Positions 1 through 64,000 of a DNA stretch of 64,000 bases are shown in pieces; position 1 is the first letter of the stretch; each line of letters starts with the position of its first letter. The notes below the pieces were generated by a model, which was not told the origin of the DNA, did not search any database, and saw only the letters and a program-made list of their open reading frames with translations. The stretch is from positions 1 to 64,000 of the IMG/VR virus record IMGVR_UViG_3300010885_020237; one strand, 5' to 3'. The translations under genes and the position numbers were made by a program. The DNA is from a virus.

Positions 1-524
1 AGCCATCTAATATTAGGTAGAGTCCAATTCTTACGATCTCCATCTATAAAATGTAATAGTAGTGGCTGCTTATTATCTTTGATTCTTTTCTCTCCATAAC
101 CGCAGTGTTCACATTCTTCCTTATGTAATTCATGTAAGATTAACATCTTCTTTAGAATTGCAACCCTTGATGGACTAGTCCATTTTCTTTGCGTAAGTAG
201 ATTGTCTATTTGTTTTTGGTATCTATAAGGTAGATTTTCTTTTATGTGTGTTCGTGGTCTTAACGAATGAGGGTTACCAAACTTTCTATATAGTTCGTAC
301 AGATTTTTTCCAGTCTCTAGATCAATATATTTTTCTGCGTATTTTCTAAAGGTACGGATGTTAATGCCACCCATATATCTACAGGCTTCTGCAATACTTG
401 AGGAATTAGCTAACGCTTCTCTAATCTCGTCTTCTGTTAATTGAAGTCCTAAGTGTGGGAATCCCAATGCTTTAGATACTGCATGAGGAAGTTTCTTTTG
501 GTATTTTTTCCTAGGCCCCCTCAT
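1..524 (-). CDS. HNH-type protein with helix-turn-helix, 3' end off window
   Basis: The start codon is at 524 and the frame stays open for 174 codons to the left edge, so the C-terminus is missing. Residues 43-63 resemble a helix-turn-helix. Near residue 138 a CxxC pair is followed by an H-F-I-D-G-D segment and two spaced asparagines, the layout of HNH nucleases in which a zinc knuckle precedes the catalytic histidine. The first catalytic position reads H-F rather than H-H. The start overlaps the stop of the preceding gene by 14 bases, which suggests translational coupling. It could be a homing or packaging-associated nuclease or a DNA-binding protein. The HNH assignment is moderate because the third motif lies outside the window. 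Confidence 0.6.
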   Translation of the reverse strand, partial: MRGPRKKYQKKLPHAVSKALGFPHLGLQLTEDEIREALANSSSIAEACRYMGGINIRTFRKYAEKYIDLETGKNLYELYRKFGNPHSLRPRTHIKENLPYRYQKQIDNLLTQRKWTSPSRVAILKKMLILHELHKEECEHCGYGEKRIKDNKQPLLLHFIDGDRKNWTLPNIRW

Positions 525-924
525 CTATTTTGGGATTGATAGATACAATAACATTCCATAAATCGTATGGATTATTCATCTCTATTTCTTGACCATCAAG
601 AGATTGAATTACATTTATGGTACCATCATCATTGGTTCTATCGTATAAATAAAAGCTAATCATGTCCATACAGTCTTCACCAAAATTCATAAACATTAAC
701 ATATCAATTATCTGAATGTATTTGTCTTCAAATTTAAACAGATCTATTTGTAATTCTTGATAGGCTATATTTGATCTTACAATGGTTTCTTCTAATAGAT
801 TTATAATCGCGAAGAAGCATTCTTTTCTTCTATCAGATTGTGTACGCTTCTTTCTTCTTACTGTAGATTGTGCATTAAGTAAAGAGTCTACTGCAAGTTG
901 TATAGCTTTGTATGGTTCTGCCAT
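511..924 (-). CDS. hypothetical protein
   Basis: I do not recognise this 137-residue protein. It has a basic stretch near residues 24-33 (RRKKR..DRRK), then mostly helical sequence with an acidic Met-rich middle. It lies 4 bases after the gene at 929 and overlaps the following HNH-type gene by 14 bases, so it belongs to the same leftward operon. No signal peptide or membrane segment is visible. Confidence 0.65.
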   Translation of the reverse strand: MAEPYKAIQLAVDSLLNAQSTVRRKKRTQSDRRKECFFAIINLLEETIVRSNIAYQELQIDLFKFEDKYIQIIDMLMFMNFGEDCMDMISFYLYDRTNDDGTINVIQSLDGQEIEMNNPYDLWNVIVSINPKIDEGA

Positions 925-928
925 TGTC

Positions 929-1258
929 TTATTTTTTTGGTATTCTAAGTGACTCTATTAATTTTGTTAAATGACTACACTTTTCGTAATCTTCTTCTCC
1001 ATCATTTATGTACCAATGTAGGCAAGTACTTAGAGCGTCAGCCCAATAGTTCTTGTGAATCTCTATAAAATTATTTGATGAATTGATTTCAAATATAGAC
1101 GCAAATGTTTTCTTATGAATAATTGCGTATTCAATTGCATTAGGTACTTCAGCCTTAAGTAATAATTTTAGAATGTTTGATTCCTGTAATTGGTCTAACG
1201 TAAGTTGTTCAGCGTCTTCGAATATCGCTCTAACTGTTTTTCTTTGCTGTTTCTTCAT
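929..1258 (-). CDS. hypothetical protein
   Basis: This is a 109-residue, probably helical and soluble protein with no motif I can name. The first 15 residues are strongly basic (MKKQQRKTVR) and the rest is acidic with several Trp, Tyr and His residues. The A/T-rich leader and tight packing with both neighbours support a real gene in the same operon. An overlapping plus-strand frame in this stretch looks like a shadow. Confidence 0.6.
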   Translation of the reverse strand: MKKQQRKTVRAIFEDAEQLTLDQLQESNILKLLLKAEVPNAIEYAIIHKKTFASIFEINSSNNFIEIHKNYWADALSTCLHWYINDGEEDYEKCSHLTKLIESLRIPKK

Positions 1259-1276
1259 AACTAGGTTTAGATTATG

Positions 1277-1606
1277 TTATTCTCCTTTTAGGGTCTTCAT
1301 TAACCAACCTGAAATGGCGCTTAATGGTATGATAAAAGATACTACATTTAAATAGGCATTTCTTTCATTGAAGTCAACAGGAATTCTAGCTTCGCCGAAT
1401 CTTTTTTGTAAAGCTACAGAGATTTTATTTGCGTACTCTTGTTTCTTTCTTGGATCTTGTATCTTATCTTTTGGCAATACAAATTGCATGTTTACTCCTT
1501 TCTTTGTGGGAGCATCTGATAGATCGAACTGAAGTGGTAAAGTAACTTTCTCTCCATCTATAGAAAGATTAACTGAGTATCTTGGTGTTGCTAATATATT
1601 TGCCAT
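1277..1606 (-). CDS. hypothetical protein
   Basis: This 109-residue protein has a beta-rich N-terminal half, a basic middle (PKDKIQDPRKKQ) and a hydrophobic C-terminal segment around residues 90-105 that could be a short membrane or packing helix. No family is recognised. The ATG follows an ATATTTATT box by three bases. It is the first gene downstream of the glycosyltransferase island and may not be functionally linked to it. Confidence 0.6.
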   Translation of the reverse strand: MANILATPRYSVNLSIDGEKVTLPLQFDLSDAPTKKGVNMQFVLPKDKIQDPRKKQEYANKISVALQKRFGEARIPVDFNERNAYLNVVSFIIPLSAISGWLMKTLKGE

Positions 1607-1622
1607 GGTAATAAATATCTAT

Positions 1623-2786
1623 TTATGTGGTTGAAAACAATGGTTTAATTGATATATTTACTGGCTTAACTGTTCTTATTTCCAGCCTCATATTCCCCAA
1701 TTCAAATTGTCCTTCTTCTCCTGATTCAAATATAATCTCCTGAAGCTGTCCGATCATATTGGCATCTCTCTCGCTAAACGTTTTAGTGTTTATATAGATT
1801 AGAATATCATTGTCTGGTTGAGCTCCAGATTTAACTCTGTCCGATAAATTGAGTAATGTGTTTGATGATTCTCTAGCTATGTATTCATTCACTAAATTTT
1901 TTTCTTCTACGTATAAAGTGGTGCACCAAGGTTCGAACATATCAAGCATTAATGTGTTTACTATTACGCCTTCAATTATAATACCTATATTATATTTTTG
2001 TGGTATAATTGGATATTGATACTCATCATTTTTAATCCAACTACCCCATTTTCTAAGATAATTTCTTGCCGCTTTGCTACTGGCTTTTTTAAAGTAATCG
2101 TCGTCCTTTCCAATCTCTTGATTCCACCTGTGACCTCTACAAGTTAAGTGATAGACGAGTGCATCTCTTGATTGAATTAACTCATATCCTGCCATGATCC
2201 ATCTTTGAAATATGTCCGAATCTTCGTAAGGGAATGGAGCAAAGATCTTATCATGGCCTCCAACTTTTACGAAGTCTTCTTTATATAGAATCCAAGGAGC
2301 AAACATGCCTTTTGTTGTCTTGTCTTTTTCATGTAGTTGAATCGTATCAACATATTCTTCGAACATCTCAACATTTAAAGAGTCGAAGTCCATACCAAAA
2401 TCTTTAACTATTTTCTCTTTACCTTCTGGGTGTAAGGGAGGTTCTACCCTTGTTCCGCATACTACAGTGCCAGGTTTCAGATGCTTGATCATGTTCTCAA
2501 TATAGTTTGGACCTATAATCATGTCTGCGTGCAAAATTCCTACGATTGAAGTTTCTGCTAATTGAATGCCTTTATCGTATAGTATTGTATGACCAATTCT
2601 TTGTGAAGATCTATATAGAGCAACGATATTATTGTCTTCTATAGAAGATAACCATTCTGTAGTACCGTCTGTAGACCCATCATCTAAAAAAATTATTTTA
2701 GCGCTTGAAGCGTTTCTCTTTATGCTATAGTAACAATTCTTTAAGTGCCTTAAATTATTGCTGGATGGTATTATTAGTGTGATCAT
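1623..2786 (-). CDS. family 2 glycosyltransferase with C-terminal extension
   Basis: This is a GT-A fold glycosyltransferase that transfers a sugar from a nucleotide-activated donor. The N-terminus starts with a strand (MITLIIPSSNN), followed by the DDGSTDGT nucleotide-binding motif near residue 35 and an H-A-D-M segment near residue 86 acting as the metal-binding DxD equivalent. A PFPYEDSD segment near residue 183 looks like the acceptor and catalytic region. About 130 residues after the GT domain are unassigned. It is the last gene of the glycan island. The acceptor cannot be read from sequence; virion protein, DNA or a host glycan are all possible. Confidence 0.85.
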   Translation of the reverse strand: MITLIIPSSNNLRHLKNCYYSIKRNASSAKIIFLDDGSTDGTTEWLSSIEDNNIVALYRSSQRIGHTILYDKGIQLAETSIVGILHADMIIGPNYIENMIKHLKPGTVVCGTRVEPPLHPEGKEKIVKDFGMDFDSLNVEMFEEYVDTIQLHEKDKTTKGMFAPWILYKEDFVKVGGHDKIFAPFPYEDSDIFQRWIMAGYELIQSRDALVYHLTCRGHRWNQEIGKDDDYFKKASSKAARNYLRKWGSWIKNDEYQYPIIPQKYNIGIIIEGVIVNTLMLDMFEPWCTTLYVEEKNLVNEYIARESSNTLLNLSDRVKSGAQPDNDILIYINTKTFSERDANMIGQLQEIIFESGEEGQFELGNMRLEIRTVKPVNISIKPLFSTT

Positions 2787-2790
2787 GTTA

Positions 2791-3477
2791 TTACTTTAAT
2801 TGAATTGTGAATGCCCAAATAACATTTGGACTTATAATGTTATAATGAGAATAATATTGAGGATCATTTATTTCATTGCCAACTTCTGACCAATTATTAA
2901 AATCTTCAGAAAAAAAGAATTTCTCTTCTATTATTTTATATCCAACTAAATCCAATTGGTTTTTTAATAACCTTTGTCTTCTAAAATCATATCCTCTTAA
3001 AAATGGTTCTCCTGATTCTTCATAATTCATATAAGGACCAGCTGGGAGAGTTATGATCAACTTAGAGTTTTCGTCTTTTAAAATTTTACATGCTTTAGTT
3101 ATTCCAAGTATGTCATGATTCCATCTGCAAGTATCATCTTCTGCGAGACCATTTGCCATTCTATTTCCAGCGAACCAAAATCCAAAGTGTTCGAACACAG
3201 ATATTGCTATCACGTAATCAAATTTATTAGACTCTTCGAAATCTATGAAGTCAGTACATATATGTTTCCAATCTGTATTATGCTTAAGCCATGCGGTTGG
3301 TTCTACTGGTAAGATATCTGTAGTAGTGACGTCATTATATCCTAGTGATTTAATAGTTTCACTTATACCCTCTACTCCTCCCCATCTTTCACCAATTATC
3401 AATATTGTTTTATCTTCTAATTGATTAGAAAAATATGGTACCTCTACTATTTTAGTTCCTTTTAATTCTATATTCAT
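2791..3477 (-). CDS. class I SAM-dependent methyltransferase
   Basis: The protein has a Rossmann-type methyltransferase layout: a strand with an ILIIGERWGG glycine loop (motif I), an acidic residue after the next strand (TTDILP), then FDYVIAISVFEHFGF (motif IV and post-IV) and a late strand LIITLPAGPY. A longer start at 3540 exists but would overlap the preceding gene by 89 bases; the Met at 3477 reduces that to 26 bases and begins just before the first strand, so I chose it. It lies among glycosyltransferases, so sugar O- or N-methylation is the likely role, by inference from context. Confidence 0.8.
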   Translation of the reverse strand: MNIELKGTKIVEVPYFSNQLEDKTILIIGERWGGVEGISETIKSLGYNDVTTTDILPVEPTAWLKHNTDWKHICTDFIDFEESNKFDYVIAISVFEHFGFWFAGNRMANGLAEDDTCRWNHDILGITKACKILKDENSKLIITLPAGPYMNYEESGEPFLRGYDFRRQRLLKNQLDLVGYKIIEEKFFFSEDFNNWSEVGNEINDPQYYSHYNIISPNVIWAFTIQLK

Positions 3478-4195
3478 CTGTGTAATTTTCTCCATGAGAT
3501 CGTAATGACAAGTAATCGTTAATGTATTCAGAGTTTGCAAAATATTGATTCATGTTTGTTTCAGCTATTCTACAAAATTCTGAAACTCCTATGTTTATTT
3601 TATTTTGCTTAAATGTTTGAGAATTTAAATGACATATAGTATTAGTGTCAGATACAACAGTTGTAAGATTTAATTTATTCGATATACAACCAGTATAAAA
3701 ATCTAATCCCCATCCATATATAAGTTCTTCAGGATATTGTTGTATCTCTTGTAGAATATCTCTTCTTAATAAAGGACTTTGAAAATCTATCCATCTAACT
3801 TCTCGTAATCCTTTACCCCAATTCCACATTTGTTTCCAATGACATTGTTCTACTGATGCATTAATTATAGAAGGAGAATATACTGACGCATCTGAATGTC
3901 TGGCTTCTTGTATTGAGGTACTTAAGAATGATGGTCCGTGGAATATTAAATCATTATTTAGAAAATAAAGATATTCATGATCTGTCTTTAAGAAGTATTC
4001 TAAAACTACATTAAATCCGCCACCGAAAAAAATATTCTGTTCAAGTGCGTGAGTAGTTGATTTAGCGAGTGATTCCTTAGATCCGTTATCTACGACCATC
4101 AATTCACATTGATCAAATATACTGTCTCTTTTTAATTGATCTACTAAATTATCTGTTAATTCTGGTAGATTGTGGTTTAGGGTGGCTATTAACAT
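3452..4195 (-). CDS. family 2-like glycosyltransferase
   Basis: A 247-residue GT-A type enzyme. The start MLIATLNHNLPEL is followed by an MVVDNGSKES donor-binding segment near residue 35, a glycine-rich loop (FFGGGFN) and FLNNDLIF near residue 79, the position of the DxD-like metal site. This resembles rhamnosyl/galactofuranosyl-type GT2 proteins. It overlaps the methyltransferase gene downstream and follows the next upstream gene by 7 bases. Donor and acceptor are unknown. Confidence 0.8.
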   Translation of the reverse strand: MLIATLNHNLPELTDNLVDQLKRDSIFDQCELMVVDNGSKESLAKSTTHALEQNIFFGGGFNVVLEYFLKTDHEYLYFLNNDLIFHGPSFLSTSIQEARHSDASVYSPSIINASVEQCHWKQMWNWGKGLREVRWIDFQSPLLRRDILQEIQQYPEELIYGWGLDFYTGCISNKLNLTTVVSDTNTICHLNSQTFKQNKINIGVSEFCRIAETNMNQYFANSEYINDYLSLRSHGENYTDEYRIKRN

Positions 4196-4202
4196 ATTCT
4201 AT

Positions 4203-5018
4203 TTATGGTCTTAGTTGGTCAAATTCATAGTATGATTCAAAATCAATTTTGCGGCTAGTTCCAGTATTATCTCTAATCCAATTTTCAATTAATGGAGCTA
4301 AGTCTAACTTATTCATGCTACATCTATTTGATAGATATGGAATATTTCCAGATCTTGATACTAAAAAAGGAAATACGCCTTCAAAATAATATCTATTTAA
4401 GTTTGTGTTATACCATTTATCTGAAATATAATTAAAAAACGTTTTAATTGGCTTTTTACAAATCACGTACATAGTATGTATGTAAAAAAATGGAGCGTGT
4501 GTATACGGTAAGGTATCAGTGAGTATATTTTCAAATAGAGGAATTTCTACGTCTGTCTCTGAATAAACACGATCTTTATTATATTCTAATCCTAGTAATC
4601 CATAGGATCCATATCCTTGAGTGTGTAATAAGTTTTCTATATTAAGTCTTCTATTGATAAGATTATCTATATACCACTGTCTTAAATAATCGCTATGCGA
4701 ATTAACTGCGCCTTTCGTATGAATGAACCAGTAATATTCATATTCAGCATTTGATTTATTAAGTAGTTTTAAAGCAATTTGATAAGCAGAAGCATCACTA
4801 TATGTATATAATGATTCATCATTTAATCTTTCATAAATTATAGACAGTCCTGAGTTTATCAATATATCTTCTACTTGTGGTATACACGCATAATTAATGC
4901 CTATGTATATATCGCTATCGGAGAAATTATTATTAAATGAACTTAAAAATTGATCTAACACAAATAATCTATCTTCACTCATGATTGAACATGCAAATAA
5001 AACGCAACTTTTTTTCAT
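4203..5018 (-). CDS. putative glycosyltransferase
   Basis: This 271-residue protein contains WFIHTKGA near residues 97-104, an H-T-K-G signature I associate with glycosyltransferases fused to or related to rhamnan-synthesis proteins. The N-terminal strand (CVLFACSI) and alternating strand-helix pattern fit a GT-A fold, but a clear DxD is not obvious. It is packed 3 bases after the methyltransferase at 5022. The enzyme class is inferred mainly from this motif and from the surrounding glycosyltransferases. Confidence 0.6.
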   Translation of the reverse strand: MKKSCVLFACSIMSEDRLFVLDQFLSSFNNNFSDSDIYIGINYACIPQVEDILINSGLSIIYERLNDESLYTYSDASAYQIALKLLNKSNAEYEYYWFIHTKGAVNSHSDYLRQWYIDNLINRRLNIENLLHTQGYGSYGLLGLEYNKDRVYSETDVEIPLFENILTDTLPYTHAPFFYIHTMYVICKKPIKTFFNYISDKWYNTNLNRYYFEGVFPFLVSRSGNIPYLSNRCSMNKLDLAPLIENWIRDNTGTSRKIDFESYYEFDQLRP

Positions 5019-5021
5019 ATA

Positions 5022-5642
5022 CTATTTCTTATATAAAAATGCAATTTCAGAAACATTTGCCATTTCTAAAAATACGCTGCTTACATTGTAAGTCAAGTAA
5101 AGTCTCTCTTCATCAGTAATATATTTACTGTCAAAATTTTTATTCTCTATAAACTCTTTGATAAGATCTGTAGTATTTCTATCTCCAGCGTGACAGTATG
5201 CTGGGTGTCCAGCGGTATGCAAATCTTCTATCACATATAATCCACCTGATTTTAATTTAGGGAATAGAACGCCTAAACTGATTTGTTGTTGATGTTGCAT
5301 GTGTCCACCATCATCTATAATAATATCGAATTCTATATCAGTATCAGATAAAAACTTCATTAAATCTTGTCTACTTGATTGATCGCATAAATACATTTTT
5401 GTATTTACTAGTGATAAATTTTCAGGTAAAACAATATCCATTCCATGAATAACTGTATTATTAACGCTAAAATATTCTCTCCACATTTTTGTGGATTCTC
5501 CTTTATCTAGTCCTATTTCTAAAAAATTCTTGCTGTTTTTTCTATACGCAGCGAAATGTTTTTCATAGTATGGTATATAATTATGATATACTTCGCCCTT
5601 ATCAGTATTATATCCGTTTGAAATCTGTAGTAATGTTTTCAT
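5022..5642 (-). CDS. SAM-dependent O-methyltransferase, macrocin/CmcI-like
   Basis: A 206-residue class I methyltransferase. The order of motifs matches sugar O-methyltransferases of the macrocin type: Y-N-T-D-K-G near residue 10, H-N-Y-I-P-Y-Y-E, FLEIGLDKGES (motif I), MDIVLPE, IIIDDGGHMQHQQQ near residues 109-122 with metal-binding Asp and His candidates, and GLYVIEDLH. In that family the metal-dependent active site methylates a deoxysugar hydroxyl. Here it would cap a phage-encoded glycan. It overlaps the next upstream gene by four bases. Confidence 0.85.
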   Translation of the reverse strand: MKTLLQISNGYNTDKGEVYHNYIPYYEKHFAAYRKNSKNFLEIGLDKGESTKMWREYFSVNNTVIHGMDIVLPENLSLVNTKMYLCDQSSRQDLMKFLSDTDIEFDIIIDDGGHMQHQQQISLGVLFPKLKSGGLYVIEDLHTAGHPAYCHAGDRNTTDLIKEFIENKNFDSKYITDEERLYLTYNVSSVFLEMANVSEIAFLYKK

Positions 5643-6475
5643 TTTTTTAATTTTAAATTATATATTGATTGTAATCCAATGCCTAAATAAAGTTTTTTCA
5701 TCTTGTCTATATCGTAATTTTGCCGCTGATCTAACTCGTATTGGTGTGGGTAATGATAATTTTTAAATAGAGGACCTCTTGGAAATAAATCTATACATTT
5801 AGATGCTAATAACCATTCTCCATACCAAGTAAATTCTGATGGGCAATGATCTATAAGATCTTTGAATTTCAAATTATTCGGTTTTAAATAATGCTCTTCT
5901 AATGAAGACCAAACTTTGGTCGACCATATTGTGGGACCAGGACCAAAATCGTATACTATTCCGTCTCTATCGAATACTTTCATTATTTTTTGTCTATCTT
6001 CCACAAAACTTATGTAAGGATCAAAACTTAATGGATTTTTATCCATAAATTCAAATAGTGATTTATATTCATGACAAATCGTGTAAGGCGTATTTTCATC
6101 GAACATGAAATCCCTCTTATAAAAAGGTTTAATAAATAAACAGTCAGAGTCAATGCACAAATAATTTTCACATAAGTTAAGTCTCCAAAATTCTGACTTT
6201 ACTATTTGCTGTCCTATCCATCCTTGATCAGCATTTACTATATCTTCATCAATTAATAAAGTGTAATCTCCTATAAGTTCTTTTTTAAATACATCAAAAT
6301 CTACTTTAGGTACTGATACATAAAACGGTATCGATTCTACATTAAACTCTTTTATACTGGCTAATAATATCTTTACATGATCTAAATCATTGATGTAAGA
6401 TTTGCAATAGAGAACTAATTTTTCCAAGAAATAGATTTTATTTATGATATGATGTATTAATTTTAAACTGCTCAA
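5639..6475 (-). CDS. DUF6492-like polysaccharide-biosynthesis protein
   Basis: The protein contains LVLYCKSYINDLDHVKILL, then SIPFYVSVP, a D-E-D segment, an IDSD motif near residue 118 that could bind a metal, and WSTKVWSSLEE. This pattern matches the DUF6492 family seen in capsule clusters, which are probably glycosyltransferases. The ATG at 6475 overlaps the upstream gene by 38 bases and adds 16 residues not needed by the domain. A TTG at 6427, eleven bases after the upstream stop and preceded by an A/T-rich leader, may be the real start. Confidence 0.7.
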   Translation of the reverse strand: MSSLKLIHHIINKIYFLEKLVLYCKSYINDLDHVKILLASIKEFNVESIPFYVSVPKVDFDVFKKELIGDYTLLIDEDIVNADQGWIGQQIVKSEFWRLNLCENYLCIDSDCLFIKPFYKRDFMFDENTPYTICHEYKSLFEFMDKNPLSFDPYISFVEDRQKIMKVFDRDGIVYDFGPGPTIWSTKVWSSLEEHYLKPNNLKFKDLIDHCPSEFTWYGEWLLASKCIDLFPRGPLFKNYHYPHQYELDQRQNYDIDKMKKLYLGIGLQSIYNLKLKK

Positions 6476-7073
6476 CCTTCTTTAAACCCTTTTTAGAGCA
6501 TTGGAAGTGTGTATGATATCCATCTATAGTATCTTCAGTAAAATATGTTTTAGATATCTGAGATTTAAATTCTAGTAGCATATTTTTTTTAGTCTCATAC
6601 ACTTCAGATATATCCATGAATAGATTAGCATTCCAATTTTCTAAAGCGCTAGGAGACTTATATTCAATAAGAGAATACGGTTTAATACGAGCCAATGCGT
6701 TACCAAAAGAAGACACTAATACATGTTCAAAATGACTATCTATAGAAGAAGGTAATAGTATAGCATCTATATCTAATTTAGCTAAGCATTCTATTTCTAT
6801 ATATTGAATCCATTCGTCTGTTTGTTTATCTTTAATAAATTCAACATTTGATTTTATTAAATTATAGTTATCTATATTTGCCACTTTCCATGAATTAATC
6901 ATTTCATTGTATCTTAAATAACTAGTAGTACTATCGCAATCTCCACCATTAGACAAACATAAGATGTGAAATACAGTGTCTTTATTTTTAACTATAGTTC
7001 CACTCATGCTATACTCTACATCATCAGGATGAGGACTTAAACATAATACGTGATTAAAATTCATGAACTTCAT
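6438..7073 (-). CDS. LmbE/PIG-L family N-deacetylase
   Basis: The N-terminus carries the PHPDDVE zinc motif at residues 14-20, and a second zinc histidine is likely in SHFEHV near residue 115. At 211 residues it is close to the usual family length. Family members remove the N-acetyl group from GlcNAc-type sugars in glycolipids, mycothiol precursors or nucleotide sugars. It is separated by only two bases from the acyltransferase gene at 7076. In this context it would free an amino group on a sugar. The deacetylase family call is strong and the substrate is inferred. Confidence 0.85.
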   Translation of the reverse strand: MKFMNFNHVLCLSPHPDDVEYSMSGTIVKNKDTVFHILCLSNGGDCDSTTSYLRYNEMINSWKVANIDNYNLIKSNVEFIKDKQTDEWIQYIEIECLAKLDIDAILLPSSIDSHFEHVLVSSFGNALARIKPYSLIEYKSPSALENWNANLFMDISEVYETKKNMLLEFKSQISKTYFTEDTIDGYHTHFQCSKKGLKKVEQFKINTSYHK

Positions 7074-7075
7074 AT

Positions 7076-7930
7076 CTATTTTCTTTTTAAGTTAAAGCTA
7101 AATCCATGTGGCGCGTGTATTCTTATTCCATATCTTCTTAAAAAATCCCTAAATGCATCAGTTAGAACATCATGATTTCCTGAATACGTTAAATTCTCTA
7201 TATCAAGAATCAATTTATTTATTTTTATTTTCGGATACTCAACTATTTCAATATTAATTTCTGTATCAGTTTTATAATAAGTTAACAATTCAACAAAATC
7301 TAATATTATTTTTTGAAATATTTTAATTTTATCTTCATGTGCAGGTTCTTCAATATGTTTAATTAGTTTAGCTGGAGATCCTACATATACACCAGATTCA
7401 GTCAAAGATTTTACTACCGTAGAATTAGATCCAACGATTACGTTATCAGCTATATTCACTCCTGACATTATAACCGTTTTCCATCCAATTATCACATCAT
7501 TTCCTATATTAACTCCTGCAAAAGTTGATACTCCTCCTTTTAATACAGAATGCCAAAATCCATGAGTAATAATATCCACTTCATGAGAAAGTCCTACATT
7601 ATTGCCTATTTTTACAGGTCTAGATAGATTTATGTATCCCGTATGTACAACGCAACCATTACCAATTTCTAAATTTGCAAATGGAAAATTAGCGCCTCCT
7701 CCTCCAATTTCAAAGAATCCATATCTAGTAGGACCATAATAAAAATCATCTCCTATATGAATGTTCTCACCGACTATTTTTAATCCATCTCCTATTTTCG
7801 CGTTATCGCCTAATTTAAAATCACCTCTAACTTTAATGTTTATGTTTTTTCCTAACTTTGAATTGTTTCCTATATCAATGTTATTTGCTTCTATGCTAAC
7901 ATTATTATTATATTCTTTGTATACTGCCAT
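7076..7930 (-). CDS. left-handed beta-helix acyltransferase
   Basis: Residues about 10-195 contain repeated hexapeptide units such as IGNNSK, LGKNIN, LGDNAK and IGDGLK, forming a left-handed parallel beta-helix typical of O- and N-acyltransferases using acetyl- or acyl-CoA/ACP. A D-I-I-T-H-G-F segment near residue 120 carries a plausible catalytic histidine. The last 90 residues are a separate alpha/beta domain that I cannot name. It overlaps the reductase gene at 7930 by one base and follows directly on from it. Its partners suggest it acylates an amino sugar. Confidence 0.8.
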   Translation of the reverse strand: MAVYKEYNNNVSIEANNIDIGNNSKLGKNINIKVRGDFKLGDNAKIGDGLKIVGENIHIGDDFYYGPTRYGFFEIGGGGANFPFANLEIGNGCVVHTGYINLSRPVKIGNNVGLSHEVDIITHGFWHSVLKGGVSTFAGVNIGNDVIIGWKTVIMSGVNIADNVIVGSNSTVVKSLTESGVYVGSPAKLIKHIEEPAHEDKIKIFQKIILDFVELLTYYKTDTEINIEIVEYPKIKINKLILDIENLTYSGNHDVLTDAFRDFLRRYGIRIHAPHGFSFNLKRK

Positions 7931-8577
7931 TATATTAAACCTCCACTTATATTTAAATTTTGACCTGTTATGTATTCAGTTTCAATTAAGTATTTAATTG
8001 TATTATATAGTTCTTCAATTGTTCCCCAACGTTTAATCGGTATACTTTGCTTAATAGGTTCTTTAAAGTCATCTGATATTTTGTGAGTTAATCCTCCATC
8101 AAAGTATCCAAGTTGTAAACTATTGCATGTAATGTTTTTTGATATGTTCTCTATAGCAACTGTCTTAGTTAAACTATCAACAAACCCTTTACAGCCAGCG
8201 TAAATAGCTGTGCTTACAACTGGATGATCTGCTAGTACTGAGGATGATAAAATTATTCGTCCGAATTTTTTCTCTCTCATCTGTAATAAACAACACGATA
8301 CTATATTAATGGTTCCCATGATATTAATATTTAATTGTTTAGATATCTCATGGATATTAGTATCATTGTATTTGTGGATAAAACAATCGTAATTATATCC
8401 ACTTAAGTTTATTACGATATCAACATCTACACTGTTAAAAAAACTTTTAACATCATTATACTCTATAATGTTTATATCGCGAGATCCTATACTAATAACA
8501 CGATAATCATTACATAAAAAAGATTGTACTTGACTACCGAGTCCACCAGTGCCACCAAATAATGCGATTGTTTTCAT
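7930..8577 (-). CDS. short-chain dehydrogenase/reductase, FabG-like
   Basis: A 215-residue SDR. GGTGGLG near residue 8 is the NAD(P) glycine motif, NLSG occurs in the middle, a serine cluster (ILSSSV) precedes the YxxxK pair in YAGCKG, and the C-terminal end has TGQNLNISGG. These features place it nearer FabG than the nucleotide-sugar epimerases. FabG enzymes reduce 3-oxoacyl-ACP to 3-hydroxyacyl-ACP. The gene lies between a ketoacyl synthase III gene (8592) and an acyltransferase gene (7076), which supports a role in making a 3-hydroxyacyl group. Confidence 0.8.
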   Translation of the reverse strand: MKTIALFGGTGGLGSQVQSFLCNDYRVISIGSRDINIIEYNDVKSFFNSVDVDIVINLSGYNYDCFIHKYNDTNIHEISKQLNINIMGTINIVSCCLLQMREKKFGRIILSSSVLADHPVVSTAIYAGCKGFVDSLTKTVAIENISKNITCNSLQLGYFDGGLTHKISDDFKEPIKQSIPIKRWGTIEELYNTIKYLIETEYITGQNLNISGGLI

Positions 8578-8591
8578 ATAGTGCTCTTATT

Positions 8592-9530
8592 TTATTTTTC
8601 CCATTTAATTAGCGCGGTACCCCATGTCCATCCTGATCCTACAGTAGCTAATAGTACTAAATTATTATTATTTAATGATTGATTATTTATCATGTGATGT
8701 AATGCTAAAGGAATAGATGCAGCCGCTGTATTAGCATACTTATCCATCACAGTTATAACTTTTTCAAATGGAATGTCTATTTTTATTGCTATTGTTTTTA
8801 ATACTGCGATACCCGGTTGATGAGGAACTAAATAACTTATCTGATCTATTGTAGTATTATTCTTAGTAAGTATACTATTAATTGCTATGGGTAATTGCGT
8901 TGTTGCAGCTTCATATACAGCTTTACCATCCATTTTAAAATAACCTCCTATATGAGTGGTAAATCCTTCTATGCCAGTGCTATCTGCATGTATGTCTGTA
9001 GATATCCAACCAGTAGTTGATTTAGATAATACGATTGCCCCAGAACCGTCTCCAAAATATACACAATCTCTGCTGAGCTTATCTGTTATTGTAGAATAGG
9101 TTTCAGACGCCACTAAAAGTATATTCTTATAAGAGTCGTTATCTATTAATGAACTAGCTATATTTAATCCGTAGATAAATCCAGAACACACAGCATTAAT
9201 ATCAAAACACGGACATGTCGCTTTAAGCTTTTCTGCTACTATACACGCAGTAGATGGAGAAATTCTATCAGGACTTGATGTTGCCAATATAATCAAATCT
9301 ATATCATCTATATTTAATTTTGAATTCTCTAATGCATTTTTAGCAGCATTAAAAGCTAAGTCAGAAGTTTTTTCGTCTTTGCTTACCCAACGTCTTTCTT
9401 TGATTCCTAAATAATCTAAAGGCCAATTTTCACTAGTATTGTAAGTATCATGTAAGTACTTATTTGTTATGACATTATTTGGAACGTGTACTCCTATTCC
9501 TTTAATTGCTACTTTGTATTGTTTAGACAT
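8592..9530 (-). CDS. 3-oxoacyl-ACP synthase III-like condensing enzyme
   Basis: This 312-residue protein has the full KAS III layout. Cys115 lies in INAVCSGF, His237 in VPHQPG and Asn267 in YANTAAAS, forming the Cys-His-Asn triad; a GDGSGA glycine motif occurs near residue 160. FabH-type enzymes condense acyl-CoA with malonyl-ACP, the first step of fatty-acid chain building. No ACP gene is visible here, so host ACP would be needed. KAS III proteins are rare in phages. Precedent from bacterial glycosylation islands suggests it makes a short acyl side chain for a sugar rather than membrane lipid. Confidence 0.9.
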   Translation of the reverse strand: MSKQYKVAIKGIGVHVPNNVITNKYLHDTYNTSENWPLDYLGIKERRWVSKDEKTSDLAFNAAKNALENSKLNIDDIDLIILATSSPDRISPSTACIVAEKLKATCPCFDINAVCSGFIYGLNIASSLIDNDSYKNILLVASETYSTITDKLSRDCVYFGDGSGAIVLSKSTTGWISTDIHADSTGIEGFTTHIGGYFKMDGKAVYEAATTQLPIAINSILTKNNTTIDQISYLVPHQPGIAVLKTIAIKIDIPFEKVITVMDKYANTAAASIPLALHHMINNQSLNNNNLVLLATVGSGWTWGTALIKWEK

Positions 9531-9533
9531 GCA

Positions 9534-10244
9534 TTATAAGTTTAGATCTCTCTTTACTAACTTAGACCAATTGGAAGAGTTTACATTCTGATGTCTCAAA
9601 TAATGTATTTCATCTTCAGGCATATTATCTTTAGTGTAGTAAAAAGGTTGGTGTATTATCGTATATGGTAGACCTATTCTAAAACAATTAGAGCTCCATG
9701 ATGCAGGAGTATTTGGAGCATATACTGAAAATGTTGTGTCTATAGGATGAGGATATAATTTAAAATCGCCATCAATGATTTCATCATTCCAATATGTTAT
9801 TTCGTAATCATATACATGCTTAAGTAATGGGTCTGATAAATTTAGATCGTCTATTTTAATAGACATTCCAACTTTATGGATATTATATTTGTCTATCAAA
9901 AAAATCATATCGTCTATAAAATTTTCTGGCGTATCATCTATTGGATACACGTCACTATCAGTATAAGCATAATGAGTACTTACGATTTCTACAAATTTTG
10001 GATTTTTGGCTTCGTATGCTAAATGATTTAAAGCATAGCAATTATTGTATTCTGGATTTGTATTAAAATACACATCTAAATTCTCTTCTGTATACCAATT
10101 TAAGAGCGGTTGATATGTAGACATATTGTCTATTACAATAATATTATTGTAATTTCTTGATTTTAATGAGGCGACTAATTTTTTTACAGGTGTTAGTCGA
10201 TCTCTATTTAATATTACTATCGGAGTGTCTTTCATTTTTACCAT
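9534..10244 (-). CDS. family 2-like glycosyltransferase
   Basis: A 236-residue GT-A type protein. PIVILNRDRL opens the first strand, IIVIDNMSTY near residue 35 fits the donor-binding loop, and YAYTDSDVYP near residue 90 has the DxD metal motif. It starts within the last seven bases of the preceding glycosyltransferase gene, showing tight coupling. Specificity is unknown. Confidence 0.75.
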   Translation of the reverse strand: MVKMKDTPIVILNRDRLTPVKKLVASLKSRNYNNIIVIDNMSTYQPLLNWYTEENLDVYFNTNPEYNNCYALNHLAYEAKNPKFVEIVSTHYAYTDSDVYPIDDTPENFIDDMIFLIDKYNIHKVGMSIKIDDLNLSDPLLKHVYDYEITYWNDEIIDGDFKLYPHPIDTTFSVYAPNTPASWSSNCFRIGLPYTIIHQPFYYTKDNMPEDEIHYLRHQNVNSSNWSKLVKRDLNL

Positions 10245-11086
10245 TTATATTTTTTAATTGTTCCGTATTGATCAAATATTGGAGGTTTTCCCCATTTTCG
10301 CATCCACTTAATATAATTTTTTTGTTCTGATTCTATTTGACGTTGAGATGATTTACCTTCATTCTCTTCTAATCTATGACTGCCTCTAGCTCCAAAATGC
10401 CAAACAATAGATTTTGTCGTACATATAAATTGATATCCTTCGTATAACATTCTTAGAAAAAGATCCATATCTTCCCAACTAGCAGGAGCAAATATTGGAT
10501 CATTACCACCAATTTTATCCCAATCTTTTTTGCTGATTAATCCACTAACGCCTTCAGGTTTTGGTATTTGAATATCATTACTTTCCTTTACAGCTTCTGC
10601 GTAATCCTCGAAATAATTTGAATTGAAGTCACTGTGTAAGAATCCAAACTCTTCTTTTCTTACTATCAATGTACCTGGTCTGGATTCTTCATTGAATATA
10701 TTAGGCTGTATTCTATAACTAAATACCCAAGTAGGAATGGTTTGTTTCTTTAGTAGTTCTAATAAAGCTGAGTCCCAATTTTTACTAACATAGAAATCAG
10801 AATGTAAAAACATAATGTACTCAGTCTTAACTTTATCTGCGCAGAAATTCATTCCACCACCGATACCTATTGGAGTATCATTAAGATCTATATAAACTTC
10901 TAAATCGTAAATATATTTTACTTCTTCTAGCCATTCATTAGTACCATCGGTACAATTTTCTGCGTGTATAATAAATTGAGCGTCTTTATAAAAACTATTC
11001 TTTCTTACAGATTGAATTGCTAATTTAAGATACTCTAAATTATTATATGTTGATATACAAAATGTAATTGGACTAGATTGTCTCAT
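10238..11086 (-). CDS. family 2 glycosyltransferase
   Basis: A 282-residue GT2 enzyme. The N-terminus has FCISTYNNLEYL, followed by a donor loop with N-C-T-D-G-T near residue 45 and FLHSDFYV near residue 95 in the DxD position. The PASWEDMDLFLRM segment near residue 200 contains the ED pair common near the GT2 catalytic base. It resembles the proteins at 1623 and 23047 in layout. It overlaps the upstream gene by 14 bases. Confidence 0.85.
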   Translation of the reverse strand: MRQSSPITFCISTYNNLEYLKLAIQSVRKNSFYKDAQFIIHAENCTDGTNEWLEEVKYIYDLEVYIDLNDTPIGIGGGMNFCADKVKTEYIMFLHSDFYVSKNWDSALLELLKKQTIPTWVFSYRIQPNIFNEESRPGTLIVRKEEFGFLHSDFNSNYFEDYAEAVKESNDIQIPKPEGVSGLISKKDWDKIGGNDPIFAPASWEDMDLFLRMLYEGYQFICTTKSIVWHFGARGSHRLEENEGKSSQRQIESEQKNYIKWMRKWGKPPIFDQYGTIKKYKW

Positions 11087-11717
11087 ATAAGCTATTCTGT
11101 TTTTCTTGCCGTTTAATGTCTTTTGGATGATATAATGCCCAAGTTTCGTCTGTGTCTGGTAGATAAGTATATATTTGACAGCCGCATATTTTTTCGTGTA
11201 CTTTACCTTCCCACTTTATCTTAGATTCATTCTTACAGATTCTTGTTTGATAATCTGGCCAATTAATATAGCCTTTCTTATTAACATTCCATCTCCATTT
11301 TGCTATGTGCTCTTTTGTTAATCCTTCAACAGTATTAACTCTTGGTACATGAATACACTCCATTATTCTATTATTATTCAATAGATCTCTTAAGTGTTGT
11401 ATAAGAGGAATGGACAAATACTCATCTGCATCGATAAAGAAAATATAATCCTTTTTGCAATTCTCTTTAATATTATTTTTAAAGTTAGCAAAGTTTTTAT
11501 TTAAAGGAAATGACACAAAAGTTAATCTATCATTAGTAAACTCTTGTTTATATTTAGCTATAACGTCTAAAACAGATTGCGTTACATTGTCAGAATCTAC
11601 TTGGACGATCACCTCGTCATCTTGGCCAGCATAATTACTTAACTGGCTTAATAACCTATCTAATTCTTTATCCTCATTACAGGCTGTCACTGCATAGCTA
11701 AGTGTCACTGGTTTCAT
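11073..11717 (-). CDS. family 2 glycosyltransferase, WaaE/KdtX-like
   Basis: A 214-residue GT2 enzyme of the type that includes lipopolysaccharide core glycosyltransferases. YAVTACNEDKELDRLL at the start is followed by a VQVDSDN loop and YIFFIDADEYLS near residue 95, a clear DxD. RWRWNVNKKGY and WEGKVHEKI later in the protein are typical of this subgroup. It overlaps the zinc-ribbon gene by four bases. Confidence 0.85.
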   Translation of the reverse strand: MKPVTLSYAVTACNEDKELDRLLSQLSNYAGQDDEVIVQVDSDNVTQSVLDVIAKYKQEFTNDRLTFVSFPLNKNFANFKNNIKENCKKDYIFFIDADEYLSIPLIQHLRDLLNNNRIMECIHVPRVNTVEGLTKEHIAKWRWNVNKKGYINWPDYQTRICKNESKIKWEGKVHEKICGCQIYTYLPDTDETWALYHPKDIKRQEKQNSLYETI

Positions 11718-12166
11718 ATATCAAATAGATTGATGTGATCAACTGCTCCAAAGAAATCTTTACCAAAGTTTTCAGTAGAAGAAGGGTCAGATTTATGTGT
11801 TTGGCCTTTATACTTGGCTAATTTTAGTTCTTCTTCTGTAAGTGCAATACTTTTTGTTGCTCTCCATTGCCAATCATCAGAGGTTTTACCAAAAACGTAA
11901 ACTGTACCTTTTCCTTTTATATTAATTGTAATAGGATACCACACTCTTCCAATCTCATCCACTTGCTTAATGTCTTTATAAAGTTCAGGAAACCCATCTT
12001 GATCTTCATAAGCATCAAAATTAAAGTCATCCTCTTTCATTAGATCGTTGGTTTCAAATCCACATGCTACACAAGAGTACTTATTGTAGAATTCATTTAT
12101 CGGTTCAATATTACAGCACTCTTCTTGTTTACAAAGAGGGCACATCATTAATGTTGTGTCTATCAT
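11714..12166 (-). CDS. zinc-ribbon protein of unknown function
   Basis: Residues 9-36 contain CPLCKQEEC and CVACGFET, two CxxC pairs forming a zinc ribbon. The rest is acidic, with a beta-rich stretch around residues 75-100. It sits between glycosyltransferase genes with one- and four-base overlaps, so it is co-translated with them. Its role is unknown; it could be a regulator or an accessory factor. I do not see a catalytic motif. Confidence 0.65.
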   Translation of the reverse strand: MIDTTLMMCPLCKQEECCNIEPINEFYNKYSCVACGFETNDLMKEDDFNFDAYEDQDGFPELYKDIKQVDEIGRVWYPITINIKGKGTVYVFGKTSDDWQWRATKSIALTEEELKLAKYKGQTHKSDPSSTENFGKDFFGAVDHINLFDI

Positions 12167-13473
12167 TATTGTATCTTTTTAAGGGTAGGCAATTCTATCT
12201 TTTTAAGGGTAGGCAATTTTAATTGCATTTGTTTAGGTACTTGATCAAGATATGTGGCTAATACGTTCTTCATCTCTTCATAAGAAAATTTAGTCTTTGA
12301 TTGATGAGCTTGCTGTTTTGCTTTCTCTTGATACTTAGTATATTTTTCAAATACATCTTTTAAGTAAAACTCTGCTTGTTTAATGTCTGGAGAAAACCAA
12401 CTTGATTCAGGGATTAATATGTCTTTAGACGATGCTGAAGGGTGAATTAATTTTAATTCTCCTCCTACCATGCACGTATAATCCATTGATAAGAAATCCA
12501 TGTAGCCTGAATATGCACTAACAATGATTGGCTTTTTTGATAAGCTAAACTCTAATAGAGGTCTACCGAATCCTTCTCCTTTTGTTAAACTAATCATAGC
12601 TTTTACTTTCTCATGATTATATAAATGGTTCATGTCTGAATCATCTACTTCTCCATGTATTAAATATAGATTTGGTAAATCATCAGAATCTATAGCGCTT
12701 CTTATCTGGTCTATTTTCTGTAACACACTATCTCGATCCATTATAGAAGCTCCTCCACCCGATACTTTTAGTATCATTGCGGGTTTATTTTTTTTATTCT
12801 TAAATGTATCTAAGAAAGTTTTTATGGTTAAACCAATATTTTTTCTGTCCTCTCCTAAATCTCCTTGTAACCAATGTCCAACTACTAGATAACAAAAGCT
12901 TTCTTTAATATTATCTAACACAGATACTAAATCTGTTTCAGGAATATCTAGATCTTCTAAAAAGAAATACTTATTTAAATCCGCGCCTTCAAAAATAACT
13001 TCTACTGGCTTTTCTAGTTTAATAATTCTTTTTAATCTACCTTGCTCGTCATTTTCTTGAAAAGAAGATTGATTAAATACCATCTTCGCATGCTCTGAAG
13101 AGACTAACGTAAGATTCATTCTATTTATTCCGTCTATCCAACTTGCATGACATAGATTAGTTTCTATTCCTGCTGTTAAGCCAATATTATATTTTCCTAT
13201 TGGTTGAAATTCATTTGGAATAGTAATTTGACACCAAAAATCTGGTTGTCTTTTTACTTGACCTGTTTTATTTAATAGTGGAGTCAACCATCCCCACTCT
13301 TCTTGATTGGAAGCAATATATCCCCATGGAGTTTGTCCCCATCTTTGAGGAAGTATCTCTATTTCCCATTCATCTTTTTTTAATTCATAAAGGGCTTTTA
13401 CAAAATCCCTTGCTCTACTTCCATATCCACTGACTGTATCTATTGGACATGATATAACTGCGTATTGTTTCAT
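12166..13473 (-). CDS. GT-B glycosyltransferase
   Basis: A 435-residue protein of the GT4/GT1 type. The N-terminus has VSGYGSRARDF and a WGYI segment. The C-terminal Rossmann domain shows CYLVVGHWLQG, and LTKGEGFGRPLLEFSLSKKP near residue 300 carries the E-x7-E donor-binding signature. The last residues repeat L-P-T-L-K-K-I twice, caused by a 20-base tandem duplication at the 3' end of the gene (12173-12218). It probably adds a hexose from a nucleotide donor; the acceptor is unknown. Confidence 0.85.
   Translation of the reverse strand: MKQYAVISCPIDTVSGYGSRARDFVKALYELKKDEWEIEILPQRWGQTPWGYIASNQEEWGWLTPLLNKTGQVKRQPDFWCQITIPNEFQPIGKYNIGLTAGIETNLCHASWIDGINRMNLTLVSSEHAKMVFNQSSFQENDEQGRLKRIIKLEKPVEVIFEGADLNKYFFLEDLDIPETDLVSVLDNIKESFCYLVVGHWLQGDLGEDRKNIGLTIKTFLDTFKNKKNKPAMILKVSGGGASIMDRDSVLQKIDQIRSAIDSDDLPNLYLIHGEVDDSDMNHLYNHEKVKAMISLTKGEGFGRPLLEFSLSKKPIIVSAYSGYMDFLSMDYTCMVGGELKLIHPSASSKDILIPESSWFSPDIKQAEFYLKDVFEKYTKYQEKAKQQAHQSKTKFSYEEMKNVLATYLDQVPKQMQLKLPTLKKIELPTLKKIQ
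12173..12218. repeat. 20-base tandem duplication at gene 3' end
   Basis: The plus strand contains TCTTTTTAAGGGTAGGCAAT twice in succession with a short joint. It duplicates seven codons at the 3' end of the glycosyltransferase gene, giving a repeated L-P-T-L-K-K-I tail. Confidence 0.85.
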
Positions 13474-13480
13474 AAACTTA

Positions 13481-14962
13481 TTAATATGTTAATGGATGAG
13501 GTATAGTTTTAGGTTCTAAAGGTTTAATTTTAATGAATTCAAAAGATGGTCTTGGTTTAAAAGTATCAAAAGTCTCATTGATACCATCGATTATATTCTT
13601 TGCCATCCATCTTGCACTCATCATAGATTCATCTGAGGTAACCCAATCTCGAGCGGCTTTACATACTTCTTCGTATGTTTCAATTCCTCTCCAGTGAGAT
13701 CCGTACTCTTCAACTTGATTTGTTTTTAGAGCATATACTTCTTGAATTTGATCAGCGATGTCTCTAAAGTCTGCTCTATCATCCCATATATAAGGAGTCT
13801 GTACAGATCCTACTAAACTCATATTGCTCGGAAATACTGGGAATGCCCATTTTCCATGTTTTTCATAGGTACCAAAGTGATTAGATGGCACTTCCTTTGT
13901 TGGAGTAAACCAATTGCCTTCTTCATCTTCGAATCTCATTTGATCCTGCATTCCTCCAGTGACTGTTGCGATGATTGGTTTACCACACATCATAGCCTCT
14001 GTTAGACTTAGTCCCCAACCTTCATTAGAAGAAATTAATGCTACTGAATCAACACAGTTATAAAGTAGGTTAAGATCTGATGTTGCTAATTTCTCTTCAT
14101 TGATGAATACATTTTTATGATCATCTGAACATAGTAAATCTATAACTGCTGGTAAATCTGTACCATTTTCGTCTACGGCTTGTGTATGAAGTAGTAATGC
14201 GCATTTAGCTGCGTCTTCTTTTGAAATAGAATCACAGAAATAAGACCATGCAGCAATAAGATCAGATACGCATTTACGTCTAATGTTTCTGGCATTATAG
14301 AATAAAACAAAATCGTATTCTTTATCTCCAAACAATCTCTTTTTTAGATTTTGAACATTCGCATATTCTTCAGGCATAAACTCATTAATCGGATAAAAGT
14401 GTTTCTCATTTATTCCATGAGGTACGTACTTTAAAATCTTTTCTTTGATGCTTTCACCAAGAACCATTTCATTGATGATCTTTGTTTGTTTAGATATTGA
14501 AAACAATGTATCACAAGATTCATAGTATGGTTTATTATACAGTGGAGCTGGTAAATCATCCCAAATATTTAAGTATATTATAGGAAGCGTTTTTCTTATT
14601 TCATTTTCCATTTGAAATAACCATGTCCAATATCTTGGATCTGTGAAAATCATTATCGCATCTGGCTTTTCGATATCGATCAATTGGCGAACTAATTCTT
14701 GTGTACCATATCCACTAATTGGATAGATGTACACTGAAGAATCAGGAATTCCAATTAGTTCATTTGTATTATCACAGATGTCTAATCTTTTGCCCTGATC
14801 AGGGTGATTGATTGCTCCTCCTACATTGACCCAATTAAATACATGAGCTGTATTGACTACAATTTCTCTAGCCATAGTTGAGATACCAGATGTCATTCTG
14901 ATATCATCGCACATGAACAGAATCTTCTTTCTGTCTTTTTTTGGTACATAACCTTCGATCAT
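13481..14962 (-). CDS. GT-B glycosyltransferase, GT4-like
   Basis: A 493-residue protein. KILFMCDDIRMTSGISTMAREI opens the N-terminal Rossmann domain in the manner of GT4 enzymes. The C-terminal domain has VLFYNARNIRRK, and SSNEGWGLSLTEAMMCGKP near residues 315-335 is the donor-binding E-x7-E region followed by GG. It is the first glycosyltransferase gene of the island in transcription order and is seven bases from the GT-B gene downstream. Both may act in series. Confidence 0.88.
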   Translation of the reverse strand: MIEGYVPKKDRKKILFMCDDIRMTSGISTMAREIVVNTAHVFNWVNVGGAINHPDQGKRLDICDNTNELIGIPDSSVYIYPISGYGTQELVRQLIDIEKPDAIMIFTDPRYWTWLFQMENEIRKTLPIIYLNIWDDLPAPLYNKPYYESCDTLFSISKQTKIINEMVLGESIKEKILKYVPHGINEKHFYPINEFMPEEYANVQNLKKRLFGDKEYDFVLFYNARNIRRKCVSDLIAAWSYFCDSISKEDAAKCALLLHTQAVDENGTDLPAVIDLLCSDDHKNVFINEEKLATSDLNLLYNCVDSVALISSNEGWGLSLTEAMMCGKPIIATVTGGMQDQMRFEDEEGNWFTPTKEVPSNHFGTYEKHGKWAFPVFPSNMSLVGSVQTPYIWDDRADFRDIADQIQEVYALKTNQVEEYGSHWRGIETYEEVCKAARDWVTSDESMMSARWMAKNIIDGINETFDTFKPRPSFEFIKIKPLEPKTIPHPLTY

Positions 14963-14977
14963 AACGTGTATTAGATT

Positions 14978-15199
14978 TTATTTAATGTTTAAGACGTCAC
15001 TACTTCCTGTGTAGTAAACGTTGATTTGATTGTAAATTCGCTTTCTAAATTCTTCATCTGTCATATAAAGATATAGTGTTCTTTCTACAACTTCTTGTAA
15101 ATTCATTTTAGATTTTACACAAGTTACTTTAAAGTCCTCATAAAGAGTTTCAGGTATTTTTAAAGAGGTTGTTGATCTTTTTGTTTTTGTGGTCGTCAT
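14978..15199 (-). CDS. ribbon-helix-helix DNA-binding protein
   Basis: I use the ATG at 15199, giving 73 residues; a longer frame to 15319 overlaps the nuclease gene. Residues 9-50 (TSLKIPETLYEDFKVTC..MNLQEVVERTL) match the Arc/CopG/MetJ fold: one DNA-contacting strand followed by two helices. It precedes the glycan island, so it may regulate that operon. It has its own TATATTTG box at 15244-15251. An antitoxin role is possible, but no toxin gene is next to it. Confidence 0.7.
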   Translation of the reverse strand: MTTTKTKRSTTSLKIPETLYEDFKVTCVKSKMNLQEVVERTLYLYMTDEEFRKRIYNQINVYYTGSSDVLNIK

Positions 15200-15212
15200 A
15201 TTGTTATTTTCT

Positions 15213-15221
15213 AATAAATAT
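15213..15221 (-). promoter_or_regulatory. ATATTTATT box
   Basis: The recurring ATATTTAT box lies 13 bases upstream of the ribbon-helix-helix gene start at 15199. Confidence 0.4.
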
Positions 15222-15243
15222 CTAATATGGATATTAAAATATA

Positions 15244-15251
15244 CAAATATA
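15244..15251 (-). promoter_or_regulatory. TATATTTG -7-type promoter element
   Basis: The minus strand reads TATATTTG, a full match to the Bacteroidota -7 element TAnnTTTG. It lies inside the 3' end of the nuclease gene, about 45 bases upstream of the ribbon-helix-helix gene, and could drive that gene and the glycan island. Confidence 0.45.
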
Positions 15252-15260
15252 CAAAATAAA

Positions 15261-16160
15261 TTAAGATTTACTGCAAAGTTCTGGTTTATCTTTAAACTCA
15301 CACCATTTGCAACCGTCAAAATTCTTTGGATATTCCCTATCTATATACTTTGCATCTGTGGTAAAACAATCTCTAATAAAAGCTTCGAACTCTTGTACAG
15401 CTTTTTTAAGTTTGATCTTGCCTTGAGCGGGTATAATCTCTTGTACCCAATGAGTAGGAAAATCTTCGCTAATGAAAGGTCTTCTTTTAACGATCATGAA
15501 TTGTACATTAACTTCGTCTGGAGTTATTTTTAATGCTCTAGAATAGAAATGTTTATAGAGTAGAAGCTGCGCAAGTTTTGCGTCATCCTTTTTATCAGCT
15601 TCTTTCCAACCTGATCCACTAGTTTTAAAATCTATAATATTATAGGTTTTATTTACTTCATCATAGAAAATAATATCTATATAACCAATCATAATAACAT
15701 TTGGTATGTCTTCTATGATATACTGTTCCATTGGAATCTCTATACCAACCAATTTTATTTGCTTAGTTGAAAAATACTTCTTACGATGCTTCTTAATCCA
15801 ATTTAATATATTAACTCCATCTTGGATAAATGTAGTGAAGTCGTCTTTCTTAACGTAATGCTCGCCTTTATTTTTCTCTATCTCTTCTTTGTAATTAGTG
15901 AGCATACGCTCTTTAAGAAAGCTCTCAAAGTCAAATTCTTCTGATGCTTTTACTGTTACATCATACATCAATCTTAAGTACTCTTGAATAGTTTCATGAA
16001 AGCTGGTACCAAATAAAGTGTGAATGCTTGGTTTAAATATCTTATGCTTCTTGATGTAGTTTAGATACCATCTAAAATTACACTGCTTGTACATAGAGTA
16101 CTGAGAATACGATACAGATTTCTGATACGCATAATTAATTTTAGATTCATGTTTTGGCAT
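15261..16160 (-). CDS. Cas4/AddB-like PD-(D/E)XK nuclease
   Basis: A 299-residue protein. SYSQYSMYKQCNFRW holds one conserved cysteine near residue 27, GTSFHETIQEYL has the H-E pair of motif I, and GYIDIIF followed by YNIIDFKTS is the D...(D/E)xK core. The C-terminus carries CKWCEFKDKPELC. One N-terminal and three C-terminal cysteines fit the iron-sulfur cluster of Cas4- and AddB-type nucleases. There are no CRISPR genes here, so a role in phage DNA recombination or end processing is more likely, as in other phage Cas4-like proteins. Confidence 0.85.
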   Translation of the reverse strand: MPKHESKINYAYQKSVSYSQYSMYKQCNFRWYLNYIKKHKIFKPSIHTLFGTSFHETIQEYLRLMYDVTVKASEEFDFESFLKERMLTNYKEEIEKNKGEHYVKKDDFTTFIQDGVNILNWIKKHRKKYFSTKQIKLVGIEIPMEQYIIEDIPNVIMIGYIDIIFYDEVNKTYNIIDFKTSGSGWKEADKKDDAKLAQLLLYKHFYSRALKITPDEVNVQFMIVKRRPFISEDFPTHWVQEIIPAQGKIKLKKAVQEFEAFIRDCFTTDAKYIDREYPKNFDGCKWCEFKDKPELCSKS

Positions 16161-16163
16161 AAC

Positions 16164-16424
16164 TTATTTTTTACCTTCGATGAGTGTCTTTATCTTTTTT
16201 AGATAAAGGATTGAATCCATGTGTTCTTGTATAGCGTGCTCTAACCATTCAGCTAAAGATAGATCTGTTCTATCTAAATCTGTATTGTACTTTGCTTTTC
16301 CTACACGTGATCTGTCTATAAATTGATCTACGATACTGTCTACAATGGAGTCAGCTTTAACAACTGTTCTTGAATTTTCCTTAGTGTATATTACACTGTC
16401 CTCTTTAAAGTCCGTTATGGCCAT
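16164..16424 (-). CDS. MazG-like nucleotide pyrophosphohydrolase candidate
   Basis: An 86-residue protein. Residues 40-80 read G-K-A-K-Y-N-T-D-L-D-R..LSLAEWLEHAIQEHMD, which resembles a conserved phage segment in MazG-like dNTP pyrophosphohydrolases, where the EWLEHA and E/MD residues line helices of an all-alpha active site. It is shorter than usual MazG domains and its N-terminal half is divergent. It overlaps the zinc-ribbon gene by 20 bases. Confidence 0.55.
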   Translation of the reverse strand: MAITDFKEDSVIYTKENSRTVVKADSIVDSIVDQFIDRSRVGKAKYNTDLDRTDLSLAEWLEHAIQEHMDSILYLKKIKTLIEGKK

Positions 16425-16665
16425 CTGATTCTTTGTTTAATTGTTCAACTAATTGTGGAGGTAACATATCATCATTTGTATGACCGCAGTTCGCGCATAC
16501 GAACACTTGAATAGGCATTAATGAATCTTGAGTTTGTCCAGTTAAAAACTTGCTAACTTTTCTTAGCATTAATGCTTCTACGAAGGTTTGGCTTTTACAC
16601 TCTTCGCAAACTACTGGTGTAGTCTTATCGATAGAGATGTTCATCTGTTTGGGTTGTTGTGTCAT
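16405..16665 (-). CDS. small zinc-ribbon protein
   Basis: I use the ATG at 16665 because it follows an A/T-rich leader. The 86-residue protein has two CxxC pairs, CEEC near residue 20 and CANC near residue 57, so it should bind one zinc. A hydrophobic helix (EALMLRKVSKFL) lies between them. Similar small zinc-ribbon proteins are common in phage replication regions. A TATATTTG box sits 18 bases upstream. Confidence 0.65.
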   Translation of the reverse strand: MTQQPKQMNISIDKTTPVVCEECKSQTFVEALMLRKVSKFLTGQTQDSLMPIQVFVCANCGHTNDDMLPPQLVEQLNKESDGHNGL

Positions 16666-16683
16666 TAGTATTTTTTTATATAC

Positions 16684-16691
16684 CAAATATA
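16684..16691 (-). promoter_or_regulatory. TATATTTG -7-type promoter element
   Basis: The minus strand reads TATATTTG 18 bases upstream of the zinc-ribbon start, matching TAnnTTTG. It lies just downstream of tRNA-Gln and could restart transcription after the RNA cluster. Confidence 0.5.
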
Positions 16692-16736
16692 CAAAATTAA
16701 TACTAAATAAAAAACTATATGTTTATAGTGCTTCAG

Positions 16737-16807
16737 TACTCCCTCAAGGATTCGAACCTCAACAAATTGTACCAAAAACAATTGTACTACCGTTATACTA
16801 AAGGAGT
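16737..16807 (-). tRNA. tRNA-Gln (UUG)
   Basis: A 71-base gene with acceptor ACTCCTT paired to AGGGAGT (one G-U pair), D-loop with GG, anticodon stem ATTGT/ACAAT around loop TTTTGGT, giving anticodon UUG, and a T-loop TTCGAAT. The T-stem contains two G-U pairs. CCA is not encoded. It is the last and most regular gene of the RNA cluster. Confidence 0.85.
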
Positions 16808-16811
16808 AATT

Positions 16812-17002
16812 TGACACTCTATTTTATCCAACTACAAGTGTCGTGGCTGTCCCTTTTCAGGTTAGGAATAATCATTCGACTTCTCGAGGTTCAGGCTGAT
16901 TTGCCCGGATATTACCACCTATCATATCCTAGGTACCCATACGGGCATCACCTCCGCTTCTCATCATATTGGGCATACTAGTCGGTGATTAATCGACTCG
17001 TG
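16812..17002 (-). ncRNA. candidate structured RNA of unknown function
   Basis: This 190-base stretch has no gene but contains perfect stems. The plus-strand arms are 16980-16984/16994-16998, whose loop at 16985-16989 can pair with 16947-16951 as a pseudoknot; 16902-16907/16942-16947; 16907-16912/16924-16929; and 16812-16817/16836-16841. I found no tRNA T-loop in it and no match to tmRNA or the RNase P core. T4 also encodes stable RNAs of unknown role in its tRNA cluster. Expression is not shown. Confidence 0.35.
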
Positions 17003-17084
17003 TAGTCAGGACAGGATTTGAACCTGTAAGCTCCTTTTCGGGTAGGAACAACCTTATTGCGTCTACCAATTCCGCCACCTGACT
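17003..17084 (-). tRNA. tRNA-like gene, Leu-type D-arm, abnormal anticodon region
   Basis: The acceptor AGTCAGG pairs perfectly with CCTGACT, the T-arm is ACAGG-TTCAAAT-CCTGT, and the D-arm TGGCGGAATTGGTAGACGC is that of bacterial tRNA-Leu. Total length is 82 bases, as in class II tRNAs. The middle does not form a five-pair anticodon stem with a seven-base loop: the best option has only two or three pairs. It could be a decayed tRNA, one with an unusual arm, or a tRNA-like RNA with another role. Confidence 0.45.
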
Positions 17085-17087
17085 ACG

Positions 17088-17153
17088 AAGACATCATTAG
17101 AATTTTGACCATTACATAGTTTCCTAAGTGTGAATATACTCCGTTGATGTCTT
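17088..17153 (-). other. long hairpin between tRNA-like genes
   Basis: A perfect nine-pair stem (17088-17096 with 17145-17153) closes a 48-base loop that holds a weaker inner hairpin. It fills the whole gap between two tRNA-like units and may be a processing structure or a small RNA. Confidence 0.4.
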
Positions 17154-17155
17154 TG

Positions 17156-17230
17156 TAGTCAGGACAGGATTCGAACCTGTAATAGGCAACCATAAAGGAC
17201 TTGGAACCATTCCTCATTACGCTCCTGACT
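17156..17230 (-). tRNA. tRNA-like gene with degenerate anticodon arm
   Basis: A 75-base unit with the same acceptor (AGTCAGG/CCTGACT) and T-stem (ACAGG/CCTGT) as the unit at 17003, and T-loop TTCGAAT. The D-stem has three pairs with GG in the loop. The anticodon stem shows at most three of five pairs; the best reading gives loop GTCCTTT with anticodon CCU (Arg), but with mismatches on both ends. I would not assign an amino acid. Confidence 0.4.
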
Positions 17231-17236
17231 ATAAAA

Positions 17237-17255
17237 CTCCACCCCGTAGGTGGAG
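17237..17255 (-). terminator. rho-independent terminator
   Basis: The minus strand forms CTCCACC-TACGG-GGTGGAG, a perfect seven-pair GC-rich stem with a five-base loop, followed by TTTTAT. It lies between the tRNA-Glu-like gene and the tRNA-like unit at 17156, and could partly stop transcription from the tmRNA side. Confidence 0.65.
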
Positions 17256-17323
17256 AGAGCGAATTAAGGTATCGCTTTAAGACAATTTAGTCAACCAGTG
17301 CGCTTACCCTTTGGGTGGCGCTG

Positions 17324-17395
17324 TAGTCAAGACAGGATTCGAACCCGTATTACCACCGTGAAAGGGTGGTGACCTAACCCCTAGTCGATAGGCGC
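17324..17395 (-). tRNA. tRNA-Glu (UUC)-like gene with unpaired acceptor
   Basis: From position 8 to the T-arm this aligns well with bacterial tRNA-Glu: TC at positions 8-9, D-arm GACT..GGTC, anticodon stem CCACC/GGTGG around CTTTCAC (anticodon UUC), and T-loop TTCGAAT. The seven bases on each end, GCGCCTA and CTTGACT, do not pair. The 5' end directly follows the CCA of the tmRNA. The 3' end belongs to the same repeat family as the two tRNA-like units downstream, so it may be a chimera. Confidence 0.5.
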
Positions 17396-17782
17396 TGGAG
17401 GAGATGCGGGGATTCGAACCCCGGTCTCCGTAAGTAATCATAATACCCTTCTTACATGCTTAGTCATACTGTACACAGTGACAAGAGTTCGATCTGCAAG
17501 CTGATCAGTATTGGGGTCGTACGGCTACGTACAACTAGGCCACCACTTGGTTTAAGTCCAAGAACTATTTTTGTAACTTACTGTTCCATCCAAGTTACCA
17601 GGAGAAGAAATCTTAAGCTGCTACAGCCATTTCTACATTGGCAAAAGCCATGTTGATAATGCGTGCACCTTCTTCTTGACGAGAAATTGTATTGTCGTTT
17701 ATTTTTTTAGGAGTGGTTTGACGCTCCCACGTCTTGCATGTGATACTACCATTCTCATACGGATCAAATGCCTGTCATCCCC
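17396..17782 (-). ncRNA. ssrA: transfer-messenger RNA
   Basis: The 5' end GGGGATG at 17782 pairs with CATCTCC at 17406-17400 (one G-U), followed by T and an encoded CCA. The T-arm is CGGGG-TTCGAAT-CCCCG. The block GACTAAGCATGTA at 17453-17465 matches the conserved segment before the tmRNA 3' domain. Near the 5' end GACG/CGTC with GGAG/CTCC can form pseudoknot 1, followed by an A-rich run and an open tag frame ending A-V-A-A-stop. tmRNA with SmpB frees stalled ribosomes and tags proteins for proteolysis. No smpB gene is in the window. Confidence 0.9.
17613..17699 (-). other. tmRNA tag reading frame
   Basis: After the A-rich run the frame AAC GAC AAT ... GCA GCT TAA is open for 28 codons. It starts N-D-N-T and ends M-A-V-A-A, similar to typical tags that begin N-D-x-N and end A-L-A-A, but is about three times as long. 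The exact resume codon (AAC or GAC) is uncertain. Confidence 0.75.
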
Positions 17783-17864
17783 TTATATATGATAAATAGT
17801 TAAAAAAAGACCTTTCGATACGTAGTCTTTGCAGGCCTGACACCCTGACGTCTTTTTCTTCCAC

Positions 17865-18008
17865 TTATTTCGCCTCTACGGTACTATCAACTTTTACTGT
17901 GTCAACTACTGTTTTTGTACTGTCCACTGTTGGATTTACTTTACTAGTGTTACTTCCGCAAGCTGATAAAAAGGCTACTAAAGCGATTGCAAATACTGCT
18001 TTTTTCAT
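17865..18008 (-). CDS. 47-residue lipoprotein
   Basis: A short frame with ATG at 18008 preceded by an A/T-rich leader and a promoter-like box. MKKAVFAIALVAFLSAC is a typical lipoprotein signal with lipobox L-S-A-C, cysteine 17. The mature 31 residues are Thr/Val/Asp/Lys-rich with repeated V-D-S-T and V-D-T. It would be lipidated and placed in the envelope. It lies just upstream of the tmRNA. Possible roles are superinfection exclusion or lysis control; both are guesses. Confidence 0.75.
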   Translation of the reverse strand: MKKAVFAIALVAFLSACGSNTSKVNPTVDSTKTVVDTVKVDSTVEAK

Positions 18009-18041
18009 GATTATTTGTTTTGATTATTGATTAATATAGAG

Positions 18042-18070
18042 TAAATATACCCCTTAGTATTGATATAAGG
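18042..18070 (-). promoter_or_regulatory. TCAATA-N8-TATATTTA promoter-like element
   Basis: The minus strand reads CCTTATATCAATA, eight bases ending AAGGGG, then TATATTTA, 34 bases upstream of the lipoprotein start. The same arrangement occurs at 25655-25682 and 46279-46310. Confidence 0.55.
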
Positions 18071-18143
18071 AAATATAAGTTTCTAGTAATAGAGATTTAT
18101 TTGGCTTATCGCTTACTAGTTAACTATAGGATTATCATAGAAA

Positions 18144-18172
18144 CACACCAGAGCATATCCTGCAGTGGTGTG
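18144..18172. terminator. hairpin, possible terminator
   Basis: CACACCA and TGGTGTG form a perfect seven-pair stem around a 15-base loop. T-rich sequence follows on either strand (TTTCT on minus, CTTTT on plus). On the minus strand it comes after the 33-residue gene and before the lipoprotein promoter. Confidence 0.5.
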
Positions 18173-18210
18173 CTTTTATATAAGATATAGTATTAAATAA
18201 CTAATCCATC

Positions 18211-18312
18211 TTAGCCATTAGATCCGTATCTAATAATATAATACATTACAGAACTAAAAGTAGTTAATACTATGATTGCTCTAATCAGCATCTCTTTATG
18301 TTCTTTTTGCAT
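18211..18312 (-). CDS. 33-residue membrane peptide
   Basis: A short frame starting four bases after the stop of the 88-residue membrane protein gene. The first 11 residues are charged (MQKEHKEML..R) and residues 12-27 form a single hydrophobic segment ending in IIRYGSNG. The spacing and amphipathic start support translation. Small single-span peptides next to holin-like genes can act in lysis timing, but nothing here proves it. Confidence 0.55.
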   Translation of the reverse strand: MQKEHKEMLIRAIIVLTTFSSVMYYIIRYGSNG

Positions 18313-18316
18313 ATTA

Positions 18317-18583
18317 TTAGTCTTTAGTATTTTCGGTAGAAGTTTTCTTACTAAATTTGTCTAATGAATCTGCGCCCATACCGATAGCTGTAATAATCAT
18401 TACTGCGTCTACCAATTTATCGGCAGGTTTAAATTTTTCTTCTGAGAAAGAGTTAGCGCATAATGTAATGCATAAAAATAAAGCACCTAAAAGAGCTACT
18501 ACTGGCTTAATTGATGTTGAACCTCTTTCGTCTTTGAAAAGTGATATGCACCACTCTTTGAATGTCATGTTTTGATCGCTCAT
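18317..18583 (-). CDS. two-span membrane protein, holin candidate
   Basis: An 88-residue protein with a charged N-terminus (residues 1-24, including KDERGSTS), a membrane segment VVALLGALFLCITLC near residues 28-43, a second LVDAVMIITAIGMGA near residues 57-72 and a charged C-terminus. This is the layout of class II holins. Similar K-D-E-R-G-S-T-S proteins are common in Bacteroidota phages. It lies downstream of the spanin-like pair. The lysis role is inferred from topology and position. Confidence 0.6.
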   Translation of the reverse strand: MSDQNMTFKEWCISLFKDERGSTSIKPVVALLGALFLCITLCANSFSEEKFKPADKLVDAVMIITAIGMGADSLDKFSKKTSTENTKD

Positions 18584-19293
18584 AATAAATTTATTTTATG
18601 GTGTTTGTTTATCAAATACCTTGATTTATTCAGAACTCTTTCTGCTTCTGACATGCTTGAATATATTATGTCATCTATCATTATTTTTTTACCGAGTTTA
18701 TCAACTACTTCTTTAGGTCTTTTTACTCCTTTTAGAGACGATTTTATTTTATTTTTAGTTTCTTCGCTATGTATATAGCCATTATTTTTTCTTGTCTCAA
18801 TAGCTTTAGTATAACTATTTTTAGTATGATTTCCCCTTTTAACGCCTTTAAATTTATTAGATAATATTATCTTTGTTTCTTCTTTGCATTTAGGCATTTT
18901 TCTACCTTTTAAATTCTTATTTCTTTTTTCTATAGCTTCTTCTGACCAATTAAGTTTTCGACCTTTCATTTTTTTACTTATCCTTGATTTCTCATCTTTG
19001 CTTTTAGGTCCTCCTCCTCCATCTCCATTTTCTTTTTTTAAATTTGCCCAATCATTATTATCTACAATATTATAAAGATCACTATAATATAAACCTTGTT
19101 CTTTTAATAATTCTTTATCTTCAGTTTCAAATAAAATTATTGTTTTTATATCTTTAGAAGACAATTTATATTTTTTAATATGATGTAACCATCTTGTACC
19201 ACTACCTAAATATTCAAAAGGATTTTGCTCGGTTTTTCCTAAATACTTTAATCCTCTCGGACTCTCTTTTACATACAAGTATATTTTTTTCAT
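18580..19293 (-). CDS. GIY-YIG homing endonuclease
   Basis: A 237-residue protein. The N-terminus has KIYLYVKES with LKYLGKTE, a variant GIY-YIG core (Y-L-Y...Y-L-G), then FEYLGSGTRW and an E near residue 58. Residues 95-200 hold repeated Lys-rich NUMOD3-like DNA-binding motifs (SEETKNKIKSSLKGVKR type), and an IDDIIYSSMSEAERVL helix-turn-helix-like tail. It is inserted among the lysis genes and overlaps the holin-like gene by four bases. Such genes spread by cutting intron-less or gene-less alleles. Confidence 0.85.
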   Translation of the reverse strand: MKKIYLYVKESPRGLKYLGKTEQNPFEYLGSGTRWLHHIKKYKLSSKDIKTIILFETEDKELLKEQGLYYSDLYNIVDNNDWANLKKENGDGGGGPKSKDEKSRISKKMKGRKLNWSEEAIEKRNKNLKGRKMPKCKEETKIILSNKFKGVKRGNHTKNSYTKAIETRKNNGYIHSEETKNKIKSSLKGVKRPKEVVDKLGKKIMIDDIIYSSMSEAERVLNKSRYLINKHHKINLL

Positions 19294-19296
19294 ACT

Positions 19297-19305
19297 TATA
19301 AATAT
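19297..19305 (-). promoter_or_regulatory. ATATTTATA box
   Basis: The recurring box ends three bases before the GIY-YIG start at 19293, so it is either a leaderless-type promoter or part of the translation leader. Confidence 0.35.
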
Positions 19306-19335
19306 TAAGTATAGCTCAATAAACCATCTTTAAAA

Positions 19336-19554
19336 TTATTTATTTTCGATAACACGTTTATTTAATAACCTCTTTAATAAAAAATACAATATAAATAAAG
19401 ATCCCGAAACACAATAAAAAACGATATCTGCGGCCCAAAACGACCCAGTTATATCCATTATGAATTTGAATATTGCATCGTAACCAAAAGGCAGAAAGAA
19501 CATCGCTAACATTAGAGACATTTCTTTTAGTGTAGTTAACTGTTTTACTGTCAT
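19336..19554 (-). CDS. small membrane protein
   Basis: A 72-residue protein with membrane segments near residues 11-30 (MSLMLAMFFLPFGYDAIF) and 40-60 (AADIVFYCVSGSLFILYFLL), ending in a basic tail. A frame in another phase (19358-19618) overlaps it; I prefer this one for its clean two-span topology and ATG start. It lies after the spanin-like genes, so it may be part of the lysis module. No family is recognised. Confidence 0.6.
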   Translation of the reverse strand: MTVKQLTTLKEMSLMLAMFFLPFGYDAIFKFIMDITGSFWAADIVFYCVSGSLFILYFLLKRLLNKRVIENK

Positions 19555-19601
19555 CAGGATCCATAGTTTTTTTAATTACGTTAATAATAGAGATAAAAAT
19601 T

Positions 19602-19946
19602 TTAATGGTCTTTATCACTTGGTACTGCTAATAGATTAAATGGTTGAGCAAAACCATTATTATCTTCATCGTCAACTTTAGTTTTTAGATTTTGATTCTG
19701 CTCTTTTAATATATAAACTATCTTAGTTAGGGTTACAATTCTTTCTTTAGTCTTAACTAAGACTGAATCTGCTTTACGACTAGCTATTTTAATTGCTTCT
19801 TTTCTAGTCTCTTGCATGGCTCTAGATTTTTTAATCAATTCTTGATATTTGCGTTCTCTTGTTGCTTCATCACTAATTTTTTGAGTAGTTCCTAATTCGC
19901 AACTCTGTAATAAAATTAGCGATAGTATAAGTAAACGGTATTTCAT
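19602..19946 (-). CDS. lipoprotein, outer-spanin candidate
   Basis: I use the ATG at 19946, giving 114 residues. MKYRLLILSLILLQSC is a lipoprotein signal with lipobox L-Q-S-C. The mature part is a charged coiled coil (ERKYQELIKKSRAMQ..VYILKEQNQNL). It begins directly after the inner-membrane coiled-coil gene at 19948. An inner-membrane coiled coil followed by a coiled-coil lipoprotein is the usual spanin pair, which fuses inner and outer membranes at lysis. Confidence 0.7.
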   Translation of the reverse strand: MKYRLLILSLILLQSCELGTTQKISDEATRERKYQELIKKSRAMQETRKEAIKIASRKADSVLVKTKERIVTLTKIVYILKEQNQNLKTKVDDEDNNGFAQPFNLLAVPSDKDH

Positions 19947-19947
19947 A

Positions 19948-20256
19948 TTAATTAGAGAGTTGATTAAGTGAAGATAGCACATCATTTTTTGCTTTTTCTG
20001 TAGCAGATAAACTAATAAGCTCCATCACTTGATTTTGTAAGGTATCGACTTTAATTTCGTATCTTTCTATTTTAAGATCTTGTCTAGCAAGCATTTCTTT
20101 ATTTGACATCTTAATGTCTACATATAAATAGCCTATAGCTATTAATACTATAAATAACATTCCTTTTACTGGATCTTTTGAAAACTCTTTAAAACTAATT
20201 GGAGGTTTAATAGTTCCGGACACCGCTTCAATTGCGCTTACTTTTTTTGCTGACAT
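19948..20256 (-). CDS. inner-spanin (Rz-like) candidate
   Basis: A 102-residue protein with a cytoplasmic N-terminus, a membrane span near residues 32-48 (GMLFIVLIAIGYLYVDI), and a periplasmic coiled coil rich in Lys, Glu and Leu (LARQDLKIERYEIKVDTLQ). Topology N-in, C-out fits i-spanins. The lipoprotein partner gene follows without a gap. Confidence 0.65.
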   Translation of the reverse strand: MSAKKVSAIEAVSGTIKPPISFKEFSKDPVKGMLFIVLIAIGYLYVDIKMSNKEMLARQDLKIERYEIKVDTLQNQVMELISLSATEKAKNDVLSSLNQLSN

Positions 20257-20321
20257 TAGTTACACTTTATTTAATGTGAATTTATTTTTTGCGTAACTAC
20301 CGTAACTAGATTTATTCGTTA

Positions 20322-20744
20322 TTAGTGATGAAAATTAATTCCTGGAACAAATATTACAAGACATGATAAAACTATTACTGCTGCCGATAGAATAGATTGA
20401 TCTGTTCTATAAGTTCTTACATCTTTTTGATACTTCTTATCATATTCTTGATACAACTTAAGATTAGTCTCAAATTTATATTTTACTTCAGTATATTTAG
20501 CCCAAAGTGTATCAACTGTTTCTGCATTAATGCGATCGCTTTCTATATAATATCGTAATGAATCTTTCATTCCTTTAATCGTCTTTTCATTATTAGAGAA
20601 AGTTTCATTCATTTGTCTGCCTTGTTTTACAGTCATTATTACAACTGTATCTTTTCCTATCATTTTTGTGATCGGATATTGCGCAGAGCTTGCAAGACTT
20701 AACAACATTAGCAATAACAATAATAACCATTTTTTTACGCGCAT
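20322..20744 (-). CDS. exported protein with C-terminal membrane anchor
   Basis: A 140-residue protein. Residues 1-21 are a signal peptide (MRVKKWLLLLLLMLLSLASSA-Q) without a lipobox cysteine, the middle is a helical charged region, and residues 119-135 (ILSAAVIVLSCLVIFVPG) form a C-terminal membrane span. It resembles the layout of one-gene spanins except for the missing lipobox. It lies directly upstream of the spanin-like pair. Confidence 0.6.
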   Translation of the reverse strand: MRVKKWLLLLLLMLLSLASSAQYPITKMIGKDTVVIMTVKQGRQMNETFSNNEKTIKGMKDSLRYYIESDRINAETVDTLWAKYTEVKYKFETNLKLYQEYDKKYQKDVRTYRTDQSILSAAVIVLSCLVIFVPGINFHH

Positions 20745-20757
20745 AATTTATTTTTTA

Positions 20758-21360
20758 TTAGTGAGATTCATCCCAAGATTCTTTTAATAGTCCACAGTTT
20801 TGACACTCTAAATGACCATCATGATCACTATCATCCCATACATGTTTACATTGACGATGTTCATGATGTTCAAATTCTAGCTTCTCCATTTCATGTTTGT
20901 GCGCTAATTCAGATTTCTCTATTTCAAAATTCTGTTTATTTTCTATAACTGCTAAATCTCTTGCCGCTGCTGCTCCTTGAATAAATGCATCAGGAATTAA
21001 TGGAGTAAATGGTTTATTGGTCTCTTTCAATTGAGATGATGAGATACCTTTATCCATTTTTGCGGCCAATACTTCCGGACTATCGTTCTCTTCATCCATT
21101 TTGGCGACTAGTAATTTATCTTTATCTTGATCAGAAAACCAATAGTCAATGATTTTACCATAGCTACCAATAAATGCACCTAATAATAAAAGTAATAATT
21201 CTTTCCATTCTCCTGCCATTCTAGTACCTAATCCTATAGCGGCAAACATTCCAGCGATTATTAGCATAAATCCACCTAATACTAAAGCTGTAATATACCA
21301 TCTTTTGGTCATTATACTAACTAGTAAATCTTTAAATCCGCTTTCTTGTTGTTCAGCCAT
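20758..21360 (-). CDS. two-span membrane protein with zinc-binding tail
   Basis: A 200-residue protein. Membrane segments are near residues 22-45 (WYITALVLGGFMLIIAGMF) and 53-70 (ELLLLLLGAFIGSYG). Residues 140-165 form a charged helix, and the C-terminus has a His-rich C-x-H...C-x-x-C cluster (CKHVWDD..HLECQNCG) that should bind zinc. The two close spans are holin-like; the tail is unusual for a holin. An ATATTTATA box is 23 bases upstream. Confidence 0.6.
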   Translation of the reverse strand: MAEQQESGFKDLLVSIMTKRWYITALVLGGFMLIIAGMFAAIGLGTRMAGEWKELLLLLLGAFIGSYGKIIDYWFSDQDKDKLLVAKMDEENDSPEVLAAKMDKGISSSQLKETNKPFTPLIPDAFIQGAAAARDLAVIENKQNFEIEKSELAHKHEMEKLEFEHHEHRQCKHVWDDSDHDGHLECQNCGLLKESWDESH

Positions 21361-21383
21361 GATATATTAGTCTATTTTATGTA

Positions 21384-21392
21384 TATAAATAT
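21384..21392 (-). promoter_or_regulatory. ATATTTATA box
   Basis: The recurring box is 23 bases upstream of the two-span membrane protein start at 21360, a plausible promoter distance. Confidence 0.45.
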
Positions 21393-21395
21393 CAG

Positions 21396-21656
21396 TTATT
21401 TAGCCATGGATAACAGATTAGTTAACTGACTAGCGCTCATTGCGCCTGATGATCTATGTTTTATTTGATTTGTAGTATCGTCTATAATAATTAAAGTGGG
21501 AACAGAATTAACGTTATACTGTTGTGCCATAGAACCCTGTGTATCAACGTCTACATAATTAATTGCTACTCCTAATTGAGCTGCTGTTTGTTGTAATACT
21601 GGCTTGAATGTTTTACATGGTCCGCACCATTGGGCGGAAAAATACAATACTGACAT
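21396..21656 (-). CDS. thioredoxin
   Basis: An 86-residue thioredoxin fold with the redox motif WCGPC at residues 10-14, YVDVDTQG in the middle strand and the cis-proline loop SVPT near residue 53. It is shorter than cellular thioredoxin (about 105 residues). No signal peptide is present, so it should act in the cytoplasm. In phages, thioredoxins often serve as electron donors for ribonucleotide reductase; a class I reductase is encoded at 36417-39053. Confidence 0.9.
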   Translation of the reverse strand: MSVLYFSAQWCGPCKTFKPVLQQTAAQLGVAINYVDVDTQGSMAQQYNVNSVPTLIIIDDTTNQIKHRSSGAMSASQLTNLLSMAK

Positions 21657-21667
21657 AATCTATTTAT

Positions 21668-22309
21668 TTAAAATTTAAAACCTGTTAATTTTTCTATATC
21701 TCTTACAGTCACTTCATGTGAATGAACACCTGTAGGTTTATCTGGAGTATTATTAAATTCAAATGCGTACCATTGCTTTGTTTTTATAACATATATAACC
21801 TTCCAACATTTTGTTGGTACAGCTACTCTATGGACACCTATTTGTTTTGCAATCCCAAGACTTCCACACCACACATGAACAGAGTCATTTGTTTTAGCTA
21901 AATCTCTTTCAAATACTTCTACTGATTTCCAATCTCCTGCATTTAATGAATGATACTGTGCAGTCATATTACTAAAATAGAAACATTCATCTTGAACTTC
22001 TGGAGTTTGGCATTGATTTTCAGCAGCTGGTATATTATGGCCTCGATCTAGACCGCTTCCGACATAATCAGCTGCTAAACTAGTTTCAGACACTAATTGT
22101 GGATCAGGTTTAAAGTTATCTTTTCTAGCTAATGGTGTAGGGCATCCAACTTTTGCTTTAGTAATCCACCACTCTACTAATACTGGATATTTCAATAGCG
22201 TAGAATATACAGCTGTGTAATTAGTGTGTTTTAAACGCACTGTATCTTGAGAGTGTACTTTCGTTAACGCAGTTAACAAAACCAATACAATTATTAGCAT
22301 ATTTTTCAT
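21668..22309 (-). CDS. exported DNA/RNA non-specific endonuclease
   Basis: I use the ATG at 22309. Residues 1-20 are a signal peptide (MKNMLIIVLVLLTALTKVHS). The body contains DRGHNIPAAENQ, the D-R-G-H catalytic motif of the beta-beta-alpha-Me NucA/EndA family, and FYFSNMTAQYHSLN with the conserved metal-binding asparagine. The enzyme should act in the periplasm or outside the cell, perhaps degrading DNA during lysis or from competing phages. It is unusual among phage nucleases because it is exported. Confidence 0.85.
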   Translation of the reverse strand: MKNMLIIVLVLLTALTKVHSQDTVRLKHTNYTAVYSTLLKYPVLVEWWITKAKVGCPTPLARKDNFKPDPQLVSETSLAADYVGSGLDRGHNIPAAENQCQTPEVQDECFYFSNMTAQYHSLNAGDWKSVEVFERDLAKTNDSVHVWCGSLGIAKQIGVHRVAVPTKCWKVIYVIKTKQWYAFEFNNTPDKPTGVHSHEVTVRDIEKLTGFKF

Positions 22310-22312
22310 GCT

Positions 22313-22321
22313 TATAAATAT
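22313..22321 (-). promoter_or_regulatory. ATATTTATA box
   Basis: The recurring box ends three bases before the exported nuclease ATG at 22309. Confidence 0.35.
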
Positions 22322-22328
22322 ATGTATT

Positions 22329-23093
22329 CTATAATTGGAATATAGAAAAATTGTCTTCACTATCCATAAGTATAGCTGTTCTATTTTCTACCCAATCTCC
22401 AGAATTTAAATACATATTATTGCCAATAGAATAAATTCCAGGCTGATGAATATGTCCACAAATAGCTCCATAACAATCTCTTTTTTTAGCCATTTCTACA
22501 GCTGCAGTTTCAAAATCATTAATATAATTAGTTGCAGCCTTTACTCCAGCTTTAATGTCCTTTGATATAGATTGATATGGCAATTTCATTGCTGATCTAT
22601 ACCTATTATACCACCTATTACACCAGAGCGCGAGGTCATATCCAATTGATCCAAGCTTAGCAATCCATTTATACTTTGTAATAAAGACGTCTATGATATC
22701 CCCATGAAACACTAGATAATTTCTCTTTTTATATACATCATCAGTGATCCATTTTTTTGTTTCTATAATATGATCTTCCTTAATCTGTATATTACCGAAA
22801 CTATTGCCTATAAATTCACTAAGAAATTCATCATGATTACCTCTAATCCAAATAATTTTAGTGCTATTTGAAAGCTTCAATATTTTTGAAATAACTTTCG
22901 TATGCTGTTTTTTCCACTTAGATCCTCTATTTAAAGCCCAACCATCTACGATATCACCATTTAAGATGAGTAAATCAGTTGGATGATTATCCAAGAATTC
23001 TATAAAATCTTTAGCTTTACTATCTAGTGTACCAAGATGTAAATCACTAACTATTACGGCCTTGTACTTTTTGATCCCAGTAGTTGTAATCAT
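22329..23093 (-). CDS. LpxH-like metallophosphoesterase
   Basis: A 254-residue calcineurin-type phosphoesterase. Metal motifs are DLHLG near residue 17, LNGDIVDG near 44, RGNHDE near 84, HGD near 130 and CGHIHQPG near 211. The layout and length match UDP-2,3-diacylglucosamine hydrolase-like proteins common in Bacteroidota, which act in lipid A synthesis. It overlaps the glycosyltransferase upstream by 47 bases. A role in changing host lipid A is possible; other phosphoester substrates cannot be excluded. Confidence 0.8.
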   Translation of the reverse strand: MITTTGIKKYKAVIVSDLHLGTLDSKAKDFIEFLDNHPTDLLILNGDIVDGWALNRGSKWKKQHTKVISKILKLSNSTKIIWIRGNHDEFLSEFIGNSFGNIQIKEDHIIETKKWITDDVYKKRNYLVFHGDIIDVFITKYKWIAKLGSIGYDLALWCNRWYNRYRSAMKLPYQSISKDIKAGVKAATNYINDFETAAVEMAKKRDCYGAICGHIHQPGIYSIGNNMYLNSGDWVENRTAILMDSEDNFSIFQL

Positions 23094-23769
23094 GCTTAAA
23101 AAATTCGTCGTTATTTCTATTTATCCAACAATTAAAAGCCAATTTTATCATATACCATACACCTTTTTTCGCAAATCGTCTACCTGGAGTATAAGCATAT
23201 ACATTGATAACTTTAAACTTGCTAGGTTTAATTTTCGAGCTGAGATGATAATCCTCAGCAATTTTATCTTCTTCATTAAATCCGCCTAATTTTTTAAATA
23301 TGTCTGTTTTAAATAACATAAAACCACCAATTGCAAATGGTTTTGTTTTTGAGCTAATCCATTGTATTACTTCGAATGCTCTATATACCCAATCAAATTC
23401 TTTTTCTAATGTTTTGAATTTGCATGTAACTAAATCATAATCACCTCCTACTATAATTCTCATACATTGAGCTATTATATCGACTTGCTGTAGATATATA
23501 TCTGCATCGATGAAAAGTACGTATGGGGTTTTTACAAATTTAGCACCATTATTTCTTGCCACTGCAGGTAAACCTCCTTTAACAATTTTTATTGTTTTAG
23601 AATTACTCTCTTGATATTTTTTTAAAAGCCTAATAGAACCTTCCTCATCTGATGAATCGGCTATTATAATTTGGCAATCTAATCTTTGATTTTGTATAAG
23701 CTTAATAATGTCTATAACGCCTCTTCCTTCATTCTTACATGGAATTACTATAGTTAGTTGAGCATTCAT
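23047..23769 (-). CDS. family 2 glycosyltransferase
   Basis: A 240-residue GT2 enzyme. LTIVIPCKNEGRG at the start, IIIADSSDE donor loop near residue 35, ARNNGAKF, and VLFIDADIYL near residue 88 with the DxD motif; GGFNEEDKIAEDYHLS near residue 165 supplies the ED pair. It is separated from the main glycan island by 8 kb and is coupled to the LpxH-like gene, so it may act on a lipid-linked substrate. Confidence 0.85.
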   Translation of the reverse strand: MNAQLTIVIPCKNEGRGVIDIIKLIQNQRLDCQIIIADSSDEEGSIRLLKKYQESNSKTIKIVKGGLPAVARNNGAKFVKTPYVLFIDADIYLQQVDIIAQCMRIIVGGDYDLVTCKFKTLEKEFDWVYRAFEVIQWISSKTKPFAIGGFMLFKTDIFKKLGGFNEEDKIAEDYHLSSKIKPSKFKVINVYAYTPGRRFAKKGVWYMIKLAFNCWINRNNDEFFKHDYNYWDQKVQGRNS

Positions 23770-23772
23770 ACA

Positions 23773-23781
23773 TATAAATAT
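23773..23781 (-). promoter_or_regulatory. ATATTTATA box
   Basis: The recurring box ends three bases before the glycosyltransferase start at 23769. Confidence 0.35.
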
Positions 23782-23783
23782 GA

Positions 23784-24335
23784 TTACTTATGCTTCTTTT
23801 TGACTATTCGCTTCTTTGTATTCTTTTTATGTGATACTTTGCGAATGCTACTTTTAGGTTCTACTTCATCTAAGTTCAGTTGCTTTATTATTGCTTTAAG
23901 TTGATTGCTATAACTTTTACCCATTTCAGAGTATATTTGATCTACGAATGTATAATACTCATCTTCAGATTTAATATTTAGTACATCATTTCTAACAGAT
24001 AACATCAAGTAATAATCTATTATACTAAGTTCCCATTTTTGATAGTGCGCGTATCCATTTATTGATGAATCTGATGTTGTCACTCTAGTATTAGGGGACT
24101 TCATTCCAAAGATATTATTATTAACTTTGAAATTTTTAGATTGAAACCACCCAGTTTCTAATATGCCTTGAGCTATGACAATCTTTTTATATTTAAAAGG
24201 CAATGTGTATACTGCGCTTATAAGCTTATTAACTGTAATACTATCGTCTTTTTGTTTTGTTGGTATTCTTGTTGATCCAACTGATAGGTTAGTACTAATT
24301 ACTATTAGAAGTAGTATGATGCTTATTATCTTCAT
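23784..24335 (-). CDS. glucosaminidase-type endolysin
   Basis: I use the ATG at 24335, one base after the upstream stop, which starts a clear signal peptide (MKIISIILLLIVISTNLSVG). The body has IVIAQGILETGWFQSKNF and NNIFGMKS, matching the catalytic region of FlgJ-like N-acetylglucosaminidases (GH73), with the ILETGW glutamate as likely acid. A lysine-rich tail (KKNTKKRIVKKKHK) may bind the cell wall. A signal peptide suggests Sec-dependent export. Confidence 0.8.
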   Translation of the reverse strand: MKIISIILLLIVISTNLSVGSTRIPTKQKDDSITVNKLISAVYTLPFKYKKIVIAQGILETGWFQSKNFKVNNNIFGMKSPNTRVTTSDSSINGYAHYQKWELSIIDYYLMLSVRNDVLNIKSEDEYYTFVDQIYSEMGKSYSNQLKAIIKQLNLDEVEPKSSIRKVSHKKNTKKRIVKKKHK

Positions 24336-24336
24336 T

Positions 24337-24588
24337 CTATTCAGTTTCATGTTCAAAATACTGTTCAAATTCTTTTGCTACTTTTGGATTAACTTCTTTT
24401 AAATGCTCTTGTGTTAATTCATATCGTCCTAATTCTGCATTAAGATTAAATAGCGAATCATGCATAGACTCATTTAATTCTGAGGCTTGCTTTTTTAATT
24501 GTGTGATTTGATTACGTTGATCATTAATTGTGTATAATAATAATCCAGCTGCTACTAAGCTTAATAAGCCATTAATGTAATTTTTCAT
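24337..24588 (-). CDS. small membrane protein with coiled coil
   Basis: An 83-residue protein with one membrane span near residues 6-21 (NGLLSLVAAGLLLYTI) and a coiled coil (RNQITQLKKQASELNESM). It is directly upstream of the endolysin gene, overlapping none of it when the 24335 start is used. The topology is Rz-like, but a second, better spanin pair exists at 19600-20256, so its role in lysis is uncertain. Confidence 0.6.
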   Translation of the reverse strand: MKNYINGLLSLVAAGLLLYTINDQRNQITQLKKQASELNESMHDSLFNLNAELGRYELTQEHLKEVNPKVAKEFEQYFEHETE

Positions 24589-24604
24589 AGTATTTTTTAT
24601 TTAA

Positions 24605-25192
24605 TTAATCCCACCAATTGGCAGATTTTTGTTTAAGTATTTCAAATATTAAATTGCGACATCTTGTTTCATTGTATATACTAACTCTCGTAGAGATATG
24701 ATCAGAGTCATATTTTTCATTTCTATATTTCTTAAGAATTTTTCTTGTAGCAGATGGATATAAGTCCAAATATAGATCTAAATGATCTTCTACTATATTC
24801 ATATTCCATTCTCTTGATCCATATTGATCAGGTTCACTAAAGCTATCTTCTATTTTACAATAGTCATATTTTTCTAAACTATAATAGCTATGAAGTTCTC
24901 TTTCTATTAGATTAAGAACCACTGTCATCCAAAAATTGTCATTATCGATATTAGTGTGTCTATTAGCATTTACTAATTCTGCTCTTTGATGTTCAATCTT
25001 TTTCTGTAAAATAATAAGAATGAAAGCATCATCCCAATCTTTGTCATTATAAAGAGTTGGAATCCACCGAATAATATTCCAAACACCTTGGAAAAAATAT
25101 CTAATTCTCCAGTGAACATATTTTCCCCATTTAAATCTAGTGTTGTCCCATGCAGAATCTTTGGGCACAATTAATTTATTGTACTTTTTCAT
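24605..25192 (-). CDS. conserved phage-type hypothetical protein
   Basis: A 195-residue, aromatic-rich, probably soluble protein. The pattern RFKWGKYVHWRIRYFFQGVW followed by DWDDAFILIILQKKIEHQ resembles a family often found uncharacterised in large phages. No catalytic motif is seen. It overlaps the upstream gene by 17 bases, indicating co-translation. Confidence 0.6.
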   Translation of the reverse strand: MKKYNKLIVPKDSAWDNTRFKWGKYVHWRIRYFFQGVWNIIRWIPTLYNDKDWDDAFILIILQKKIEHQRAELVNANRHTNIDNDNFWMTVVLNLIERELHSYYSLEKYDYCKIEDSFSEPDQYGSREWNMNIVEDHLDLYLDLYPSATRKILKKYRNEKYDSDHISTRVSIYNETRCRNLIFEILKQKSANWWD

Positions 25193-25637
25193 CTTTCTTT
25201 AGTTTTTTAACATGATCATATAGGTCTAACAGAGTTCCATCGAAGTTTTCCATTATGCTGGTCAGCTCTTCTCTTTGTACATTGAATGTTTTACGGAAGT
25301 CAGAATAAATCTTAGCCATGAGCTCCTTTTCATTCTTCTGATAATCTTCGTTTAATCTTCTAGCTCGCTCTAAACAAAGACCAGCAATTTCATGTCTTTC
25401 ATCAGGATGTTTAATACCCACAAGTTTATCTTTCATTAAATAAAACTCGTGTTCCATTTGATATAAATAATCAGATGGATCGTAATCACCGTGTTTAATC
25501 TTTTCGTAAAGTGGAGTTTTTTTATCTAATTCTTTTCGAGTCTCGTATCTACGCCACCAATAATATTTATTGTATTTGGTTGGGTTTAAACATTGTAATT
25601 GTGACTCGATAAATGATCTATCGCAGAATGCTTGCAT
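25176..25637 (-). CDS. hypothetical protein
   Basis: A 153-residue, charged, helical protein with a Trp/Tyr-rich segment (KYNKYYWWRRYETRK) near residue 22. No family is recognised. It is the first gene after a strong promoter-like element (25655-25682) and starts the lysis-region operon, with the downstream gene overlapping it. Confidence 0.6.
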   Translation of the reverse strand: MQAFCDRSFIESQLQCLNPTKYNKYYWWRRYETRKELDKKTPLYEKIKHGDYDPSDYLYQMEHEFYLMKDKLVGIKHPDERHEIAGLCLERARRLNEDYQKNEKELMAKIYSDFRKTFNVQREELTSIMENFDGTLLDLYDHVKKLKKDEKVQ

Positions 25638-25654
25638 AACTTTTATTTATAGAT

Positions 25655-25682
25655 CAAATATACCCCTTATTATTGACTATAG
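25655..25682 (-). promoter_or_regulatory. TCAATA-N8-TATATTTG promoter-like element
   Basis: The minus strand reads CCTATAGTCAATA, eight bases ending AAGGGG, then TATATTTG, 17 bases before the ATG at 25637. The last box is a full match to TAnnTTTG. The whole block is shared with 18042-18070. Confidence 0.6.
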
Positions 25683-25687
25683 GAAAT

Positions 25688-26329
25688 TTAAAATTCGAGT
25701 AGACTGTAATGTCTTGGATACACATGTAAATTAGTGATAGCCCAGTGCATTTGTCCTATTTCATAACCAGTTTCTAGTGATACTTTTTCCATTAGCTTTG
25801 CGAATGTATATTGATCATTTGAGAAACCAAATACTAAGTCTATTGATCTTGCGAATACTGTTAGATGCAATCGATTATCTTTAACATAGAAATTAAGCAC
25901 ATCATTACATGGAGTATCGTATTTGTATCTGTCTAATTCGTGTAGTATATAATGAACCACAATTGCTTTACGGGTTTCTGGATTGGATTTTAAATCTTGA
26001 ATGACTCTTTTTAGTTGATCATTATAGTTCCAAAAATAGCCATAATTTGAATTGACTTCTGTTGTACCAGGTACCATCATCTGTTTCCAGATCTTTGCTT
26101 TCTCTCCAATCTCTTTAGCGTCTCTATCTCCTTTAAGATACCAGTCCCATTCAAAGTCAGCGTAATCTAAATTAAACTTTCTTTCAGGAGTTGTGATAAT
26201 CTTATCTTCAGGATACAATAGAGTAAATGATTCATTGAAGATCGCTTTAGTACCTGCGTAATCTTCTCCTTCTGTCATTATCTTTTCATAGATAGCTTCA
26301 AATGCATAAGTTGCGTTATTGTACTTCAT
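25688..26329 (-). CDS. thymidylate synthase-family protein, probable hydroxymethylase
   Basis: A 213-residue protein of the ThyA fold. The nucleophile is Cys141 in DTPCND, and RSIDLVFGFSND (161-172) is the phosphate and base-binding motif. Position 172, where thymidylate synthase has asparagine, is aspartate, the residue found in dCMP hydroxymethylase of T4. Family members methylate dUMP or hydroxymethylate dCMP or dUMP using folate. It is short compared with ThyA (264) and T4 gp42 (246). It is followed upstream by dCMP deaminase and dUTPase genes with small overlaps. Confidence 0.8.
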   Translation of the reverse strand: MKYNNATYAFEAIYEKIMTEGEDYAGTKAIFNESFTLLYPEDKIITTPERKFNLDYADFEWDWYLKGDRDAKEIGEKAKIWKQMMVPGTTEVNSNYGYFWNYNDQLKRVIQDLKSNPETRKAIVVHYILHELDRYKYDTPCNDVLNFYVKDNRLHLTVFARSIDLVFGFSNDQYTFAKLMEKVSLETGYEIGQMHWAITNLHVYPRHYSLLEF

Positions 26330-26888
26330 ACTTTTCTACTTTAATAAATTGTTTTAAAAATTCTACACTACCGTTATCTCGATAGAATAGGTCTAAATAT
26401 ACTACTCTTTTTACACCTGATTGTAAAATAAGTTTCGCGCAATCTTTGCATGGGGAAAGAGTTAAATACATAGTAGTGCCATCAGTAGATAAGCCCATTT
26501 TTGCGGCTTTAAGAATACAATTAGATTCTGCGTGCAATACTTCTGATTTAGATACTAATTTAAATCTTCCATCATTATCTTCAAAAGGATACATAGCTAA
26601 TATAGTCTCATGATCGATCCATCCTCCCTCAGTTCCATTCGCATATAACTTATCTTCGCAGCAATTTTCCATTCCGCTTGGAGTTCCATTATAACCAAAA
26701 CTAATCACATTACCGGACTTTACCAAAACTGCACCAACTTTAGCTCTAGTGCAGTATGATAATGTTCCAATTTGTTTTGCTATCTCAATAAAAACTTTAT
26801 CAAGCTTATCTTGTTTCTTTCTCCTAATGAGTGCCGGTGCTTCCAAATCCACCTGATCCTCTTTGGGTATTTCTTGATTGTAATTCAT
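26316..26888 (-). CDS. dCMP deaminase
   Basis: A 190-residue zinc-dependent deaminase converting dCMP to dUMP. VLHAESNCIL has the zinc histidine and catalytic glutamate (HAE) and SPCKDCAK gives the two zinc cysteines; SYCTRAKVGAVLV and GYNGTPSGMENC are family motifs. About 27 residues precede the core and lie in the 65-base overlap with dUTPase; an internal TTG start is possible. Together with dUTPase it raises the dUMP pool. Confidence 0.93.
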   Translation of the reverse strand: MNYNQEIPKEDQVDLEAPALIRRKKQDKLDKVFIEIAKQIGTLSYCTRAKVGAVLVKSGNVISFGYNGTPSGMENCCEDKLYANGTEGGWIDHETILAMYPFEDNDGRFKLVSKSEVLHAESNCILKAAKMGLSTDGTTMYLTLSPCKDCAKLILQSGVKRVVYLDLFYRDNGSVEFLKQFIKVEKYEVQ

Positions 26889-27255
26889 CTACTAATTCTA
26901 TATTTTCGTAACTAACTGGTATTAACACTAATTGAATTAACTTCATGCCTGGTTCGATCTTTACAGTTCCATGAGTAATCTTAGTAACATGTAAATGAAT
27001 TTCGCCTTCATAATCTTCATCTACTACTTGAGCACCTACTTGTAATCCTAATTTTGTAGCTACGCCGCTTTTATTTAAAGCTAACCACATATATCCAGTA
27101 GGAATGCTAGCTTTTATTCCAGATGGAACTAATACGCTATCTCCAATACCTATAATTTTCGTAGTAAAATCTTCGGGCACATAAAAATCTATACCTGCTG
27201 ATTCAGGAGTTCCTCTGTTTGGAGTTTTAACCTCTCTTACTTTTTGTATTTTCAT
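26824..27255 (-). CDS. dUTPase
   Basis: A 143-residue trimeric-type dUTP pyrophosphatase making dUMP. Motifs in order: SAGIDFYV (1), NKSGVATKLGL (2), GAQVVDEDYEGEI (3), PGMKLIQLVLIPV (4) and RGSGGFGSTG (5). All five motifs are present. It prevents uracil incorporation and supplies dUMP. Confidence 0.95.
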   Translation of the reverse strand: MKIQKVREVKTPNRGTPESAGIDFYVPEDFTTKIIGIGDSVLVPSGIKASIPTGYMWLALNKSGVATKLGLQVGAQVVDEDYEGEIHLHVTKITHGTVKIEPGMKLIQLVLIPVSYENIELVDELQSRNTQRGSGGFGSTGTH

Positions 27256-27264
27256 CTTTATTTT

Positions 27265-27573
27265 TTAATTACTACTGGTGTTACCTCTGGCGGTATTAAA
27301 TTCGCGATCGGCAAACATATTCTTATATTCATTTAATGCAGCCATATAAGCCACCGCGTCTAATAGATTGTCTTCTTTGTGATTATAAGACTGTCTGGAC
27401 AGCTTCAATGCAATCATACAATTAAACATATCAGCCGTAGTAATTTCTTTCCTAGACATAAGGGATGCTATTTTGGCTGATTCCATCATACCTTCTATGA
27501 ATGGTCCATATTGCCTTTCTTTTTCTTCATTACGCTCGAAAACTATTTCGTTTGCTTTTGTTAAGATATTCAT
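27265..27573 (-). CDS. DUF6378/MazG-like protein
   Basis: A 102-residue helical protein. ERQYGPFIEGM, TTADMFNCMIALKLSRQ and HKEDNLLDAVAYMAAL match the phage DUF6378 pattern, related in fold to MazG-type nucleotide pyrophosphohydrolases, where E/D residues on helices bind magnesium. It is nine bases upstream of dUTPase, so it is probably part of nucleotide pool control. The enzymatic activity is inferred. Confidence 0.75.
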   Translation of the reverse strand: MNILTKANEIVFERNEEKERQYGPFIEGMMESAKIASLMSRKEITTADMFNCMIALKLSRQSYNHKEDNLLDAVAYMAALNEYKNMFADREFNTARGNTSSN

Positions 27574-27622
27574 ATTTTATTTTTATTATACTAATATACT
27601 GATTCTTTGCTTACAATATCAA

Positions 27623-28510
27623 TTAATCTTTGTAGTAGGCTTTAAAGTCTCTAAAATCACCCCACTCGCGACTTGAATCTATATCACTAGCTTTTAAACT
27701 TGATTTAGGCATATTTCTTGCTACGTTCCAAAACCAATCTCCTTCTTTTCCGTGCTGTTTCATAATTTCCCATCCTTTGGCATCGTAAGTCTGAATACAG
27801 TCAAATGGAGGCGTAATTCTAGCGGGTTTTAAAAATGCTTTATCGTAAGTATAAAACTTAGCTCTACCTAATTCACCGTCTTGGATATTTCTAGCAACGG
27901 CAACTGCGTTGAATTGCGTTTTTGGTAATGCTATTTGCAGTGTTCTACTTAATACTCCAGTAGAAAATACACTCCACATCGTATTAATATCTAGATCTTT
28001 TAAAGCATCGTAAAATATTCTTACTCCACCAGCTACTACAGATTCGTGTTTAAGTCCAAATGGTAGATATTTTGCGCCTACTCTTTCTGCGAATTGTTCT
28101 GCCCATATATTAGCTGTTGGCATCGCTGGGATTTTTACAAAAAGAGGAATTCCTCCATATTCTATTGCAGTTAGTTGATGTTCTGATGCTTCTTTAGATG
28201 CTGGCATAACTAAATATAGTTTCTTATTGTATTTTCTTGCCAAGTGACATAGAGAGAAAGGGGCGAATCCAGTTCTTGGCGCTACGTATACCATTGCGTC
28301 CTCTTTTACTTGAGATATAAAAAAGTCGGCCATTTTAGCTTTACTTCCGTAAGTATCTACACCGTCATCGATTATATTAAATCCATCAATAACTTTTTTT
28401 GTAAATTTAAAATCGTGTTTATAGTCTTTAGTCATCTCTAAATAGTAATCTAAATTTCTACCATTTGAGAGATCTAAATTAGAGGTATCAGTTGCTTTAT
28501 TTAAATACAT
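27623..28510 (-). CDS. PLP fold type II-like enzyme
   Basis: A 295-residue protein resembling the serine/threonine dehydratase and ACC-deaminase fold. GSKAKMADFF near residue 55 may contain the PLP lysine; APRTGFAPFSLCHLARKY..LYLVMPASKEASEHQLTAIEYGG matches the helix and strand order of this fold, and FSTGVLSRTL could bind phosphate. It shares the one-base junction ATG/TAA with the SGNH-like gene. PLP enzymes occur in phage DNA-base hypermodification, which suggests but does not prove such a role. Confidence 0.6.
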   Translation of the reverse strand: MYLNKATDTSNLDLSNGRNLDYYLEMTKDYKHDFKFTKKVIDGFNIIDDGVDTYGSKAKMADFFISQVKEDAMVYVAPRTGFAPFSLCHLARKYNKKLYLVMPASKEASEHQLTAIEYGGIPLFVKIPAMPTANIWAEQFAERVGAKYLPFGLKHESVVAGGVRIFYDALKDLDINTMWSVFSTGVLSRTLQIALPKTQFNAVAVARNIQDGELGRAKFYTYDKAFLKPARITPPFDCIQTYDAKGWEIMKQHGKEGDWFWNVARNMPKSSLKASDIDSSREWGDFRDFKAYYKD

Positions 28511-29445
28511 TATAATATTTCATTTAAGAATGGATAATATTTTGGGCGTAAGTGAACTGACTGTTTCATTTCTAAAATATCTAACATTTTAGTGCCATCT
28601 TCATCAATCCATTCTTCTGGCCATTGAATAGTCTTTAGTCCTGATTCATTCATTATTTTATTTGCAATTTCTCTTACTTCCATTCTTTCAGCTCTGGTTC
28701 CAAAGAATTTCTGTTTCTTATAGAGTCCAGTTCCAGGAATTTTTCTACTCTCGTGTTCTACTGGAAGTAGATTAACTAAGGTCGCATCTTTTAATTGCTT
28801 CGCAAACTCTACGTATCTTGTAAATAGATCTATAGTTGCCGCTTTTGGATCAGGCTGTCTCATTAAATGAAAACGTAAATCGATATTACCAAAATATAAA
28901 GTAACTTCATCAAATTTACTATTAATCTGTTCTACTGATTCTCTTTTCAAGAATCCATGTAAAGTTCTACCTGCAGTAAAATCTAAAGTATGTTCAGGTT
29001 TCCATACGGATAACGCGTGTGAATCGCCAATAATTGCTTTTCTACTTACTAATCCATGAGATAAAAACGTATTATACCAAGGGATATGATTAACGTCTGG
29101 ATATTGCACATCTGGGATCTTTAGTCTTTGATTGAATTTGTTAAAATCAAATAGACAATCTGACTGTCTTAACTCTCCTTTAAAATCTGAAATTGCTTTC
29201 ATCTTTTCATAGTGGATGGGTTGTGGACCACCAGGAACATTAAAAGATCCAGCAACAAAATTAACTCCTTCACATATATAAAGCAGATCGTAATTCCCCC
29301 ACATCGCCGGCGGAGGATTTACGTCTACAGTATCGTGAGGATGATTATTCCATAACATTCTTGTGGCGATTAGTCCATACCCTCCTCCTTGAGAATTAAG
29401 AGTGGAACCCACATTTCCCATTATCGATATTAATCCTACTAACAT
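28510..29445 (-). CDS. SGNH hydrolase-like protein
   Basis: A 311-residue protein. IIGDSHALS near residue 140 resembles block I (GDS) of SGNH/GDSL hydrolases, LYFGNIDLRFH near residue 183 the GxND block, and SVHLRPKYYPF near the C-terminus a D/H block. The N-terminus GNVGSTLNSQGGGYGL is glycine-rich. Family members are esterases or acyl-sugar hydrolases. It is coupled to the PLP-type gene; the pair may act on one pathway. Confidence 0.6.
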   Translation of the reverse strand: MLVGLISIMGNVGSTLNSQGGGYGLIATRMLWNNHPHDTVDVNPPPAMWGNYDLLYICEGVNFVAGSFNVPGGPQPIHYEKMKAISDFKGELRQSDCLFDFNKFNQRLKIPDVQYPDVNHIPWYNTFLSHGLVSRKAIIGDSHALSVWKPEHTLDFTAGRTLHGFLKRESVEQINSKFDEVTLYFGNIDLRFHLMRQPDPKAATIDLFTRYVEFAKQLKDATLVNLLPVEHESRKIPGTGLYKKQKFFGTRAERMEVREIANKIMNESGLKTIQWPEEWIDEDGTKMLDILEMKQSVHLRPKYYPFLNEIL

Positions 29446-29471
29446 AAACTTTATTTTTATTTATTTTTAAA

Positions 29472-31115
29472 TTACATTCCCATCATTCCAGCCATTGGAT
29501 CTGCTGCTGCTTCGCTTTTATCTTTCTTTTCAAAGATAACTGATTCAGTTGTCAATATTGTTCCTGCTACAGAGGCTGCGTTCTTTAATGCAGTAATAAC
29601 CACTTTAGTTGGATCAATTAAACCTTCTTCAATAGCATCAACTACTTTACCTGCTTTAGCATCGTAAGTAGCATCAGGATTTGGAGAAGTCATTATTTCT
29701 TGAGCAATCTCGTACCAATTTTCAATACCAGAATTAGAAAGAATTTTCTTAAATGGAGCTTCGGCAGCTTTAATAATAATGTTGTATGCGATATCTTCAG
29801 CGCCAACTCTGTTATTACTCTTTAATTTTTGAGCTGCTCTATATAAAGCTATTCCACCTCCTGGTACAATACCATCAGCTAATGCTGCTTTTGTTGCATA
29901 TAAAGCATCTTCAACTCGGTCTTTCTTTTCTTTGATTTCAATATCAGAATTTCCTCCTACATTAATGATAGCAACTCCGCCGATTAATTTACCAAGTCTT
30001 TCTTGTAACTTTTCTTTTTCGTAGAAAGAAGTGGCTTTTTCAATCTGTTCTTTGATTTCTTCAGCTCTTTTTTCAATTGCTTCTTGATCCCCTTTACCAT
30101 CTACAATTGTAGTCTCTTCTTTAGATACTGTAGCCATTCTAGCGGTACCTAAAAACTGAGCCAATTGCGTAGGAACTAATTTATCTAATTTGTGTCCTTT
30201 GTCTTTTGAAATTACTTGACCTCCAGTAAGAATTGCAATATCTTCTAAGATTAAGGTTTTTCTTTCTCCGAAGTCTGGTGCTTTAACAGCTACAACTTGA
30301 ACGATACCTCTCATCTTATTAACAATAAGAGTAGCTAATGCTTCATCTCCAAAATCTTCAGCGATGATTAGTAAAGGCTTGCTTTCTGAATTGGCTTTAG
30401 TTAAAACTTGCAGTAATTCTTGAGCAGTAGAGATTCTACCGTCGTATAACATTACATAAGGATTCTCTAATCCAGCTTGCATCGTTGTGTTGTTGGTTAC
30501 AAAATAAGGAGATTTATATCCTCTATCGAATTGCATACCTTCAACAATTTCTAAACTGGTTTCTCCTGTTTTAGATTCTTCAATGGTTACTACACCTTCA
30601 CGACCAACTTTTTCAATAGCAGTTGCAATTAAGTTACCAATCTCTTCATCGTTATTTCCAGAGATGGTTGCTACTTGCTTGATTTGAGCTTGAGAAGATA
30701 CATCTTCTGATTTGCTTTTAACCTCTTTAATAATCTCTTCTACTGCTTCATCGATAGCAATTTTAATTTCTACAGCGTTAGTACCTTGACGAATGTTTTT
30801 TAAACCTTCTTCAACGATAGCAGTTGCTAATAGAGTAGAAGTGGTAGTTCCATCACCTGCTTCATTAGCAGATTTGATACTTACTTCTTTTACAAGTTGT
30901 GCACCTAAATCTTCGATATCGTCTTCCAATTTATGAAATGCTTTTGCAACTGTAACTCCATCTTTAGTAACTTTTACTTCTCCGCTTTGTTCTTTGATTA
31001 GAACTGTTCTACCACCTGGTCCTAATGTAGAGGATACAGATTGATTTAATTTTTGAATTCCTAATAATAACTTTTCTTTTAAGTCAGTACCGAATGCGTT
31101 TTGCGTTGTACTCAT
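29472..31115 (-). CDS. groEL: GroEL chaperonin
   Basis: A 547-residue, full-length group I chaperonin that folds proteins in an ATP-driven double ring. [32 protein letters not shown] (ATP site) and the C-terminal tail MAGMMGM are present. All regions line up with cellular GroEL, so it is probably active. It lies 14 bases after GroES. Most phages use host GroEL; encoding both partners suggests special capsid or tail folding needs. Confidence 0.97.
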
Positions 31116-31129
31116 AGTCTTTATTTAGT

Positions 31130-31423
31130 TTAGTTTACCACAGCTAATACGTCTGTGTCTTTTGTTAAGAAATAGTCTTCTCCTTCTATTGTGATTTTCA
31201 TTGAACCCATTTTAGGGATCAAAACTTTTTGTCCAACTTGTAAGCTAGATTCTACTTGTGTGTCTGTGTGCCAGTTATAGGTTTTACTTACTGCTACTAC
31301 TTCACCCATTTCAGGACGTTCTTTGCCCAAGTCAGGTAATACGATATTTCCATAGGTTTGTTCTTGTTCTTCGATTGGTTTCAAAACTAGAAAACCATTC
31401 ATCGGTTGTAATTTTTGACTCAT
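31130..31423 (-). CDS. groES: GroES co-chaperonin
   Basis: A 97-residue co-chaperonin that caps the GroEL ring. PMNGFLVLKPIEEQEQTYGNI includes the mobile loop, and VLIPKMGSMKITIEGEDYFL is the conserved core. It is directly upstream of groEL in the same operon, the usual bacterial order. Confidence 0.95.
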   Translation of the reverse strand: MSQKLQPMNGFLVLKPIEEQEQTYGNIVLPDLGKERPEMGEVVAVSKTYNWHTDTQVESSLQVGQKVLIPKMGSMKITIEGEDYFLTKDTDVLAVVN

Positions 31424-31432
31424 TTTTATTTT

Positions 31433-31639
31433 TTATGATTGTGGTAATAATTCTGTCTCTATTTCTAGTTCATGTATCTTTTCACAGAAATACATTAAGT
31501 TTTCTCGTTTGAATACATAATCGCTATAAAGTAATTCTTTAGCTAAATCAACATTCTTAATTGATTCCTCTTTAAACACTCGTTTAATTAGAAACAGATC
31601 TTCGTTTACTTTAATAAAGTTTTTACAGATTGAAAACAT
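31433..31639 (-). CDS. small hypothetical protein
   Basis: A 68-residue, charged, helical protein without recognised motif. It sits nine bases upstream of groES, between it and hsp20, so it is part of the chaperone operon. Confidence 0.55.
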   Translation of the reverse strand: MFSICKNFIKVNEDLFLIKRVFKEESIKNVDLAKELLYSDYVFKRENLMYFCEKIHELEIETELLPQS

Positions 31640-31664
31640 AACTTAGATACTTGGTAGGACTTAC

Positions 31665-32093
31665 TTAGTCTTTTAATAATTGTTTCGGTGTCTTGATTTG
31701 GATTTGTTTTACTGCCTGTCCTTCAGCTGTAGGAATAGTTAATATTAATAATCCTTTGTCTAACGAAGCTTCTAACTTATTTAGATCAAATTTAGGGGCA
31801 ATTTTCCATGTAAGGTTAAAAGAAGATCTTTTAATTCCTCTATAAATTGAGGTGTCTTGATTTTCGTACTCAGGTTTTTCATACGTAATACGTAGTTCGT
31901 CTCCTTCAACTAGGATACTGATATCAGACTTATTAATACCTACTGCGGCTACTTCAAATCGAATGCCGTCTTTTGTTTCGTAAATGTCTACTGGGTGTGT
32001 TACTTTCTGCGTTATTGCAGAGAAATGTGATTGTGCGTCAAATAGATCCTTCCATAATAGGTCAAACGTTGGATCAAATGTTCTAAATGTCAT
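31665..32093 (-). CDS. Hsp20 small heat-shock protein
   Basis: A 142-residue alpha-crystallin domain protein that binds unfolded proteins without ATP. VDIYETKDGIRFEVAAVG starts the domain, and ASLDKGLLILTIPT holds the conserved A-x-x-x-n-G-v-L and an I-x-I/V-type strand. The 5' leader is about 80 bases and can form two hairpins. Small heat-shock proteins occur in cyanophages and other large phages. Confidence 0.92.
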   Translation of the reverse strand: MTFRTFDPTFDLLWKDLFDAQSHFSAITQKVTHPVDIYETKDGIRFEVAAVGINKSDISILVEGDELRITYEKPEYENQDTSIYRGIKRSSFNLTWKIAPKFDLNKLEASLDKGLLILTIPTAEGQAVKQIQIKTPKQLLKD

Positions 32094-32108
32094 AATTTTA
32101 GTTTTTGT

Positions 32109-32126
32109 GTTCCCTCTTGGGTGAAC
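32109..32126 (-). promoter_or_regulatory. hairpin in the hsp20 leader
   Basis: GTTC..CCC and GGGAAC form a short stem in the leader. A second stem, TTGGT/ACCAA, lies just upstream of it. Confidence 0.35.
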
Positions 32127-32175
32127 GATTTAATAATTGGTTCATAACTAAAGGCCTACCAAGTACCTTATTTTC

Positions 32176-32184
32176 TATAAATAT
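32176..32184 (-). promoter_or_regulatory. ATATTTATA box
   Basis: The box, which reads TATATTTATA with its preceding base, lies 82 bases upstream of hsp20 and could start the chaperone operon. Confidence 0.45.
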
Positions 32185-32217
32185 ACAAACTTTATGTTTG
32201 ATAAAGAAATTTAAATT

Positions 32218-32883
32218 TTAGGTGTAGTTCCATTTATATCCTCCTGATATTCTATTGTTTTTGATAGCCACGTGAATATTAGAATTGTTTACACCGATAA
32301 AATCTGCAGCTTTTTTTAGCGATTGAAATGTACTAATTATCTCCATCGTATCTTTATTAAGCATATTCACACTTTTTATATTATGAGCAAGTTTTCCGAC
32401 TTTAGATTCTCTTAATCTTCTTATACCGTCTTCTGTCATATTATGAGGTTTTCTTAGTTTCTGTTTTTGTTCCTCTGTTCTTTTTTGACCTTTAACAGCT
32501 AAGCCTACTTTTGCAGCATGTTCTTTACTTTTTTTCTTTCCTTTTAACGCTTTAGATATTGCTTTAGAGTGAGCTAGTCTGGCTTCTTCATAACATCTTG
32601 AAGATATTATAATCCAATGTTCTTTAGGCGTTGATCCTCTACCATTACACATTCTCCAAAAAGAAAAAGCTCTAGATTGAATATTTTCATCTAATCTATA
32701 TAAAAGCCAATGCGCAATAAAATGCTCTCTTGCTGTTAATCTAACTATATTTTCTTCAATATCTAACCCATTTTCTGATTTAGGCTTTATATGATGCCTT
32801 TCGAAGTAAGGTAAAGTTTTATATTCTCTATTTTTAGCTTTATCAATTAGGTTATCGTAATGTTTTCTGTAATCCACTTTCAT
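32218..32883 (-). CDS. HNH homing endonuclease
   Basis: A 221-residue protein. YFERHHIKPKS near residue 27 has the catalytic His pair, N45 in ENIVRLTAREHFIAHWLL the middle asparagine, and the later His completes H-N-H. The middle has NUMOD3-like repeats (SKEHAAKVGLAVKGQKRTEEQ) and the C-terminus a NUMOD1-like segment (FQSLKKAADFIGVNNSNIHVAI). It lies between DNA polymerase and hsp20, a typical site for a mobile gene next to a replication gene. Confidence 0.88.
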   Translation of the reverse strand: MKVDYRKHYDNLIDKAKNREYKTLPYFERHHIKPKSENGLDIEENIVRLTAREHFIAHWLLYRLDENIQSRAFSFWRMCNGRGSTPKEHWIIISSRCYEEARLAHSKAISKALKGKKKSKEHAAKVGLAVKGQKRTEEQKQKLRKPHNMTEDGIRRLRESKVGKLAHNIKSVNMLNKDTMEIISTFQSLKKAADFIGVNNSNIHVAIKNNRISGGYKWNYT

Positions 32884-32892
32884 AATAAATAT
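32884..32892 (-). promoter_or_regulatory. ATATTTATT box
   Basis: The box directly abuts the HNH endonuclease ATG at 32883. Confidence 0.3.
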
Positions 32893-32918
32893 GTAGATTG
32901 GATGTTTTTAGCATTACT

Positions 32919-35231
32919 CTAATGTCCTTCAAGCCAGTTTTTGGCTAAAGATGGTACAGCAATTAATGGGACGTCCAATTTGGTTGTATTCTCCATTTTA
33001 TCCTGTATAATAGCTGCGGCTTCTGCTGCTCTTTCATATTCTACTTCTATGATTAACTGATCGTGGATTTGCGCGCAGACCCAACCTTTAATGCCTTTTG
33101 CGATAAACTCTCTATTTATATGTATAGCTGCTCTATTTACTATAGATGCAGCTAAACCTTGTATTTGTACATTACAGCTATTATTTAGTCCATTTTTATA
33201 GTCTCTATATAATTTAGTTATTTGATCTTCTCCAAATTCATAAGATAGTTGTTTTTTTATATTCCAATCTAATAAAGAATCCCCTAATTCAGCATATATT
33301 TCTTTTACTTTAGGCAAGTGTCTTATTCTACCTACTTGAGTTTTTATATAACCAAATTCTTTTACATATTTAACTGAATTCTCCATCCATTTTTTTAATT
33401 TTGGAAATCCATTTAAATAACCGTCTACTAATTTTTTAGCATCTTTAGTAGGAATATCTAAATTTTTACCTAAAGCATACGGTGACATTCCATAAGGAAT
33501 ACCTAGAGCATAGGCTTTTGCTTTATTTCTAATTTTTGGTTTGTGTTTTCTTAAAAAATTATCAGCTTTTTTATCTGGAGAATAGTCGTATAATTTTTCT
33601 GTTTGAATAGCTATTGTACAATAGAAATCCCATCCATTTTTAAAGATATCGATTAATCCTATATCACCTGAGACATGTGCAAATACACTCGGCTCTAGAG
33701 AAGAGTAATCATCATCGACAAATATATTGTGTTCATCAGGAATAAAAAATGCTCTAACTCTATTATTATACTCTAATACAATTGGATCATCATCGCCTTC
33801 TTCTTTTGGTCTAGGTAACTGTTGAGCATCAGATCCGTAGCGGCCAGAAACTGTACCATGTTGTTTGTAACTAAAATAGTAACGGCCATCTTCTTGAGCG
33901 TCTAAGAATCTTTCCACATAAGTAGATTTAATCTTTAATAATTTATTATAGATTCTTAAGTTTCTTGCCCATTCTTCTGTATCTCCAATTAATTGGATCA
34001 TGTCATCATCAAATTGTGGCTTTCCACCTTTTGTAGTAGATAATGCTTTTATGCCCAAAGCTTTGAATGCAATTTCACCTAATTGATCTTTAGACTGTAT
34101 GTTAAACCAATTACCGTCATTAGATTCTTTCCATAGTTTTAATTGTATTTTTACAATTTGATCCTTATCAAGCATTTGAGCATCACCGTGAAGTAAGAAC
34201 TGTTTTACTGCGCTATCTGGGATTCTTAAAATATTTGCATTAGCTATATTGTACTTACCACTTTTCTCTGACTTTGGAAAGTCTATACCGCTTTGATTGA
34301 TTAATTCTATGGCAAATGTTCCTCTATTGTTTGCGGGGAATTCCTGCGCCGCTTTTAACATGATCCAGTTCTTTACTTCAGCGTAACTAAGTAACTGATC
34401 CATAACCTTAGTTCTGTGATCCTCTAGAGCTTGTGTAACTTCTTCTTTTGTTCTACGAATAAGATCCATATCCAATTTAACACCTATACTTTCCATTGGA
34501 ATGGTTACCTCTTTGTAAAGTGGCATTACTTCATCTTCAAAAAAGAAGGCTTCTAATCCCTGATCGTAAAGGTCTTTTATAAAGTGATTGTATACTCTAA
34601 GTGTTAAATCTGTATCTGCTGCAGCATATTCGGCTAATATGTTAATATCAGCTTTCCATATCTCGTAATTTTCTCTTGTAACAGAACCACCATTTTCTTT
34701 GATCGATGATTTTAGCGCAAGCTGCTCTTCATTGGCAGCTTTTTCTATATCAAGTCCAAGTTCTGTTTGAATCATTTTAGCAATACTTTTTAATCCAAAT
34801 GGAGAATTGGATCCAAATCCAGCTCCTTCTTCATTTACAGTATGAACTAATAACATTGTATCAGCGTGTAAGGAATCTAACAAATCAATGCCGTAAAAAC
34901 ACTTAATAAATCTGCCATCGAAAGAAAAATTATGAGCGATTAATTTTTTACCATGAAGTAAATTAAGTATTTTTTTAGCTATATCATGACATGATACGCC
35001 GTCTACAGTATTTTCTATAAGAGAATTTGATTCTTTATCATATAATAGTGTAGGCAAATAATATCCATAGCCCTCTATTGCTGATATAGACAGACCTATT
35101 ATTTTTCCTTTTCTAGGATTTAAACTGTTAGTTTCAGTGTCTATTGATATTATGTCATAACTTTTTATATGGTCAACTAGATTTTTGATATCTTCTTTTG
35201 TTGAAACATGTACATACTTTTTATTTATCAT
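32919..35231 (-). CDS. family A DNA polymerase with 3'-5' exonuclease
   Basis: A 770-residue replicative polymerase. Exo I is SIDTETNSL (D31, E33), and HNFSFDGRF is exo II. The polymerase domain has SGRYGSDAQQLPR, motif A DDYSSLEPSVFAH, motif B KAYALGIPYGM and motif C IHDQLIIEV. No 5' nuclease domain is fused; that activity is encoded separately at 40812. The stop lies in an A/T-rich gap before the HNH gene. It overlaps the GIY-YIG gene upstream by 11 bases. Confidence 0.95.
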   Translation of the reverse strand: MINKKYVHVSTKEDIKNLVDHIKSYDIISIDTETNSLNPRKGKIIGLSISAIEGYGYYLPTLLYDKESNSLIENTVDGVSCHDIAKKILNLLHGKKLIAHNFSFDGRFIKCFYGIDLLDSLHADTMLLVHTVNEEGAGFGSNSPFGLKSIAKMIQTELGLDIEKAANEEQLALKSSIKENGGSVTRENYEIWKADINILAEYAAADTDLTLRVYNHFIKDLYDQGLEAFFFEDEVMPLYKEVTIPMESIGVKLDMDLIRRTKEEVTQALEDHRTKVMDQLLSYAEVKNWIMLKAAQEFPANNRGTFAIELINQSGIDFPKSEKSGKYNIANANILRIPDSAVKQFLLHGDAQMLDKDQIVKIQLKLWKESNDGNWFNIQSKDQLGEIAFKALGIKALSTTKGGKPQFDDDMIQLIGDTEEWARNLRIYNKLLKIKSTYVERFLDAQEDGRYYFSYKQHGTVSGRYGSDAQQLPRPKEEGDDDPIVLEYNNRVRAFFIPDEHNIFVDDDYSSLEPSVFAHVSGDIGLIDIFKNGWDFYCTIAIQTEKLYDYSPDKKADNFLRKHKPKIRNKAKAYALGIPYGMSPYALGKNLDIPTKDAKKLVDGYLNGFPKLKKWMENSVKYVKEFGYIKTQVGRIRHLPKVKEIYAELGDSLLDWNIKKQLSYEFGEDQITKLYRDYKNGLNNSCNVQIQGLAASIVNRAAIHINREFIAKGIKGWVCAQIHDQLIIEVEYERAAEAAAIIQDKMENTTKLDVPLIAVPSLAKNWLEGH

Positions 35232-35865
35232 AAATGAATTTTACCTTTATTTTATTTTTATTCCACGTAGAAATTGTAGCTGACGATCTATTAAAAAATT
35301 CAGCTGCATCTTGTATAGTTAAGAAAACAGTGCCAGATTCTATACACAGTACTTTTTGCGCTCTACCATTAGAGGATCCTGATATCTTTTTGGATTGAGT
35401 GATCTTTCTTTCATTAGTCCATAAATCCTGAAATTTTTTCTTATAATCAGCTGTTGCATATTTTATTTTTAATTTATCGCCTAATTCACGAGCGATTTTT
35501 TTATCTTTCATAGGATTATGAAATCTCATAAATTGTGATTGTTCTGGTCTTTTTTTACCAAACATTATACATTTGTCTCCCGATCCAGATCCACTTGCTG
35601 ATGCACATTGCATTGAGTAATATGGCTTTTTAAAAAGTTTATCCAATAAAAGCTGCTCTTGTAAATACGCCTCTTCTCTAGTTGCATATTCATTTAATAT
35701 TTCGTATTCAAACATATTATATTTTAAATACGCTCTTTGCATTATAGAATTTCCATGTGTACCTTTAGTTAATTCTCGAAAATGATCTTTCATTCTCCTT
35801 TTTAAATTATTAGTAGATCCAATTTGTTTCCATGGACCTATTTTAATTTGATATACTACATTCAT
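35221..35865 (-). CDS. GIY-YIG homing endonuclease with structured leader
   Basis: I use the ATG at 35865; a TTG at 35883 is less likely because it lies in the 3' stem of the leader. VVYQIKIGPWKQIGSTNNLKRRM is the GIY-YIG core (Y-Q-I...Q-I-G) with the catalytic Arg, and E in EAYLQEQLLLD follows. FGKKRPEQSQFMRFHNP is a NUMOD3-like DNA-binding segment, and LTIQDAAEFFNRSSATIS a helix-turn-helix. A 100-base pseudoknotted leader precedes it (35877-35966). Confidence 0.87.
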   Translation of the reverse strand: MNVVYQIKIGPWKQIGSTNNLKRRMKDHFRELTKGTHGNSIMQRAYLKYNMFEYEILNEYATREEAYLQEQLLLDKLFKKPYYSMQCASASGSGSGDKCIMFGKKRPEQSQFMRFHNPMKDKKIARELGDKLKIKYATADYKKKFQDLWTNERKITQSKKISGSSNGRAQKVLCIESGTVFLTIQDAAEFFNRSSATISTWNKNKIKVKFIYDK

Positions 35866-35875
35866 AAAATAAAAA

Positions 35876-35966
35876 TGGTTCAAAAAAACAAAGGAGCTCT
35901 AACCTTCCTAAGTTTAAATGAACCAATAAGTTTATAACAGATAACTAGTTAGAGTAGTTTCTATCC
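35876..35966 (-). ncRNA. pseudoknotted leader RNA of GIY-YIG gene, copy 1
   Basis: Plus-strand arms: hairpin 1 is GATA 35940-35943 with TATC 35962-35965 and ACTA 35944-35947 with TAGT 35955-35958, loop 35948-35954 (GTTAGAG). The whole loop pairs with CTCTAAC at 35897-35903. That segment lies in the loop of stem 2, TGGTTCA 35876-35882 with TGAACCA 35919-35925. The same architecture occurs upstream of the GIY-YIG gene at 42925. The 3' stem ends about 11 bases before the ATG. Confidence 0.7.
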
Positions 35967-35968
35967 AT

Positions 35969-35977
35969 TATAAATAT
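35969..35977 (-). promoter_or_regulatory. ATATTTATA box upstream of leader RNA copy 1
   Basis: The box ends two bases before GGATAGAA, the start of hairpin 1, the same spacing as in copy 2. Transcription starting six to eight bases after it would begin at the structured RNA. Confidence 0.55.
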
Positions 35978-35984
35978 GCAATCT

Positions 35985-36173
35985 CTATTCTTTTTTACTG
36001 TATGGAAATAATTCGTTTAATTTATCCTGTCTTCTTTTACAACCGCAATCTTCTTCTCCTAGCGCTTTAGCTATTTTATCTGCTAATACATCTATTTTTA
36101 GCGCATGAGTTATTTTTGCGATAGTATCACCTAGACCTTTAGGTTCTAAATTATCTTCATCATTTTTTTTCAT
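35985..36173 (-). CDS. small conserved phage protein with CxC motif
   Basis: I use the ATG at 36173, giving 62 residues. GLGDTIAKITHALKIDVLADKIAKALG followed by DCGCKRRQDKLNELFPY is a pattern I know from small uncharacterised proteins of many phages. The C-G-C-K-R-R-Q part may bind metal. It overlaps the upstream membrane protein gene by 14 bases. Confidence 0.65.
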   Translation of the reverse strand: MKKNDEDNLEPKGLGDTIAKITHALKIDVLADKIAKALGEEDCGCKRRQDKLNELFPYSKKE

Positions 36174-36366
36174 CTTCAATTTGCTTTTTGGCAATAACTT
36201 CACCAAATTTAGTACTAATTGCAATGGTTATAATACCCATTTGTTGCCACATTGATTCTAAATCTTTTTTAAGTTTATTAATTAACCTAAATTGATATAC
36301 TTGCATCACCATTAATAAGGTAATAATAAGCAAGTAAAAATTCTCGAGTGTAATATTAATTGTCAT
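36160..36366 (-). CDS. small membrane protein with coiled coil
   Basis: I use the ATG at 36366 (68 residues). A membrane span near residues 9-23 (FYLLIITLLMVMQVY) is followed by a coiled coil (RLINKLKKDLESMWQQM) and a charged tail. A TATATTTG box lies four bases before the ATG. No family is recognised. Confidence 0.6.
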   Translation of the reverse strand: MTINITLENFYLLIITLLMVMQVYQFRLINKLKKDLESMWQQMGIITIAISTKFGEVIAKKQIEDEKK

Positions 36367-36416
36367 AACCAAATATAAACTTTAATTTTGTAATTTTATT
36401 ATTTTAATTTTATGTA

Positions 36417-38057
36417 TTATTCACATGATACACAATAGTTGAATTTTTTTGCAAATTCTGAGGCTCCCGAAATGTTATGTTGATAATAAAGCGATTTTAT
36501 TCCCATTTCATGTGCTTGCAACATTAGTGTATTTACTTCTTTTGCGGTGGTATCAGAGGTAATAAATAAATTAAGGGATTGACCTTGATCGATATATTTT
36601 TGTCTTTGCGCTGCTTGAGTAATAATTTCAGATTGAGATATTTCTCTTGCTGTTTTAAATACTAATTTTTCATCTGCGGTCAAACAATCTAAATGTAGTA
36701 CACTGCCTTGTTGTTTTTGAATACTTTCCCAGATTTCGTCTGTATTAAAGCCTTTCTCTTCAAGTAATTTCTCTAAGAATGTGTTCTTAATAACAAACTT
36801 ACCTTTAGATAAATCTTTGATCATATAATTACTCATCCAAGGTTCTATACTTTGGGAAACTTGCATGATAAATGCCGAAGATGTGGTAGGTGCAATGGCT
36901 TGAGTGGTGGTATTTCTTCTACCAGTTCCTAGAGTCATTTCACATTCTCCAAACATGTCCGCTAATTCTTGCGATGCTTTTATAGAATTTTCTTGTATAT
37001 TTTTTTGAATAGCGATGTTTAAATTTCTTGCTTCTAAGCTTTCGAAAGGAATCATTTTACTCTGTAATAAAGAGTGATATCCTAATCTACCTATTCCCAA
37101 TGCTCTGTGCTTTTTAGAAAAACTAACCGCTCTAGCTAAAAACTTTACTTTCGATGCTTTTTCAATAAATTCAGTCATCGCAGCATCCAATAAAAAAGTT
37201 AATACTTCTACGCAATCAGTATCTTTCCATTCTTGGTAGTAAAAATCATTCATAGATCCTAAATCACAAACAAATGAATTCTCATTATCAGAAGGCAACA
37301 TAATTTCTGTGCACATCTGTGAAGCTTTAATTAGATTCTTTCCTTTATAAACTTCTGGAACTGATTCGTGATTGTTTGCGTTATCTGTAAAAAATATATA
37401 CGGCAATCCAGTTTCAAACTTCTTTTGAATTACTTTTGCCCATGTTTTTCTTTTTTTAGCATCTCCGCTTTTCATTGCTTCTAACCAAGCATCTGATACG
37501 CAAACTCCCCAAGTAATGTGTTGAATTGGATCTCCTTCTGATCTGATATTTAGCCACTCTTCAAAGTCAGGATGATCGATATCTTGATAAGCTGAGAAAT
37601 ATCCTCTTCTTACTGATCCTTGATTCATTGATTGAGCACATGACTGAAACAATTCTAAGAAAGCCTTTGATCCATTGCTGTGTCCATTATCCGTGATTTT
37701 TGATCCTCTTGATCTTAGCGCTCCAAAATAACCAGAAGTTCCACCACCATATTTACTCATTGTGCCTATTTCTGCTACTGAGCTTAAGATGCTTTCAACG
37801 CTATCATCTACATATACTCCGAAACAGCTAATTGGTAAACCTCTATTAGTACCAAAGTTAGTCCACATTGGAGTACTTAAACTAATCCAACCATTGGCTA
37901 TGTACTGCTGTAATTTTTCACTATATCCTTTGAGCCTTAATATTTGTTCTGCTGCATCTCCAATTACTTTTATTCTATCTTGCACAGTTTGTCCTGGAAG
38001 TAGGTAATCTTTCTCTAAAAATTGTTTTGAGTACTTATTGAGCCAAGTGATATTCAT
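36417..38057 (-). CDS. nrdA: class I ribonucleotide reductase alpha subunit
   Basis: A 546-residue large subunit that reduces ribonucleotides to deoxyribonucleotides. WISLSTPMWTNFG, GLPISCFGVYV (one redox Cys), TSGYFGALRSRG, QMCTEIMLPS (active-site Cys and Glu), CDLGSMN and a C-terminal C-V-S-C-E pair are present. The usual N-terminal ATP cone is missing, so dATP inhibition through that domain is probably lost. It is followed upstream by nrdB 21 bases away. Confidence 0.93.
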   Translation of the reverse strand: MNITWLNKYSKQFLEKDYLLPGQTVQDRIKVIGDAAEQILRLKGYSEKLQQYIANGWISLSTPMWTNFGTNRGLPISCFGVYVDDSVESILSSVAEIGTMSKYGGGTSGYFGALRSRGSKITDNGHSNGSKAFLELFQSCAQSMNQGSVRRGYFSAYQDIDHPDFEEWLNIRSEGDPIQHITWGVCVSDAWLEAMKSGDAKKRKTWAKVIQKKFETGLPYIFFTDNANNHESVPEVYKGKNLIKASQMCTEIMLPSDNENSFVCDLGSMNDFYYQEWKDTDCVEVLTFLLDAAMTEFIEKASKVKFLARAVSFSKKHRALGIGRLGYHSLLQSKMIPFESLEARNLNIAIQKNIQENSIKASQELADMFGECEMTLGTGRRNTTTQAIAPTTSSAFIMQVSQSIEPWMSNYMIKDLSKGKFVIKNTFLEKLLEEKGFNTDEIWESIQKQQGSVLHLDCLTADEKLVFKTAREISQSEIITQAAQRQKYIDQGQSLNLFITSDTTAKEVNTLMLQAHEMGIKSLYYQHNISGASEFAKKFNYCVSCE

Positions 38058-38078
38058 TTACTTTATTATTTTATTTTT

Positions 38079-39053
38079 TTAAAAAAGGTCTTCTGCGTTT
38101 ATTGATTGCGCTTTCTTTAAATACGCAGTCGGTGTTTTGTGAAAGAAATCAGTGTGAGTTTCGCTATCTACTTCTAGATTAAACCATGCCGATTGCTTTA
38201 ATAATTCTTTATTTATTTCAAATATTGGTTGAGCTTCAATCATTTTGAGAGATTCATTAAATCTATTCTTTGTAAATTCTAATACAATTTCTTTAGATAA
38301 AAAAGATAATTCTCCGAGTTCAAATATCCAATTAATGATTTTTTCTTCAGCAGCGTAAGCTTTTTTACATGCTTTTTCTACAGTTTTATAAAAGTCTTCA
38401 TTAAACCAATCAGGATTTTCTTTTCTGATTAAGTTAATGATATATGCTCCTGCCATTCCATGAAGTTTTTCCTCTTTCATAGTGGCTTGAATAACATTAT
38501 CTATGCCTTTAAAAGTATTTTTTTGTTTATTAAACGATTTAATAATAAAAAATTGGCTGAATAGAGAACAGTTTTCAACAAATAAAGAAAATAGCGCTAA
38601 TGTTGACGTGTATGACTGTTTATTATTAGATTCAGCATTTTTAAGATACTTACTTAAATAGTCTATACGACCCTGCATAACTGGATTATCCATCAACTTA
38701 TCAAAAGCTTCATTAAATCCTAGTAATTCTAATACATGACTGTAAGCTCTACTGTGTCTAACTTCAGATTCTCCAAATGTGCTTCCTAAAGCATCAAATT
38801 CTGGTTTTGGAAATTGGGAATACAGATTGCTCCAAAATCTTTTTACATTAACTTCTATTTGAGATATAGCTAACATCGCATTTTTAACTGCATTCTTCTC
38901 AAGATCATTTAAATTAACTTTAAAATCCTGTACGTCAGAATCAAAAGAGTATTCAGTATGAATCCAATAGCTATGATTTATAGCATCAACAAATTCATAT
39001 AATTCGGGGTATTCAAAAGGTTTAAAAGAAACTCTCTTATCAAATATGGACAT
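38079..39053 (-). CDS. nrdB: class I ribonucleotide reductase beta subunit
   Basis: A 324-residue di-metal subunit holding the radical needed by NrdA. SYWIHTEYSFDSDVQDFK contains the first acidic ligand region, SQIEVNVKRFW the second, GESEVRHSRAYSHVLE the E-x2-H ligand pair, and MKEEKLHGMAGAYI the C-terminal ligands. The thioredoxin at 21396 could be its reductant together with NrdA. Confidence 0.92.
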   Translation of the reverse strand: MSIFDKRVSFKPFEYPELYEFVDAINHSYWIHTEYSFDSDVQDFKVNLNDLEKNAVKNAMLAISQIEVNVKRFWSNLYSQFPKPEFDALGSTFGESEVRHSRAYSHVLELLGFNEAFDKLMDNPVMQGRIDYLSKYLKNAESNNKQSYTSTLALFSLFVENCSLFSQFFIIKSFNKQKNTFKGIDNVIQATMKEEKLHGMAGAYIINLIRKENPDWFNEDFYKTVEKACKKAYAAEEKIINWIFELGELSFLSKEIVLEFTKNRFNESLKMIEAQPIFEINKELLKQSAWFNLEVDSETHTDFFHKTPTAYLKKAQSINAEDLF

Positions 39054-39095
39054 ACACTTATTTTTTTAATACGTTATATACAAAAGACTAACCAT

Positions 39096-39114
39096 TAGAG
39101 CGCTTTTGGCACTC
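39096..39114 (-). terminator. hairpin upstream of nrdB
   Basis: AGAGTGC and GCGCTCT pair (one G-U) around a five-base loop in the 90-base gap between the 70-residue gene and nrdB. No long T-run follows, so it may be an attenuator or operator rather than a full terminator. Confidence 0.4.
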
Positions 39115-39146
39115 TATGCGGTGTAGTCAATAAAATTTTAATTTAA

Positions 39147-39359
39147 TTAGGCCGAGGGTAACTTACTCTGTTTGTTATTATTAGCAGTATAACTGGCTGC
39201 TATTTTTACATTATTAACATTAATGCTGTTATTATTTTGAGTAACAGGACCACCAGAGTTTAAAGCCGCAATTTGATCGTTATACTTAACTGGTGTCTCA
39301 ACGATTCTATAAGCATCGCCTTTTTTACTTTTCTTGAATATGTCTAATAAAAAACTCAT
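39147..39359 (-). CDS. small hypothetical protein
   Basis: I use the ATG at 39359, giving 70 residues; a longer frame is within the helicase gene. MSFLLDIFKKSKKGDAYRI is basic, and the C-terminal half is rich in Asn and Ser. An ATATTTATT box is 17 bases upstream. No family is recognised. Confidence 0.55.
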   Translation of the reverse strand: MSFLLDIFKKSKKGDAYRIVETPVKYNDQIAALNSGGPVTQNNNSINVNNVKIAASYTANNNKQSKLPSA

Positions 39360-39376
39360 AGTATCTGTTTTGTTGT

Positions 39377-39385
39377 AATAAATAT
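39377..39385 (-). promoter_or_regulatory. ATATTTATT box
   Basis: The recurring box is 17 bases upstream of the 70-residue gene at 39359. Confidence 0.45.
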
Positions 39386-39402
39386 GATCCTTTCTGATAA
39401 AA

Positions 39403-40797
39403 TTACTTTGATAGTTCGAAGAATTTTTTATGAAGATAATCTTTCTCATCAGAACTAAATGCAGCTTTATTTTGCATCTGTGTTCTAGGTGGTCCATTCT
39501 GATTATTTCCATTATCAAAGGTAAGATCATCTTCCTCCATTTCATCTTTATTGATGTCTATCGCACCATTACTAGTATTCACCTTTGCTGCATAAGTCAT
39601 CCCATCTGATCCATATCTATTCTTCATGATATGTATACGTCCTGTTCCATTGACTTTGTCCTGACGCTTCCTAGACAGCGACATTGCAAAATCTGCTATC
39701 ATCATCTTATTATAAGATCCTGCTGCTTTATCACCTTCAATTACATCGTCTTTTGCGCCCATTCTATTTACTTGCGATACTGTCCATACAGGTACTTTTA
39801 ATTCTCTAGCCATACCTTTAACAGCGCTATATATATCGTCAATCGCATCTTTTGGATCAATAGAGCGAGTTTTACTTTTTAATAGATCTACGTAATCAAT
39901 AATTACAATGTCTGGAGCAGATCCTAAATCTCTACACTTTTGGATATGGGCTTCAATAGTATTGACTCCTGCTTTACCCATAGGAAATTCTTTAATAATT
40001 AATTTTCCTTTTAGCTTTTCTATCGCAGAATTAACTTTGTCTTTATGCAAGTGTAATTGTTGAGCATCGATTCCAGTAAATAAAGCATCATATCTTTTAC
40101 CAACATAGTCTTCTGAAAGTTCTAGAGTGTAATGCGCGACATTAAATCCTGCAACTACTGCTTGTGCGCCTAAGTTTACAAGCATCCATGATTTACCTCC
40201 ACCTGGGTTTCCAAATATTAAACCAAGATCACCGATTCCTAATCCTCCCATTAATAGATCATTAATATTTCCCCATGGAGTTGGTACAGCTGATCTTTGT
40301 TCTTGTCTATATCTAGTCTCGATATCTTTTTCGTATTCGTGACCTATACTTTTATTTTGTCCAGCTTTGGATGCTACGTTAATAATGTGTCTAATGTCTT
40401 CCCATTCTCCTTTCTCTAACAATTTAACAGATTCTAAAATAGCATTTTTTAATTGTTGATTCTGACAAAAGTTTGCGAATTCTTGTTCTACGTATTCCTT
40501 ATCTTCATTAGTTGCTTTTAGTGCTTCTTTTAATTGCTCTATTACGCTAACTTTTAAAATATCATTATCAATCTTTTTTACTTCTACTTGAAGAGATTCT
40601 GGAGAAGGTGTCGTATGATACTTGTAATAATAACGTAGTACTTCTGCAACAATCCATTTATGTGATGGTGAATCAAACATCTCTGTGTTTAACACATCAT
40701 TCATATTTTGTAAGAATTCTTTGTGCTTAAGTAAACTAGATAAAACTTTTATTTGAAATCCAGTTCCGTAACTCTGTAACGATCCTAATACTGCCAT
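39403..40797 (-). CDS. DnaB-like replicative helicase
   Basis: A 464-residue hexameric helicase. The N-terminal 150 residues are a DnaB-type helical domain; Walker A is GNPGGGKS at 196-203, Walker B IVIIDYVDLL near 298, and WTVSQVNR and a late R-finger region follow. It is of the T4 gp41/DnaB type. No separate primase is visible in the window. Confidence 0.93.
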   Translation of the reverse strand: MAVLGSLQSYGTGFQIKVLSSLLKHKEFLQNMNDVLNTEMFDSPSHKWIVAEVLRYYYKYHTTPSPESLQVEVKKIDNDILKVSVIEQLKEALKATNEDKEYVEQEFANFCQNQQLKNAILESVKLLEKGEWEDIRHIINVASKAGQNKSIGHEYEKDIETRYRQEQRSAVPTPWGNINDLLMGGLGIGDLGLIFGNPGGGKSWMLVNLGAQAVVAGFNVAHYTLELSEDYVGKRYDALFTGIDAQQLHLHKDKVNSAIEKLKGKLIIKEFPMGKAGVNTIEAHIQKCRDLGSAPDIVIIDYVDLLKSKTRSIDPKDAIDDIYSAVKGMARELKVPVWTVSQVNRMGAKDDVIEGDKAAGSYNKMMIADFAMSLSRKRQDKVNGTGRIHIMKNRYGSDGMTYAAKVNTSNGAIDINKDEMEEDDLTFDNGNNQNGPPRTQMQNKAAFSSDEKDYLHKKFFELSK

Positions 40798-40811
40798 AAC
40801 TTATTTTATTT

Positions 40812-41840
40812 TTAACGATACTTGCTTAATTGATTGAACTTTTCAAACAGCCATATTTGTAAATTGTTTATACTTTTTCCAAGATCATCTTCTTCATAGA
40901 ACTCAGCGAATTCTTTTGGTCTAAATGTCTTAGTGGGATTCTCTAGCACGTATTCTATTTCTAATAATGAATCCTCTGGTATATTTGGATTTTTTAAATC
41001 CATTAATTGTTCATTGATCCTTAACTGATGTTCGAAGTTAGCAATACTTTCGTATGCTTTTCCAGTTCCAGTTTGTGCTTTCTCTAGTACTTCATCTAAT
41101 GTAGCTACTTCATTATTAGCAAATTCAGGGTATAATTTAGTAACTGTTTTAATTCCTAATCCTTTAATGCCAGGTACGTTATCTCCACTGTCTCCTAACA
41201 ATACTTCTTGATTTAAGAAGTTTTGAGGCGTTACTCCGTACTCTTCTAATACCTGCTTGTATTGATAGAATTTTTTCTTGATAGGAGAATATACTGTAAC
41301 TTTTTCATTCACGAGCTGTAAATAGTCTCGGTCGCTAGATACAATTGTAACTTCTCCATTTAATTTACCAGTTATATAACCAATAACATCATCAGCTTCA
41401 ATTTTGTCTATTGATAAAAGATCTACTGGTAAGCATTTTAGGTAATCTATTAACCTCAATATTTGATTTGTAATAGATTCTGCTTCCTGCTCTTGATCAT
41501 CGAATAAATCCCAATTGGTCACTCTACGATAACCTCTATTGGCTTTATATTCTGGATATAAGTACCTTTTATTTGTAGATCCTCCTTGGCCATCGAACAC
41601 TAATATTACTCTAGTGGGTCGAATAAGATTGATGGCGTATCCCAATGATTTGAGATAGCCCGTCAATCCACCGATATGTACACCGTGTTTATTAACATGA
41701 TTGATGATAGTAAAAGATCTTATAAAAGCATTTAATGAATCTATGATTAAGACTCTGTCATTTAACTTTAAAGGCTCTTCTTTTGCCGATTCTTCAACTG
41801 TGTTGAGAGACTCTAACATTTGTTTATATCTATCTTCCAA
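40812..41840 (-). CDS. 5'-3' exonuclease (T4 RNase H/FEN-like)
   Basis: A 342-residue enzyme that removes RNA primers and flaps. LIIDSLNAF and VILVFDGQGG are the first metal sites, IEADDVIGYI and IVSSDRDYLQLV the middle acidic cluster, and LLGDSGDNVPGIKGLGIKTV the H3TH DNA-binding region. It replaces the 5' nuclease domain missing from the polymerase. It lies two bases downstream of the recombinase gene. Confidence 0.93.
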   Translation of the reverse strand: MEDRYKQMLESLNTVEESAKEEPLKLNDRVLIIDSLNAFIRSFTIINHVNKHGVHIGGLTGYLKSLGYAINLIRPTRVILVFDGQGGSTNKRYLYPEYKANRGYRRVTNWDLFDDQEQEAESITNQILRLIDYLKCLPVDLLSIDKIEADDVIGYITGKLNGEVTIVSSDRDYLQLVNEKVTVYSPIKKKFYQYKQVLEEYGVTPQNFLNQEVLLGDSGDNVPGIKGLGIKTVTKLYPEFANNEVATLDEVLEKAQTGTGKAYESIANFEHQLRINEQLMDLKNPNIPEDSLLEIEYVLENPTKTFRPKEFAEFYEEDDLGKSINNLQIWLFEKFNQLSKYR

Positions 41841-41842
41841 TG

Positions 41843-42910
41843 TTATTCGTTTTCTGATGTATCGAAAATGTCTTTTGCGTCTGTGTCTTGTTCTTCAACA
41901 ATATCAAAGTCTGCTGATCCAAGTACTTGTAACCACTGATGAGAGTACTGCTTCTTATATTTTTCTAACGCAGAAGGTTTATCATCAATAAATCCATGAA
42001 CTGTCATGATTAATTTATTCGCAGCAGTAACTCCTGTGATGTGATTCTTATCGCAAGAAAGTTTAGTTCTTTTAGCAAATTCAACATCTTTGCCATTTTT
42101 GCTGGCTTTGATTTTATTAGTCCCGGAATTTGTAACATTTCCAAAAGTAATAATAAGCGATGAATCAAAAAACATTGTGTCACCTCCTTTATTCTTCATC
42201 TTTGGTTGACCCATAATATGTTCAGCTTTTGCAACCCAAACTTTATTGATCGCTACAAGAGTGTTTGTATAAGGTTGACTCTCCTTTCTTGACATTACAA
42301 TCTTTTGATTAACAAAATTACCGAACTGTTGAGACATTGCACCGGCATTCCATTCGTTGTTATTCGTAGATTTTTCTATTGACATCTTACATGGAATAGA
42401 TCCAACAGAATCCCAAAAGAAACATAGGTCATAAGGTAAATTTCCTTTCTTTTGTTCGTCTAAAATGTCTAATACAAAAGCAGATACATCTTCAATACAA
42501 TTTAATTTCTCTCTATCGATGTATACAAAGAATCCTGTGTAGTCATTAACTACTCCATCAGCATCTGCAACTTCATCAAATTTAAGTCCCATTTCTCTAG
42601 CGTGGTCCCAACTCCATTTCATCTCTGTGATAATGAATACTGGTAATATGCCCATCTTTTGAGCATTAACAGCAGCTTCTAATAGTGCAGTTGTTTTACC
42701 TGTATCAGAATGACCTCTTAAAAGAGTAATGTGACCAACTGGAATTCCAGGAATTTGAAGAGCGTCTTGAAATGCTGGAGATAGTGGTATCCATGAAGCG
42801 TCTTTAAATTTTACAGATGTCGAAGATAAGTTCTTTGATTTTTTAAATTTGTCTAAACTAAATTCAGACTTGATGGCACTTGATATTTTGCCAGTGAGTG
42901 CTTTCGCCAT
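41843..42910 (-). CDS. UvsX/RecA-like recombinase
   Basis: A 355-residue strand-exchange protein. Walker A GHSDTGKT lies at 66-73, FFWDSVGSI near 170 is Walker B, and an Asn-rich region follows with MSQQFGNFVNQK, as in T4 UvsX. It works with the gp32-like protein at 43611 in recombination-dependent replication. The GIY-YIG gene at 42925 lies between the two. Confidence 0.9.
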   Translation of the reverse strand: MAKALTGKISSAIKSEFSLDKFKKSKNLSSTSVKFKDASWIPLSPAFQDALQIPGIPVGHITLLRGHSDTGKTTALLEAAVNAQKMGILPVFIITEMKWSWDHAREMGLKFDEVADADGVVNDYTGFFVYIDREKLNCIEDVSAFVLDILDEQKKGNLPYDLCFFWDSVGSIPCKMSIEKSTNNNEWNAGAMSQQFGNFVNQKIVMSRKESQPYTNTLVAINKVWVAKAEHIMGQPKMKNKGGDTMFFDSSLIITFGNVTNSGTNKIKASKNGKDVEFAKRTKLSCDKNHITGVTAANKLIMTVHGFIDDKPSALEKYKKQYSHQWLQVLGSADFDIVEEQDTDAKDIFDTSENE

Positions 42911-42924
42911 AACTAAATTTTTAT

Positions 42925-43485
42925 TTAATGTAATGCTTTATTTTTTCTTGAAGAAGGGTTTTTTTGCGGTCCTCTTGGGCCTCTCATTTTTTGCTTCGTT
43001 TCTTCTGTGTGAGCATTTCCTATATGCGCTTTAGACATATTTAATTTAGATTGTTCGGTATGAATTCTGCCTTTATGTTTTTCAGAAATTTTTAAACGAG
43101 TTTCTTTTGAACAAGGCGGATATTTTTTGCCTTTATTTCCGGAGCCGCTATTATTTCCTTTTGCTGATAGACGCATTTTATTTTTTGATTCGTTAGAAAA
43201 AATAAAATTAATCATGCCTTCTCCTCCGTCTGTAAGATTTACTAGAGAACCGGTTCCGATATTTTGTCTGCCTAGACTTTTAATAAGTTCGATTTCTATT
43301 ATTCCAGAATCTTCCCAAGACAAATCTTCATAAAGAATATCAATAAAATAGCCTACTTTATTAACTATATTATGCCAATGTACATTTCTATCAGCTCTTG
43401 AAAATGCTCTTTTTAAAGTTTTTCCTCTACCTATGTAGAAAATTTCATTTGTGTCTTTTCTTCTATGCTGATATATTATAGCCAT
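42925..43485 (-). CDS. GIY-YIG homing endonuclease with structured leader
   Basis: A 186-residue protein. AIIYQHRRKDTNEIFYIGRG is the core (I-I-Y...F-Y-I-G-R-G), with R in KRAFSRADRN and E in IIEIELIKSLGR; NLTDGGEG follows. NUMOD3-like repeats (SKETRLKISEKHKGRIHTEQ) fill the C-terminal half. It is a paralogue of the protein at 57344. It is inserted between the gp32-like and UvsX-like genes and has a pseudoknotted leader (43497-43588). Confidence 0.88.
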   Translation of the reverse strand: MAIIYQHRRKDTNEIFYIGRGKTLKRAFSRADRNVHWHNIVNKVGYFIDILYEDLSWEDSGIIEIELIKSLGRQNIGTGSLVNLTDGGEGMINFIFSNESKNKMRLSAKGNNSGSGNKGKKYPPCSKETRLKISEKHKGRIHTEQSKLNMSKAHIGNAHTEETKQKMRGPRGPQKNPSSRKNKALH

Positions 43486-43496
43486 AAAATAAAAAA

Positions 43497-43588
43497 GAAC
43501 TCAGAGGATTCAAAGATCGCGGAATGACCAATGTTTCGTGAGTTCAATAAATTTATTATAGATAGTTAATTCCGCTAACTTTCTATCC
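43497..43588 (-). ncRNA. pseudoknotted leader RNA of GIY-YIG gene, copy 2
   Basis: Plus-strand arms: hairpin 1 is GATA 43561-43564 with TATC 43584-43587 and GTTA 43565-43568 with TAAC 43576-43579, loop ATTCCGC at 43569-43575. The loop pairs with GCGGAAT at 43519-43525, which lies inside stem 2, GAACTCA 43497-43503 with TGAGTTC 43539-43545. Every stem except GATA/TATC differs in sequence from copy 1 yet keeps pairing. The 3' stem ends about 11 bases before the ATG. Confidence 0.7.
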
Positions 43589-43590
43589 AC

Positions 43591-43599
43591 AATAAATAT
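43591..43599 (-). promoter_or_regulatory. ATATTTATT box upstream of leader RNA copy 2
   Basis: The box ends two bases before GGATAGAA, as in copy 1, and would start transcription at the structured leader. Confidence 0.55.
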
Positions 43600-43610
43600 G
43601 TTCTCCATTC

Positions 43611-44432
43611 TTAAAATGAAAACAATTCATCGATTTTGGAATCGAGATCTGTTTTCGTCGTACTTAATGTGAATGGTTTCGCAGCTGGTGCTTCTTTCTC
43701 CCATGGTAAATCTCCAATAGGATCAGTTTTTACTACAACTGAATCAGCATTTTGCTTGATCTCTTCTTCAGGATTTAAGTGCGACATTAATGCGCTTTTC
43801 ATCTCTTCATAAGTGTAACGTTTAAACTGAGTCATTGGATCTGGTTGAGTAGTCAACCACTGTTTAACTTTTGCAGCATCATCAGATAGAGGAGTAATTT
43901 TAGTTCTTACTCTTACGCTAGACGTGTTGTACGATAAACCAGTCGTTTCTTTTCCTTGTACATCAATAGTGATATCACGACCTTCAATGGGATCTGTGAA
44001 ATCTCCTACGTCCTCATCTTCAGCTAATGCTAACAAATCCATGTAGACTTGTTTACCAAACCCCCATAAAAGAACGCCTTTGTCTTCTTCGCCTCTAACG
44101 ATAACTGGTACATAGATTCTCATCTTTGGTTCCAATTTTTTAGCTAGCTGCCAATCTTCTTTAACTGAAGACTTTCTTAGTCCTTGAGAAAACTCAACGA
44201 TAGGATCTTTTTCGCCATAATTTGACAAAGAGATCATGGTGTTTTTATTTCCAATTCCATAATGGAAATAAAGCTCCTTAAAAGGATTGCTTTTTGTGTA
44301 CATCGAAGGTACAATACGAACTAAATGTTTACCCACTGTTGGGCCCCAAAGCGTTTTTGCCAGTTCGCCTTTCTGGCCGCCTCTTGGATTTTGTAACGTA
44401 GCGAGTCTTTGCTTTAATGCAGATATATCCAT
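43611..44432 (-). CDS. gp32-like single-stranded DNA-binding protein
   Basis: A 273-residue protein. The basic N-terminus (LKQRLATLQNPRGGQKG) is followed by an OB-fold region with HLVRIVPSMYTKSNPFKELYFHYGI, as in T4 gp32, and the C-terminus ends in an acidic tail (TDLDSKIDELFSF). The acidic tail in gp32 contacts other replication proteins. The upstream gap holds an AACCTGATTAGGTT hairpin that could be a regulatory site. Confidence 0.85.
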   Translation of the reverse strand: MDISALKQRLATLQNPRGGQKGELAKTLWGPTVGKHLVRIVPSMYTKSNPFKELYFHYGIGNKNTMISLSNYGEKDPIVEFSQGLRKSSVKEDWQLAKKLEPKMRIYVPVIVRGEEDKGVLLWGFGKQVYMDLLALAEDEDVGDFTDPIEGRDITIDVQGKETTGLSYNTSSVRVRTKITPLSDDAAKVKQWLTTQPDPMTQFKRYTYEEMKSALMSHLNPEEEIKQNADSVVVKTDPIGDLPWEKEAPAAKPFTLSTTKTDLDSKIDELFSF

Positions 44433-44450
44433 AACTATAATTGTTTATGA

Positions 44451-44485
44451 AGTAAATATAACCTAATCAGGTTATTAAAAAAATC
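44451..44485 (-). promoter_or_regulatory. TATATTTA box with adjacent hairpin
   Basis: The minus strand has AATAACCTGATTAGGTTATATTTAC. The ATAACC/GGTTAT stem covers part of the TATATTTA box upstream of the gp32-like gene, an arrangement that would suit a regulated promoter or a weak terminator. Confidence 0.4.
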
Positions 44486-44496
44486 TAAAACTCGAG

Positions 44497-44925
44497 TTAG
44501 ACGTTAACTATTCTATGAATAGACGTGTTGAGTTTTCTTAGATCTTCTCCTTGAGTCAGTAAAATTGAATTCTTGTAATCAGGCCAATTGATAGCAAACT
44601 TTGTATCTAATACACCTCCATTTAGAGATTTGATCAAAGTGTTTAAGGCATTAATTGTATATAAGGTATTTGAGTCCTTTTTTCTGTGTAAAAGAATAGT
44701 ATTGTGTAATATCTTAGTACTACCACCTTCAAGTTCAATATTATAAGTGCACATGTATTCTTGAGAATCGGGTGATTCTAATACAAATATTTTTCTGTAC
44801 ATTATTTTGTACTCCTTATTTATCTCTTGTAGCCTATCTTCTAGATTATCCTTAGTAGCAAAGCTACAAAATAACTTGTTCATTAGCGATTCTTGTGTTA
44901 ATTCGAGTGTCTTGAAATCCTGCAT
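44497..44925 (-). CDS. hypothetical protein
   Basis: A 142-residue protein with a helical N-terminal half and beta-rich middle (YMCTYNIELEGGSTKILHNTILLH). No family is recognised. It lies between the second polymerase-like gene and the gp32-like gene, so a replication role is possible. An ATATTTATA box is ten bases upstream. Confidence 0.6.
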   Translation of the reverse strand: MQDFKTLELTQESLMNKLFCSFATKDNLEDRLQEINKEYKIMYRKIFVLESPDSQEYMCTYNIELEGGSTKILHNTILLHRKKDSNTLYTINALNTLIKSLNGGVLDTKFAINWPDYKNSILLTQGEDLRKLNTSIHRIVNV

Positions 44926-44935
44926 AACTATTGAG

Positions 44936-44944
44936 TATAAATAT
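44936..44944 (-). promoter_or_regulatory. ATATTTATA box
   Basis: The recurring box is ten bases upstream of the gene at 44925. Confidence 0.4.
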
Positions 44945-44955
44945 GATAAATAGGG

Positions 44956-46257
44956 TTAAAATGAATAATTAATGCCATACTTGTGTTTTACCACTAAGTT
45001 TTCTCCTTCCATTATTTCTTTTATTTTTATTAGAAGTTCTTTTCCATCTTGTATATCGAAGTCGAATAAGAAAGCATCATAGGTGATTAATACAAGCTTC
45101 GTCCTTAGCTTATTGTCATCAAGGTATTGGTTTATACGCTCTATTTTATCTACGTTGACCAGAGTCTCCATATTCTGCACCATGTAATTAAATAGCTTAA
45201 GCTTGTTCATCTCATTTGAGAATTTAAGAATGCTATTAGTAGGTAATGCGATTGCACCTTGTCTTTTGTAGGTTTCCCATAAATCAGTGATATAAGAGTC
45301 TAGTAACGCAAAAAACTTGATGTGAGTGTATTTTTTATTTACTCCTCCGTATAACTGTCTAAAAGTAATTGTTTTTGCCTCAACATATTCATTTTCAGTA
45401 AGGGTGTCTTTACCGAAGTATTGTTTACCAAGAAAGGTATGTATTGATTCTTTTCCCCAATCGTAACCAATTAATGTTCCAATTAATCTTAAGTGATAAG
45501 CTTCAAAATCGAATTCTACAAAATAGGTATTTTTCGGTATAAAGCAGTCTCTAAAATCATTATCTTTTGGTATCGCAAGGAAATTAATGCTATTAAATGA
45601 ATTTGTTGGTCGACCAGTTAGATTATAAAGATTATAATAAGAATAGATAAGATCATTAATTTTAGAACTTGATTCTATGGTTAATTGGTATTTAGTTTTA
45701 AATTTTACCTCATCAATTCTTATTGGATTCTGCTCTACACTTTTATAAGCTGATACCAATCTATTTTGAAATTTAGTGTCTGACTCTAAACCAAAAAATG
45801 CTTTAACAATATCATATAAACATTGGCATCTTTCGTAATGTTTAGATATTGGTATTATCTCATTTACATTTGCTAGATTAGAAAATCTAGAGTAGTAATT
45901 GTGTTGTAATAAGCTTTCACATTCGAATGGACTATAGTTATTGGTTTGATCTAAATAGATAAAATTTATATCTATACTATTAGGCAGGTCTAAAAAATAG
46001 GAGTGATACTTTTTATCTATTAAGAATATGGTCTTATGTTTAGATAAGAACTGTTCTACCGACTTTATATCGAGAGAAAAAGATTCAGAGTGTTTGAAAG
46101 GGAATATATAGCCTTTTACACCGTTATTATAATATAATAGGCTGGGATATGATAGTTTTGGGTGGAATTTATCATTACCTGAAATCAATTGTACAAAGCA
46201 TTCTTCGCCTGCTTGCATTTGATTTAACTGATCTAACGTTTCTACTATAAAATACAT
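44956..46257 (-). CDS. divergent family A DNA polymerase-like protein
   Basis: A 433-residue protein. LTGRPTNSFNSINFLAIP (213-230) matches the TGR...Q-N-I-P segment of Pol I; motif A is EFDFEAYHLRLIG (D250), motif B has K295-x3-F-x3-YG (K..F..LYG), and motif C is ITYDAFLFDF (D394). The two metal aspartates are kept, but motif C has Tyr in place of the usual His and the motif B Arg is missing. No 3'-5' exonuclease motif is seen. Its role beside the 770-residue polymerase is unknown; repair, priming or lesion bypass are options. Confidence 0.75.
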   Translation of the reverse strand: MYFIVETLDQLNQMQAGEECFVQLISGNDKFHPKLSYPSLLYYNNGVKGYIFPFKHSESFSLDIKSVEQFLSKHKTIFLIDKKYHSYFLDLPNSIDINFIYLDQTNNYSPFECESLLQHNYYSRFSNLANVNEIIPISKHYERCQCLYDIVKAFFGLESDTKFQNRLVSAYKSVEQNPIRIDEVKFKTKYQLTIESSSKINDLIYSYYNLYNLTGRPTNSFNSINFLAIPKDNDFRDCFIPKNTYFVEFDFEAYHLRLIGTLIGYDWGKESIHTFLGKQYFGKDTLTENEYVEAKTITFRQLYGGVNKKYTHIKFFALLDSYITDLWETYKRQGAIALPTNSILKFSNEMNKLKLFNYMVQNMETLVNVDKIERINQYLDDNKLRTKLVLITYDAFLFDFDIQDGKELLIKIKEIMEGENLVVKHKYGINYSF

Positions 46258-46278
46258 TATTTATAACCTTTATTAGAT

Positions 46279-46310
46279 CAAATATACAATAAGATATTGA
46301 CAATATAAGG
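46279..46310 (-). promoter_or_regulatory. TCAATA-N8-TATATTTG promoter-like element
   Basis: The minus strand reads CCTTATATTGTCAATA, eight bases, then TATATTTG, 21 bases before the second polymerase gene. This marks the junction between the virion and replication regions. Confidence 0.6.
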
Positions 46311-46315
46311 TTGAT

Positions 46316-46948
46316 CTATTCAGTAGGGCGAGAGAATTTAGAATAGTCTCCACCGATATAGTCAATAAGACCGAAGAAATTTGCATTTGCCGCCATAATT
46401 AATCTTTGGTTCGTATCTATTATGCCGGCTCTTGTGTCGTATTGATTTATTCTTTTTGAATTCAATGAGCCAGTTAATTTCCATCTTATTTTTACAGTTT
46501 GTAATAATGATGTATCATATCCAGCAGTACCATTAGTAATTTGTAAATAATCTAATGGCGATATTTCAGTGATATATCCATTTTCATTTATTTTTTTCAT
46601 GAAATATCTATCTATATAACCAAGATCGTAATCGCTCTGTATTGGTTTTGGAAAATATCCGCTAGGAAATTTTGATTGATTAGATACTATCTTTGTTACA
46701 TTCGCTAATTGCTGTTTAAGAGCTTGAGGAGCTTTCATATTAGAAAGTCCAGCTATAGATACATTAGCTACAGATACCGGCTCTAAAAATTCATTAGATC
46801 CTACTATAGGATTTGCTCCAGCAAAAGAACTACCTTCTGATGTGGTATAATAAAGTCCAACATACGGAATTCCATTTAATCGAAAAGAACCACCTTTTGT
46901 AATTTGATTTGTTTTTACTTTAAAAGATGGATAGTATCTTACTGGCAT
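46316..46948 (-). CDS. probable baseplate-associated protein
   Basis: A 210-residue protein rich in Gly, Ser, Asn and Tyr. GGSFRLNGIPYVGLYYTTSEG near the N-terminus is beta-rich. No family is recognised. It is the last gene of the tail operon, two bases after the large baseplate gene, so a virion role is likely. Confidence 0.6.
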   Translation of the reverse strand: MPVRYYPSFKVKTNQITKGGSFRLNGIPYVGLYYTTSEGSSFAGANPIVGSNEFLEPVSVANVSIAGLSNMKAPQALKQQLANVTKIVSNQSKFPSGYFPKPIQSDYDLGYIDRYFMKKINENGYITEISPLDYLQITNGTAGYDTSLLQTVKIRWKLTGSLNSKRINQYDTRAGIIDTNQRLIMAANANFFGLIDYIGGDYSKFSRPTE

Positions 46949-46950
46949 AG

Positions 46951-49900
46951 TTATGGTAGATTTGATACATGAATGTGATTATCGTGAGTTCCTGCTCTGT
47001 CATATCCAAAAGTTAATACAGATTTAGGATTTCCGTTTTCTTGATTTTTTTTATAGCTTAATTTTTCTAATTCGCTCACAAATTTATCTACGCTTATTTT
47101 AACTTTTTCATCTCTACTTACAGATTTTCCATCTATTATAGATATATCAACTGCGTTTCCGGATTCATGTCTACTTGTACCAGGATGAGATTTATGCCCT
47201 GTTATTGCTGTTGTAATGGTGACTTGTACACCTGCGGATTTAGCCGCATCATTTATGTCTTTTAATAAGCTATCTTTTATTTTGTCTGTTTCAGGAGTTG
47301 AATCTTTTGAGCTAGCAAATGATATATTACTATAGTTTTTACTTTTAGCTATTGAATAATTTGAATAATTTATTGTAGAATTAAAAATATCAAGAGCGTT
47401 ATTTTCGATATTAACTATATCTATCGTTTGTTTATTATAAGTTGTGTTTAGTGTCTCACCATTAAAAGCGCCTTGATCTTTAATTAATATCATACTACCC
47501 TTTATAGAAGTGTCCCATACATTCCCCTGTATAACGTGATTTATTCCCACTGTCGCAAACGCTACTTTGGCATTTTCAGTTGGATTCTGCACACTTTTAA
47601 TAGTCGGTGTTTGTCTAGCAGAATAAGTGTAAGGTAAAATCTCTTGCGGTATGGTGAATGCTTGCCCTATATTAAATCCAGATATACCGTCAGTTGTAAA
47701 ATTAACTGATACTGGTATCATTGCGGATGCTCTTGTAGGGCCTTCTTGATTCATTTTTTTACTCATCCTATTAATATAATAATTGGTTGCTTGACCTACA
47801 CTATCTTTATTAGGTTTTGCATTCTTACCATAATAAGATATAATTGTGTCATTAAACTTTTGCGCTGTTATTAACTCAGAATCATACTTAGCCTCTTGTT
47901 TTTGCTGATCTTTTGCTTTATTCGTTTTTATTTCTTCGGGGGTTAATTCTTTTTTTACTGGAATATATCTGTCTAAAAAAGAATTATTTATAAAACCAAA
48001 GCTTGATGCATTGATCGAATTCGCGGATTGATCGCTTGGGTTTGAATTAGCGGATATTGCCACCATATTCGCAAGATTGCTTCCTATCTCTGTTTGTATA
48101 TTAATAGACTTTGCAATGGATTTAACGCCAAACAGCGGAATTTGATCAGTAGCTGTTTGACCGACCTCCTTTTCTCCAGGTGCTAATGGCTGTATTTGAT
48201 CATCTACAATTGCAAAACAGTTGGATGGATCATCATAAGAGATTCTAAATACGTTTATGCCACCTAAAGACTTATTTAAATCTTTTATTAATTGCTCTAA
48301 AAATGGTTTTAGGTAAACATCATTCATTCCATCATTGGCAGAAAAATCTTTTATTATATTTAATATGTATTCACAGCTAACCAATATTTTCATTGTTTTT
48401 CCTCTATATGCATCACTTCCTCCTATTTTGGCTCTAAATTCAGGTAATTTTTTAGATATAGCATCATCATTTTCCGGGTTAAATAAAGCAACATGGTCAC
48501 CATCAATTGGAGCTTTAATTGATATGCCTGATTTATCATCAGTATATATTGATCCAGATGGAAATAAAGTTGCATACTGTGCTTGTGAAGCTTGCATCGG
48601 TATTAAAAAATTAAATGCGTCAGTCGTTAATTGTACAGGATTAGTTAAGCAAAAGTTAGTTTCAGGATTATAATCTATATATACTACAGGTCTAGGTTTT
48701 ATTGGACCAGAATTATTATCCGAGGATTTTGATTCGTATATTGTGCACATTGAATTTAATATCATTAATAAAAATCCTAGTTGCACATATACTGGATGAA
48801 CTATATCACTTCCTCCTTCTATTGATTGATTAATATCATATGGAACTACATAAACTGTAGTAAGCGCATCATAGTCTACTGGGGGAATGCTATCTTCAAG
48901 TCTTTTATTGTAGTCTTCCCCATCTGCTTTTGCAGACATATAAGCTGTATTAAATCCGTATTTGGCAAATAAACGCATTTTAATATCTGAATTACTACCT
49001 ATTAAATTGTTTATATAGGCATTGTCTCCAGAATTCCAAGAAAAATCATCATTAATTTTTTTATCAAATAGATTAGATAAAAAATCATTATATATTCCGT
49101 ATTTAAATATGCCATCTATAAACTTTCTATTTTCTTTAGAAGATAATTGATAGGCATTTATTTTAGAACCAATATTTAAACCATTATCAGTTACCGCTTT
49201 AGTTAATGCGTAAAGCTCTATCGATTTTATTGCTAATTCTAAATTAGATTGATATGTTAAAGCTGATGATATCTGTTTTTGTAGAGTTGTTTGATCTATA
49301 GGCACTTCTTTACTTTGATCTTTTGTGTTTTGATCAGCTAAATTTTTAAGTTGATTTTGTATAGATAATAGTTGAGATTCTTTTGTTTTTTTTGCATTTT
49401 TTTGTTCAAAATCAGTAATCATTGAGACATCGTTAATAAATAGACCTATATTAAGATGATACTTTACATTTTCAGGCTCGCTTATTATTTCTCCAGAAGG
49501 CAATGGTGTAGTTTTTTTCCTTGCGTTTGGTATCTCGATATCTATTTGCTTATAGAGATTTAATCCGATAGTTTTATAGTCATTATTATTTATGCTTGTG
49601 TCTACATATATTCCCGTGGCGTCGTTGAAGTGGAAACTTCTGTGGAAACTTCTCGCAAAATAATTGTATTTACCTATAGAATCTACTTTCCATGGAGTAT
49701 TGTAGTCTTTTAATTGATCTGATATTAGATCATGTATTTTTAAAGATTGATATGGTATAGATCCATTAAGTGTATCTAATAGATTTATGCCTTGATCTGA
49801 TAGATTTATGGTCACATCTGCTCTATAATTTACTTCATTTACAGAATATTGAATAAATGTAACTACATTTTTATTATTTTCTGTTTGTATTTGTCCATAG

Positions 49901-51399
49901 TTAATATCTTTTCCTATCGTATCATTATATGTAAGAAATTGTGGATAATATAATGTATCTGTAAAAGATAGTATGTAAGTAAAATCTTTATCACTAGTCA
50001 AGGATGGCAGTAATGTACTTTTATTTTGTGATAAATTATTAATTGAATTTTGAATTCCAAAATTTGGAAAATTTGGATTAAAAAATTTATCATTTACATT
50101 AAATTTATTGTTTAATATGTCTAAATTTAAGTTAATCTTTGTATCTTCTGCTGCAAAGTCTGTCGCGACTAGAAAGTTTCTAACTTGTGGAATAGCAAAT
50201 TGATCTTTATTAAATTTATTATTAAAATAAAATGTATATCTGTTAAGACTTGAATCACTTTGCAATAGAATAAGATCTTTTACTGTTTGTTGTAAATTAG
50301 CATTTAATCTAAACGTGTTAGAAGAATCTGAACTATTTATTATGGAAAAACCAGGATCATTTGACCACCCATTATAAATGTCTTCATAGTAAGAATCCCC
50401 GCTAACATTTACCTCTAATTTTTTCTTTTCTTCAGCGAATTGCTCTTCTAATAATTTATTTCTTTTTTCTTGCTCTTCTTGCTCCTTTTTACTTGTTATT
50501 AAATTTATATATTGTCTAATTTGAAGATTTACTATAGTGGGTAAATTAGAAGGGTTATTTATTTTTAATGATCCTCCTAATGCGCCTAATCCAATTACTT
50601 TAATCATACAATCATATCCTGAATCTTGATTATAGGAAAATGTAAAATTGGTTACAATTCCAAGCATGCCATCATAATTACCACCAGTAGCTCTTACATT
50701 TTGAGCTATTTTAAGATTGATGGTTTCTTTTGTCATACCCTTCTCAAAAGGATTTAATGCATTAAATTCTGTATAATCAAATTGATTTTTATTGGCAAAT
50801 TCACTAAGGCTTTTAACATATACTGTGTGGCCCCATTCAATTAACATTGTGTATCCCAATTTAAAATATAGAGCATCAATAATATCTAATTCAGCCTTAG
50901 ACCATACTTTAAAATTAATAGTTGCCATTCTAATAGAACCTAATCTGCCTTGAGTATCTATCGTTGCGTCTGTGATACCTGGCATTGGTCTATATCCAGA
51001 GGTTTGAATCTCTTTATCACCTAACATTCCATAAGCTCCATCTTTTCCAAGACCTGATCGTAAAACTGATTTACTTGGATCTAAATATTGAGAAGTTCCG
51101 CCGAATAAAACATATTTTTTTGCCAAATCTTCTGCGTTAGATAGATCTGATATGCCTAACGTGTATTTAAAATAGTCAATATCATTCAATAAAGCAGTGT
51201 CTTTATCTGCATTTATATTGATTGAAGATACTACTCTAATCCAAGCAGTTTTATTCGCTCTATATATTGCGTTAAGATCTTCTTGACCTTTTGTTGCGCC
51301 GAAATAGGTATAATTAGATCTTATAGCGATTTGATCTTTTATCCACTGTGGTAATGCGGTTCCAAATACATTGGATATTTTATTGTCAAGAGATGGCAT
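46951..51399 (-). CDS. large baseplate protein with C-terminal M15-like peptidase
   Basis: A 1482-residue protein. The first 350 residues resemble a baseplate or hub protein (WIKDQIAIRSNYTYFGA, LRSGLGKDGAYGML). Residues about 230-450 are Asn-rich with a coiled segment. The last 90 residues have TSRHESGNAVDIS and THDNHIHVSNLP, the H-x6-D...H zinc layout of VanY/D-Ala-D-Ala carboxypeptidases (M15). It would cut peptidoglycan peptides during injection. The fusion at the baseplate fits a tail lysin. Confidence 0.75.
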   Translation of the reverse strand: MPSLDNKISNVFGTALPQWIKDQIAIRSNYTYFGATKGQEDLNAIYRANKTAWIRVVSSININADKDTALLNDIDYFKYTLGISDLSNAEDLAKKYVLFGGTSQYLDPSKSVLRSGLGKDGAYGMLGDKEIQTSGYRPMPGITDATIDTQGRLGSIRMATINFKVWSKAELDIIDALYFKLGYTMLIEWGHTVYVKSLSEFANKNQFDYTEFNALNPFEKGMTKETINLKIAQNVRATGGNYDGMLGIVTNFTFSYNQDSGYDCMIKVIGLGALGGSLKINNPSNLPTIVNLQIRQYINLITSKKEQEEQEKRNKLLEEQFAEEKKKLEVNVSGDSYYEDIYNGWSNDPGFSIINSSDSSNTFRLNANLQQTVKDLILLQSDSSLNRYTFYFNNKFNKDQFAIPQVRNFLVATDFAAEDTKINLNLDILNNKFNVNDKFFNPNFPNFGIQNSINNLSQNKSTLLPSLTSDKDFTYILSFTDTLYYPQFLTYNDTIGKDINYGQIQTENNKNVVTFIQYSVNEVNYRADVTINLSDQGINLLDTLNGSIPYQSLKIHDLISDQLKDYNTPWKVDSIGKYNYFARSFHRSFHFNDATGIYVDTSINNNDYKTIGLNLYKQIDIEIPNARKKTTPLPSGEIISEPENVKYHLNIGLFINDVSMITDFEQKNAKKTKESQLLSIQNQLKNLADQNTKDQSKEVPIDQTTLQKQISSALTYQSNLELAIKSIELYALTKAVTDNGLNIGSKINAYQLSSKENRKFIDGIFKYGIYNDFLSNLFDKKINDDFSWNSGDNAYINNLIGSNSDIKMRLFAKYGFNTAYMSAKADGEDYNKRLEDSIPPVDYDALTTVYVVPYDINQSIEGGSDIVHPVYVQLGFLLMILNSMCTIYESKSSDNNSGPIKPRPVVYIDYNPETNFCLTNPVQLTTDAFNFLIPMQASQAQYATLFPSGSIYTDDKSGISIKAPIDGDHVALFNPENDDAISKKLPEFRAKIGGSDAYRGKTMKILVSCEYILNIIKDFSANDGMNDVYLKPFLEQLIKDLNKSLGGINVFRISYDDPSNCFAIVDDQIQPLAPGEKEVGQTATDQIPLFGVKSIAKSINIQTEIGSNLANMVAISANSNPSDQSANSINASSFGFINNSFLDRYIPVKKELTPEEIKTNKAKDQQKQEAKYDSELITAQKFNDTIISYYGKNAKPNKDSVGQATNYYINRMSKKMNQEGPTRASAMIPVSVNFTTDGISGFNIGQAFTIPQEILPYTYSARQTPTIKSVQNPTENAKVAFATVGINHVIQGNVWDTSIKGSMILIKDQGAFNGETLNTTYNKQTIDIVNIENNALDIFNSTINYSNYSIAKSKNYSNISFASSKDSTPETDKIKDSLLKDINDAAKSAGVQVTITTAITGHKSHPGTSRHESGNAVDISIIDGKSVSRDEKVKISVDKFVSELEKLSYKKNQENGNPKSVLTFGYDRAGTHDNHIHVSNLP

Positions 51400-51708
51400 T
51401 TATCTAATAGAGTTTACTTGTTTGTAACTATTTACGATTCCCACTATATTAGTAGGTACTCGCAATTGTATTCCTATTGGAGGATATAGGGAATCTCCTG
51501 ATAGTGAATTAGCAGATGCTAATATCCACCAAAAGTCTACATCTCCATAAAAATTTTGCGCTAATATATCTAATCTATCGCCTAAAGTTGTAATTATATA
51601 ATTATCATTATCGATTACAGGAATATCGGGATAAATATTATTTAAGAAGTATCTAGCTCCTACAGAATTAACTTTTGTTGATGGTATAGTTTGATATCTA
51701 TTGTACAT
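51400..51708 (-). CDS. LysM-type baseplate protein (gp53-like)
   Basis: A 102-residue protein. TTLGDRLDILAQNFYGDVDFWWILASAN and PPIGIQLRVP match the LysM-like fold of P2 gpX and T4 gp53 baseplate proteins. It is adjacent to two other baseplate genes with spacing of four bases or less. Confidence 0.85.
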   Translation of the reverse strand: MYNRYQTIPSTKVNSVGARYFLNNIYPDIPVIDNDNYIITTLGDRLDILAQNFYGDVDFWWILASANSLSGDSLYPPIGIQLRVPTNIVGIVNSYKQVNSIR

Positions 51709-51712
51709 AATC

Positions 51713-53440
51713 TTATACTTTAATCTTTGGTAAATTGTTTAAATCGATTGTATTTTTAAACATATTTTTACCTTTTGTATAGTTTTTTTGTAATTCTGTT
51801 GCCGCTTTTTCTTGTTGGGGAGTAAGTGGTGGTGGACGTAGGGCATTATTAGATTTTGCGGTCACATAGTCTTTATTTCCTATTATTGCAGTTCCTACTG
51901 TTTTATCCTTATTGCCTCCAGGTACCCAACGTCTAGGTAATTCATCGAATATAGGATCGAATCCAACAGATACATCTATCATTTTAGGCAATTGTCCGCC
52001 ATTTGCTCTTGTTCCTTCAATTTCCCATGCGGTATTATTATCAACCGTTAAATTTACTGATGTCAATATTCCTGGCATTCTGTATAAATAGTCTCCTAAA
52101 GTTAATTTCACTAAAGGAGCTCTCATAAATCCTGACGCAGAATAATCTGGATACACTTGCGACACTAAATAATTTAATTTATTATAAAGTGGCTGCATTT
52201 CTTCTTGAGAAAATGCAACTACTCTAAATCCAAAACTTATTGATCTTTGAAAGCCTTGATAGGTTTTAAAAGTTTCACCTCTACCCATGTATTTAAATGA
52301 ATTCCATTCTCCAGTATTACTATCAGAAATTCCGCTAGTTAAAAATGCTCTAAATATAAGAGGTATAGATTCTCCAGGATAATCATTACTCATACATTCA
52401 AAACCAAACTTGATAACATCTTTATTATCAGTTAAATTTGTATAAGGATCTTTATCAGTTAATTTAAATTCATTAAATTTATTAAGTTTATCTTTGCCAT
52501 CAACAAAAAAGTTATAATCTACTCCATTAGCAAAATAATAATCCATTTGCGATTCAGAATCAATAACATTTCTAAAATCAGGAAAAGATTTAGTATTCAT
52601 ATTCTTGGAATACCCAGACTTTATTATATTTCGATTCATAATATTATTATAACTCATAGCAAACATATTGCCCTTTAAATCATATGCTTCCTCTGTGTTT
52701 GTTGATCTTTTTATAGTAGTAGATCCAACTCCATATACGGATCCCGGTCCGCCTAAATATTGAAATAGCAAATTATTATTTAGACTAATTCCAAGTCTAT
52801 TAACAGTGTTTATATTTTGAACATCTCTTGGCTTTTCTAGCTTAAGTTTTGCAAGTATTAATAATCTATTTGTGTCTTGTAAATTAGTTCCGGTAAGTAA
52901 TTTTTCTGCTCCAACTATATTCATATAATACTTAGAAAAAGTATCAATTGGAAATAAGCCGTGTCTAGGAATATGTGTTCCTGTTCCAGAAGCTAAAACT
53001 TGCGCTAATGTGTTTTGACCGTTATTGTATACTCTAGTATTTTCTATTACATCTAAATTAAGAGTTCCTCCCAATAAAGAGTTTAATCCACTAAGACCAC
53101 CAATAGATTGGCCAGTTTGCATTTTTGGATTAGATAATTGAAGACCAATTTGTTTTTGTAAAAACGCAGATCCTCTTGGTTTATCGTTAAAGAATTTTTT
53201 GATTCTATCTTTATCGATTTGTCCATTTAATAAAGCCGTTTGACCATTAATAAGACCTCCTCTAATTGGATAATCTAATCCGTTTATATTATTATTGTAG
53301 AAAGCTAATGCAGTAGGAGACGCAGTACCTAAATCAGGTATCGGAAACTGTTCATATGGTTGCCCAGACCAACCGTTTCCAAGTCTATCGCTACCAAATT
53401 TAAGAGACTTTAAAGAGGTTTTTAAATTTATTAAAGGCAT
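51713..53440 (-). CDS. baseplate tube-junction protein candidate
   Basis: A 575-residue protein. The C-terminal part has QPLYNKLNYLVSQVYPDY, APLVKLTLGDYLYRMPGIL and LPKMIDVSVGFDPIFDELPRRW. Such proteins in myoviruses lie between the LysM baseplate gene and the tape measure gene and are linked to the tube-initiating complex (T4 gp48/gp54 position). The function is inferred from position and these motifs. Confidence 0.6.
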   Translation of the reverse strand: MPLINLKTSLKSLKFGSDRLGNGWSGQPYEQFPIPDLGTASPTALAFYNNNINGLDYPIRGGLINGQTALLNGQIDKDRIKKFFNDKPRGSAFLQKQIGLQLSNPKMQTGQSIGGLSGLNSLLGGTLNLDVIENTRVYNNGQNTLAQVLASGTGTHIPRHGLFPIDTFSKYYMNIVGAEKLLTGTNLQDTNRLLILAKLKLEKPRDVQNINTVNRLGISLNNNLLFQYLGGPGSVYGVGSTTIKRSTNTEEAYDLKGNMFAMSYNNIMNRNIIKSGYSKNMNTKSFPDFRNVIDSESQMDYYFANGVDYNFFVDGKDKLNKFNEFKLTDKDPYTNLTDNKDVIKFGFECMSNDYPGESIPLIFRAFLTSGISDSNTGEWNSFKYMGRGETFKTYQGFQRSISFGFRVVAFSQEEMQPLYNKLNYLVSQVYPDYSASGFMRAPLVKLTLGDYLYRMPGILTSVNLTVDNNTAWEIEGTRANGGQLPKMIDVSVGFDPIFDELPRRWVPGGNKDKTVGTAIIGNKDYVTAKSNNALRPPPLTPQQEKAATELQKNYTKGKNMFKNTIDLNNLPKIKV

Positions 53441-53465
53441 AATTAACGTGTTTATTATTTATTTA

Positions 53466-55673
53466 TTAGTAACCTGTTTGCCAATCTGTCTCTTTGTGAG
53501 TAGACTCATTATAAACTTTCCATTGAGTTTTTGAAGGATCACGTGGATCTCGCCTTTGTTCAACTCTTAAATTAACATTGGTTTCTCCAGGTTTAATTAA
53601 TCCCGCTGATACCGCCATTTGATTCATATTCGCTGATTTTTTTGCAGCATTGGCAGATACTGATTCGCCTCCTAGATCTCCGCCAATCGCTCTAATTTGA
53701 GCTCCCATATTCGCGGATCCTTCTTTAATGCTTTCTATAAAATCATTTGGTATTTGACCAAACGCTACGTAATCTAATCCTTCTAAAATATAATAAGCAG
53801 CTTTACCAATGAATTCAACTGCGGTGGCGAAAAAGTCTCTAACACCTTCTATTACTTTTCTGATATTTTCTGGTTTTGATAGATAATCAAAAAAGCTTTC
53901 TATCTTTTCAATAATTCCGCTTTTTTCAACAAAATCAGCTATAGATTGTTGTATTTTTTCCGTAAAAGCTCCAATTTTTTCTTGTATAGAAGAATTTGTT
54001 AAGTTTTGATAGGCTTCTTCGCCTGTTAATTTTACTATCTCTTCTTTAGTTTTTCCTTGCGCTTTTAAAGCTTGTACTTTTGCTTGAGCGTCTTTAAGAT
54101 CTCTTGCTCCTAATCGACTTAATAGCTCTTGCTGTTTAAGCATATCACCCAATTGATCTCTGGACATCCCGAAAGCTTTGGCCATTGATTCAGCTTGAAT
54201 TCTATTCATGCTTAAAAATTGAGAAGAATTTCCTACTTGCGTTGATATCTCTTCAGCAGCGCCTGCTAAATCGTTATTTAAGAAAAGCTCTCTGGCTTTA
54301 GACAAATTAATGTTTTTCCCAGTTAATAATTGAGCTTCAAATTCACTTGATATACTTGATTCAAAATCTAAAAACGAACTTGCTAATGAATCTAATTGCT
54401 TTAATTCTAATCCCATTGATTTAACAGTAACTAAAGACTTGGTTAATTTTTCTGGATATTTCGCAAAAGAAAGTCCCAAATAGCCTCCAAAACTAGAGGC
54501 TTCTTTAAGTACTTTTTCATATTGAAAACTTATGCCTGTTGCATTTTTTAAAGCGCCAACTTGAGAAAGAATTGATTCAGTAGTTCCCTGTGCAGATTTT
54601 CCAGTAAGAATAGAAGATTCAAGAATAGCTTTTCTAGACTCTAATTCAAGACCTGGTATATCTTTTAGGTTGATACTAGTCATTAATTGTTCGTTCGTAA
54701 GTCGATTAGTAACTCCCAAAGCGTCAACCATTTCCAATTGCGCGTCTACCATTCTTTGAGAATTCACAAATAAATCTCCGCTAGTAATACTAAGATCCGC
54801 GAATTCCATTTTTATCTTTCTAGCCTCTTGGATAGAAATGTTCATGCCTCTTGCGAACTTAACTGTTTTGTCTTGTATTCCTACTATATAATCGAACGCC
54901 GATTTTAATCCGCTGACGATTCCGCCAATTGCGCCACCTATAAGAGGTAACATAGTTAATGGATCTTTTAAAGCTTCACCTATTCCTCCTGCTGCAGCTT
55001 TTCCTAAACTTTTTAATTTATCACCAAAAGTAAATTTTTCGCCTCGCTTATTTAATTCTTTGGCGTGTTCAACCATATCTTCAAAGTAATCATTACCTAA
55101 TCCTAAATTTTTAGCTAGACCTCCCATTACTTTACCAGTAAATCCTATACTTTTTGATACTTCTTTTTCTATAGCTAATTGCTCTTTCGCAATAGCTAAA
55201 CTTTCTTCTCCTATTTTTACTGTTTGAAGTGCATTTGCATAACTTTGTTCATCTATAGAAAGAATTTCAAATAAATTATCTTTCGTTTCAATTAACATTG
55301 CTTGTTCTTGCTCTAGTAGTTTTTTTTCTGCGCCGGTAGAAGTGTTTATTTGGTCTTGTAAATTATTAATAAATTTTAAATTATCTAAATAATCTTTTAC
55401 AGCATCGGTATTTGCGTATTCTAAATCTGTTAATTGTTTTTTAGCTGTATACTGTTTTTCTGTAGCTCTTTGAATCTCTTTATTTATGTCTTTAATATTT
55501 ATAGAACTTGTACTCATGGAATTTATACGAGCTTCTAATTTTTCGTATGATCTATCCATTTGTTTTAACAGATTAAGACTATCCTTTATAATGTCTTGAA
55601 AGTCTGTTTCACTCTTTAGCCTTCTTTTACTATCTTCTTGTAGATCTTTACTTATTTTTTTATCTGCAGCCAT
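53466..55673 (-). CDS. tail tape measure protein
   Basis: A 735-residue protein. The N-terminal 190 residues are coiled coil, residues about 225-275 have Gly/Ala-rich hydrophobic segments (GKAAAGGIGEAL, LIGGAIGGIVSGL), and the C-terminal part has membrane-like helices (FFATAVEFIGKAAYYIL). Tape measures set tail length and help DNA cross the membrane. It lies downstream of the gp26-like and overlapping genes, the standard position. Confidence 0.85.
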   Translation of the reverse strand: MAADKKISKDLQEDSKRRLKSETDFQDIIKDSLNLLKQMDRSYEKLEARINSMSTSSINIKDINKEIQRATEKQYTAKKQLTDLEYANTDAVKDYLDNLKFINNLQDQINTSTGAEKKLLEQEQAMLIETKDNLFEILSIDEQSYANALQTVKIGEESLAIAKEQLAIEKEVSKSIGFTGKVMGGLAKNLGLGNDYFEDMVEHAKELNKRGEKFTFGDKLKSLGKAAAGGIGEALKDPLTMLPLIGGAIGGIVSGLKSAFDYIVGIQDKTVKFARGMNISIQEARKIKMEFADLSITSGDLFVNSQRMVDAQLEMVDALGVTNRLTNEQLMTSINLKDIPGLELESRKAILESSILTGKSAQGTTESILSQVGALKNATGISFQYEKVLKEASSFGGYLGLSFAKYPEKLTKSLVTVKSMGLELKQLDSLASSFLDFESSISSEFEAQLLTGKNINLSKARELFLNNDLAGAAEEISTQVGNSSQFLSMNRIQAESMAKAFGMSRDQLGDMLKQQELLSRLGARDLKDAQAKVQALKAQGKTKEEIVKLTGEEAYQNLTNSSIQEKIGAFTEKIQQSIADFVEKSGIIEKIESFFDYLSKPENIRKVIEGVRDFFATAVEFIGKAAYYILEGLDYVAFGQIPNDFIESIKEGSANMGAQIRAIGGDLGGESVSANAAKKSANMNQMAVSAGLIKPGETNVNLRVEQRRDPRDPSKTQWKVYNESTHKETDWQTGY

Positions 55674-55693
55674 CTATAGTTTGTTTCTTAGAT

Positions 55694-55702
55694 ATAAATA
55701 TC
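55694..55702 (-). promoter_or_regulatory. ATATTTATA box
   Basis: The recurring box is 20 bases upstream of the tape measure gene start. Confidence 0.5.
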
Positions 55703-55710
55703 GTTCTAAC

Positions 55711-55974
55711 CTATTTCTTTGATTTTACTTTTGATACATACGTAGGCTCCTTCTGCGAAGCTTTGTTCACATGATCAGGTATTTGCACCATTGTTTTAGG
55801 ATCAGTCTTGTCCGTTAGTTTTTCATTACCTTTATTCTTTAACTCTTCTACCTTCTCGAGGTGCTCGTTAATCTTTTTAAGATTGAAACGTCTATGTGGA
55901 ACCGGCATGTGCCACACCTCAGAATAACTAAAGCCTCCTCCCCCGTGATATACGAGTTCAAAGACTTCAGTCAT
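55711..55974 (-). CDS. small tail-assembly protein, possible frameshift product
   Basis: I use the ATG at 55974 (87 residues): MTEVFELVYHGGGGFSYSEVWHMPVPH, then a charged helical region (INEHLEKVEELKNKG). The frame also stays open upstream to 56034, overlapping the end of the gp26-like gene in the +1 phase. It lies directly before the tape measure gene, where tail assembly chaperones are usually made by frameshifting. Confidence 0.6.
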   Translation of the reverse strand: MTEVFELVYHGGGGFSYSEVWHMPVPHRRFNLKKINEHLEKVEELKNKGNEKLTDKTDPKTMVQIPDHVNKASQKEPTYVSKVKSKK

Positions 55975-55984
55975 AAAGATATTT

Positions 55985-56749
55985 TTATACGATGCCGAGG
56001 CCGGGAAAAAAGAATTCCGCTCCCATCGGTACATCGATAACTAATTCAGTTCCATCTTTAAAAGTAATGGTCGTAGACATATCGATGTCTGGAGTTACTT
56101 GTGCAATATATCTTCTAAGAGGATTAGAATCTCTAGCCAATAAAGCGCCTGAATCTATAAAGTCCCTAACAGTTTTTTGTGTTCTGTCTCCATTAACTGA
56201 AGTGATTTGATATTTTAATCTTTCACTTGCTCCTGGTTCGTAGCCTAAACTTTTTTTAATTGCTTTAGCCTCTTCATCAATTTTCTTATCGTCATCTACA
56301 GTTAAGATTTTAAATGTAACCACATTTTTACTGTAAGGCAATTCAAAAGTAACTTCTCCATTTTCAAAAAGGGACAAATCTACTTCTTTATAATTTAATT
56401 TTTGTAGATCCACTACAATAGCTTCTTCTTCTCCTGTATTAGGATTCTTAACCATTAAATTATAGTCTTTGCCATAACCTAAGATTCTCGCTGCAATTAG
56501 AAGCGCATTCCTGTCGCCCAGTAACAGATCCTCGTACGTGATCGGGGTTTTAATAAGTGACTTAAGCATCTTCTCTATCGCTAAGCCCTGACGTAACAGG
56601 TTCACATTGGTGAGTATATCCTCAGTTTTAGCAGTCATATAAGCCATCTCTACCTCTCCTGAGGCTAAAGCGCTATCTGCTGGGTACAATTTACCTTTAC
56701 TAGGTAAGTCAATCATTTCTGTCGGTGCGGTAAACTTTGATTCTGCCAT
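55985..56749 (-). CDS. T4 gp26-like baseplate hub/tail assembly protein
   Basis: A 254-residue protein. IDLPSKGKLYPADSALASGEVEMAYMTAKTEDIL, LLRQGLAIEKMLKSLI and DLLLGDRNALLIAARILGYG match the T4-type baseplate hub (gp26) family. The C-terminal half is beta-rich. Its last codons include TTC TTT TTT CCC, where a shift could join it to the downstream frame. A rho-independent terminator and an ATATTTATA box precede it, so it may begin its own transcript. Confidence 0.8.
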   Translation of the reverse strand: MAESKFTAPTEMIDLPSKGKLYPADSALASGEVEMAYMTAKTEDILTNVNLLRQGLAIEKMLKSLIKTPITYEDLLLGDRNALLIAARILGYGKDYNLMVKNPNTGEEEAIVVDLQKLNYKEVDLSLFENGEVTFELPYSKNVVTFKILTVDDDKKIDEEAKAIKKSLGYEPGASERLKYQITSVNGDRTQKTVRDFIDSGALLARDSNPLRRYIAQVTPDIDMSTTITFKDGTELVIDVPMGAEFFFPGLGIV

Positions 56750-56767
56750 AAATTATTTGTTGTTTTA

Positions 56768-56776
56768 TATAAATAT
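56768..56776 (-). promoter_or_regulatory. ATATTTATA box after terminator
   Basis: The box is 18 bases upstream of the gp26-like gene and directly follows a rho-independent terminator, which supports a promoter at this place. Confidence 0.6.
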
Positions 56777-56803
56777 ACAAATACGAAGTTTTCCTGCATA
56801 AAA

Positions 56804-56827
56804 AAAGACTGCGGTGAAGCAATCTTT
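56804..56827 (-). terminator. rho-independent terminator after tail tube gene
   Basis: On the minus strand AAAGA-T-TGC pairs with GCA-G-TCTTT around TTCACC, followed by a run of seven T. It ends the sheath-tube transcript. Confidence 0.7.
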
Positions 56828-56851
56828 CTTTTTATTGATGTGTGGTTTTGC

Positions 56852-57337
56852 CTAGTAATTTAGTTCTGCGTAGTCGAGTCCTAAAGTCAATGTTAATTCT
56901 GTAGGATCTGCTGTTGCCCAATCGTAAGAACCGAAAGAGGTTTCTTTAATGAAAGCTCCTTTGATAATCCACTCAGAGACTATGTCTCCAACTGGTCCTA
57001 AGATAGCTAAGCTACAATCTTTCTTATAAAAGTCAGAATAACCGTCTCTACCTGTAACTGATTCGTGGTGTAATCTTACCCATTCCATAATGGCTTGTTG
57101 GCCTGATGGAGAGATTGGACTGTATAAAGACAAGTTAATGTCTTTCCACTCTGCTTTACCTTTTAATTTGCGATAAACGTTAATGTGTTCAATCTTTATT
57201 TCACCCAAGGTAACACCAGGAGCGTCAGCCTTTTTAATTAGATAAGAAGGAATACCGTCTAGATAGAATACGAAGCGATTCTGAACCATTGGTTCGAAGG
57301 CGGTAAACATTATTTCATTGCTATCCAAAATTGGCAT
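56852..57337 (-). CDS. tail tube protein (gp19-like)
   Basis: A 161-residue protein. EPMVQNRFVFYLDGIPSYLIKKADAPG, WKDINLSLYSPISPSGQQAI and WIIKGAFIKETSFGSYDW are the strand pattern of the T4 gp19 tube family. It forms the inner tube through which DNA passes. The GIY-YIG gene at 57344 separates it from the sheath region. Confidence 0.9.
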   Translation of the reverse strand: MPILDSNEIMFTAFEPMVQNRFVFYLDGIPSYLIKKADAPGVTLGEIKIEHINVYRKLKGKAEWKDINLSLYSPISPSGQQAIMEWVRLHHESVTGRDGYSDFYKKDCSLAILGPVGDIVSEWIIKGAFIKETSFGSYDWATADPTELTLTLGLDYAELNY

Positions 57338-57343
57338 AATATT

Positions 57344-57922
57344 CTAGTTTATTTGTGTTTTTAATAATTTCGTTACGTAAGCTTTAGATTTATTTAAATA
57401 TTTTGCTAAAGCCGTCTGTGATTCAAATTCAATTTTGTCGTATACAACCTTTAATCTTTTTGGACTAGCTTTATCTTTCCAATATCCTGGTTTTCCATAA
57501 AGAGGATTTAATTCTCCAACTCTACCAAAACAAGGATTTTTTTCTCCTTTAGAAGCCAAACTCTTTTTTCTTTTTGACTCTTCAGTGTGAATTTGATTTT
57601 TAGCGGCTAATCTACATTTGTCTTTAGTTTCTTTTGTGTGTCTAAATCCAACTGTTCCTTCTCCACCATCAGTCAAATTAACCAATGTTCCAAGTCGTAA
57701 ATCTCGTCTACCGTAAAGAGCTATAAATTCTTTTTCTTTTTCTTTTGCTTGTTCCCAAGTTAAGTCTTCAAATAGAATTTCAATTTCGTAACCTTTTGCG
57801 GCGATATTCTTCCAGATTCTAGTTCGATTTGTTTTATGATATGCTCTAGATTCGCTTTCTCCTATTCCTATATAAAAAACCTCTTGTTTGTCCGTTCTTA
57901 TGTGTCTGTATAATATTGCCAA
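57344..57922 (-). CDS. GIY-YIG homing endonuclease, TTG start
   Basis: A 192-residue paralogue of the protein at 42925. AILYRHIRTDKQEVFYIGIG is the core, EFIALYGRRD and NLTDGGEG follow, and the second half has NUMOD3-like repeats and a helix-turn-helix tail (SQTALAKYLNKSKAYV). The start is TTG at 57922; alignment with the paralogue supports it, since no ATG exists nearby. It lies inside the tail gene cluster. Confidence 0.87.
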   Translation of the reverse strand: MAILYRHIRTDKQEVFYIGIGESESRAYHKTNRTRIWKNIAAKGYEIEILFEDLTWEQAKEKEKEFIALYGRRDLRLGTLVNLTDGGEGTVGFRHTKETKDKCRLAAKNQIHTEESKRKKSLASKGEKNPCFGRVGELNPLYGKPGYWKDKASPKRLKVVYDKIEFESQTALAKYLNKSKAYVTKLLKTQIN

Positions 57923-57932
57923 AATGTTCTCT

Positions 57933-57941
57933 TATAAATAT
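57933..57941 (-). promoter_or_regulatory. ATATTTATA box
   Basis: The recurring box is ten bases upstream of the GIY-YIG TTG start at 57922. Confidence 0.4.
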
Positions 57942-57950
57942 GGCTTTCAC

Positions 57951-58505
57951 CTATTTTTTCTTTGCTGCGTCTGCTTTTTTCTTATCATCAGCTTTTTTAG
58001 CTTCCACTTCTTTTTTCTTCTTATCTTCTGCGGCTTTTTTCTTTTTTTCTTCTGCAGCTTTTTTAGGATCTACTTTTACTTTGCTTTCATTTTGAAAGCC
58101 TTTTGCTTGATCAGCTGCTCCAGATACACCTTTACCTACAGTATTGTAAGCTTCGATGAATCCTTTCATACCTTTAAGATTATTGTCTTTCATGTATTTA
58201 AACATGTTTTTTACAATACCAACGCTTAGTCCTAAGAAACCTGCTAATGGTATAGCAAACGGTATAAGATCCATCAAACTGGTTTCTTCCATTTTCTCTT
58301 TCTTTTCGCCTGTTTTAGCTTTTGCAGCTCTAGCTTTTGCGATCATTGCGTTAGTCTTGTCATTATGTTCTTTCTCTTGTTTCTGTATAGAAGCTTTCAC
58401 TTTTTCAGGGGTTGCTTTATCAGTAGCTTCTAGTAATGCTTTCTTAAGAGCAGATTCGTATAATGCCTTGGGAACTTTTATTCTAATTAATGTGTTATCT
58501 TTCAT
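57951..58505 (-). CDS. virion-region protein with Lys/Ala-rich tail
   Basis: A 184-residue protein. The N-terminal 70 residues are helical and basic, residues 79-100 (MDLIPFAIPLAGFLGLSVGIV) are hydrophobic and membrane-like, and the last 45 residues repeat A-x-x-K-K-K units. No family is recognised. It lies between the sheath and tube genes. Confidence 0.6.
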   Translation of the reverse strand: MKDNTLIRIKVPKALYESALKKALLEATDKATPEKVKASIQKQEKEHNDKTNAMIAKARAAKAKTGEKKEKMEETSLMDLIPFAIPLAGFLGLSVGIVKNMFKYMKDNNLKGMKGFIEAYNTVGKGVSGAADQAKGFQNESKVKVDPKKAAEEKKKKAAEDKKKKEVEAKKADDKKKADAAKKK

Positions 58506-58528
58506 TTATAGTTTATTTATGGTGGTTA

Positions 58529-60565
58529 TTATTGAGCAAAAGTTGCTCCAGTTGGCATTATGTTGAAATCTAATTGGATAAATTCTGCTACTCTTGTAGG
58601 CTGTAAGTAAATACTTCCAACTAAGATATTTCTATCTATTGTATCAGGAGTGTTGTTAGATTCATCCATGATAACTTGGAAAGCATAAAGACCTTGTCTT
58701 TGTTGAACTGATTCTAAGTAAGGATTAACTTGAGTTAAGAATTTATTTCTTGTTACTTGAGTATTAGGTTCGAATACTAGAGTCTGTCCAATTTGACCAA
58801 TGTATCTCTTAAGGGAGATTAATAGTCTTCTAACGTTTACTCTGTCTAGAGCTGATGGTTTAGCTTGTAAGGTTTTTTGACCGTAGATTACTGTACCAAC
58901 TCCAGCGAATGTAGCAATTGGGTTAACTTTTGCTGCGTATAAAGTATTTCTATCATTGATAGATAATCTTCTTTCTGGTTGTAATACTGTAGAAAGACCT
59001 CCTCTATTTAAACCTGCTGGTGCAAACCATTCTGCAGATACTTTATCATTGTATTCGTATACTGATGGAACGATAGTTGAAGCTGGAATAAAATTCATTC
59101 TGCCAGTTTCGCTAGATCTTATTTGAATCCAAGGCCAATAAGTGGCTCCATAAGAGTTATCAAATGAAATCGCTGCGTCAGTAACTGTTCCGATATTATT
59201 TTGATATCCAACTAAATCTATTACTGCGATATTATCACCTCTAGTTGAAGCTAATTGCAATAAGTTGTTTACTTGCGAATTTGCGTTTTTACTAGTCAAT
59301 CCTGGAGCATATACTACATTAAAGTCGTATTGATCTTTATTACCTAAAATGCTAATTGCAGTATTGTAATCAGGTCCGTAAATTCCTTGAATGTTAGTTG
59401 TTGGAGTTGCGTACGCAGATGTTGTATTTGGAATATTCTCAAACATGTTTAAAGAAGCTGAATTGAACGATCCATAGAATTGTCCAGTTGCTCCGCTAAA
59501 TCCACCATTTAATGAACCAGATCCAACTAAAGGCATAGAGCCAGTAAATTGGGTTTGAGGTGTACCAGTTTGTGAGAAATAGTTAGGAGTTGGTAAAAAT
59601 ACATTGCTAACGTATACGTAATTTGATTTATTCGTATAGCTACCAGTATTTTGTATATAGTATGTTCCTGAAGTTGAATCATATCCTACATTTTGGAATT
59701 GATCTCCAATAACATAAGATATATAATTATTTTGATTTGGATCCAAAGACAAGTTAGTCCATGATTCTAATATAGTTTTGCTATTTTCATAGTCATCTCC
59801 TCTTCTAATATTCAATGAGAATAAACCAGATCCAGAAGCAGAAGATACAATTTCGTATCTAACATTTGCTGAAGATCCTGAAGGTAACGCGCCTGATACA
59901 GTTGATCCAGTTGCATTATTCATTACTGTACCTACAGATAAAGTAGATAGTGAAAATGCTTGTGAATTTGTACCATTACCATAGAATACAGTAGTAGATC
60001 CTGATGTGTAATAATAAGAGTTTCCAGTAACACCAATTGTTTTAGCAGTAACTACTAATGAAGGTGTAGCAAATGATGCAGTACTATTTATAATAGTGTT
60101 AGCATTTATAGATGCTGTTGCATTATTATAAACGTCTTGTGCTGAAGATCCAGAGATAAGTACATTCACTCCATTAAAGCTAGCAGAATAAGCAGTTGTA
60201 ACTGCACTGGTTAGATTTAAGGACGCAGATGCGTAAGTTAATCCAATATTACTTAATACACTAGCATTTGCTACTGTATAAGATCCAGAAGCTACTCTTG
60301 TAATCAATAAAGATTGACCTCCTTGATTAAAATAGTTGAATGCTGCGATACTAGTTAAATACTCTTGAGTAATACCTCCAGAAACGAAGGTAGCACCAAA
60401 TGTGGCTTTGTATTCAGAGTAAGAAGTAACTACGGTTGGTATATTAACTGGTCCTATTACGGTTGGTCCTAATAAAGCTGCTCCTGCAGCAATTGGTCCT
60501 TGTGTTATTTGACTCTTGTCGTTCTCTGTTAGGAAAACGCCGGGACTAATGATTGTTTCGGCCAT
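58529..60565 (-). CDS. tail sheath protein
   Basis: A 678-residue contractile sheath subunit. IISPGVFLTENDKS at the N-terminus, GPTVIGPVNIPTVVTSYSEYKATFG, the domain ending ERRLSINDRNTLYAAKVNPIATFAGVGTVIYGQKT, and the C-terminal NVRRLLISLKRYI and RVAEFIQLDFNI are typical. A large Ser/Thr/Asn-rich insertion fills residues 130-400 and is probably surface exposed, a possible place for glycans. Confidence 0.95.
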   Translation of the reverse strand: MAETIISPGVFLTENDKSQITQGPIAAGAALLGPTVIGPVNIPTVVTSYSEYKATFGATFVSGGITQEYLTSIAAFNYFNQGGQSLLITRVASGSYTVANASVLSNIGLTYASASLNLTSAVTTAYSASFNGVNVLISGSSAQDVYNNATASINANTIINSTASFATPSLVVTAKTIGVTGNSYYYTSGSTTVFYGNGTNSQAFSLSTLSVGTVMNNATGSTVSGALPSGSSANVRYEIVSSASGSGLFSLNIRRGDDYENSKTILESWTNLSLDPNQNNYISYVIGDQFQNVGYDSTSGTYYIQNTGSYTNKSNYVYVSNVFLPTPNYFSQTGTPQTQFTGSMPLVGSGSLNGGFSGATGQFYGSFNSASLNMFENIPNTTSAYATPTTNIQGIYGPDYNTAISILGNKDQYDFNVVYAPGLTSKNANSQVNNLLQLASTRGDNIAVIDLVGYQNNIGTVTDAAISFDNSYGATYWPWIQIRSSETGRMNFIPASTIVPSVYEYNDKVSAEWFAPAGLNRGGLSTVLQPERRLSINDRNTLYAAKVNPIATFAGVGTVIYGQKTLQAKPSALDRVNVRRLLISLKRYIGQIGQTLVFEPNTQVTRNKFLTQVNPYLESVQQRQGLYAFQVIMDESNNTPDTIDRNILVGSIYLQPTRVAEFIQLDFNIMPTGATFAQ

Positions 60566-60586
60566 TTATGATGTTTTTTATCTGCT

Positions 60587-60595
60587 AATAAATAT
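60587..60595 (-). promoter_or_regulatory. ATATTTATT box
   Basis: The recurring box is 21 bases upstream of the sheath gene. Confidence 0.5.
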
Positions 60596-60616
60596 AGTGC
60601 AGTTGGTCAAAACGAT

Positions 60617-60856
60617 TTATTGAAATTCTCCGGTAGTAATATTTATTGAAACGTTACCGTATTTTTCTCTAAGATCATTAAATAGAGATTGCTCTCTTAA
60701 TTTAATCTCTCGTATTTTTGTGGTTTGATCCTCTATTTGAATCTGTAAAACTGTTTTTTGATAGTTTAATTCTCCTAGTGAGGAAGCGATTTCTAAAGCG
60801 TCCTGCTTTATTAGTTCAAGACGCTTTAGTTCATCATCAGTTATTTTTGTAGACAT
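60617..60856 (-). CDS. small coiled-coil protein
   Basis: A 79-residue protein, almost wholly coiled coil (LGELNYQKTVLQIQIEDQTTK), ending in a short beta-type segment. It is between small genes of the virion region; a chaperone-like role is possible but not shown. Confidence 0.6.
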   Translation of the reverse strand: MSTKITDDELKRLELIKQDALEIASSLGELNYQKTVLQIQIEDQTTKIREIKLREQSLFNDLREKYGNVSINITTGEFQ

Positions 60857-60883
60857 CTATTTATATTATTTTTATTGCTAGAA

Positions 60884-61321
60884 TTATTCGCCTACAGTAA
60901 TTAACTTGAAAAAGATATTGTAATTATTATCTGTTTCTACATTATCAAAATCTTGTAATTTAAAACTTTTATATTCTAAATCACGATCTTCGCTTAATAA
61001 TAGATTAAAATCGTTTTGAAATTTGGTAAACTCTGGGTTTGCCTCATTAACATTGTCTTTTACGTACATTGGAATGCTAACGTTACCTTCTTCATCGGTT
61101 GTGCCGTACTTTTTGATTAACTCCTCTTTAAGTTTTTCGATTGACTCTTTTTCAGCAGATACTTTCTTAAGCAAGTCGTTTAACCAATATTTTGTGGTTA
61201 ATTTAATTTTCTCATTTAATAACCCTTTAGCTAGTACTTCACCTGTTTTAAGGTTAGTAACGCCATTTAATTCAGCTTCTAACTGATAGAACTCATGTAA
61301 CTTTAATGAAATTTTCTTCAT
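60884..61321 (-). CDS. hypothetical protein
   Basis: I use the ATG at 61321, giving 145 residues (MKKISLKLHEFYQLEAELNG). The protein is acidic and helical, with charged segments such as EKESIEKLKEELIKKYG. No family is recognised. It follows the small membrane protein gene after a few bases. Confidence 0.6.
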   Translation of the reverse strand: MKKISLKLHEFYQLEAELNGVTNLKTGEVLAKGLLNEKIKLTTKYWLNDLLKKVSAEKESIEKLKEELIKKYGTTDEEGNVSIPMYVKDNVNEANPEFTKFQNDFNLLLSEDRDLEYKSFKLQDFDNVETDNNYNIFFKLITVGE

Positions 61322-61325
61322 ATTT

Positions 61326-61607
61326 TTATTTTGTTTTTTTAGCTGCAGTTTTTGCAACTGGTTTTTTAGCTTCTAGAGCTTTTACAGCGGTAACTTTAGT
61401 TTTTACTTGATCAGTTGTTTGCTTGATTTCAGAAACTATTTCATTTTTAGGGGCTAATTCAGCAGCTTTTTCAACTACTTGTTTAACCTCTTCAATTGCA
61501 GGTGAGATCGCATTTTCAACTTGTTCAGCAAATTTGCTAATTTTTGACTTGTTTAATAGTACAGCAACTATTACTGTTGCTACTAAAATTGTGATTACGA
61601 ATACCAT
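61326..61607 (-). CDS. small membrane-anchored protein
   Basis: A 93-residue protein. Residues 2-18 (VFVITILVATVIVAVLL) form an N-terminal anchor; the rest is helical and ends in a Lys/Ala-rich tail (EAKKPVAKTAAKKTK). No family is recognised. An ATATTTATA box is 18 bases upstream. Confidence 0.6.
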   Translation of the reverse strand: MVFVITILVATVIVAVLLNKSKISKFAEQVENAISPAIEEVKQVVEKAAELAPKNEIVSEIKQTTDQVKTKVTAVKALEAKKPVAKTAAKKTK

Positions 61608-61625
61608 TTTTGTTTTTTTGTTTTA

Positions 61626-61634
61626 TATAAATAT
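61626..61634 (-). promoter_or_regulatory. ATATTTATA box
   Basis: The recurring box is 18 bases upstream of the small membrane-anchored protein gene. Confidence 0.45.
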
Positions 61635-61650
61635 TAAAAGCCAATTAATT

Positions 61651-61947
61651 TTATTTTGATAGCTGTAAATTCCAAGCATTACAAACGTAAACTACTACTT
61701 TATCAGCTAAAGAACCGCTACCAGGTAATGTTGATCCAGTTACATTAAAGTTATCATAAAATACATCTCCTGCCATTGGAGCTGGTGGCATTGAACCTGT
61801 TGGGATATAGCTTAATCTAGCGTTAATGCTAACTATATCTGAGAATACTTGCTGGGTAGCGTCGATATATACGCTATTTGCTGTTTTAGTTAAAACAGAT
61901 TTGTCTGCAATTTGAAATTGATTGTTTGTTGATCCTAAAAGTGCCAT
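61651..61947 (-). CDS. small virion-region protein
   Basis: A 98-residue protein with beta-type sequence (NSVYIDATQQVFSDIVSINARL) and a Gly/Ser/Pro-rich middle. The ending KVVVYVCNAWNLQLSK resembles fibre-associated proteins. No family is recognised. Confidence 0.55.
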   Translation of the reverse strand: MALLGSTNNQFQIADKSVLTKTANSVYIDATQQVFSDIVSINARLSYIPTGSMPPAPMAGDVFYDNFNVTGSTLPGSGSLADKVVVYVCNAWNLQLSK

Positions 61948-61974
61948 AATTTTTGTTTTTATTTGTTTGATATA

Positions 61975-61983
61975 TATAAATAT
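61975..61983 (-). promoter_or_regulatory. ATATTTATA box
   Basis: The recurring box is 27 bases upstream of the gene at 61947, directly after a terminator-like hairpin. Confidence 0.5.
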
Positions 61984-62031
61984 ATGAAAAAAGATTTGAG
62001 AATAAAAATTTATTTTATTTGTGACTCAAAT
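61984..62031 (-). terminator. AT-rich terminator after fibre genes
   Basis: ATTTGAG and CTCAAAT pair around an AT-rich loop that can extend the stem, and the minus strand continues CTTTTTT. It follows the stop at 62040. Confidence 0.55.
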
Positions 62032-62039
62032 TATTTATT

Positions 62040-62735
62040 TTAATATCCGCAATATGAATTTTGTGTATCATCTGTTATATATCCATAACTTGGTCCAGAT
62101 GTTCCATACGATATTTCAAAATAACCTCCAGTCAGGGAATCACGACTCCAAGCACTTGTTATAGGTACGCCTGATCTAATTACTACATTATAAGCGGTTA
62201 CTCCTGCACAATCTATCCAGAAATTAGCCACATAATAATAATATGTTATTGCGCAAGATTGAATTTGAGCAATTATATTACTAGAAGAGCTTGTCATTAG
62301 AATAGCTTCATCTGTAGAAGAATTCCATATCCATAATCCAGAGAAATCACTAAATGTAGCAGGATAATATACTCCACCGCTTAAATAATAAAGAGAACTT
62401 CCTACAGATAATGTTGAAGAAGATGAATAAAATGTTGATGAAGTTCCAGTAATATGGGCGCAAGCTTCATTTTGTGTAGCATAACCTTGTCTATTAAACT
62501 TCGGAGATATATAATAAATAGTAAAAGAATACAATGAAGTACACGCATGGCAATATGAATACCAACTAGCTAATGATACTGTTCCTGTAGATGGAGGTAG
62601 TGTTGGTGAATACGGATTTAAAGCCACATATCCTCCAGATCTAGCGATGTCCATATCAAAAGGAGCTTGAGTTGATATACCCAATTCGATCCTTATATCA
62701 TTCATACTTATTGTTCCACTAGCAGGTAAAGCCAT
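62040..62735 (-). CDS. virion protein with phage structural N-terminal domain
   Basis: A 231-residue protein. LPASGTISMNDIRIELGIS, followed later by TGTVSLASWY, is a domain seen in fibre and baseplate-associated proteins of many phages. The rest is Ser/Tyr-rich with several cysteines (YCHACTS, DCAG). It overlaps the end of the tail fibre gene by one base, so it is probably a fibre partner. Confidence 0.65.
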   Translation of the reverse strand: MALPASGTISMNDIRIELGISTQAPFDMDIARSGGYVALNPYSPTLPPSTGTVSLASWYSYCHACTSLYSFTIYYISPKFNRQGYATQNEACAHITGTSSTFYSSSSTLSVGSSLYYLSGGVYYPATFSDFSGLWIWNSSTDEAILMTSSSSNIIAQIQSCAITYYYYVANFWIDCAGVTAYNVVIRSGVPITSAWSRDSLTGGYFEISYGTSGPSYGYITDDTQNSYCGY

Positions 62736-64000
62736 TACTTACTATTTATTAGATTTTTTAATTCTTCTATTTGGGATTGTTGTTCTTTAATAGCTTCAAT
62801 TAATAATCCGACTATATTTCCATACGCTACTGAGTATATGCCTTTATGATCTAAGCTAACTGCTTCAGGCAATACCTCTAGTAATTCTTGAGCAATAATT
62901 CCTGTATGTCTTTTATTTTTAAATTCTTCTTTTGCATCATTTCTTGTAAAAGTAACACCTCTTATAGCTTGTACTTTTTCTATAGCGTTAGGAATTAATT
63001 CTACATTATCCTTTAATCTTGCATCAGAATACGCTGTTACGTTTCCTCCTGCATAAAAATTACCGCCAATATTTAAACTATCATAATAGGGATTAACATA
63101 AATTTCAGCTGTTCCAAAAACACCATTTCCACTACCCCATAATACTTGGTAATTACTATTACTATTATTATTATAGTTTATAGTTACATTACCTGCTGTT
63201 AAAGATGATGCTGTTCCAGTTAAACCTGCCCCTGATCCATTGAATTGACCTGATATCCAAATATTAGTAGATATAGCTGCCATTGTTACACCATTCTGCA
63301 TGACTAACAATCCATGGCTACTTAAATTTGCTGCTTGACCACCTGCGGCAGGATAAGACCATGATAGTCCATATAAATTGCCAGGAGTTGTACCATCCGC
63401 AGATAACCTATAAGCATCACCCATTGTAAATATTCCTTGAAATCTATATGCACTATATAAACCTACTAGTCCATAACCATAGTTGGCATTTGTAAAAACA
63501 TCAGAGCCTGATGCTAGATAAGTAGCTGAATAAACAGCTCCTCCAAAATAATTATATCCTGCTAAACTTTTAATACCTTTACCACCACCAACATGTAGAG
63601 AATAGCTAGAGTCTGTAACTGAACTATTGATACCCATACAAGCATTCCCTCTATTATAAAAAGTCCACCAAGTCCCTGATGGTTCATAGTAAATACCGCC
63701 ATTCCCACTACTATCATACATCACAGGATTTACTTGGCTATATGCATCATAAAATCCACTATAACTATTTTTACTATTAACAATTTTCCATTGAGTATAA
63801 GTTGAACTACCATTCCCTGTCCATCCTGCTGAATAAACAGAGTCATAAAATGTTGTAGCAACTACATAACTTCCAAATGAACCTATTCCTGCAATTGTTT
63901 GATTACCTGACATATCTAATTGCCATCTATTAGCTGCAGCACTCCATCCTCCAATTCTTAATACATTATCAGCATCAAGACCAAAGTTTACTGCGTAATT
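62735..64000 (-). CDS. tail fibre with S74 chaperone domain, 5' end off window
   Basis: The frame runs into the right edge; 421 residues are visible. Most of the sequence is Gly/Ser/Tyr/Asn-rich beta-fibre type. The last 120 residues begin SDARLKDNVELI and include HTGIIAQELLEVLPEAV and an end coiled coil (EAIKEQQSQIEELKNLI), the S74 intramolecular chaperone, in which Ser-Asp catalysis removes the domain after trimer folding. An internal ATG at 63913 is not the true start because the frame continues upstream with fibre-like sequence. Confidence 0.9.
   Translation of the reverse strand, partial: NYAVNFGLDADNVLRIGGWSAAANRWQLDMSGNQTIAGIGSFGSYVVATTFYDSVYSAGWTGNGSSTYTQWKIVNSKNSYSGFYDAYSQVNPVMYDSSGNGGIYYEPSGTWWTFYNRGNACMGINSSVTDSSYSLHVGGGKGIKSLAGYNYFGGAVYSATYLASGSDVFTNANYGYGLVGLYSAYRFQGIFTMGDAYRLSADGTTPGNLYGLSWSYPAAGGQAANLSSHGLLVMQNGVTMAAISTNIWISGQFNGSGAGLTGTASSLTAGNVTINYNNNSNSNYQVLWGSGNGVFGTAEIYVNPYYDSLNIGGNFYAGGNVTAYSDARLKDNVELIPNAIEKVQAIRGVTFTRNDAKEEFKNKRHTGIIAQELLEVLPEAVSLDHKGIYSVAYGNIVGLLIEAIKEQQSQIEELKNLINSK

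Follow-up and report, generated by a model that had tools for sequence, protein, structure and literature searches.

The viosamine island of Pseudomonas syringae (vioA/vioB/vioM/vioR/vioS/vioT/acp) directs the formation of Qui4N(3-hydroxy-1-oxobutyl)2Me, a sugar bearing N-3-hydroxybutyryl and 2-O-methyl groups; within it VioS is a KAS III, VioR a reductase and VioB an acyltransferase, and deletion of vioR abolishes the modified sugar (PMC3927599). The phage gene cluster described here resembles both this island and the P. aeruginosa PAK glycosylation island in bringing together a KAS III, a 3-oxoacyl-ACP reductase and a hexapeptide (left-handed beta-helix) acyltransferase with a methyltransferase and glycosyltransferases. 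Unlike the viosamine island, the block is phage-borne, encodes an LmbE protein in place of the VioA aminotransferase, is accompanied by many more glycosyltransferases and has a KAS III belonging to a virus-only clade. The viosamine island also holds an ACP gene; none was recognised in a motif screen of the 93.7-kb phage record, which may be incomplete. The fabH genes of rumen viral contigs have been interpreted in terms of fatty-acid metabolism (PMC5704599), and no report of a phage module for acylated sugars was found in the open-access literature.

The window, that is the whole stretch of DNA analysed, comprises positions 1-64000 of a virus record that is 93,677 bases long, and encodes a tail sheath, baseplate-type proteins, a DNA polymerase, RNR and GroEL. 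Four genes of its cluster (Table 1) are transcribed from high to low coordinates in the order KAS III, reductase (SDR), acyltransferase and LmbE deacetylase, with spacings of 14, -1 and 2 bases, which bears out the original prediction of four adjacent genes with gaps of at most 14 bases. The enzyme families assigned to them were likewise recovered, all Pfam matches being above the gathering score (PIG-L 7e-10, Hexapep 3e-8, adh_short_C2 4e-24, ACP_syn_III 1e-22 and ACP_syn_III_C 2e-27). The four-gene block is real and far beyond chance, since the same cluster in a second contig carries orthologues of the block genes that are 58-66% identical, and median dN/dS amongst close viral pairs was 0.08-0.10 for all four families. 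As judged from their sequences, none of the four enzymes has lost its catalytic residues, and each is subject to purifying selection.

Table 1. Genes of the phage cluster and one gene outside it (positions in the window)
Feature	Position	Strand	Basis
GT2 glycosyltransferase, conserved 3' flank of cassette locus, 43% to immuto	1623..2786	-	Pfam, immuto collinearity
Possible methyltransferase (weak sequence evidence)	2791..3540	-	sub-threshold Pfam matches only
GT2-like gene, strongly conserved in locus	3452..4195	-	Pfam, synteny
Conserved cluster gene	4203..5018	-	conservation
Probable methyltransferase (Methyltransf_24 / PHROG 21658)	5022..5642	-	PHROG methyltransferase match 1.6e-26
DUF6492 glycosyltransferase-like gene, syntenic partner	5639..6475	-	Pfam, synteny
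LmbE/PIG-L de-N-acetylase	6438..7073	-	Pfam, HPDD and HxxH motifs
Left-handed beta-helix (hexapeptide) acyltransferase with C-terminal domain of ~85 aa	7076..7930	-	Pfam, His123
Short 215-aa SDR, FabG/PhaB-like 3-oxoacyl reductase	7930..8577	-	Pfam, S113/Y126/K130, fold comparison
KAS III (FabH-like beta-ketoacyl-ACP synthase III), virus-specific clade	8592..9530	-	Pfam, PRK09352, triad, tree
Glycosyltransferase-like gene, syntenic	9534..10244	-	no Pfam match
GT2 glycosyltransferase	10238..11086	-	
GT2 glycosyltransferase, conserved 5' flank	11073..11717	-	
Conserved 150-aa protein of 5' flank	11714..12166	-	
GT4-type glycosyltransferase, conserved 5' flank	12166..13473	-	
GT4-type glycosyltransferase, conserved 5' flank	13481..14962	-	
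PD-(D/E)XK nuclease, 5' border of cassette locus	15261..16160	-	
dCMP 5-hydroxymethylase-like gene, cytosine-type Asp (RSIDLVFGFSND), outside cassette	25688..26329	-	best PDB match T4 gp42

The KAS III passed the NCBIfam model PRK09352 (NF006829) with 309 bits against a cut-off of 249, and fell narrowly below TIGR00747 (fabH; 279.8 versus 292.1 bits). Its Cys-His-Asn triad, predicted to be intact, was indeed present (C115/H237/N267), with the motif HQPG where HQAN is usual, and amongst 73 viral KAS III sequences Cys and His were found in all and Asn in 72, with one gap. By inspection, Ser91 aligns with Phe87 of the E. coli FabH pocket wall, a position occupied by Ser in 66 and by Ala in 6 of the 73 viral proteins. 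The Phe87 wall of short-chain, E. coli-type FabH is therefore lacking, a feature that does not define KAS III overall; given the prevalence of Ser at this position, the acyl chain may not be C4.

A single-sequence scan of viral sequences gave no matches and alignments were needed; alignment-based scans of IMG/VR retrieved 72 viral KAS III loci, so that the idea of such sets being absent from phages is not supported. Matches to KAS III and the reductase in an annotated phage collection fell mostly in unannotated, host-like records and were not counted as support. Maximum-likelihood analysis placed 34 of 37 viral KAS III proteins (dereplicated at 80%) in one virus-only clade (SH-aLRT 95-96) beside the KAS III of Bacteroidota; added Bacteroidota sequences, three of six extra matches having been left out, remained outside it. 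The proteins of loci L154, L161 and L165 lay outside the clade, whilst that of L015, host-like in look and 37% identical, was not used. The KAS III of the window, L004, L005 and L006 constitute one subclade, which suggests that the lineage of the window phage acquired this gene once. Bacterial contamination as the source of the viral KAS III contigs was rejected: amongst 32 long contigs, matches above the cut-off were obtained for a tail sheath in 12 and for a gp23-type capsid gene in 14, and the clade holds no sampled bacterial sequence.

Polysaccharide clusters of Bacteroidota, such as those of Pedobacter chinensis and Labilibaculum sp., also have a KAS III adjoining the partner SDR subfamily, the best of these bacterial KAS III being 47% identical to the window protein among the matches listed. 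In five bacterial genomes the KAS III-adjacent SDR scored 149-169 bits, versus 71-93 for the next-best SDR, and the partner SDR was rare in sampled Bacteroidota (above threshold in 4 of 395 genomes). The phage SDR has the catalytic residues S113/Y126/K130 and the Rossmann glycine motif GGTGGLG, and the nearest folds to its structure model are those of an ACP-dependent oxoacyl reductase and PhaB. It did not pass the curated FabG equivalog models (best score 105 bits, cut-off 298), and is a divergent SDR, predicted to act in the manner of FabG but not classed as one.

The acyltransferase has hexapeptide repeats and a catalytic His, His123, which aligns with the conserved TH of maltose acetyltransferase and is invariant in 16 phage homologues. 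It scored best against acetyltransferases (NeuD and the galactoside and maltose O-acetyltransferases), with LpxD scoring nearly as well, hence acetyl-CoA is a possible donor. Its AlphaFold model was poor (pLDDT 67) and unsuitable for fold search, and its conserved C-terminal domain (residues ~195-284, DAFRDFxRRYGIR) had no Pfam or PDB match. In the LmbE protein, over the Pfam PIG-L cut-off, the motifs HPDD (residues 15-18) and HFEH (114-117) were identified; HPDD was invariant and HxxH nearly so in 16 phage homologues.

A gene for the same short SDR immediately adjoins the viral KAS III gene in 40 of the 72 loci, mostly overlapping it. Within 7 kb of the KAS III, neighbour families, whose Pfam identity was set from exemplars, included DegT aminotransferase (61 loci), hexapeptide acyltransferase (58), PhyH-like oxygenase (45) and GDP-mannose 4,6-dehydratase (30), and a partner SDR or hexapeptide acyltransferase lay within this distance in 67 loci. 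These environmental phage loci, which hold KAS III, SDR, hexapeptide acyltransferase, PhyH-like oxygenase, DegT and often the dehydratase, share the KAS III clade, SDR family and locus type of the window, but would employ de novo amination instead of deacetylation and have a different, shorter acyltransferase. No match to DegT, the dehydratase or PhyH was found in the possibly incomplete record of the window phage.

A scan anchored on the SDR yielded 78 loci, 34 of them with KAS III. All 41 dereplicated SDR loci situated 4 kb or more from any contig end had an amine source (DegT in 33, LmbE in 7 and both in 1), and 37 had an acyltransferase. DegT and LmbE were nearly mutually exclusive (Fisher p 4e-7, uncorrected for shared ancestry, a statistic that overstates independence because a single exchange may account for the LmbE cases), as is to be expected if both supply a free amine; the LmbE deacetylase thus appears to replace the DegT aminotransferase.

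Seventeen contigs, most of them fragments, have the trio of SDR, window-type acyltransferase and LmbE, and 16 of these were without KAS III in a whole-contig search, so that its role as an obligatory step was rejected. The exception is the contig of L006 (IMGVR_UViG_3300047548_001093); the same four-gene set does therefore occur elsewhere, its complete form having been seen in the window and L006, whilst L004 and L005 carry KAS III but reach contig ends. KAS III would accordingly rank as an optional booster or accessory of the module.

The cluster occupies a locus whose flanks are shared with a cultured phage, Flavobacterium phage immuto (MW353175), a distant collinear relative of the window phage (sheath 46%, tube 60%, recombinase 62% and GroEL 56% identical), and this kinship makes a Bacteroidota host likely for the latter. 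In both, the PD-(D/E)XK nuclease, two GT4 genes, the 150-aa protein and a GT2 gene on one side and a GT2 gene on the other are collinear, but the centre is wholly replaced in immuto, which is without KAS III, such a reductase, LmbE or a window-type acyltransferase. At least two of the five 5' flank genes were found together in 47 loci, in 29 of which the GT2a flank follows the variable centre. Roughly nine cluster genes are glycosyltransferase-like, close to the eight or so predicted, of which five pass Pfam glycosyltransferase cut-offs; the adjacent methyltransferases also predicted are weak at the sequence level, one being a probable and the other a possible methyltransferase (Table 1). The immuto genome also has, at 18607-37015, a complete-looking 7-deazaguanine DNA modification set (QueC, QueD, QueE, FolE, DpdA and QueF), as annotated.

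The organisation of this cassette locus resembles that of bacterial O-antigen loci. Tentatively, it may represent a phage O-antigen-like 'glycotype' locus, in which constant flanking glycosyltransferases enclose an exchangeable centre, including a virus-specific KAS III-reductase-acyltransferase kit, giving acylated amino-sugar coats on virions (or DNA) that differ between close relatives. It would seem that phages possess exchangeable machinery for unusual sugar coats, in which related viruses share the same kit with interchangeable parts, and immuto, if this is true, becomes a test case for the purpose of swappable phage glycans.

With gene content, catalytic residues, conservation, co-occurrence and cassette exchange read directly from the sequences, we infer the reactions, chain length and acceptor as follows. 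The block is best regarded, with a probability of roughly 0.68, as a viosamine-island-like module that N-acylates an amino sugar supplied by deacetylation, not by de novo amination, and whose glycan is most likely placed on a virion protein. LmbE would deacetylate an N-acetylated sugar or sugar nucleotide, or perhaps a finished glycan, to leave a free amine, whilst KAS III would join acetyl-CoA or some larger acyl-CoA, as primer, to host malonyl-ACP and the FabG-like SDR would reduce the 3-oxoacyl-ACP. The hexapeptide acyltransferase would then transfer the 3-hydroxyacyl group to the sugar amine, and the methyltransferase and glycosyltransferases would complete the glycan and attach it. KAS III would serve to boost the acyl supply, and related phages without it would have to use host 3-oxoacyl-ACP. 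It is from the viosamine precedent, the fold of the SDR model and the scores of the KAS III-adjacent bacterial SDRs that we infer an N-(3-hydroxyacyl) amino sugar as the product, with 3-hydroxyacyl-ACP as the presumed donor. The amino-sugar acylation originally proposed draws strong support from comparison, through the DegT/LmbE interchange, the KAS III-SDR adjacency, the acyltransferase partnership and the viosamine precedent; a requirement for KAS III and a lack of such sets in phages are not supported. If the reading is true, phages contribute a fatty-acid-type building block of their own to a glycan, and the fabH genes of viral contigs gain a concrete function.

A virion protein is the first choice of acceptor, and none of the cluster proteins has a clear membrane span, which argues against export of a surface polysaccharide. 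The same chemistry could instead place the glycan on hydroxymethylcytosine in phage DNA, an alternative that overlaps with the preferred explanation and that we consider somewhat unlikely. DNA is a possible acceptor because the window phage has the dCMP-hydroxymethylase-like gene of Table 1, a possible source of hydroxymethylcytosine; similar genes were found in two further contigs (G058 and G003) and in locus L005, and the want of membrane spans also accords with this acceptor. Immuto, however, shares the flanking glycosyltransferases, yet its thymidylate synthase has Asn in the corresponding place, and it carries 7-deazaguanine genes and gave no other hydroxymethylase-like match, so this type of locus is not tied to hydroxymethylcytosine; furthermore, amongst the long trio contigs, a hydroxymethylase match was absent from G004 and G006 and both weak and partial in G017.

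Another reading, which we regard as unlikely, is that the SDR-acyltransferase-LmbE trio yields a sugar with ordinary N- or O-acetylation, with the SDR acting on a keto-sugar and KAS III being a passenger or serving phage fatty-acid synthesis. The scarcity of KAS III amongst trio contigs, the resemblance of the acyltransferase to acetyltransferases and the published interpretation of rumen viral fabH (PMC5704599) would fit such a role, but many viral lineages have KAS III and SDR side by side, as do bacterial polysaccharide clusters with their distinct partner SDR, the SDR fold matches oxoacyl reductases, and nearly all viral KAS III loci have the partner SDR or hexapeptide acyltransferase nearby. 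A role for the block in changing LPS or capsule on the host cell surface, so as to block superinfection or receptor binding, is very unlikely, for although the homologous bacterial KAS III-SDR pairs are located in polysaccharide clusters and one flanking GT2 matches a GtrB-like O-antigen conversion PHROG (9e-11), no flippase, polymerase, ligase or other membrane protein was recognised in the cluster, and the window phage encodes its own replication and nucleotide genes, with no lysogeny gene noticed.

Several other features were observed in these genomes. A miniature DegT aminotransferase of 199 aa, with the PLP-lysine region retained, is encoded at 10375-10974 of locus L009 and in many viral loci, as well as in Synechococcus phage S-SCSM2R and the huge phage LR756502 and, more distantly, in immuto. 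Beyond the window, near the tail fibre genes at 71961-80994 of the same record, translations inspected by eye included sulfotransferase-like, adenylylsulfate-kinase-like, nucleotidyltransferase-like and GT9-like ORFs, together with several oxygenase-like ORFs. The window phage also harbours, at 17396-17782 and adjoining tRNA genes, a full-length tmRNA gene (Rfam 68.8 bits) with the tag DNTISRQEEGARIINMAFANVEMAVAA.
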